Shown piece after piece: positions 1 through 28,719 of a DNA stretch of 28,719 nt. The DNA lies in IMG/VR virus record IMGVR_UViG_3300035181_001340, positions 1 through 28,719 of that record; one strand, 5' to 3'. Under the pieces are notes generated by a model. The model searched no databases and was not told the DNA's origin. It worked only from the letters and a program-made list of their open reading frames with translations. Source of the DNA: a virus. Numbering within the stretch: position 1 is the first letter of the stretch; each line of letters begins with the position of its first letter. Made by a program: the position numbers and the translations under genes.

Positions 1-153
1 CAGGTTGGGGTCCTCGCCACCGCCACCGCCGAAGATGGTCGTATCCGCGTTGCTCGCGGTCCGCGCGGTGCCCTGCGACAGCGCTCCGGCGGATCCCATG
101 CCACCAGTCGTGTCGACCGGGGTGATGGGCGGGTTCGGGTCTGTCGTCGTCAT
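1..153 (-). CDS. N-terminal fragment of a probable structural protein
   Basis: ATG 153 follows CAGGAG closely and the frame stays open for 51 codons to the window edge. The visible peptide is Thr/Pro/Gly-rich, contains A-R-T-A-S near residue 31-35 (similar to R-T-A-S in the portal N terminus) and then a run of five glycines. The rest lies outside the window, so no function can be given. Confidence 0.65.
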   Translation of the reverse strand, partial: MTTTDPNPPITPVDTTGGMGSAGALSQGTARTASNADTTIFGGGGGEDPNL

Positions 154-194
154 GGCTCCTGCTTCCTCGCGTTCGTATTCGGTTCAGGCCGGGA

Positions 195-770
195 TCAGGA
201 CTGGGGCTCAGCGGCCGGAGCCAGAGCAGCGTCGGCAGCGGCGAGCGCGTCCGAGGCTGCCTGCACCGAGTCGACCGAGTCGGTCGGGTCGTTGACCTGG
301 ATCGCGTCAGCGCCCTGCTCGCTCCCCGGTGCGAGGAGCGTTCCCTCGGTCGCAGGAGCCTCGGAGACGGGCTCGACGACGGGCTCGACCTCCTCAGCCA
401 CCGGCTCGGAGATGGGCTCTGCCTGGGCCTCTGCGGCCTCGGCAAGGACCTCCGGGTCCGACGTGACGTCGGTCGGCTGCGGGTCGCCCTCGATGACGGG
501 GATCGCCCCCTCGTCCTCCGGGGTGGGGATGACCTGGTCAGAGACGATCTCGCCCTCGGGGATCTCATTCTCGTCCACGGGGAACGGGTCTGCGTCGACC
601 ACGCCGTACGCCGCGTTCACCAGGTCGCGGGTCTCCGACTCGGGGCGGAAGGCCCGCCCCTCCGGGAGGCCGATGGACGCGCTGTCGACGACGGCCGTGC
701 CCGAGTGGGCTCCACCGGTCTCCGACGTGTCCAGAGTGCCGGTTGCGGCACCGAGGTCCTGCTCGCTCAT
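195..770 (-). CDS. acidic, probably disordered protein, 191 aa
   Basis: The start is ATG 770, 11 nt after the upstream stop with AGAGGAAG before it; an in-frame upstream start would overlap the previous gene. Composition is dominated by Glu, Pro, Ala, Val and Asp, with imperfect repeats of E-P-V-x-E and V-E-P-V-V-E-P-V near 135-155 and an Ala-rich end (S-D-A-L-A-A-A-D-A-A-L-A-P-A-A). There is no Cys and no membrane segment. Such proteins can be virion fillers, chaperones or linkers; no function is assigned. Confidence 0.7.
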   Translation of the reverse strand: MSEQDLGAATGTLDTSETGGAHSGTAVVDSASIGLPEGRAFRPESETRDLVNAAYGVVDADPFPVDENEIPEGEIVSDQVIPTPEDEGAIPVIEGDPQPTDVTSDPEVLAEAAEAQAEPISEPVAEEVEPVVEPVSEAPATEGTLLAPGSEQGADAIQVNDPTDSVDSVQAASDALAAADAALAPAAEPQS

Positions 771-781
771 CGTGCTTCCTC

Positions 782-1327
782 TCAGATCTGCTGGGTCTCG
801 CGCGGGTTCATGACGGTACGGATCCACCGGGTGTGCGACGTGTCGCCCTCCTGCACGGACTCGGGCACGAACTCCGGCGCGAGGTCCTTGTGCAGATCAC
901 ACAGGGTGGGCTTGGCGTACTGCTCCTTCTCGCGGACGGCCACCGGCTCTCCGCAGAGGCCCTGGCCGCGCGAGTTCGGGCCGATGCACGAGACCTGGAT
1001 GATGTCGTTGTTGCTGGCCTGGTCGATCGCCGAGACGGCGTTGGCCGCTGCCTGCTGCGTGCGGGCCTGCCAGGACGCGGTCTGCTTCTCCAGGGCGGCG
1101 ACGGCGACGGGGTCGCTCTCGTCCTTGAGGAGCGTCAGCACGCCGCGCGAGAGGGCTCGCGTGAACGACGGGAGGGAGAGCATCTCCTCCGGGATCGGCT
1201 GGATGTCGTTTCCGGTGGGGTCGCCCTTGCCCGCCCACTCGACCACGATCGTTCCCTTGGGATCCGACGCGAGAACGGTGGGGCCGTCCTGGTTGTTCTG
1301 GACGTACACGGGGGCGAGGACCGGCAT
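782..1327 (-). CDS. probable structural protein, 181 aa
   Basis: ATG 1327 lies 7 nt after AAGGAG. The N-terminal third is beta-leaning (P-V-Y-V-Q-N-N-Q-D-G, T-I-V-V-E-W-A-G-K-G). The middle is a long helix (S-F-T-R-A-L-S-R-G-V-L-T-L-L, A-A-L-E-K-Q-T-A-S-W-Q). A small Cys cluster (I-Q-V-S-C-I-G-P, L-C-G-E-P-V, T-L-C-D-L-H) near 113-146 could hold zinc. It directly follows the capsid gene and leads the next group, so a head-completion or virion role is likely, but no family was recognised. Confidence 0.7.
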   Translation of the reverse strand: MPVLAPVYVQNNQDGPTVLASDPKGTIVVEWAGKGDPTGNDIQPIPEEMLSLPSFTRALSRGVLTLLKDESDPVAVAALEKQTASWQARTQQAAANAVSAIDQASNNDIIQVSCIGPNSRGQGLCGEPVAVREKEQYAKPTLCDLHKDLAPEFVPESVQEGDTSHTRWIRTVMNPRETQQI

Positions 1328-1365
1328 GACAGGCTCCTTGAGTCAGTGGGACCCAGTCGGGTCTC

Positions 1366-1401
1366 CTACCCCTTCCCCGGAGAAGTGGGCTCCAGGACAG
1401 G
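1366..1401 (-). promoter_or_regulatory. intergenic element copy A
   Basis: Minus strand: CCTGTC (1401-1396), 20 nt ending CTTCTCCGGG, then GAAGGGGTAG (1375-1366), 38 nt before ATG 1327. CTTCTCC and GGGGAAG form the most stable internal hairpin of the seven copies. Confidence 0.7.
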
Positions 1402-1435
1402 GTTCACGGCGCTGCGAGTCGCCATGGGACAGCAT

Positions 1436-1471
1436 GGAGCCCCCTCCGTCGCGATGACGGGAGGGGGCTCC
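1436..1471 (-). terminator. hairpin terminator after the major capsid gene
   Basis: GGAGCCCCCTCC and GGAGGGGGCTCC pair, extended by GTC/GAC across a short loop with one bulged base, 24 nt after the capsid stop. No long T-run follows. Its place between the capsid gene and element A supports termination or mRNA 3'-end protection. Confidence 0.75.
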
Positions 1472-1494
1472 GGCTCAGCCGACCTAGTGGCAGG

Positions 1495-2484
1495 TCAGGA
1501 CTTGGTGATGCTGGCGAGGCCGCGCGGGTTGAGGATGGCCATCGAGACCATCTCGTCGAAGACCCAGCCCTTCCAGAACGCCTCGACGTTGTGGTTCTCC
1601 TCGACGTCCAGGCTGTAGAGCACCGGGAAGACACCGAGGAAGTTGGGCTCCGGCGTGAGGAACACCTTGCCCTGGGGCACGATGATCGAGCGCTGGATCT
1701 GGAACTCGCCGAACGAGGTGATGGTCTCGCCCGCGACGACTCGGTCCTTGAACGCCCAGCCGGTCTGGTTGATGTCCCAGCGGTAGAGGTCGCGGAAGTC
1801 GAACGGGTTGATGAGGATGCGAGCGGACTGCAACTCGTGCAGGTCCGTCATCGCCACCGCCGAGTAGAGCGAGCCGGGGGTGAGGTACCCGGACGCCTCG
1901 GTGATGTTGTGGTTGGGCGTGACCGTGTGGTCCGGGCGCGAGGCGTAGTCCGTGATGGCCGCCTGGAGCAGGACCAGGAGGCGCGAGTCCTCCTGCTTGA
2001 GGATGGCCTGCTTGGTCTCGTCCTGCGCCTGCTCGACCGCGTTGATGCGGAGGTAGAACAAGTCCTCCTTGCGGATCGCCGGACGCGAGGCGATGCGGAA
2101 GAACCGCACCGGGACGCGCTTGCCCTCGAACGGGGTCACGCGGACCTCGCCCTCGGTGCCGGACAGGATGTAGGCCTGGCCGAGGTCGTCCCAGACGTCG
2201 TACTCGACCGGGGTGCCCGGGGTGACCGGGTCCTCGACGAGGACGTTGCGCACGATGCCCTGGTAGCGCAACTTCAACTGGATCGGGCCGATCATGCCGA
2301 CGCCGAGGCGACGGATGCCGGAGACCTCGTCCTGGAGGATGAGGGCCATCTTCTTGACCTTGGCCTCGTGGGTGAGGCTTGCGCCCCGCTCACGACGCTC
2401 GATGATGCTGGCGACGTAGTCGTCGCTCTTGCGCGCGACCTTGCCCTGGAGGCCGGAGGCCGTGGCAACGAGTCCCTGACTCAT
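1495..2484 (-). CDS. major capsid protein (HK97-like fold)
   Basis: ATG 2484 follows AGAAGGAC. At 329 residues it has the usual length for a phage major capsid protein. Pattern features include a helical N-terminal arm (1-50), R-Y-Q-G-I-V-R-N-V-L-V-E-D-P near 73-86, a long helix rich in Gln/Glu/Ala (V-E-Q-A-Q-D-E-T-K-Q-A-I-L), the segment A-R-I-L-I-N-P-F-D-F-R-D-L, and the beta-rich end I-I-V-P-Q-G-K-V-F-L-T-P-E-P with V-E-A-F-W-K-G-W-V. No long cleavable delta domain is visible; G-K-V-A at 14-17 is the nearest thing to the recurrent motif. A strong hairpin follows the gene. Confidence 0.8.
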   Translation of the reverse strand: MSQGLVATASGLQGKVARKSDDYVASIIERRERGASLTHEAKVKKMALILQDEVSGIRRLGVGMIGPIQLKLRYQGIVRNVLVEDPVTPGTPVEYDVWDDLGQAYILSGTEGEVRVTPFEGKRVPVRFFRIASRPAIRKEDLFYLRINAVEQAQDETKQAILKQEDSRLLVLLQAAITDYASRPDHTVTPNHNITEASGYLTPGSLYSAVAMTDLHELQSARILINPFDFRDLYRWDINQTGWAFKDRVVAGETITSFGEFQIQRSIIVPQGKVFLTPEPNFLGVFPVLYSLDVEENHNVEAFWKGWVFDEMVSMAILNPRGLASITKS

Positions 2485-2547
2485 GTGCGTGTCCTTCTCT
2501 CTCTGGTCTGTGTCTCGACGTTGGTCGGTGTGCTGTCAGGCCCCGTA

Positions 2548-3069
2548 CTAGACGGTGCCGGTCAGCCCGCCGATGGTGATCTTGGTCGCCGAGTTGACCT
2601 TGAGGAGTCGCGCGACCGGGTTGGTGGTGAGGGTGCCGCGACCGCCCTGGCCTGCGACCGTCAACTTGCCACGGTTCGCGCCGTCCACGATCGCGTGCAC
2701 CAACTTGATGGTGCCGTCGCCCGGGTCGGTCCAGGTCGATCCGGTGTCGAACGCCGGAGCGAGGATCTCGAACTCCGCGTCGGGCGTGAGGGCCCAGACC
2801 GCGAAGGCGTTGATGCCCGAGTCGAGCACCTCGTCGATCTCGTCGCCGCCGACGTACAGAGCGCCGAGGCCGTAGACCGGGTGACTGGCGGCGGAGACCA
2901 GGGTGACGTTCTCACCCGAGGTCTTCTCGAACGCCATGCCCGGCCAGATCTGGACCGACCGGTCCCACGCCGCGTCCAGGAAGACCGACTTGGGGGTCGC
3001 CTGGGTCCAGGCGTAGAGCGGACGGATGGTCCGCTTGATGTAGGACTTGGTGAGACGAGTGCGCAGCAT
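2548..3069 (-). CDS. capsid accessory (decoration-like) protein, 173 aa
   Basis: ATG 3069 lies 8 nt after GGAGG. The protein is beta-rich with few charges clustered: V-Y-G-L-G-A-L-Y-V-G-G-D-E-I-D, F-A-V-W-A-L-T-P-D-A-E-F, G-T-I-K-L-V-H-A-I-V-D-G-A and a Gly/Thr-rich end (K-I-T-I-G-G-L-T-G-T-V). Gene position directly before the major capsid gene, and its size, fit a head decoration or stabilising protein. No sequence family was recognised with certainty. It shares a group with the capsid gene, with 63 nt between them and no terminator, so the two are probably co-expressed at high level. Confidence 0.6.
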   Translation of the reverse strand: MLRTRLTKSYIKRTIRPLYAWTQATPKSVFLDAAWDRSVQIWPGMAFEKTSGENVTLVSAASHPVYGLGALYVGGDEIDEVLDSGINAFAVWALTPDAEFEILAPAFDTGSTWTDPGDGTIKLVHAIVDGANRGKLTVAGQGGRGTLTTNPVARLLKVNSATKITIGGLTGTV

Positions 3070-3116
3070 CGGCTCTTACCTCCGTCTGGGATGGAGCCGA
3101 ACTGCCCGGCTCGCCT

Positions 3117-3152
3117 TCAAGCCTTCATCGGTGAAACAGGCACTTCGACAGG
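3117..3152 (-). promoter_or_regulatory. intergenic element copy B (divergent core)
   Basis: Minus strand: CCTGTC (3152-3147), 20 nt ending TTTCACCGAT, then GAAGGCTTGA (3126-3117). The core differs from GAAGGGGTAG, but the spacer length and the ACCGAT-GAAG part are kept. It lies between the terminator at 3174-3205 and ATG 3069. Confidence 0.55.
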
Positions 3153-3173
3153 ACTGGGATCCTTAGGAAAGCC

Positions 3174-3205
3174 GAGAGCCCCACCCGGTCTCGGGCGGGG
3201 CTCTC
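3174..3205 (-). terminator. strong hairpin terminator after the candidate scaffold gene
   Basis: On the minus strand GAGAGCCCCGCCCG pairs with CGGGTGGGGCTCTC (14 bp with one G-U) around the loop AGAC, 44 nt after the stop. Outside it, CCTTAGG (3161-3167) and CCTAAGG (3207-3213) form a second nested pair. The following GGCTTTCC holds only a short T-run, as is usual in high-G+C genomes. Confidence 0.75.
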
Positions 3206-3248
3206 GCCTAAGGCAACGACCTCCAGGGGTCGTCCGACCTCCGATTGC

Positions 3249-4028
3249 TCAGAGGAAGAGGTCCTCGTCGCCACCGTCAAGCGAGGCGGTGGTGGACAGG
3301 GACGAGGAGTCCGGGACGAGCGACGGGCTGACCCGCTGCACTCCGGCCGAGCGCGGAACCGTACCGGTCGAGCGCGAGGCCTGACGACGCGGACGGGCAT
3401 CCACGACCTTCGAGAGGACACGGACCTCGTGCTCCAGCATCTCGTTGGAGATGCTGGCGTCCTTCTCGATCTTCGCAGCGAGGACGAGGTCGTCGCCCTG
3501 CGCCAGACCGGCCGAGACGCGGAGCCGCGCGAGGTGCATCGCAGCCATGGTGCGGTTGGCTGCGATGGTCCACGGGAACGCGGGCTGCGGGTCGTCCGGG
3601 TTGCCGACGCGGACGTCGACCTCGGTGCGCACTGCGGGCAGCGGCACCTCTCCGGTGTTGGTGCCTGCGACCGGAGCGGTCACGTCGACCTGCTGGCCGA
3701 AGGGCGAGGTGGGCAGGGACTCTCCGACGTTGGTCGGGTTGTCCTGCATCTCCGCCGCGAGTCCGTTCATGGAGCCGGGGGTGGCCCCCATGACCGTCGG
3801 GTCGTCGTGGGCCTCGGCGGTGGCGGCCTGCTCGGTCGTCTGCGAGGGCCCCTGCTCGCCCGGGTCCGGGACCGGCTGCGCGGGGTTGTTGATGTCGGCG
3901 GTCTTCGCTGCGATGGCGGTCATCTGCGGCTGGAGACCAGCGACGTGTGCGATGAACGCGACCTGGGCACGGAGGGTCGCGATCTCTCGCTGCTGCTCCT
4001 GCATCGCCTGCACGAGGGGACGGGCCAT
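3249..4028 (-). CDS. candidate scaffolding protein, 259 aa
   Basis: ATG 4028 follows GAAGGTAGG. It begins with a coiled-coil-like helix (residues 5-35, M-Q-E-Q-Q-R-E-I-A-T-L-R), then A-A-K-T-A at 40-44, a match to the recurrent motif. A long Pro/Thr/Gly-rich, acidic and probably disordered stretch covers 45-140. A helical, charged segment follows (N-R-T-M-A-A-M-H-L-A-R-L-R, M-L-E-H-E-V-R-V-L-S-K), and the tail ends G-G-D-E-D-L-F-L. The position between protease and capsid genes, the low complexity, coiled coil and short C-terminal peptide fit a scaffold. There is no family match, so this is inferred from context. A strong terminator follows. Confidence 0.5.
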   Translation of the reverse strand: MARPLVQAMQEQQREIATLRAQVAFIAHVAGLQPQMTAIAAKTADINNPAQPVPDPGEQGPSQTTEQAATAEAHDDPTVMGATPGSMNGLAAEMQDNPTNVGESLPTSPFGQQVDVTAPVAGTNTGEVPLPAVRTEVDVRVGNPDDPQPAFPWTIAANRTMAAMHLARLRVSAGLAQGDDLVLAAKIEKDASISNEMLEHEVRVLSKVVDARPRRQASRSTGTVPRSAGVQRVSPSLVPDSSSLSTTASLDGGDEDLFL

Positions 4029-4071
4029 TACTACCTACCTTCATGGCGCGGCGACCCCACGGCGGGGTTGC

Positions 4072-4107
4072 TCACCCCTTCATCGGAGAAGAGGCCTCCT
4101 CGACAGG
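4072..4107 (-). promoter_or_regulatory. intergenic element copy C
   Basis: Minus strand: CCTGTC (4107-4102), 20 nt ending CTTCTCCGAT, then GAAGGGGTGA (4081-4072, one difference). CTTC and GAAG can pair across a six-base loop. A short CCCC/GGGG hairpin lies between it and ATG 4028. Confidence 0.7.
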
Positions 4108-4113
4108 ATCGGA

Positions 4114-6516
4114 TCACACCATCATCGAGGAGATCGACTGCATGGCCGCCTGACCGCACCGGGGGCAGGCGTCGCCCTCGATCATGCCTGGGCTCGCGAC
4201 CTGCGAGTCCATGGCAGAGTCGCCCTGACTGGTCGGCTGGCCGCCGTCGGCCTGGAAGCCGCAGGCGGGGCAGATGAGGTCGGACACGCCGTCGTCCGGT
4301 GTCCCGGGCTCGCCGTCGGTGGCCGGAGCGGGCTCCTGCCCATCCATGCCAGGCTCGGGGATCCCCTGCTGCGACGGGTCGATCGGGTTTCCCTCCTCGT
4401 CCAAGCCACCGGGCTCAATAGGCTGCTCAGGGCTCGGCGCGTTCGGACCAGGGGCGAAGGGCTCGCCCCCCTGGTTGAAGTACGTGTTGGCCGCACCCGG
4501 GTCGATCGGCTGGCCGCTCTCGTCGAGGTTCCCCGGGATGAGCATGTCGTTGGACGCCGACTGTGCGTCGGCCGCTGCGATCCCGTTGGGGTCGGCCTGG
4601 TCGGTATTCGGCATGGCGTCCCCGCCGCCGGGCTGCGTCGGGTCGTTCGGGTCGCCACCGATCATGCCGTCCTCGGACAGGGCGCTCGGGTCCATGGGGT
4701 CGTTGAGACCCATACCGCCGCCCTGGTTCTCCTGCGCCCCAGCACCACCGACGACATCACCATCAGCGTTCATGCCTGGCTGCTCGATGCCGTTCTGGTC
4801 GGCCACGTCCTTGCGGAGGTCGACCTCCCGGGCTACCGAGGTGTCGGGGTCCATGAACATCTGCGGGGGACGGAAGAAGCCGCAGACCTGGCATCGGTCG
4901 CCGTCCCACGAGTCATCGTTGCCGCAGACCGGGCACTCAGACTCGCGCAGCGTGTCGACGTCGTTGGGGGCCTTGATGTCGCCGTACGCGAGCCGGTCCA
5001 TGCGCGAGCCCTCCTTGGTGACGCCCTTCCCCTCGGACTTGAGGTTGACGGCGTGCTTCACGTCCTCGGGGGCCGACGAGTAGCCGGTTCCGGGGATCTT
5101 CCCGAGCAGGCCCGGGTGGTGCTCGCCAGCGTAGGAGTTCCAGTGCTCGATCGACTTGCGAGCGAGCGATGCGCTGGAGGACGACGAGGTCTTCGAGGCA
5201 GCACGGTCCTCCTCCTCGTTCAGCCGCTGACGGACGAGCCATGTCGCCGCCTGCACCTGGTGCGCGCTGACCTTGTGGCCGACCTTCTTCGAGATGCGCT
5301 TGGCTGCGAGGTGGTAGGCGTGAGAGGCCTCGTCGTAGCGGCCCTTGTTGCCCAACTTCGAGTAGGAGTAGGCGATGTCGGATGCACGTCGGCCGGTGGC
5401 TACGGAGAGCGCGTGACGGTCGATGACCACGTGCGAGTCATTGTCATCGGCGTTCCCGCCGTGCTCGATCAGGTGAGCGAACGCGCGAGTCTTCGGACCG
5501 GCCAGCACCTTGTCGTAGTGCTCGCCATCGAGCATGCGACCGGCGGCCTTCTTCTGATTCTCCGAGGCCAGCACGCCTTCGCCCTTGCCGCCCATCGGCG
5601 TCTTGGTCCGAGCGACCTTCGCAGCGGTCATGATGTTGGTGGCCCAGTGGGTCTGGGGCGAGTAGTTCGAGACAAGCCCGGCCATCACGTGCATCGGCGT
5701 GCCCGTGTCGTTGGCGATGTGCTTGGCCATGTGGTGGGCATCGTGGTACCACGACATGCCGGTGTGGATCTCGTCCGGAGTGGCCTTGTCCCAGTGGTCG
5801 ACGATGTGCTTCGCGTTGATCTTGTGCTTCGCGTTCCAGGCTTCCCCCTCAGCCTTCTCGCGAGCCACCGTCTGCTTGTGCACCTCGTACTCGGAATCGG
5901 ACATCTCGCCGACCGGCTTCTTCGGCTTGGCCTCGAAGAAGTAGAGGAAGGCCTCCAGGGTCAGCGAGGCGTTTCGGTCCAACTCCTTGAAGCGCTGGCG
6001 ATCCGCGTACGACAGCGGCTCGTCCTCGGGGTGGTTGAACTGGGTGTAGGAGTCGCCGTTGCGCTTGACCCACGAGTTGAGGTGCCGCTGGAGACGAGAC
6101 CGGGTGTACTTGCTCGCGAGTCCCTCGATCTCGTCGTGCCCCATGGCATCGCTGTAGCCCGGCAGGTGCGGCGAGTCGACCGGCTGGTCGCCGTCGTAGA
6201 TGTGGTAGCGAGACCCGCCGTTGTACTCCGCGCGGTAGCCGCTCGGGTGCTCGGCGAAGAACCGGCGGGGACCGGCCGCCTCGACGTCGATACCTGCCTC
6301 CGACTCGGCAGCAGCGTCCGGTGTGTCGATCGGGTAGGCCTGGTGGGGCACCCCGGCACCGGCCGTGATGTCGTGCTGCCAGGAGTACTTGTCGGGGCTT
6401 CCGTCGTTGACCTTGTAGATGTCCGAGCCACAGATACGGCACGAGGACATCTCTCGCCCCGAGTGCTTGCCTGCGGCCTCTTCGTCCTTGGGGTACGGAC
6501 CAGCGGTCGTCCTCAT
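4114..6516 (-). CDS. modular protein with DUF7178-like helical domain, 800 aa
   Basis: The start is ATG 6516, sharing one base with the preceding TGA (TGATG) and 8 nt after AGGAGCGAGGG. C26/C29 form an N-terminal pair. Residues 90-160 match the HPSG domain of the protease gene. Residues 233-436 form a helical domain with W-Y-H-D-A-H-H, N-Y-S-P-Q-T-H-W-A-T-N, V-L-A-G-P-K-T-R-A-F and V-V-I-D-R-H-A. That pattern is common in actinophage and plasmid proteins and is, I think, catalogued as DUF7178; I am not certain of the number. AASKTS (439-444) ends this domain. C528/C531 with C542/C545 is a zinc ribbon. Residues 560-745 are Pro/Gly/acidic with a repeated L-D-E-x-G-x-P-I-D-P. A last ribbon uses C749/C752 and C784/C787. 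Confidence 0.75.
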   Translation of the reverse strand: MRTTAGPYPKDEEAAGKHSGREMSSCRICGSDIYKVNDGSPDKYSWQHDITAGAGVPHQAYPIDTPDAAAESEAGIDVEAAGPRRFFAEHPSGYRAEYNGGSRYHIYDGDQPVDSPHLPGYSDAMGHDEIEGLASKYTRSRLQRHLNSWVKRNGDSYTQFNHPEDEPLSYADRQRFKELDRNASLTLEAFLYFFEAKPKKPVGEMSDSEYEVHKQTVAREKAEGEAWNAKHKINAKHIVDHWDKATPDEIHTGMSWYHDAHHMAKHIANDTGTPMHVMAGLVSNYSPQTHWATNIMTAAKVARTKTPMGGKGEGVLASENQKKAAGRMLDGEHYDKVLAGPKTRAFAHLIEHGGNADDNDSHVVIDRHALSVATGRRASDIAYSYSKLGNKGRYDEASHAYHLAAKRISKKVGHKVSAHQVQAATWLVRQRLNEEEDRAASKTSSSSSASLARKSIEHWNSYAGEHHPGLLGKIPGTGYSSAPEDVKHAVNLKSEGKGVTKEGSRMDRLAYGDIKAPNDVDTLRESECPVCGNDDSWDGDRCQVCGFFRPPQMFMDPDTSVAREVDLRKDVADQNGIEQPGMNADGDVVGGAGAQENQGGGMGLNDPMDPSALSEDGMIGGDPNDPTQPGGGDAMPNTDQADPNGIAAADAQSASNDMLIPGNLDESGQPIDPGAANTYFNQGGEPFAPGPNAPSPEQPIEPGGLDEEGNPIDPSQQGIPEPGMDGQEPAPATDGEPGTPDDGVSDLICPACGFQADGGQPTSQGDSAMDSQVASPGMIEGDACPRCGQAAMQSISSMMV

Positions 6517-9437
6517 CAGTGCCCTCGCTCCTGGATGTCGTCCCATGAACTCGCGAAGCCCGGGTGCAACTTGAGACCTGAGATCTCCCGCGCAGTGTGC
6601 CAGTCCGCTCCGCCATGCTCATCATCGTCCCCGGGCGGGTCGAACTGATTGTCCACGTCAGCGATGACCGTGTAGTACTTCCAGCCGCCGCAGTCGCTGA
6701 TGTGGGTGTCCCGGACACGGAAGTTCGGCAGCGCGTGCATCTCCTCCAGGCCCTCTCGGATCGCACCGTGCACCGGGGTCTCACCGGGGGCGAGCGCGCC
6801 ACCAGGGATCGAGTGGGTGTTCGGATGGTCGACCTTCGGCCCACGCTTCTGGAGAAGGTAGCGCGTCTCGCCGTCATGCCCACGGTGGCGCAGCAGGAGG
6901 CCAGCAGCGCCTCCTGCGCCCCAGTGCTCGTGACCCTCGGTGCACTTCACCATCCGGTCGTTCGAGCCGCCAGCGGCCGTCCTGGAGCCTCGGCACTGGT
7001 GCTGCGCGATCAGCGAGTCGATGATGCCCTGGCCGAACTGCTCATGAGGCACAGTCCTGTAGTCGTATCCACCGCACGTCGGGCAGTGGTAGGTCACCTG
7101 GTCGTTCGGCTTGTGCTGGATGACGTCGATCGGCGTCGGGCTGATCACCCGCTGGTCGAGCGAGGCGTGGTGGGTGCGCTGCCAGCGACGGATGCGCGGG
7201 TCGCTCATGTTCTGGGCGTACTCGTCCCCATGCTCGCCGACCCAGTGGTTCAACTTCTTCTGGAGGGTCGGCCGGTCGATCTTCTGCGCCCCGTAGCCGT
7301 CGGGGTTCGACACGTTGAAGACGTCATGGTCCTCGTCGTCGCCGGTCGCCTCGTGCCCGATGCCGATGTAGACGCCGCCCCGGTCCTTGGCATGCCAGCC
7401 CGACGGGTGGGTCACCTTGGCGTACGGCTCGTCGTCCTCGTCGAACTTGATGTGCTCCGGCTTGTGCCCCTTGTCGAGCAGATCGCTCATCGTCTGGGTC
7501 CGGCGCTCGGAGGCCCGAGACTCGTCGGTGCCGCCCGGGTCGAAGATGTCCATCATCCCCTTCCACAAGGACTTGCCGAGTTCCTCGCCCTTGTTTGCGG
7601 GCAGGTCGAGACCATGCCTGATCTCCTCGTCGGACAACTCGGCGGTCTTGCTGGCCGAGTGGAAGTGGCTCTCCCCCACGATGATTCCGGGGTAGTCGCC
7701 GGGCGAGTGCTTGTGGTCGTGGGCGTGCAGCCTCTTCAACTCGCCATGGCGTAGCGGCCGGTCGTCGCCGTGGGCGATGTCGAGCGCCGGGTGGTCCTCG
7801 TCGTAGGAGTTGCGCCAGAAGTCAGCGGGGTATATGTCGTGCGCCTCGCACAGGTGCGACTTGAGGTCGGTGGGGTCGGCGAGGTTCACCTCGCGCTTCT
7901 GGCCGTGCTCGTGCATCTGCGCCCGCATCTCGCCCGCGTCGCGCATCTGCTGGTAGAAGTTCCGGTCGTCGTCGGACAGCGGGATCTCGAAGGACTCAGC
8001 CATGGTCCGAAGGGACGAGGCGAAGTGCGAGGCCATCGACGAGAGAGAGTGCATCGTCTCGTCCTCGGGGCCAAAGGTCCGGTGCTCGGCATCGGTCCAC
8101 TTCTCGCCCTGCGGGTAGGGGCCAGCGTTCTCCTGGTAGCCGAGGCTCTTCGGGTTGCCCTCGCAGGGAGAGGCGTGCAGAGCGCCACGGGAGAGCCACT
8201 CACCCGGGTGCTTCGACGAGCCGCCCTGGTAGTAGACGGTCGTAGTGTTCGGGCAGTGCTCGCAGTGGATGTTGATGACGCCCTTGCCAGCGACACCCAT
8301 CGGCTTGTGGCCCATGAGTCGCGCCTGGTGCATCGTCTCCAGGGTGTGGTCTATCCCGTTCTGCTGGCGCTCAGGCATCTCGTAGTACGACGCCGGTCGG
8401 TGGGGTGCGGGATCGAAGTCGAACAGCCCAGCCATCACCGACAGGCTCGACCACTTCGTCGGGCCGATCGTCTTGTGCCGGAGCAGCCACGCTTCGTTGC
8501 TGCCCTTGAAGGCGTCCTCGACGTTCCGCTCGGCGCTCTGGTAGTCCGGGTGGCCCGGGTCCAGGTGCGGCGGGTCCATGTGCTCGCCCTTGGAGTGCGG
8601 TGCCTCGTGGTCCTGGCACCACTCGTTGTCGCACGGCTCGTCATCCTCGGTCGCGGCCGACCAGCCGCACTGCATGCACTGGCCGTGCCGGTTCCACGAT
8701 CCGTCGTGAGGACAGGTGGCCTGGTCGCGCATGGCCGTCTTGCTCGCGGTAATCGCCAGGCCGGATGTGTCGACCCCGGTGAAGAACGCAGTCGGATCGG
8801 CAGGCTCCTCGACGAGCAGGCTGTTCTCGAAGAAGCGCAGCCCGTAGCAGATCTCGCGGACGAGGATGCCCTCCTTCCTTCCCGTCTTCGGGTCGGCCCG
8901 ATAGATCCGCTGGCCCTTCATTCGCGGGATGTGCTTGCAGTACTCGGCCGGGTTGGTGGCCTTGTTGTCGCAGACCGAGCAACGCGAGTAGTCGACGTCG
9001 CAGCCCATCGAGGTGCGGTCGATGTCGCCCTTGATGATCGCCTTGGCCAGTCGCGGGAAGCGGACTGCATCGACCTCCATGAGGCCCTCGACCCAGGTGT
9101 CGGGGGCACCGCTGGGAAGGGTGTCGCGGTGGAGCGCCGCGTCGATGATGACCCCACGCATGCGGCGGTGGTCGTCGTTGTGGTGGTTGACGAAGACCGG
9201 CTTGCCGATGAAGGTCTTGTAGCCCTTCTCGATCTCGGGGGCCGGGAACTCGTCGAAGTTGTCATTGCAGCGAGACGAGATCATCCGCGACCTCACGTAG
9301 AGGTATCCAGCGCGCGGGGTGTAGTTGAAGTGGTGCCGGTGCGCGACCTTGAGGGCTCGGCGGGCAGAGCGATTCGCGTCCTGGGGTACCAGGACCGAGT
9401 CCAAGATCTTTACATCTGCCACAGCGAACTTGAGCAC
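6516..9437 (-). CDS. candidate capsid maturation protease fused to zinc modules and a Nudix domain, 973 aa
   Basis: GTG 9437 follows AGGAGG by 6 nt. Residues 1-225 resemble a phage prohead protease: F-I-G-K-P-V-F-V-N-H-H (76-86) offers the catalytic His, and R-T-S-M-G-C-D (141-147) the Ser. A zinc knuckle (C153/C156, C167) is inserted. ASKTA (231-235) closes this part. Cys-rich modules follow (242-280; 392-395), with I-G-P-T-K-W-S-S-L at 324-332. ASKTA recurs at 595-599, an HPSG domain spans 677-747, and GSRTA at 817-821 immediately precedes a Nudix hydrolase domain. The Nudix box is G880-x5-E886-x7-R894-E895 and E898-E899, with Gly at the usual hydrophobic position after RE. The protease call rests on motif and context; the Nudix call is firmer. 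Confidence 0.65.
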   Translation of the reverse strand: MLKFAVADVKILDSVLVPQDANRSARRALKVAHRHHFNYTPRAGYLYVRSRMISSRCNDNFDEFPAPEIEKGYKTFIGKPVFVNHHNDDHRRMRGVIIDAALHRDTLPSGAPDTWVEGLMEVDAVRFPRLAKAIIKGDIDRTSMGCDVDYSRCSVCDNKATNPAEYCKHIPRMKGQRIYRADPKTGRKEGILVREICYGLRFFENSLLVEEPADPTAFFTGVDTSGLAITASKTAMRDQATCPHDGSWNRHGQCMQCGWSAATEDDEPCDNEWCQDHEAPHSKGEHMDPPHLDPGHPDYQSAERNVEDAFKGSNEAWLLRHKTIGPTKWSSLSVMAGLFDFDPAPHRPASYYEMPERQQNGIDHTLETMHQARLMGHKPMGVAGKGVINIHCEHCPNTTTVYYQGGSSKHPGEWLSRGALHASPCEGNPKSLGYQENAGPYPQGEKWTDAEHRTFGPEDETMHSLSSMASHFASSLRTMAESFEIPLSDDDRNFYQQMRDAGEMRAQMHEHGQKREVNLADPTDLKSHLCEAHDIYPADFWRNSYDEDHPALDIAHGDDRPLRHGELKRLHAHDHKHSPGDYPGIIVGESHFHSASKTAELSDEEIRHGLDLPANKGEELGKSLWKGMMDIFDPGGTDESRASERRTQTMSDLLDKGHKPEHIKFDEDDEPYAKVTHPSGWHAKDRGGVYIGIGHEATGDDEDHDVFNVSNPDGYGAQKIDRPTLQKKLNHWVGEHGDEYAQNMSDPRIRRWQRTHHASLDQRVISPTPIDVIQHKPNDQVTYHCPTCGGYDYRTVPHEQFGQGIIDSLIAQHQCRGSRTAAGGSNDRMVKCTEGHEHWGAGGAAGLLLRHRGHDGETRYLLQKRGPKVDHPNTHSIPGGALAPGETPVHGAIREGLEEMHALPNFRVRDTHISDCGGWKYYTVIADVDNQFDPPGDDDEHGGADWHTAREISGLKLHPGFASSWDDIQERGH
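8445..8469 (-). repeat. 25-nt direct repeat, copy in the protease gene
   Basis: Identical over 25 nt to 15551-15575 in the SWIM gene; both encode I-G-P-T-K-W-S-S. The identity extends through synonymous positions, pointing to fairly recent copying or gene conversion between the two genes. Confidence 0.85.
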
Positions 9438-9447
9438 CTGGCACCTC

Positions 9448-9483
9448 CTACCCCTTCGTCGGGGAAGCAGCCTGCCCGACAGG
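9448..9483 (-). promoter_or_regulatory. intergenic element copy D
   Basis: Minus strand: CCTGTC (9483-9478), 20 nt ending CTTCCCCGAC, then GAAGGGGTAG (9457-9448), running directly into GGAGG and the GTG at 9437. GTCGGG at its 5' side can also pair with CCCGAC in the spacer. This copy and copy G place the ribosome site inside the extended element. Confidence 0.7.
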
Positions 9484-9539
9484 GGGCCGTGCTCTTGGCT
9501 GGGTCCACTATCCTGGCGTCTGTGGGCCGGGGCGCTTGC

Positions 9540-9776
9540 TCAGCGACGAGCGACCCGCCGGGTGATGATCTGCTCGAAGCCGTCCGACTCCCTGAGCACG
9601 ACGCTGTCGCCGTCCTGGAAGGTGCTCTGGATCCAGGCGATGCACTTCATCTTGGTGGTGCCGGGGAGCGCCTCGCGCCCGTCCCGCTCGACGACGAAGC
9701 GGCCCGGCTCCTCCTCCACGATCATCCAGCGGATGCGCTTGCGGCGAGCCGGGCTCTGCGTCGAGGGGTGCTTCAC
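9540..9776 (-). CDS. small hypothetical protein, 78 aa
   Basis: GTG 9776 shares GTGA with the upstream stop. The protein is basic at both ends and beta-leaning in the middle (R-W-M-I-V-E-E-E-P-G-R-F-V-V-E-R-D-G, G-D-S-V-V-L-R-E-S-D). It has no Cys cluster and no membrane segment. No family was recognised. It is the last gene of its group; 102 bp containing element copy D separate it from the protease gene. Confidence 0.65.
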   Translation of the reverse strand: MKHPSTQSPARRKRIRWMIVEEEPGRFVVERDGREALPGTTKMKCIAWIQSTFQDGDSVVLRESDGFEQIITRRVARR

Positions 9777-10363
9777 CAGGAGACCTTCGTGATGCAGTCA
9801 GGGCCGTATCCGGCGTGCAGGCTGGCGGGGACGGTCAGGGTGCGACCGCAGCGGGCGCAGCAGCCGGACTCCTCAGCGTAGGCGAGCGCGGCAGCCTGAG
9901 GCGAGGCGATGAGGACCTTGAGCGCCTCGCGCAGAGACTCGGTGGCCTGGTGCTTCTGCCAGACCACGACGGTGCCGTTCTCCAGGAAGTGCGCGAAGCG
10001 CGTGTAGTCGCTGTCGTTGTTCGAGCCGGACAGGTAGGAGATGACCTGGCGGCCGGGCATGAAGTCGGCGTCGTCGGGCTGCACCGCGACCTTGAGGGTC
10101 TTGTAGGTGCCGTCGGCGAACTGGATCGTGTAGCGGCCGTCGGGGACCTTCACGATGGTGGGACGCGACGGAGGAGCGGCCACGGGCTCGGTGACACCAC
10201 AGCGACCGGCGGGGTGCCGGACGACCCACTGGCTGTCCTCCAGGCTGAGGAAGCCCTGCTCGGCCTCGACGCGACCGTGGCACGACTCGCAGGTCGCGGC
10301 GTACTTGTTCACGCGGACGGGCATCTGGCTCTGACGGCGGAGCGTCGGGGCGGGGCGGTTCAT
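9773..10363 (-). CDS. protein with C-terminal DUF6011-like Cys motif, 196 aa
   Basis: The start is ATG 10363 because AGGAGG precedes it by a few nt; the in-frame upstream start would hide that site. An N-terminal cluster (C-E-S-C-H-G-R near 25-31, and a later C) may bind metal. A beta-rich central region follows (V-P-D-G-R-Y-T-I-Q-F-A-D-G-T-Y-K-T-L). The end carries C-C-A-R-C-G-R-x-L-T-V-P-x-S-L-x-x-G-Y-G-P-D-C. That is the pattern of the DUF6011 family as I remember it, common in actinophage proteins and of unknown function. The stop overlaps the next start (GTGA). Confidence 0.7.
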   Translation of the reverse strand: MNRPAPTLRRQSQMPVRVNKYAATCESCHGRVEAEQGFLSLEDSQWVVRHPAGRCGVTEPVAAPPSRPTIVKVPDGRYTIQFADGTYKTLKVAVQPDDADFMPGRQVISYLSGSNNDSDYTRFAHFLENGTVVVWQKHQATESLREALKVLIASPQAAALAYAEESGCCARCGRTLTVPASLHAGYGPDCITKVSW

Positions 10364-10397
10364 GGGGACCTCCTGTGGCTGCTGCTCTGGCTCCACC

Positions 10398-10427
10398 AGT
10401 ATCGCACCCAAGGATCCCTGGAGTCAA
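10398..10427 (-). promoter_or_regulatory. candidate sigma-70-type promoter
   Basis: Minus strand: TTGACT (10427-10422, 5 of 6 to TTGACA), an 18-nt spacer, then GATACT (10403-10398, 4 of 6 to TATAAT). The predicted start near 10391 gives a leader of about 28 nt to ATG 10363. It is one of the few AT-leaning spots in a GC-rich window. Confidence 0.4.
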
Positions 10428-10834
10428 TCCTCGTCGGGGCTGAGATCTCGGAGGGTCGTCGGACGGATCGGCACGGTCATCCCCTGAGCCCGCAACGTCT
10501 CCTCCAGCCGACCCATGTGGTCGACAGCGGTGTTGAACTTGGTCCGCAGGTTGCGCAACTGGCGGAAGGCCTTGTCGGCCCGGCGCTCCGCCTCATCTGC
10601 CCGTTCCTCGGAGGTGTCCACCCGCGCTCGGAGTTCGATGAGGTCGTTGCGCATCTCCAGCATCTGCTCGGCCGCCGCGCGCTTGACCTGGTTGAACAGG
10701 TTCACATCGTCGTTGCGGCCCGCCCGCTCGTCTCGCCGGAGGGCGATCAGCGAGGTAGCACCATAGGCCAGCACCGCGACGACGACAGCCACGATGATGT
10801 CGACGACTGCCTGGCTCGTGGTCAGGTCGGTCAC
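10424..10834 (-). CDS. membrane-anchored coiled-coil protein, 136 aa
   Basis: GTG 10834 overlaps the upstream stop as GTGA. Residues 10-33 form one transmembrane helix (V-V-D-I-I-V-A-V-V-V-A-V-L-A-Y). Residues 40-118 form a long charged coiled coil (E-M-R-N-D-L-I-E-L-R-A-R-V, E-R-A-D-E-A-E-R-R-A-D), then a short acidic tail. The N-out anchor with a coiled coil resembles spanin-like or accessory lysis proteins of actinophages, or a membrane scaffold; the sequence does not separate these. Its stop codon falls in the -35 box of a candidate promoter for the next gene. Confidence 0.7.
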   Translation of the reverse strand: MTDLTTSQAVVDIIVAVVVAVLAYGATSLIALRRDERAGRNDDVNLFNQVKRAAAEQMLEMRNDLIELRARVDTSEERADEAERRADKAFRQLRNLRTKFNTAVDHMGRLEETLRAQGMTVPIRPTTLRDLSPDED

Positions 10835-11298
10835 TTGTCTTCCTCCCCCTCGGCTGGCTCGGTCGAGGGGGCCTCGAACAGGATCAGCATGAACGCCTGG
10901 ATGTCTTCGACATCGGCTCGGTAGCCCTTGAAGATCCCCTGGGCCAAGCCCCAGAGGACTGCGCTCTGCGCGATCAACGAGATGCCGCCCATGATGTTCT
11001 GGGAGCCGCTCGTCCAGACCGAGTAGAGCACGGCGCAGCCCCAGGCCAGCGACAGCGTGCTCATCATGCGCAGCGCGATGATCTCGGCCTCGTCATCGCT
11101 GTTGAACCTGGCGTAGATCCCGATCAGGCCTGCGATCAGGAGGCCGATGCTTAGGACCAGGCCGAAGTCGGGGATGATCCCCAGGACTGGCGAGAGGCGG
11201 CCTGTGATCCCGATGAGCCCGGCCAGGGCGAACAGGGCGTGGTGGATGACGTAGCAGCCACGGGGAAGCATCTGACCAAGGGCTCTCGACTTGAGCAT
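10831..11298 (-). CDS. multi-pass membrane protein, holin-like architecture, 155 aa
   Basis: The start is ATG 11298 behind GGGAGG; the longer frame would include element E. Four hydrophobic segments are visible: about 18-34 (L-F-A-L-A-G-L-I-G-I-T), 43-62 (F-G-L-V-L-S-I-G-L-L-I-A-G-L-I-G), 76-94 (L-S-L-A-W-G-C-A-V-L-Y) and 100-117 (I-S-L-I-A-Q-S-A-V-L-W-G-L). A charged, Glu-rich cytoplasmic-looking tail follows. Size and topology fit a holin or another phage inner-membrane protein. The next gene, overlapping by GTGA, is a membrane-anchored coiled coil. No endolysin lies nearby, so a lysis role remains a guess. Confidence 0.7.
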   Translation of the reverse strand: MLKSRALGQMLPRGCYVIHHALFALAGLIGITGRLSPVLGIIPDFGLVLSIGLLIAGLIGIYARFNSDDEAEIIALRMMSTLSLAWGCAVLYSVWTSGSQNIMGGISLIAQSAVLWGLAQGIFKGYRADVEDIQAFMLILFEAPSTEPAEGEEDK

Positions 11299-11329
11299 GC
11301 GAGCCTCCCTCTGTCCGGTTTGCGTTCCT

Positions 11330-11365
11330 CTACCCCTTCGCTGGGCAAGAGGGGCCTCAGACAGC
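11330..11365 (-). promoter_or_regulatory. intergenic element copy E
   Basis: Minus strand: GCTGTC (11365-11360, one mismatch to CCTGTC), 20 nt containing CTTGCCCAGC, then GAAGGGGTAG (11339-11330), 31 nt before ATG 11298. The upstream gene's stop codon overlaps the element. Confidence 0.65.
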
Positions 11366-11653
11366 AGTGAGCACGAAGTAGTCGGTCGACAACGCTGCGT
11401 GACCGCCCGCATCCTCGAAGCGGACCAGCCAGGTATAGGTGGCGGGCTGGAAACCCGTGGTGTTGATGATGATCTTGTAGGTGCCGAGAGAGACGTGGAC
11501 GACCGTGAGGCCGGTCACATCGAGGCTCGTAGTGCCATGCTTGAGCGACACCAGGATGACGGCTGCGGGATCGACGAGTTCGCCGGTCGAGGGGTCCTTC
11601 GAGGTGGCCACCAGGACGACGGTCTCGCCGACCAGGTACGACTGCTTAGCCAT
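11357..11653 (-). CDS. small single-domain Ig-like protein, 98 aa
   Basis: The start is ATG 11653 (TGATG junction, GAGGAGGGG just upstream); a longer frame to 11788 would lie inside the previous gene. The whole protein fits one Ig-like domain: Y-L-V-G-E-T-V-V-L, V-I-L-V-S-L-K-H-G, G-T-Y-K-I-I-I-N-T-T-G and T-W-L-V-R-F-E-D-A-G-G. A plausible role is virion decoration. Its TGA lies within element copy E, so there is no spare DNA between it and the next group. Confidence 0.65.
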   Translation of the reverse strand: MAKQSYLVGETVVLVATSKDPSTGELVDPAAVILVSLKHGTTSLDVTGLTVVHVSLGTYKIIINTTGFQPATYTWLVRFEDAGGHAALSTDYFVLTAV

Positions 11654-12087
11654 CACCCCTCCTCGCTGTTCGTCTCGACGTAGAAGACCGGCTGATGCCT
11701 GGTCACGGCCATGTAGATCCGCTGCATGCCGATCGCAGCATCGAACGGTGCGGGTGAGACGACCGCGACCTGCTGCTGCATCCGACACTCGTTCCCCACG
11801 TCATCAGCCACGGTGATGAAGAAGATCCCGCGCCCCTGCGCGAGTCCGAGACTGGGACAGATCACGAGGTCAGTGCGCTCGTCGAGAGACTCGTAACCGA
11901 GCCGGAAGGTCTGACCGGCATCGTCTACGAAGGAGTAGGAGCGGGCTGCGATCGGCTTGTCCGAGACCACGAGGAAGTCGACGGGGTCGGGCCACTCGGC
12001 CCTCTCCTCGCTGGTGATCGTGACCCGGGGAGGCGTCTGGTCGACCGTGATGGTGACTAGCGCCGAGCGAAGATTGACGTTGCCCAT
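11653..12087 (-). CDS. Ig-like protein, probable virion surface protein, 144 aa
   Basis: ATG 12087 shares its A with the preceding TGA (TGATG), so translation is coupled. Residues 12-25 (V-T-I-T-V-D-Q-T-P-P-R-V-T-I) and 95-104 (F-F-I-T-V-A-D-D-V-G-N-E) are the first and last strands of a single bacterial-Ig-type sandwich. A 40-residue C-terminal extension follows. There is no signal peptide and no ASKTA-type site. It resembles the other two members of the trio in pattern but not in close sequence, suggesting an old duplication or independent recruitment. Confidence 0.65.
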   Translation of the reverse strand: MGNVNLRSALVTITVDQTPPRVTITSEERAEWPDPVDFLVVSDKPIAARSYSFVDDAGQTFRLGYESLDERTDLVICPSLGLAQGRGIFFITVADDVGNECRMQQQVAVVSPAPFDAAIGMQRIYMAVTRHQPVFYVETNSEEG

Positions 12088-12755
12088 CAGGGGGACCAGC
12101 GGCCAGAGGCGTCCTTGACGAACACCTTGATGATGACCGGCCCGTCGCCGGGGCTCGCAGCCTGGAGGTCGGCCCCCTTGACCGTTGTGGTGATCGGCGT
12201 GGTCGCAGGGAAAGAGCCTGTCCCGACGACGTTGACCGAGCCGTGCGCGATGCCGATCGCGGATCCCCCGTAGTACGGGCTCGCGGTCGTCGGCATGACT
12301 CGCACCTCGTAGTCGGTGAAGGGGTGATTAGCCTCCCACGAGAAGGACGCGGTGTCGTGGCCGGACACCTCCGAGACCCGGCTCACCAGAGACGGCACGA
12401 CGATGGTCACCAGCGGGTAGCCGGGGTCATAGTCGATGTAGGCACCGAACACCGGGCTGAGGTTGCCGAGGTCGTCTCGGACCCTGGCGTAGATGCGCTT
12501 GCGGCCGACCGGAACCGAGAAGGTGACGTCGGTGTCTGCGGTGAAGGGGATCCACGTCGAGTTGGTCTCGAAGTCCTGGATATTCACGTTGGCCGTGAGG
12601 TCGACGTCGCCCCAGATCTTCATGTCGGCCGCACCGGATGCCGTGAGGTGCACGGTTCCGTCGAGCGATGCAGTGAAGAGCACCCCTCCGTCGAGGACCA
12701 TCTGAGGGTTGCCTGGAGGCGTCGTGTCCACGGAGAGCGTGAAGGCGTTCGTCAT
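12087..12755 (-). CDS. Ig/FN3-like beta-sandwich protein, probable virion surface protein, 222 aa
   Basis: ATG 12755 overlaps the previous stop by 4 nt and is preceded by GGGGAAG. The sequence is beta-rich, with T-P-P at 12-14, a conserved hydrophobic/aromatic alternation, and R-V-R-D-D-L-G-N-L-S-P-V near 91-102. That is the end-strand pattern of an Ig-like or fibronectin-like domain. A second similar region ends in K-V-F-V-K-D-A-S-G-R-W-S-P at the C terminus, so two domains are likely. Such domains in phages usually decorate capsids or tails and bind host surface sugars. It leads a trio of Ig-like genes coupled by TGATG junctions. Confidence 0.7.
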   Translation of the reverse strand: MTNAFTLSVDTTPPGNPQMVLDGGVLFTASLDGTVHLTASGAADMKIWGDVDLTANVNIQDFETNSTWIPFTADTDVTFSVPVGRKRIYARVRDDLGNLSPVFGAYIDYDPGYPLVTIVVPSLVSRVSEVSGHDTASFSWEANHPFTDYEVRVMPTTASPYYGGSAIGIAHGSVNVVGTGSFPATTPITTTVKGADLQAASPGDGPVIIKVFVKDASGRWSP

Positions 12756-13033
12756 GGCATCGCTTCCCCTGCTGGTTCTTCGATCTCCGGCATCTCAGGT
12801 TGCTCAAGCAGTTCGGAGACTGCCTTCTCCCGGTTCAACTGCTTGGCGAGCCAGCCCAGCGGGCCGACGAGCCATCGCAGAATAGCCCGGACGATGAGTG
12901 GGGCGTTGGCCCTGTCGAGGTAGTCGAGCAGGGTGGTTCCGTGCTTCGACAAGGCCCAGACCAGGGCCCGGTACTCGCGGATGATCAGCGGGGCCAAGAC
13001 GATCAGGAGCAGAACGACCAGGAACTCGTCCAC
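12752..13033 (-). CDS. small membrane protein, 93 aa
   Basis: The GTG start at 13033 lies 3 nt after the upstream stop, with only a weak purine signal before it. Residues 4-19 form a very hydrophobic N-terminal segment (F-L-V-V-L-L-L-I-V-L-A-P-L-I-I). An amphipathic, basic region follows with a second moderately hydrophobic stretch (45-60, I-V-R-A-I-L-R-W-L-V-G-P-L-G-W-L). The tail is acidic and Pro-rich. The stop overlaps the next start (ATGA). Topology suggests a single-pass or monotopic membrane protein. A lysis-related or membrane-docking role is possible but not supported by a family match. Confidence 0.7.
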   Translation of the reverse strand: MDEFLVVLLLIVLAPLIIREYRALVWALSKHGTTLLDYLDRANAPLIVRAILRWLVGPLGWLAKQLNREKAVSELLEQPEMPEIEEPAGEAMP

Positions 13034-13036
13034 TCA

Positions 13037-16000
13037 TCAGCCCATCCAGTCCTCGTCATCGTCGTCGTCGCCACGGATGGCGTCGAGCGCCGCGTAGTGC
13101 GTGTCTGCGATGTCGAGGACGTCGGTGTTGCCAGCGCGGCCGGGCTCGTCGATCAGGCGGCGCTGCTCCTCCGGAGAGAAGGCCCGCATCGCAGTCTTCC
13201 CCTCCAGGTGGGCTCGCGCTGCTGCGGCGATGTCCGAGTCGCTCGGGCCAGGGCCTCCGCGACCCGAGTCCTTCATGATGACCTGTGCCCCGGCAGTGCG
13301 CTGGAACTCGGCGACGATCGACTCGACCGAGCCGGTCGACATGATCGACTCGCTCTCGGGGCTCAGTACGTCGTCATAGACGGCATGCCCCTGACTGGAC
13401 TGGTCTCCCAGCAGGCCATCGCTGATCGCCGATCCGTCGGTCGACGGGAGGGCGGGCTCAGGCTCGTCGTGGAGATCTGCCTGGACGCCGTACTCGTTCT
13501 GGTCTCCCGAGTCCCAGGTGGCCGTGCCGTCATCAAGGGACGACTCGTGCTGGCCACCCATGGGTGAGAGGTCGTCATCGGAGTTGCATCCAGGGCAGTT
13601 GCCCTTGCTATCTGGCGTGACGCCCATCCCGCAGAAGTGGCACCAATGCGTCGGAGAGAGTTCGTTCTCCGGCGTGTGCATCGTCGGTGCAGCCTCGCCG
13701 GAATCAACGCCCTGGAGCATCACTGCGTCCGCCGGGGAGGACACGTCGCACTTGGAGTTGCCCGAGTGGTGGTGGACCCACGGGACGTTGGGATCCATTG
13801 TCGTGCGCCTGATCGACTTGCCGCAGTTCGCGCAGACGTCGGAGTCGCCCTCGTACGCCTGCTCGCTGTAGTGCGACGCGACGCGGTCACCCATCGTCAT
13901 CGGGCTGATCGAGTGCCAGCCGATGGGGTCGGGACCGGCCGCGAATCCGGCGCTGGCCGGGTTCTCCATCGGGTCCTTCTGCTTGGTCGCGCCGGGCAGC
14001 GTCGGCCATGTCTGCTGAGGCGGCGCAGGCTCGCCCCAGGCATCGTTGACCGCAGCCATCTTGGCGAAGCGCACCAGGGCCGTCGATCGGATCGAGGAGG
14101 CCTCAAGGAGGATGCCGATCTCGTCAGCGTCGTCTCCGGACGTGGCCATCTGCGCGACGGTCGTGATGACCGGCGCAGGCTCGATGACCTTCGACCAGAC
14201 GGTGCGCATGTTGCCCGGCGGCACGGTGCGGCGCGTCAGGTTCTTGTCGTCGTCCTTGTCGAACTGGATGACGACCGGGGTGCGCTTCTTCTGGCCGGGG
14301 AGCAGGCCATCGCCCTGGCTGACCTCGCGGCCGAACATGCCCCGAGAGGAGGCCTCGAACTGGACAGCCAGCGCGTGGCTGCACATGCGCCCCTCGAAGC
14401 GCTTGTAGCGAGGGCTGCGTCCCCAGGCGTACGCGGCCCACTTGCAGCCGCACTGCCAGATCGCGATCTTGCGCGAGCCGGGTGCGTACTGGAGACCGGT
14501 CTCGTAGATGTGGTGGTCGCCCTTGACCTCAGCCTGGATGCCCTGGCTCGAAGCGACGACGATGCGGACACCGCCCTCGGTGCGGATCCGCTTGGCCTTG
14601 TTGCGGACGTCGCTCCACGAGCCCGTGAACTCGAAGCGGAACTCGGGGTCGGCTGCCGCCTCGCGGATCAGCGAGTAGGGGTCGAGCGAGGAGTACTTGC
14701 TCGGGCCGATGCGGTTCTCGGCCAACTCGTCATAGACGTGGTGCGGCGTCCCGGCGAAGGCGTCCTCGATCTTCTCGGCGGCGTCGTAGAAGCCACGCTG
14801 CGGCTCGTGCAGGTGGCCGTCCTTGCCCGACTCGTTCTTGCGGTTGACCCAGACGCCCTCGTCGTAGAGGTGCTTGCGGAGCGGCTCACCGCAGTGGACG
14901 CATGTGCTGTCGTACGGGCCCGGGGTCCCCTGAGACGAGTACTTCGTCGGACCCTCGTGCTGCTGGTCGAGCAGCCACTCGCTCCCTGAGGTGGCGTCGT
15001 TGACCTGCTTGCGGAGGTTCTTCTCCTCGGGGCTCGCGACGTCGTTGGCGAGCCAGCCCGGCATCTCGCCAGGCTTCTGCTCGTACATCGACTGCGGGTG
15101 CTCGGTGCAGTCGTAGTTGTTGCAGTCCCATGCGCCGTGCCCGTCGAACGCCTGGTGCAGAGGGCGGCCCCAGGCGTCGTGCGTTCCCTCGGCATGACGC
15201 GCCTGGGCCCACTCGTAGTGCTCGTCGCCGGAGTGACCGCCCCCTCCGCAGTTACACGGACCCGAGGCTGCCGTCTTCGAGGCCTGGCCACGGATCTCGT
15301 TGATGCGATCCTTGGCCATCATGAGGTCGTCGGTGGGGCCGGAGTACTCACCCGGGTGCTGCTCGCGGATGTGCCGCGAGCGAGCGTCCTCGGTCATGAA
15401 CCCGTCCTTGCAGTGCGGGCATCCGAGACCGGGCTCGTAGGTGAAGGACTCGCCCTTCCAGGTGTCGTGCCCGTGCGAGTACTCCTTGCCGTCGCTGTCG
15501 TCGGTCGGGCCTACCTGGAGATCGCGGTGGTCCCCATGGTCAGCAGTCTTGCTCGACCACTTCGTCGGGCCGATCTTGTTGTCGCCGAGCAGGCCCTTGA
15601 GGTGCTCGCTGTCCCCCAGCGCGTCATCGACGGTCTCGCCGACGTCGCGCTGCTGGGCGTGCTCGTAGTCGGGGCTGTTGCGCATCATCCAGCCGTGCGG
15701 GTCCTTGTCGTACTCCTGGCGGTCATTGGACGTGTCCAGGTGGCCGTCGACCCAGTGGTTGGGGTGGTAGCCGGGGTGCTCGTCCTCGTGGTCCCACAGC
15801 GCGGCACGGGCCTGGGCCTCGTCCGGGAAGTGTCCGAGGTACGCGCGCCCGTGGTGGGCGTGGTACGCGGTCTCGTTGCCCCAGCGGTTGGTGCCGACCT
15901 CGACCCTCGCGTCGTCGGGGTCCGGCCCCTCTGGATCGTGGTCGAGGTCCTCGTCCTCGTCGCCCTCGACCTCAGCCGTGCGGGAGAAAGGGGGCGGCTC

Positions 16001-16900
16001 TGCCAGCGAGTAGGTACGACGACGATCCATCGCGTCAGCGTGCCGGTCGTAGGGATCGCCGGAGTCCATCGCGGAGTCGGGGTCGTCGTAGTAGTCGTCC
16101 TGGTCGTCGCGCGGCTCGTGGTCGGTGAACTGGTGGATGTCCTTCTCACCGCAGTGCGGGCACGCGCCGTGCGCGTCGTAGTTGAAGTCGCCTCCGCAGG
16201 AGTTGCACTGCGTGTCGGCCGGAGCCTCGCCGGGGTCGCGCTGGTTGGCGACCTCGGAGGAGTACTGGCTCATCTCGGCATCGTTGACGGCGTGGCGGGG
16301 TGCGTAGCGGCGGGCAGCATCCTGATACTGCTTCTTCGAGCAGTCCTCGCACTGGGACGGGAAGGCCACCGGTCCGTTCTCGGTCTGCCGGTCTCCGCCC
16401 AGGGTGCGCATCTCGTCGACCGGCTTGGTCTTGCCGCAGTCCTCGCACTCAGCCGTGTCTGGCTCGGAGAGCGAGGTCTCGGTCTGGCGGAGCGAGGCGT
16501 AGGACGTGATGGGGGCCTCGCGGAAGCCAGAGGCCGAGGACGCAGTCCGGCTGCCGAGCACGGTGTTGATCGCCGGGTCCGGTCGATCCTGGAGGATCGA
16601 GCCCAACTCGGGGTAGTCGTCGGCCGCCGTGTGCTCGACGCTCGCCGTCGTGGTGCCCGTGGGAGACAACTGGGAGGCCGTGTAGAGCCCGCCGCCCATG
16701 CCCTTGTCCAGAGTGACCTGGTAGGCCTCGTTGCCCGCGCTTGGGCCATCGTGGACCGCCGTGACGGTGCCGGGGAGACCATCGACGGTCATGACGGCGG
16801 AACCGGGCTTGAACTCCCAGTAGTCCGACGAGGTGACCCCCGCTGCCTTGCTGACTGCTGCCGTCTCGTGACGGGAGGCCTTGCGGCTACCCAGACCCAT
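13037..16900 (-). CDS. giant modular SWIM / zinc-finger protein, 1287 aa
   Basis: The start is ATG 16900, just after GGAAGGGAG and element F; a longer frame to 16993 would run into the portal gene. A small barrel lies near residues 30-80. C-x-x-C pairs occur at 152/155, 184/187, 232/235, 247/250, 494/497 (C2H2-like with H510 and H515), 667/670, 1023/1026, 1087/1090 and 1102/1105. Residues 778-850 form a SWIM zinc finger: C817-x-C819-x20-C840-x-H842 after a beta hairpin. Three modules end in I-G-P-[TS]-K-[WY]-S-S (443-450, 649-656, 731-738). SRTA occurs at 117-120 and 306-309, SSKTA at 449-453, ASKTA at 540-544. The C terminus is poly-Asp then E-D-W-M-G. SWIM domains bind DNA or protein; the role here is unknown. 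Confidence 0.8.
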   Translation of the reverse strand: MGLGSRKASRHETAAVSKAAGVTSSDYWEFKPGSAVMTVDGLPGTVTAVHDGPSAGNEAYQVTLDKGMGGGLYTASQLSPTGTTTASVEHTAADDYPELGSILQDRPDPAINTVLGSRTASSASGFREAPITSYASLRQTETSLSEPDTAECEDCGKTKPVDEMRTLGGDRQTENGPVAFPSQCEDCSKKQYQDAARRYAPRHAVNDAEMSQYSSEVANQRDPGEAPADTQCNSCGGDFNYDAHGACPHCGEKDIHQFTDHEPRDDQDDYYDDPDSAMDSGDPYDRHADAMDRRRTYSLAEPPPFSRTAEVEGDEDEDLDHDPEGPDPDDARVEVGTNRWGNETAYHAHHGRAYLGHFPDEAQARAALWDHEDEHPGYHPNHWVDGHLDTSNDRQEYDKDPHGWMMRNSPDYEHAQQRDVGETVDDALGDSEHLKGLLGDNKIGPTKWSSKTADHGDHRDLQVGPTDDSDGKEYSHGHDTWKGESFTYEPGLGCPHCKDGFMTEDARSRHIREQHPGEYSGPTDDLMMAKDRINEIRGQASKTAASGPCNCGGGGHSGDEHYEWAQARHAEGTHDAWGRPLHQAFDGHGAWDCNNYDCTEHPQSMYEQKPGEMPGWLANDVASPEEKNLRKQVNDATSGSEWLLDQQHEGPTKYSSQGTPGPYDSTCVHCGEPLRKHLYDEGVWVNRKNESGKDGHLHEPQRGFYDAAEKIEDAFAGTPHHVYDELAENRIGPSKYSSLDPYSLIREAAADPEFRFEFTGSWSDVRNKAKRIRTEGGVRIVVASSQGIQAEVKGDHHIYETGLQYAPGSRKIAIWQCGCKWAAYAWGRSPRYKRFEGRMCSHALAVQFEASSRGMFGREVSQGDGLLPGQKKRTPVVIQFDKDDDKNLTRRTVPPGNMRTVWSKVIEPAPVITTVAQMATSGDDADEIGILLEASSIRSTALVRFAKMAAVNDAWGEPAPPQQTWPTLPGATKQKDPMENPASAGFAAGPDPIGWHSISPMTMGDRVASHYSEQAYEGDSDVCANCGKSIRRTTMDPNVPWVHHHSGNSKCDVSSPADAVMLQGVDSGEAAPTMHTPENELSPTHWCHFCGMGVTPDSKGNCPGCNSDDDLSPMGGQHESSLDDGTATWDSGDQNEYGVQADLHDEPEPALPSTDGSAISDGLLGDQSSQGHAVYDDVLSPESESIMSTGSVESIVAEFQRTAGAQVIMKDSGRGGPGPSDSDIAAAARAHLEGKTAMRAFSPEEQRRLIDEPGRAGNTDVLDIADTHYAALDAIRGDDDDDEDWMG
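15551..15575 (-). repeat. 25-nt direct repeat, copy in the SWIM gene
   Basis: This stretch encodes I-G-P-T-K-W-S-S and is identical over 25 nt to 8445-8469 in the protease gene, about 7 kb away. Three further copies (around 14684-14710, 14930-14953 and 20032-20055) keep the amino acids but differ in several bases. Confidence 0.85.
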
Positions 16901-16916
16901 GGCGGTCTCCCTTCCT

Positions 16917-16952
16917 CTACCCCTTCGTCGTAGTCCTGCCGGTGGGGACAGG
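16917..16952 (-). promoter_or_regulatory. intergenic element copy F
   Basis: On the minus strand CCTGTC (16952-16947), 20 nt, then GAAGGGGTAG (16926-16917), followed by AGGAAGGGAG and the ATG at 16900. In this copy the 20-nt spacer lacks the usual CTTCnCCGA and instead forms half of the inverted repeat at 16929-16958. Confidence 0.7.
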
Positions 16953-16958
16953 ACTACG
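16929..16958 (-). terminator. perfect 10-bp inverted repeat overlapping the portal stop codon
   Basis: CGTAGTCCTG (16929-16938) and CAGGACTACG (16949-16958) are exact reverse complements around a 10-nt loop. One arm contains the portal TAG. No U-run follows; instead the hairpin merges into element copy F. It could be an attenuating or processing hairpin rather than a strong terminator. Confidence 0.5.
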
Positions 16959-19245
16959 CGGCGCTGCCGTCCTGGGGTGCCTCGTAGAACCACTCGTCCA
17001 TCGGCTTCTCCGGCTCGACGGATGCGTAGCGGCGCATGCCGATGTGAGAGGGGGCTCGGTAGGTCTTGGGAACCACTCGGGCCGGGTCGATCTCACCAGC
17101 GACCAGCCTGGCCCGCAGGGAGGGCATCTCGGTGATGGGCTCCTCAACGGACTCGCCCTCGTCGTTGGTGATGGTCCGCTTGCCGATGACCTTGATCTCC
17201 AGATCCTCCGACTTAACGCCCTGGAGGTAGAAAGCCTCGGTGTCGGCCAGCATGCGGCGGGCCACCTTGAACATCGGCTCGCGCTCACGCTTACGGAGTG
17301 CTGCGGCCATCGGCATGCCGTCCCTCTGCTCGTTGCTCTCCTCGGGCACGTTGGACTGCTCGCCGAAGGCAGGGATCCCGGCCGACTGGCTCGGGTTCAC
17401 CGGCTGGGCACCCATGCCGGGGATCGGCACGCCAGGCTCTGGCTGCATGAGGTCCTGCGCAGTCGGAGCGAGGTTGGCCGGATCGCTGGTGGGGTCGAGC
17501 CCCAGCATCGGCGCACGGGCGCTCATGGCCCCGTCCTGGCTGATCGGGGGCTGAGCCTGGGCCGCCTGTGCCTGGAAGTCGGCGATGAGGTCGGCCGGGA
17601 TCGGGAGGCCCTTGCTCCGGAGCGCCATGTAGATCTGCTTGCGCGTCTCCTGCTCGGCCACCGCGATGTCGACCTGCTCCTGCATCGCGGTCTCGATCTC
17701 GTCGGAGAGGTTGATCTCCACGTTGCGCATCCGGGTCTTGATCGAGATGGGGACGCCAGACTCGCGAAGAGCCTCCATGAACTGACGCTCGCCCTCCTCG
17801 TCACGGAGGTTCATCGTCTTGAAGCGCATCTCGGGGACGAGCAACTTGGGCTGCTCGACGATGCGCTGCTCGCCGGTCTCCTCGTCGACTTCGAGGATCT
17901 CCTCCATCTTGACGTAGCGCTTGCCCTCGCGGACCTCGTAGTCGTAGTGCTCCTGGGCCTCGGCGACGACGAGCATCCGCTGGCGCACGTGGCTCTTGAC
18001 GAGGTCCTGGAAGGTGGTGAGCAACTGACTCACGAGGTCGCGGTTGAGGGCGTCGGCTGCGTATGTCTCACCGCTGCTCGCGCCGTTGAGCATCGTCTGA
18101 CTCAGCCCGAACGCCTGGAGGATCCGAGACTCGATGCGATCAAAGTCAGGTCCCAGGTCGGGCATGGCCTCCCGTCCGAAGACGCTCTCCATCGTGACAC
18201 CGAAGTTGTGAACGATGACGCGGAAGTCAGCAGCCAGAGCGCCATCGAGCGCCTCCTCGAAGTCCGCCAGGTCATCGCCGGTCGGGATCCACGGGACGGA
18301 GGTTCCGAGATCGGTGGCGCTCGCGCCGAGACGGGCGAGGATCAGCGGGGTGTAGAGGCGGTCTGCGATGGCATCCATCGCGGAGTTGAGCATCTCCTCC
18401 TGCACGACCGAGCGCATGGCTCGCATCAGCAGCGGGACGCCTCGCTTGTTGAACGTGTCGGCCTTGAACTTGTACTGGTGCAGCAGCACGTTGCTGACCG
18501 GCATGAGGTCGTTGTCGTTGCCGAAGTTGATCAACTCCGGGTAGTTCTCCAGCAACTTCTGGTACTCGAAGAGCGGTGTGCGAGTAGAGATCAGGTCGCG
18601 GATCGTCTTGGGGAGACGGATCAGGAAGCGGGGGTCCTTGAGGAATGGGCTGCGCTCGACCTCGATGTCGTCGGGGTTGAGCAACTCCTCGCTGTCCCAG
18701 ATACCGAGCACCTCGTTGAACGAGGCGAACGGCCATGCCTCGCCGACGGTCCAGTACTCGCGCCCGAAGTCGAGCAGGAACTCGTCGTAGTTGAGCCCCT
18801 CCTCGGTGAAGAACAGGTCGGTGTAGAACTGCGTGATCTGCTCGTCCTTGCACGACAACTCGGCACCCTGGAGCGGGTACTTGGTGAAGATGTCGATGGC
18901 CGGGCCGATGATCGGGTGGGTCTGGTAGAGCAGGCGGCAGAACTGCCTGATCCGCTTGAGTTCCTCGTTGTCTGCCGTGTCGTACGGCAGGTTGTTCTGC
19001 TTCCAGTAGAAGAACGGGTCGCGGGGTCGCCCGGTGGCGAACGCGAGGTCGGACCCACCTCGGCCGCCACCGGGAGTCATAGCGGTCTTGTTCATCCCGG
19101 CGATCTTGGAGTTGACCCGACGGTTGTGGCGCATCTCTGACTGCTCAGGGGTCGTCTCGGTGCTCGCGGTGCGCGTGCTTCCGAAACGACGGCCCATGCG
19201 GCTCAGGACCGCCTGGTCGTACCCGTCTGGCTTGGTGTCAGCCAC
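16954..19245 (-). CDS. portal protein
   Basis: This is the dodecameric-ring type protein at the head vertex through which DNA enters. The start is GTG 19245, 2 nt after the upstream stop. At 763 residues it is long for a portal. The body from about 70 to 560 has typical portal features: Y-Q-T-H-P-I-I-G-P-A-I-D-I-F near the start, the aromatic W-T-V-G-E-A-W-P-F-A-S-F, a long helical segment (V-V-Q-E-E-M-L-N-S-A-M-D-A-I), the F-G-L-S-Q-T-M-L-N-G region, and a helix before a mixed C-terminal tail. Residues 23-28 (S-T-R-T-A-S) and 52-55 (N-K-T-A) carry the recurrent motif, so the N-terminal ~55 residues may be removed. The TAG stop lies inside a hairpin. Confidence 0.85.
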   Translation of the reverse strand: MADTKPDGYDQAVLSRMGRRFGSTRTASTETTPEQSEMRHNRRVNSKIAGMNKTAMTPGGGRGGSDLAFATGRPRDPFFYWKQNNLPYDTADNEELKRIRQFCRLLYQTHPIIGPAIDIFTKYPLQGAELSCKDEQITQFYTDLFFTEEGLNYDEFLLDFGREYWTVGEAWPFASFNEVLGIWDSEELLNPDDIEVERSPFLKDPRFLIRLPKTIRDLISTRTPLFEYQKLLENYPELINFGNDNDLMPVSNVLLHQYKFKADTFNKRGVPLLMRAMRSVVQEEMLNSAMDAIADRLYTPLILARLGASATDLGTSVPWIPTGDDLADFEEALDGALAADFRVIVHNFGVTMESVFGREAMPDLGPDFDRIESRILQAFGLSQTMLNGASSGETYAADALNRDLVSQLLTTFQDLVKSHVRQRMLVVAEAQEHYDYEVREGKRYVKMEEILEVDEETGEQRIVEQPKLLVPEMRFKTMNLRDEEGERQFMEALRESGVPISIKTRMRNVEINLSDEIETAMQEQVDIAVAEQETRKQIYMALRSKGLPIPADLIADFQAQAAQAQPPISQDGAMSARAPMLGLDPTSDPANLAPTAQDLMQPEPGVPIPGMGAQPVNPSQSAGIPAFGEQSNVPEESNEQRDGMPMAAALRKREREPMFKVARRMLADTEAFYLQGVKSEDLEIKVIGKRTITNDEGESVEEPITEMPSLRARLVAGEIDPARVVPKTYRAPSHIGMRRYASVEPEKPMDEWFYEAPQDGSAA

Positions 19246-19247
19246 GG

Positions 19248-20480
19248 TCAGACCCCCGCGAAGGTGTCGAGGTCGTAGCAGTCCTCACCGGGGTCGTGCG
19301 AGCCAGAGGCACCGCAGCAGGGGCAGCCGAAGGTGCGCTGTCCCGACGGGTCCATCGTGGCGTTGCCCGAGCCGTGGCAGGTCTGGCACGGGTACCGCTG
19401 GTTGGTGATGCCGGAGACGTCCTTGCCACAGTCGTCGCAGTTCGCTTCGCCCGATCGAAGGCCGCTCCCGCAGCCGGGGCACTTGGCCGCGTCGTTGAGC
19501 ATCGAGGTCTTGATCACGAGAGCAGTGGCCGCCGGGTCGGGCGAGGTGACGATCGCGATGTGCCGGATGAAGTCGTCCTCGTCGAGCACTGCGCCCCTGG
19601 AGGTCCGGTAGGTCTTCTTGGCGAACGGGTTGCCCTTGGACTTCTCGTGGCCGGAGGAGTCGCCCGAGGCGCTTTCGTCGTCGGCCTTGGCATCGGCCTC
19701 GCCGGTCGGAGGGACCTCGCCGCCCTCACCGAGAGCAGAGGGGTCCATCGGAGCGCCTGGCTCGGACGGGTCGGTATCCATGCCCTCCATCGGCGAGCCG
19801 GGAGGAGGTCCGCCGGGAGCGCCCATCTGGCCGGGCATGCCGGGCACCTGTACGGGCTGGCCGTCGATGCTCTGCGGGAAGTTGGGGTAGACCGGCTGCA
19901 CCTGCACGGTGAAGGCGGTGTGGCAGAACTGGCACTCGATGGTGCGGTCGGACCGCGCGAGCACCTGGCCGGACCCGCAGAACGGGCAGTGGAAGACCGT
20001 CATGCCGTCGCCGGAGTCGTGCGCGACCTTGCGGGTCGAGTACTTCGTGGGCCCGCTCGGGTTGCTCATCAGGAACTCCTGCTCCTCGGGTGTGCCGATG
20101 TCCAACTTGCTCGCGAGGTCGGCCCGGTCCTCTGCGGTCTCGCCGATGATGCTCTGCGAGTGGTCGCCCTCGATGGGGCGACGGTGCTTGATCCCGCCTG
20201 GGGTCATCAGCAGCGACTCGCTGTGCCCGACGATGGGCTCGCTGTGCCCGCTCTCCCAGAGCAGCGAGTCGCCCGTCTGCAAGGGGCGAGGAGGACGGCG
20301 GCCGGGCGTGTGGATGATCGGCTCCGGGTGGCGAACCTGGCTCCACGCTGCGCTCTTGCTGACCATGCCGCCGCGCGAGCCGTCCTTGCAGGCGTCGCAG
20401 AGCATCTTGTCGCCGACCCTGGTTCGGGGCTCGTAGGGCCCCATGGTCGCCTTGCAGTCGTCGCACTGACGCCGTGCCAT
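19248..20480 (-). CDS. multi-zinc-ribbon protein with one GPTKYS module, 410 aa
   Basis: ATG 20480 lies 6 nt after GAGGAG. The protein has at least three metal-binding clusters: C6/C9 with C28/C31 (LIM/ribbon-like), C165/C168 with C183/C186, and a C-terminal group C334/C337, C348/C351, C365/C368 and C386/C388/C389. S-G-P-T-K-Y-S-T-R-K-V-A at 142-153 matches the recurrent module found in the SWIM protein and the protease. Residues 55-115 contain imperfect repeats of E-P-I-x-x-H and S-x-S-x-x-x-T-P-G. The middle (195-290) is Pro/Gly/acidic and disordered. It ends 2 nt before the portal start. Probably a head-internal or portal-associated protein; no enzyme motif is seen. Confidence 0.8.
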   Translation of the reverse strand: MARRQCDDCKATMGPYEPRTRVGDKMLCDACKDGSRGGMVSKSAAWSQVRHPEPIIHTPGRRPPRPLQTGDSLLWESGHSEPIVGHSESLLMTPGGIKHRRPIEGDHSQSIIGETAEDRADLASKLDIGTPEEQEFLMSNPSGPTKYSTRKVAHDSGDGMTVFHCPFCGSGQVLARSDRTIECQFCHTAFTVQVQPVYPNFPQSIDGQPVQVPGMPGQMGAPGGPPPGSPMEGMDTDPSEPGAPMDPSALGEGGEVPPTGEADAKADDESASGDSSGHEKSKGNPFAKKTYRTSRGAVLDEDDFIRHIAIVTSPDPAATALVIKTSMLNDAAKCPGCGSGLRSGEANCDDCGKDVSGITNQRYPCQTCHGSGNATMDPSGQRTFGCPCCGASGSHDPGEDCYDLDTFAGV

Positions 20481-20483
20481 GCC

Positions 20484-20954
20484 TCACTCCTCGCCGAAGC
20501 CGAAGGCGTCCCTCATCAGCACGACCGACGCGAGTCGGACCAGGTGGTCTGCTTCGGTGTCGTCGAGACGTGACGTGACGGCGAGGAACGATGGGTCGTG
20601 CCGGATGCGAGCGGTGATCGAGTCCAGCGCGTCCTGAGCGTACTGGCCGAAGGAGGCCAGGTGTCCACTCGCGGCCATCTGGTTGAGGAGACCCTCGGGT
20701 CCCTCGTTCTCGTAGATGTCCTTCGCAGCGTGCACGGCGAAGCCACCGACGTCGAGCGAGTCGTCGAGGGAGGACTCGACGGTCATCCCGGCAGCGATCG
20801 GCGTGATGTCGTCTGTCGACACCAGCGAGTAGTCGCCGCTGGCCCACTTCACATGGGCACCGGTCGACGAGCAGGCCAAGATGCGCCCCTCGTCTCCGGG
20901 CTGGATCTCACCCATCGGCGTACCGATGTAGGAGACCCTCTGACCGTCATGCAC
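20484..20954 (-). CDS. hypothetical protein with N-terminal SH3-like barrel, 156 aa
   Basis: I place the start at GTG 20954 because GAGGAG then lies 8 nt upstream. The in-frame GTG at 20963 is also possible, but the purine block would almost touch it. Residues 1-45 (G-Q-R-V-S-Y-I-G, I-Q-P-G-D-E-G-R-I-L, A-H-V-K-W-A-S-G) have the pattern of a small beta-barrel of the kind seen in many short actinophage proteins. The C-terminal two thirds are helical (L-L-N-Q-M-A-A-S-G, A-D-H-L-V-R-L-A-S-V-V-L-M-R-D). It sits between two large zinc proteins in the same run. No function was recognised. Confidence 0.7.
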   Translation of the reverse strand: MHDGQRVSYIGTPMGEIQPGDEGRILACSSTGAHVKWASGDYSLVSTDDITPIAAGMTVESSLDDSLDVGGFAVHAAKDIYENEGPEGLLNQMAASGHLASFGQYAQDALDSITARIRHDPSFLAVTSRLDDTEADHLVRLASVVLMRDAFGFGEE

Positions 20955-20966
20955 GTGGCTCACTCC

Positions 20967-23582
20967 TCAGAGAAGCAGAAGGGGAAGGAGTTCGGCTGCG
21001 GCAGCAGCCCCGCCACCGGCCGCAGCAGCCTCACCAGCACCCGCAGCAGCGGCTCCGGCACCTGCGGCGGCCTCACCAGCGCCAGCAGCCTCACCGGCTG
21101 CTCCAGCGCCGCCAGGGCCCTTCGGCATCCCAGGGCCACCGGGAATCTTCGTCTGGATCATCTTGGTCGCGTTGTCAGCAACCTCGCTCGCCTTCTCCTT
21201 CACGAAGTTGGTCATTGGACCGTCGTGCGGCTCGATGCCACTCCCGAACTGGGTCGGATCGATGAGAGCGACGACCCGCGATGCCAGCACCCGGGCTTCG
21301 GGCAGGGACAGGCTGGGGTTCGCCCGCAGGATCGCAGCGACCGCCTTGGTGGGCGAGTCGGTGGACGGGTTGCTCGGCTGGTCCATCCCCATCGACGCAG
21401 GGTCGAAGGTCCCGGCGGCTGATCCGTCGGGTATGCCTCCACCCCCACCAGAGGGCATCTGGCGGGGCTTGGTGGTGCTCTGGTTGGCGTCAGTGCCGCC
21501 CTCATACGGGGCGCTGGCTCCAGGCATCTTCTCGTCGGTGGGCGGGACCCCGCCGAACGGAGCGGCCGTCTTCGCGGACGTGAAGGCGTCGGGGTACTTG
21601 CGCCTGAGTTCCTCGTCCTGGCGGGCGTAGTAGTCCTTCGACCCGCCGGAGAGCGTCTTGCCCTCGGAGTCGAAGGTCTCCGGACCGAAGATGGTGCTGG
21701 TCGAGTAGGTGCCGTCCTCGTTCGGGGTGACGTGGGTCGGCCCGTCCCAGAAGTTGTTCGGGCTGTGCACCAGCGTGTTGGGCTTGGTGGGGTGCCACAC
21801 GACCGGGCCAGCGCCCCGCTCGAACCGCTTGTTCAGCGCGTCCGCGTGGTGCTGCGGGGCGACCTCGTACTCCTGGCCCTCGGGGTCGTCGATGGTGTGC
21901 GAGCGCCACTTCTCAGCAGCGGTGCCCATCAGCGTGGCCCGGGTGCGCGCGGAGGCGCGGCTGATCTGCTGCTGGTAGGTCTGCGGGTTGGACAACTTCT
22001 CGTCGGTCATGCCCTCGTCGTACGTCGCGACGTCGGGCTTGCCCATGGTGCCGTTGGGGGTGTCCTGGATCTCGCCGTCGTTGGTCTTGTATTGCCAGGG
22101 CTCCCACTTGTGGGTGTCGTCGTCCTGGTCCTCGGCCGCGACCTTGCGTGCCACCGCGTTGGTCGCGAGCAGCATCGAGGTGACCTCGTTCTCGGGCATC
22201 CCCATCGCGTCGGCGACCTGCTTGCGCGGGCCCTTCTTGATGCCGGTCCCCTTGCACTTCGGGCACTTGCGCGTCGCGTCCCACGGGTGCGAGCCGGAGC
22301 CCTTGCAGGTGCCGCAGTAGATGCTGCCAGCGCCGCCTGGGTCCATGTCGCCAGCGGTCTTGGCCGCACGCGGGTTCCCCTGCTGGGGCTGCGGGTCGTA
22401 GTGCGTGCCGTGCGGGTAAGCGTCGTAGTAGCGGCCGTTGCCGGACCCAGCCAACTCGGCCCAGACCCGGGTGGGGCTCTCGTGCTTGAGGGTCCAGCCG
22501 TTCTGGCCGCCCTCGGCCAGCGACTTCGCCATCTCGGCGTGGGGGATCGACTCGCTCGATCCGCCGAACTCGTTGTAGCGGACCCAGTGCGTCGGAGTGC
22601 TGATGCGCGTCGTGGATGCAGCAGTCTTGCTCGCCGTGGTGCCGGTGATCTTCTGGCCTGAGCCGGTGCCGAGCCCGGTACCGTGCGACTGGAAGTGCTT
22701 CTCGCACATGGCAGCCCAGGGCCCCTGCTTGGTCTTGCCGTCGTACTGCGCAGGCACACCGTCGACACCGTCGATGTACTTGCAGATGTCGCACGAGGGG
22801 CGAGCGCCGGTCCAGGTGGTCTCGGTGCCAGCAGTCTTACTCGCCGTGGTCCCGTTGTGGACGTGGGTCATGTGGCTCGCGTGAGCCGAGTTCACCCCGC
22901 CCGGCCCCCAGCCGTAGAGCGTGTCACCGCAGTCGGGGCACGAGGTGTGCCACAGACCGTTGCCCTTGTGGCGCGAGACCGGCCAGACGCCTGGCTCCTC
23001 GTGGGTCGGGGTGACTCGGTACTCCTGCTCGGCCGAGCGCTGGCGGTACTGGTCCCAGGACTCGTCGTCGTTCTTGCTGCTGGCGGTTACCGGATTCGGA
23101 AACCCGGCTCCCCGCCGGGCCGAGGACTTGCCGGTCAGCCACGGAGGCTTGCCCTTGGAGTCGTCGTCGTCCGAGTCGTCATCGTCATCCGAGTCATCGT
23201 CGTCGGAGTCGTCATCGTCCGAGTCATCGTCATCATCGTCATCATCGTCATCATCGTCATCATCGTCATCATCGTCATCATCGTCATCATCGCTGTCCGA
23301 GTCGTCCTGGTCCTGAGCCGCATCGCCCCCGGCCTTGGCCAGCACACGCCAGTCGGATCGGAGGACCTCGTTGACGGCCTCGACGTCGACCTGGTGCGCT
23401 GCTGCCTCGCGGGCGATCGGGTCCTTCACGAGGAACAGGCGCGTCCCGAGGTCGGCCTCGGACTCGGCGTTGGCGATGAACGGCCACACGCGGGCAGCGG
23501 CCATCCGCGCCATCGTGTGGTCGCGCTGCGCAGCCTCAGCGGCGTAGTCGCGGGTGGCCTCGTTCCAGAGGTCGTCAGACAT
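20967..23582 (-). CDS. large modular protein with poly-Asp tract and zinc fingers, 871 aa
   Basis: The start is ATG 23582 behind TAGGAG. Residues 1-85 are helical (W-P-F-I-A-N-A-E, L-F-L-V-K-D-P-I-A-R-E-A). Residues 91-141 are almost pure Asp with scattered Ser, encoded by a microsatellite. Cys/His modules follow: C-P-D-C near 216 with H-x4-H, C-D-I-C and C-E-K-H near 265-290, and a DnaJ-like C-G-T-C-K-G-S-G with C-P-K-C-K-G-T-G at 423-446. ASKTA sites at 247-251 and 317-321, AAKTA at 406-410 and SAKTAA at 669-674 fall between modules. The C terminus is Gly/Ala-rich and ends L-L-P-L-L-L-L. No catalytic family was recognised. It is probably a virion-internal protein. Confidence 0.8.
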   Translation of the reverse strand: MSDDLWNEATRDYAAEAAQRDHTMARMAAARVWPFIANAESEADLGTRLFLVKDPIAREAAAHQVDVEAVNEVLRSDWRVLAKAGGDAAQDQDDSDSDDDDDDDDDDDDDDDDDDDDDDDSDDDDSDDDDSDDDDDSDDDDSKGKPPWLTGKSSARRGAGFPNPVTASSKNDDESWDQYRQRSAEQEYRVTPTHEEPGVWPVSRHKGNGLWHTSCPDCGDTLYGWGPGGVNSAHASHMTHVHNGTTASKTAGTETTWTGARPSCDICKYIDGVDGVPAQYDGKTKQGPWAAMCEKHFQSHGTGLGTGSGQKITGTTASKTAASTTRISTPTHWVRYNEFGGSSESIPHAEMAKSLAEGGQNGWTLKHESPTRVWAELAGSGNGRYYDAYPHGTHYDPQPQQGNPRAAKTAGDMDPGGAGSIYCGTCKGSGSHPWDATRKCPKCKGTGIKKGPRKQVADAMGMPENEVTSMLLATNAVARKVAAEDQDDDTHKWEPWQYKTNDGEIQDTPNGTMGKPDVATYDEGMTDEKLSNPQTYQQQISRASARTRATLMGTAAEKWRSHTIDDPEGQEYEVAPQHHADALNKRFERGAGPVVWHPTKPNTLVHSPNNFWDGPTHVTPNEDGTYSTSTIFGPETFDSEGKTLSGGSKDYYARQDEELRRKYPDAFTSAKTAAPFGGVPPTDEKMPGASAPYEGGTDANQSTTKPRQMPSGGGGGIPDGSAAGTFDPASMGMDQPSNPSTDSPTKAVAAILRANPSLSLPEARVLASRVVALIDPTQFGSGIEPHDGPMTNFVKEKASEVADNATKMIQTKIPGGPGMPKGPGGAGAAGEAAGAGEAAAGAGAAAAGAGEAAAAGGGAAAAAELLPLLLL
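22619..22640 (-). repeat. 22-nt repeat encoding T-A-S-K-T-A, copy 2
   Basis: Partner of 22829-22850 with a single mismatch (a synonymous Ser codon difference). The spacing of 210 nt (70 codons) corresponds to one zinc module. Confidence 0.7.
22829..22850 (-). repeat. 22-nt repeat encoding T-A-S-K-T-A, copy 1
   Basis: It matches 22619-22640 at 21 of 22 positions, within the same gene. Both encode the linker motif between Cys modules, suggesting duplication of a module together with its linker. Confidence 0.7.
23229..23291 (-). repeat. seven perfect 9-nt tandem repeats encoding poly-Asp
   Basis: Seven uninterrupted copies of GTCATCATC on the plus strand (coding strand GATGATGAC, Asp-Asp-Asp) lie within a longer, more degenerate Asp/Ser-coding tract at 23160-23312. 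The repeat preserves frame, so slippage would change length by three residues at a time. Confidence 0.95.
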
Positions 23583-23590
23583 GGTGGCTC

Positions 23591-23863
23591 CTACCTAACC
23601 AGAGACTGGCGGGCGTACGGGTTGACCTCGACGAGCCATGCGGCGCGGTCGCTGGCGACCGTCGTCAGGTTGGCGTCAGCGTCGAGCGCGGCGACCACGG
23701 TGGCCACGCTCGAACCGGTGACGGTGGTGCGAGCGCCAGGGGTGACCTGGCCAGGGTCGATCGAGGTGCCGGACGCCCCGAACGCCTCGGACTGCGTCGG
23801 AGCCCCGTAGTTCGAGGTGTCGACGGTGCCCGCGTGGTCGAACGGGTTCGCGGTGTGCGACAC
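23591..23863 (-). CDS. small hypothetical protein, 90 aa
   Basis: The GTG start at 23863 lies 3 nt after the upstream stop and about 8 nt after GGGAGG. The protein is rich in Thr, Ala, Ser and Gly, with no Cys and no membrane segment. Its middle (T-V-T-G-S-S-V-A-T-V-V-A-A-L-D-A-D-A-N) suggests a small beta-rich virion or head-decoration protein, but I recognise no family. It ends in TAG just before the AGGAG of the next gene. Unlike its large neighbours it has no ASKTA-type motif. Confidence 0.75.
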   Translation of the reverse strand: MSHTANPFDHAGTVDTSNYGAPTQSEAFGASGTSIDPGQVTPGARTTVTGSSVATVVAALDADANLTTVASDRAAWLVEVNPYARQSLVR

Positions 23864-23866
23864 GAG

Positions 23867-26503
23867 TCAGTCCTCCCTGGTGAGGTCGAGCAGGCCAGCC
23901 TGCACCCGGCGGCGGAAGGCCACCGTCTGCTGGTTGGCGAAGGGGTTCGGGGGCCCGCTGTGGGTGACCTCCGGCGGCACGATCTGGGCCGGGGCGATAG
24001 CACCAGGCACGACCGGACGGCCGTACGGCGGAGCGCCCTGGTAGGGGGCGGGGCCACCGGCCTCAGCCGGGCTCTCGTAGCCCGCCAGCGGCCCAGGACG
24101 ACCCGGACCGTTGATCGGGGTGTCCCCGGTCGGGCTGGGGCTGGTGCCGGGGCTGGTAGTGGCCAGGTCGGTCTCGGTGGTGGCCACCTTCGCCGACTTG
24201 GTCGGGAAGGACTTGTTCGCCGCGTCGTAGGTACGCGGGCACGAGCAGTCGCCATGGCTGCACCCGGCGGTGTGATCGCCGATGTTGTGCGAGCAGTTCA
24301 TGCAGCGGCCGGACGGCTCGAAGATCAAGTCCGCCACCACGTACGAACCCTGCACGCGCATGCCGGTCCTGCTCGCGACGTGCTTGGTGAACTTGTCCTG
24401 CACCGCGATGCGGGCGGAGAACTCGGGGAGCCGGGCCGCCATCTTCGCGTGCTCGGCACGCCAACCGGCCTGGTTCTCGGGGTTGTCGGTGATGCCCGCG
24501 TAGAGGCCAGCCTCGAACTCCGGGGTGCCGGTGCGCACCAGTCGCCCACCGGTCTTCCAGCGACGGGCGAAGCCGTAGCCCTTGAAGAACTCGGGGTGCG
24601 ACATCGCGTCGTCGGGGGTGAACGACAGCGACGCCTTGCGCTGCACGTAGTTCTTGACGCCGCAGTTGGGGCAGGTGCGCTGGCTCTCCGAGGGACGAAC
24701 GCCGTCCACCGCGACCTGGGGTCCGCCGCCGAGGCTCTCGCCGCAGGACCGGCAGTTGTTGCTGGAGGCGTCGTCGAGAGCAGCCGCCTTCTCTACTGCC
24801 GCACGAGGATCCGGGTCGACCAACTGCTCCGAGGACATCTCGGTCTGGTCGATCAACGGGAACATCACGTCACCGGGGAGCGGAGTCGGACGCTGGCTGA
24901 TGCCGTCGGGAGCCGTCGTCTGCTGGATCTGGTCCAGGCCCGACGCGGCCTCCTTGGCGCTGAACCGGCCGAAGCCGCCGCCGTCCTCGTCACGGCCGAG
25001 CATGTAGGTGCTGACCAGGCCGCCGTTCTCGGCAGCCTGGTCCTTGACCCACTTGGTGATGTCGGCGTGGCTGCCCTCGCCGAAGTGGCGCACGAGGTCG
25101 TCGTGGTCGCTCGGGGAGATGTTGTGCTTGCGGTAGGCGGCCAACTGCGGACGGCTGACCTCGCCGTACGACTCGTGGAAGATCGCCGTGGTCTGGATGC
25201 TGCCGGTCTTCTCGGCGTTGCCGGTGCCGGTACCCCCGCCGCTGTTCTTGCCGCAGCCGGAGGCGGGGCACGCGCAGGAACCGCCAGAGCAGCCGGGCGT
25301 GCCGTTGGTGCCGGAGTGGTTGCCGTTGGTGCAGTTCGTGCACACGCGCTTGCTGGCAGCCTTCTTCGAGTCATCGAGCGAGTCGATGACCTTCACGGCC
25401 TCCTGCGGGTTGGGGAACCGCTGGCGGACCTCCTCGGCCGACAGGCCGGTGGCCTCGACGAGACGGTCCATGGCGGCCGAGCCGTCCTGGTCGGTCGAGC
25501 CCACGCCTCCAGGGAAGCGGGCGTCATCGACCTGGGAGGAGTCGCCGTCAGCCGCGATCTTGCGAGCCGCCCTGCCGTGCTCCATGCCTCCGCCGGAGAA
25601 GTAGGGCGTGTGCGGGCCAGTGCCCCCGGCGCATCCGGGCTTGTGGTGCTGCCCTTCGGCAGCGGAGCAGCCACCGCAGGTGGTGCCGTCGTTGAAGTTG
25701 TCGTACTGCTCGACGGCCGTCTTACCGACGGCCTTGCGAGGGTCAACAGCGGCTGCTGCCTCCCTGGCCTGCGCGATGCGGAACTGGTCCATGTTCATGA
25801 CGTGACCGATGGCCACGCTTGCCGTGAAGGGGGCCGGGCCCTCGTCCACGATCGGGGCCTCGGAGTGCAGCGTCTCCTGCTGGCCGCCACCGGCCTGGTT
25901 CATCTGGATGGCGGGAGCGAGGTTGCTGTCCTCGGTGCCGGACACGCCCTGGTTGATCGGGTGGATCTCGTCACCGAAGGTGTCGAAGACGTCTGGCGGG
26001 ATCGGGGTGGCCTGCTGGGTGACGCCGTCCGGCGCGACCGTCTGGTCGATCTGGGGGAGACCCGAAGCGCCCTCGCGACGACGGAGGAACGACAGGTAGT
26101 CGATCGCGGCAGAGGCGGCGAGAGGAGCAGCCTCGGCGTACTGGGACGCCTGGCGACGCACCATGCCGTGGGCCTGGATCGTGAACTCCTCGTCGTCGGC
26201 CTTGACCTCCGGCGAGACGCGGCTGTACCACTGCGCGGCCTCGGCGATGATCTTGGCGTGGTACTGGGAGCCCGAGGTGTCGACCTCGTCGAGCCACTCG
26301 GTGGATGCGGTGTGCAACTCGTGAGTCCGCACCGGCTGGAGAGTCTGACGCACCGTCTCCTCAGCCCAGTCGTTCTCCCGAGCAGCCGCCGCAGCGGTGA
26401 CCGCCTGGCGGTCGAGTGCGTCGAGTTCTCCGACCAGACGGGTCTGCTCGGCGAACGTCGCGGCCTTGCTCAGGTCGGCGACGATCTGCGCTCGCTTCTT
26501 CAC
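23867..26503 (-). CDS. large modular Cys-rich protein with internal duplication, 878 aa
   Basis: The start is GTG 26503, sharing GTGA with the upstream stop. An alpha-helical N-terminal region (1-145) is followed by a module with A-P-D-G and T-P-I-P-P-D-V (148-174) that recurs as A-P-D-G and T-P-L-P-G-D-V at 522-550. Each copy is followed at a distance by D-P-R-x-A-V-x-K-x-A and a C-x-x-C cluster (254-279 and 565-587). Further Cys groups lie at 388-417 (C-T-N-C, C-A-C-P), 587-614 (C-R-S-C, C-P-N-C) and 734-756 (C-M-N-C, C-S-C-P). K-T-A occurs at 261-263. The last 100 residues are Pro/Gly-rich and disordered-looking. No enzyme family was recognised. It is probably a head-associated zinc protein. 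Confidence 0.8.
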   Translation of the reverse strand: MKKRAQIVADLSKAATFAEQTRLVGELDALDRQAVTAAAAARENDWAEETVRQTLQPVRTHELHTASTEWLDEVDTSGSQYHAKIIAEAAQWYSRVSPEVKADDEEFTIQAHGMVRRQASQYAEAAPLAASAAIDYLSFLRRREGASGLPQIDQTVAPDGVTQQATPIPPDVFDTFGDEIHPINQGVSGTEDSNLAPAIQMNQAGGGQQETLHSEAPIVDEGPAPFTASVAIGHVMNMDQFRIAQAREAAAAVDPRKAVGKTAVEQYDNFNDGTTCGGCSAAEGQHHKPGCAGGTGPHTPYFSGGGMEHGRAARKIAADGDSSQVDDARFPGGVGSTDQDGSAAMDRLVEATGLSAEEVRQRFPNPQEAVKVIDSLDDSKKAASKRVCTNCTNGNHSGTNGTPGCSGGSCACPASGCGKNSGGGTGTGNAEKTGSIQTTAIFHESYGEVSRPQLAAYRKHNISPSDHDDLVRHFGEGSHADITKWVKDQAAENGGLVSTYMLGRDEDGGGFGRFSAKEAASGLDQIQQTTAPDGISQRPTPLPGDVMFPLIDQTEMSSEQLVDPDPRAAVEKAAALDDASSNNCRSCGESLGGGPQVAVDGVRPSESQRTCPNCGVKNYVQRKASLSFTPDDAMSHPEFFKGYGFARRWKTGGRLVRTGTPEFEAGLYAGITDNPENQAGWRAEHAKMAARLPEFSARIAVQDKFTKHVASRTGMRVQGSYVVADLIFEPSGRCMNCSHNIGDHTAGCSHGDCSCPRTYDAANKSFPTKSAKVATTETDLATTSPGTSPSPTGDTPINGPGRPGPLAGYESPAEAGGPAPYQGAPPYGRPVVPGAIAPAQIVPPEVTHSGPPNPFANQQTVAFRRRVQAGLLDLTRED

Positions 26504-27420
26504 TTCTCCTCCAGGGGGTTGAGCACGGCACGTGCTCGGCTTGCGATGGCGGTGGGTCGATCGAGCGACGAGAAGGACTTGATCACGCGCTCGCTGTCGA
26601 GCAGGTTGGCTCCCTCACCGAGGGGGCCGGTCTGCTCGTGGTAGCCGCAGCGAGAGCACACGTACGTGCCTCCTCGCCGGGTCATCGAGCCGGTGGCACC
26701 GCAGTTCGGGCAGGTCTGCGAACTGACCTGGTTGGACTGGCCGTGGTCCCGGCTGAATGGCTGGCTGTTCGTGTTCGCACCAGGGATCCCAAAGCCCGGG
26801 GTCTCCTGCTGAGTCGTGTTGTGCGGGGCGATCTTGAAGTTGTGCGCCCGCTCGACCATCGTCGTCCCGCCGTCGGTGTCGACGTAGACGTGCTTGTTGC
26901 TGGTCTCGTGGTTGCGCACGCGCTTGACCCGCATGGTCTGGCCGGTCGGGCCGAGGATCGAGTCGCCCGGCTGGAGCCTGTCGGCTGAGATGTCGAGCAG
27001 CGTGGCCGTGTGAGCGTCGTGGACGCCCTGGGCGAACCCGGCGATGAACGCTCCGGCCGCGTCGATCGGGAGGCTCTCCGGCATGTGGTGGGCCGCGATG
27101 CGGGTACGCAGTGTGGGGATCGCGTTCCACGGGTGGGTGCCATCGCACGAGATGAAAGAATCTCCGAAGACGAGCCCCTCCTCACGACCGGCTGCGTAGC
27201 CGGGCCGCGAGGCGATGGTGGTGATCCCGTCCTCGTCGAACAGCGGGACGACGTCAGCCGTCTTCTGCTGCATCGAGCGACGGACCTTCTTCTGGTCCGT
27301 CGAGGGGGAGCGGGAGATCTTCGGAGCCTCGCCCTTGGGTCCCTGCTTCATCGGGGCGTGGGTGGGCAGCGCGTCAGCATCGGTCCGCTTGGACCGTGCA
27401 GCGTCATGCGTAGTGGCCAC
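26500..27420 (-). CDS. zinc-ribbon protein, probable head-region protein, 306 aa
   Basis: The GTG start at 27420 follows AGGAGG by 6 nt, with the same AGGAGGTGCCAG-GTG arrangement as the capsid-protease gene at 9437. The first 60 residues are basic and low-complexity and contain Q-Q-K-T-A (51-55), one of the recurrent K-T-A sites. Residues about 145-200 (L-Q-P-G-D-S-I-L-G-P, V-Y-V-D-T-D-G-G-T-T) look like a small beta-barrel. A classic zinc ribbon follows, with C237/C240 and C255/C258. The stop overlaps the next GTG start as GTGA, implying coupled translation. Its position in the run that leads to the portal suggests a virion protein, but no catalytic motif is visible. Confidence 0.8.
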   Translation of the reverse strand: MATTHDAARSKRTDADALPTHAPMKQGPKGEAPKISRSPSTDQKKVRRSMQQKTADVVPLFDEDGITTIASRPGYAAGREEGLVFGDSFISCDGTHPWNAIPTLRTRIAAHHMPESLPIDAAGAFIAGFAQGVHDAHTATLLDISADRLQPGDSILGPTGQTMRVKRVRNHETSNKHVYVDTDGGTTMVERAHNFKIAPHNTTQQETPGFGIPGANTNSQPFSRDHGQSNQVSSQTCPNCGATGSMTRRGGTYVCSRCGYHEQTGPLGEGANLLDSERVIKSFSSLDRPTAIASRARAVLNPLEEK

Positions 27421-27432
27421 CTGGCACCTCCT

Positions 27433-27468
27433 CTACCCCTTCCCCGGGAGTGGAGGCAGGTGGACAGG
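27433..27468 (-). promoter_or_regulatory. intergenic element copy G (CCTGTC-N20-GAAGGGGTAG)
   Basis: Read on the minus strand, CCTGTC (27468-27463) is followed by exactly 20 nt and then GAAGGGGTAG (27442-27433). It runs straight into AGAGGAGG, the ribosome site of the GTG start at 27420. It is the only sequence between two tandem genes and the most upstream of seven copies. It may be a promoter, an operator or an RNA element; the sequence alone does not decide. Confidence 0.7.
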
Positions 27469-27473
27469 AGACC

Positions 27474-28010
27474 TCAGCCGACCAGCCTGGAGCGGTAGAT
27501 CGGCACGGCCTTGTTCATCGGGAACGAGACACCGTCGCGGGTGACGTAGGGCTCGGTCTGACGGAGGTACTGGCCGGACTCCTCCAGCCACCCCTTGCGG
27601 ACGCCGTACTGGGTCACCACGACCATCTTGCGCCGGTCGTCGCCGGGAGGGTTGTCGAGCAGACGCCAGACGTCACGAGTGGTGAACAGGGCGTTGCGCT
27701 GGCAGAACTCGTAGAGCGTCCTCCTGGCTACCGAGATCCAGTCGCCAGCCTCAGACTCCCACTTGGCCACGGTCTGCGGATCCGGCCGCTCGATGACCGG
27801 AGGACCAGTGGTGACGGCCGCGCTGGCGTTCTCTGCGACCTTGTTCAACTTCCGCTCGGCGCTGGCCTTGGTCTGGCTCTTCTCCGGCAGAGGGATGCCG
27901 TCCCAGATCACGTCAGCGTGGATCGACTCGTGGTAGGCCCAGCAGGGGAGGTCCTTGTCGCAGACGACGCCCTCCATGGTGGGGTGCTCGGCCCCGCACT
28001 TCTCACTCAT
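27474..28010 (-). CDS. hypothetical protein with N-terminal Cys/His cluster and possible winged helix, 178 aa
   Basis: It starts at ATG 28010, overlapping the previous stop by 8 nt. Residues 5-30 carry C-G-A-E-H-P, C-D-K-D and C-W-A-Y-H-E, a Cys/His cluster that could bind one metal ion. A lysine/alanine-rich linker follows. Residues about 85-150 (R-R-T-L-Y-E-F-C, T-T-R-D-V-W-R-L-L, V-V-V-T-Q-Y-G-V-R-K-G-W-L) have the helix-helix-helix-strand character of a winged helix. That would suggest DNA or protein binding, but I recognise no named family. It ends just before intergenic element copy G. It could be a packaging or regulatory protein, but nothing in the sequence decides this. Confidence 0.75.
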   Translation of the reverse strand: MSEKCGAEHPTMEGVVCDKDLPCWAYHESIHADVIWDGIPLPEKSQTKASAERKLNKVAENASAAVTTGPPVIERPDPQTVAKWESEAGDWISVARRTLYEFCQRNALFTTRDVWRLLDNPPGDDRRKMVVVTQYGVRKGWLEESGQYLRQTEPYVTRDGVSFPMNKAVPIYRSRLVG

Positions 28011-28440
28011 CGGCGAGCACGTCCTCCAGGAGGCGGCGCTTGCCGGTGATGTCGAGGACCTTCGACCCGTCAGCGGTGATCGCGATGCTCGCGAACTCGG
28101 ACTGGAACTCGTGCGCCTCGGACTCGATCGCGTAGATCAGCCGCTGGATGATGAGGTCGGTCCCGCCAGTCACCTCGACTGTGAGCCGCTGGGCTGGCCA
28201 GGGAGTGTCGATCAGGGTGAAGCCGGTCTGGGCCCGGGAGTGGAACGCAGCCAGCCGGATGCGGGTCGAGGGGAACTGGGCCTCGTGCACCCAGCCGCTT
28301 CCGTCCTTCTTCACCCGCTGGACGTGGGCCCTCTCTCCGTCGACCACGACGACCTGGACGTAGCGCGTCCCGTGGGATCCCTGCCGTCCGTCGTTGTCAC
28401 GGTAGATCTCACCGGGCAGGACAGGCGGGCGGGGCTTCAC
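28003..28440 (-). CDS. hypothetical protein, 145 aa
   Basis: The start is placed at GTG 28440-28438 because a perfect AGGAGG (28452-28447) sits 6 nt upstream. A longer ATG-started reading would bury that site inside the gene. The N-terminal half (L-P-G-E-I-Y-R-D-N-D, then R-Y-V-Q-V-V-V-V-D-G) looks like a small beta-barrel, SH3-like fold often seen in actinophage proteins of unknown role. The C-terminal half is charged and ends G-K-R-R-L-L-E-D-V-L-A-D-E. The stop overlaps the next gene in an ATGAGTGA string, so the two are probably translated together. The 106 nt before this gene hold no convincing gene. No function can be assigned. Confidence 0.75.
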   Translation of the reverse strand: MKPRPPVLPGEIYRDNDGRQGSHGTRYVQVVVVDGERAHVQRVKKDGSGWVHEAQFPSTRIRLAAFHSRAQTGFTLIDTPWPAQRLTVEVTGGTDLIIQRLIYAIESEAHEFQSEFASIAITADGSKVLDITGKRRLLEDVLADE

Positions 28441-28546
28441 GAGGGACCTCCTGCCAGGACCATGCTCCACTGACGGAGAGGACCTGCTCGACGAGGCGCA
28501 CGAGTCTGCTCATGCGCTGACGCTACCAACGATCGTCAGAGAGATT

Positions 28547-28719
28547 CTAGTCGTCTACCCCGTTCGGAGTAGCGACGCCACCCTGGAGGATACGAGCGAT
28601 CTGCTCGGCGAACGGGCGGATCTCCATCCACCCCTTCTCTCTGCCAGCGGCGCACTCCAGGACGGCCAGGTCGATCCGGCGCTCCAACTCCTCATGGTCG
28701 CGGACGACCTCGCCGAGGT
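28547..28719 (-). CDS. C-terminal fragment of an unrecognised protein
   Basis: An open frame enters from the right edge (first full codon at 28717) and runs 56 codons to a TAG at 28549-28547. The visible peptide is charged and probably helical, with V-R-D-H-E-E-L-E-R-R near its start and G-W-M-E-I-R-P-F-A-E-Q-I in the middle, ending V-D-D. The start and most of the protein lie outside the window. Its orientation matches every other gene here. The last codons carry a CGGGGTAG string resembling the core of the repeated intergenic element seen elsewhere, but without the CCTGTC half. No family was recognised. Confidence 0.6.
   Translation of the reverse strand, partial: LGEVVRDHEELERRIDLAVLECAAGREKGWMEIRPFAEQIARILQGGVATPNGVDD

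Follow-up and report, generated by a model that had tools for sequence, protein, structure and literature searches.

An aspartate-rich tract encoded in part by a 9-nt repeat array in a putative prohead core or carrier protein of a large actinophage

Background

What might an almost unbroken run of aspartate do in a protein encoded among the head genes of a phage, and how did a perfect 9-nt repeat come to encode part of it? Both questions are raised by one gene of the virus record IMGVR_UViG_3300035181_001340, a complete IMG/VR record of 28,719 bases (hereafter the window, to which all coordinates refer). The window is a 28.7-kb piece of the genome of a large actinophage, distant kin of the Bxz1-type phages, Finch and Skog. 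The tract itself is a curiosity, yet it draws attention to a still unnamed family of proteins from the head module of the much-collected Bxz1-type phages.

In this work, comparative sequence analysis was combined with structure prediction to characterize the tract, the protein that carries it and the relatives of both. No paper about this protein was found among the matches listed in a search of the open literature.

Results and discussion

The acidic tract and its repeat array

The tract occupies residues 93-142 of an 871-aa protein (20967..23582, minus strand), an open reading frame with homologues of its N-terminal domain in 43 distinct records, and is encoded at 23157..23306 (minus strand). 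Its translation comprises 43 Asp and 7 Ser, with a net charge of -43 over 50 residues. The initial annotation had described about 50 Asp residues with scattered Ser in a phage gene, and this reading holds; the span assigned to the tract, 23160-23312, was right in place and a few bases off at its ends. The longest run of Asp and Ser in the 871-aa protein is thus 50 residues versus at most 8 when its residues were shuffled 2,000 times, so the tract is not a product of chance.

At the DNA level, a repeat scan revealed exactly seven GATGATGAC units arranged back to back within a perfect period-9 array of 69 bp (23224..23292, minus strand; TRF: 7.7 copies, 100% match), with degenerate GAC, GAT and TCG codons on both sides, just as the seven perfect units with degenerate flanks had been reported. 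The next perfect tandem run of at least 20 bp in the window measures 24 bp and is the sole other one among the matches listed. That long perfect repeats are rare, as was also suggested earlier, agrees with a count of 33 stretches with at least four exact GATGATGAC units in the 2.9 million contigs of IMG/VR; their perfect runs span 36-74 bp, and the window's 69 bp is therefore close to the top of the range and not unique. The codon GAT accounts for 19 of the 43 Asp codons inside the tract versus 81 of 700 outside, the latter counted in 25 selected window genes (Fisher p = 3e-7). The array thus departs from the usual Asp codon choice of the phage, as would be expected if slippage had copied a single unit.

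Two other readings of the region were discarded. An open reading frame for poly-Ser on the opposite strand (22921-23316, plus strand) is the antisense of the tract, and nothing marks it as a gene. A match to the NCBIfam entry "ribonuclease E" covers residues 87-142, consists of acidic low complexity alone and lies far below the cutoff. Searches for tRNA and Rfam features found none.

Genomic context

The tract gene sits in the head module, upstream of the genes for the portal, the protease and the major head protein. The portal protein (phrog_2833; 16954..19245) and the major head protein (phrog_2522; 1495..2484), both on the minus strand like all genes named below, were assigned by PHROG matches. 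A 973-aa protein (6516..9437) has a protease-like N-terminal part (phrog_18299) and ends in a NUDIX domain (PF00293 match, residues 855-963). The remaining neighbours are a large 1318-aa head-module protein (13037..16993), characterized by motif search and comparison, a 410-aa protein (19248..20480) in which sequence comparison revealed the motif GPTKYSTRKVA, and two proteins of 159 aa (20484..20963) and 878 aa (23867..26503, upstream of the tract gene) whose synteny is conserved. Searches with the latter two matched no named phage. The gene order 878-871-159-410-portal-1318-protease was found again in IMG/VR contigs. At the corresponding position, ahead of the portal, Finch, Tonenili, Skog, Settecandela and Stormageddon each have one or two genes for large hypothetical proteins. 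Relatives of the portal are found in 214 named records, mostly of large actinophages; 196 are named for Mycobacterium and the rest for Gordonia, Rhodococcus and a few other hosts. Elsewhere in the window, the major head protein gene is followed by that of a 210-aa protein rich in Glu, Pro and Ala with a net charge of -41 (195-827), and an 810-aa protein (4114-6546) carries the domain DUF7178 (PF23802).

Layout of the 871-aa protein

The protein begins with a helical domain of residues 1-92 (23307..23582), hereafter the N-domain, which was defined by an HMM family and is modelled by AlphaFold with a mean pLDDT of 89. The whole-protein model has a mean pLDDT of 45.6 and is usable for this domain and for the low-confidence coil (pLDDT about 46-58) into which the adjoining tract is modelled, and for these alone. 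Of the roles suggested in the initial annotation, that of a spacer fits this prediction, in which a low-confidence coil would separate the ordered N-domain from the later modules. A small Cys-containing domain, phrog_23287 (residues 261-317; 22632..22802), also present in other actinophages, follows between two TTASKTA stretches. The C-terminal part (residues 743-871; 20970..21356) closes with a stretch rich in Ala and Gly and with AELLPLLLL, and has similar counterparts in the relatives L003, L004, L012 and L045.

Neither the PDB (sequences and folds) nor the named PHROGs gave a convincing match to the N-domain, and its top Foldseek matches are proteins of the phages Shifa (probability 1.00, E 0.09) and Finch (probability 0.98, E 0.23). 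Viral contigs yielded no relative of the entire 871-aa protein, and the match to named phages is confined to one 50-residue domain. DNA searches with the gene region gave only tract-like matches among those listed for phages (Erwinia, Dickeya and other phages) and none for plasmids.

The N-domain family

Three seeds served to build an HMM of roughly the first 90 residues, and 90 records (the window, five named phages and 84 IMG/VR loci) supplied the ORFs that it was run against. At E <= 1e-3, 49 of these records each gave one matching ORF; the removal of six duplicates left 43, among which there are still close relatives of one another. Short contigs make up part of the records that gave no match. 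The family takes in Tonenili gp102, Skog gp149, Finch gp12, Stormageddon gp8 and Settecandela gp44 by HMM, and I3 gp94 and E3 gp68 by tblastn with Finch gp12; all seven are annotated as hypothetical or conserved hypothetical proteins. The 871-aa protein of the window shows both features of the family, the N-terminal helical domain and a gene upstream of the portal. All 43 family proteins are net negative; a conserved strong acidity of the members that lack a tract was considered and dropped, their median being -6.5 per 100 aa and that of the portals -5.3.

Acidic tracts in relatives

Tracts in the relatives were called by scoring Asp/Glu segments, a procedure that drops the last Ser of the window's 50 residues. 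In 6 of the 43 family proteins an Asp/Ser tract directly follows the N-domain, starting at residues 90-94 (window, 49 aa; L019, 59; L004, 60; L012, 62; L045, 65; L003, 80), and two more of the 43 carry one further in, at residues 207-270 in Skog and 245-289 in Tonenili. Gp94 of Mycobacterium phage I3, which is not among the 43, has a tract at about residues 337-386. The tract is therefore not a defining feature of the family, and the lack of a tract of this size at either place in the other 35 homologues indicates that the N-domain family can dispense with it. Among the tract-less members, a short tail rich in Glu forms the C-terminus of L039, L040, L046, L055, L057 and L066, and a run of 17 residues in L058 is likewise Glu-rich.

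A repeat number fixed across distant relatives, which the initial annotation had named as evidence against its own reading, is not what the relatives reveal: in each of the other seven tracts the longest perfect run of tandem repeats spans between 9 and 35 bp (the latter in L003, with period 12), versus 69 bp in the window. Some relatives share an acidic tract, and among the tracts compared only that of the window has the repeat array. Since only the window's tract, among those compared, joins a long pure repeat to an unusual richness in GAT, it is best described as a recurring kind of acidic linker that was probably expanded recently in this lineage. No close relative that spans the tract came to light; L002, whose portal shares 90% identity along most of its length, begins at residue ~438.

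In a portal tree of 42 rows (L012 was left out, its portal lying outside its stretch), the window, L019 and the group of L003, L004 and L045 stand apart from one another. The sister of the window is the tract-less L018; both this pairing (80/79) and the backbone around it are weakly supported. To judge from these sequences, about three gains of the tract and one gain with several losses would fit about equally well.

A short motif in head-module proteins

Five copies of a short motif, (S/A)(K/R)1-3(T/V)A, are spread over the 871-aa protein and were located by motif search as possible processing sites: SKTA at 22830..22841 and 22620..22631, which belong to the two TTASKTA stretches flanking the phrog_23287 domain, AKTA at 22353..22364, ARKVA at 22137..22151 and AKTA at 21564..21575. 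The pattern used, [SA][KR]{1,3}[TV]A, was chosen after examples had been looked at, and pooled related proteins are not independent, so all counts are to be read with this in mind. The five copies compare with a shuffle mean of 0.22 and a maximum of 2, and the 70 copies in the 43 family proteins with a mean of 6.0 and a maximum of 14 (300 shuffles each). In the window, 10 head-module proteins contain 14 motifs versus 1.4 expected, and the other 15 genes contain 1 versus 0.6. In Finch, eight head genes contain 15 motifs in 4,577 aa (1.0 expected, maximum 4), and 46 control genes contain 8 in 14,336 aa (3.5 expected, maximum 12).

Several of the positions lie between recognizable parts of proteins. 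In the 973-aa protein, SKTA (~233) follows the protease-like part and SRTA (~819) precedes the NUDIX domain; the 1318-aa protein carries four strict motifs. The consensus of eight portal sequences contains AAMNKTA, and the N-terminus of the major head protein bears a loose resemblance to the motif. The strict motif is absent from 9 of the 43 family proteins, from the homologue gp68 of Rhodococcus phage E3 and from its neighbour gp70, and the protease proteins of many relatives have no motif in the part examined. A second motif, GP(S/T)K(W/Y)S, occurs in five copies across the proteins encoded at 13037-16993, 6516-9437 and 19248-20480 (minus strand), twice running directly into KTA or RKVA (GPTKWSSKTA, GPTKYSTRKVA); elsewhere in the ORFs searched only three copies were found, in L018 and L019.

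Exchange of modules

Residues 557-651 of the 871-aa protein match residues 175-269 of an ORF of L019 at 72.6%, and residues 420-461 match residues 645-686 of the same ORF at 64%, in reversed order. The N-domain protein of L019 has a match to residues 215-330 of the 1318-aa protein encoded in the window (38%, E 2e-10). The 557-651 module is absent from L002, and the DUF7178 of the window's 810-aa protein shares one ORF with the protease in L029. Few as they are, these sequence matches point to interchangeable modules. Comparison of L019 (2555-5176) with the window (20967-23582 and 13037-16993) shows Cys-rich modules of small size in another order or in another carrier protein.

A possible role for the tract

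Taken together, the tract, its location among head genes, its recurrence in relatives, the motif enrichment and the predicted low-confidence coil lead us to infer, with a probability of roughly one half and by analogy with the core of phage T4, that the protein belongs to the prohead core or is an internal carrier, possibly cut by the protease, and that the tract is its disordered acidic segment. The protein would then be present in the head or prohead, where its two ends may anchor it in the core, and a strongly negative, floppy linker would join the conserved N-terminal helical domain to the variable small modules and the C-terminal part. The charge of the segment could keep a crowded region of the core in solution and in an extended state, and could repel DNA. 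The maturation protease would cut the protein, perhaps at the (S/A)(K/R)1-3(T/V)A sites, and the pieces would exit or stay as internal proteins. Selection appears to have tolerated or favoured acidity more than exact sequence, and in the window lineage the 9-nt array may, through replication slippage, have taken the place of part of an older Asp/Ser segment.

The main rival to this proposal is neutral repeat growth in a tolerant linker, in which a slippage-prone microsatellite serves as any soluble in-frame filler would and the charge is non-specific. We regard it as rather unlikely. It agrees with the 35 of 43 homologues that do without a tract, among them L018, the sister of the window in the portal tree, with a 9-nt unit that never breaks the frame and with an array private to the window lineage among the records examined. 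It accounts less readily for long Asp/Ser tracts at the same spot in the window, L019 and the group of L003, L004 and L045, which the portal tree does not place together, for another at that spot in the phage L012 (not in the tree), for those elsewhere in the Skog and Tonenili homologues, and for an Asp/Ser-rich composition that is kept though sequence and codons differ. An error of assembly in the array or its repeat length is the least probable explanation: perfect repeats are prone to such errors and the window is one metagenomic contig, but the reading frame is open throughout the array, its 69 bp are exceeded by common sequencing read lengths, and tracts of similar length (49-80 aa) occur in relatives without pure repeats.

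Two further possibilities concern the charge itself. Poly-acidic segments can mimic the charge of DNA, and an ejected internal protein might use the tract as a DNA mimic or as an acidic decoy for host DNA-binding proteins. We consider this quite improbable, since the mimics that we know of are folded proteins with spaced charges, none of them homopolymeric, and the domain attached to the tract is also found in phages without it. In its favour are the protein's place in the head module, its cargo-like domains and the precedent of internal proteins, which the available text of PMC9026906 and PMC10052503 describes as ejected in T4 and as probably ejected in SPN3US too. Binding of Ca2+, Mg2+ or polyamines, which would buffer ions during DNA packaging or ejection, suits the density of carboxylates (43 Asp per 50 residues); it appears very unlikely given a sequence that varies freely among relatives, in which neither a metal-site motif nor conserved spacing was seen.

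The preferred reading, a disordered segment of a core or carrier protein, may be extended, if only tentatively and with some doubt, to the head module as a whole. Proheads of these phages might be built round modular polyproteins in which a shared anchor domain and C-terminus carry interchangeable, often Cys-rich cargo domains; the (S/A)(K/R)1-3(T/V)A sites between them would be cut by the maturation protease to load internal proteins, cargo would move between carriers, and poly-Asp would be a detachable charged arm. If the motif is indeed the protease site, virion mass spectrometry of Mycobacterium smegmatis phages would show the packing of small internal proteins, and the role of the acidic arm in the prohead core would come into view as well.

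Comparison with known systems

In phage T4, the genes for core and internal proteins lie near those for the portal, protease and capsid, and the core protein gp67 is acidic. According to the available text of PMC9026906 and PMC9958956, the core proteins gp22 and gp67 are fragmented by gp21 and mostly lost from the head, whereas the internal proteins and Alt stay in the head and many are ejected. The 871-aa protein resembles gp67, gp22, IPI-III and Alt in the position of its gene near the portal, protease and capsid genes; cutting and packaging are known for T4 and proposed here. It differs from the T4 core proteins in its multi-module layout and in an N-domain for which no sequence or fold match was found, and the T4 cleavage site is L/I-X-E, as opposed to the proposed (S/A)(K/R)1-3(T/V)A. 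As no homology was found, membership is not claimed and T4 serves as a working analogy. The head maturation substrates of SPN3US, as far as the available text of PMC10052503 describes them, have large propeptides and several cleavage motifs, with one short motif common to many head proteins. Here a short motif, a putative cleavage site, is enriched in the head proteins of the window and of Finch; that of SPN3US is AXE, and the likeness is one of description.

The closest counterparts are those of the actinophages. Tonenili gp102, I3 gp94 and Skog gp149 share with the window's protein both the N-domain and an Asp/Ser tract, which in these phages lies further in (about residues 207 to 386). Finch gp12, Stormageddon gp8, Settecandela gp44 and E3 gp68 share the N-domain and have no tract, and throughout these Bxz1-type and related homologues the modules and C-termini differ from those of the 871-aa protein.
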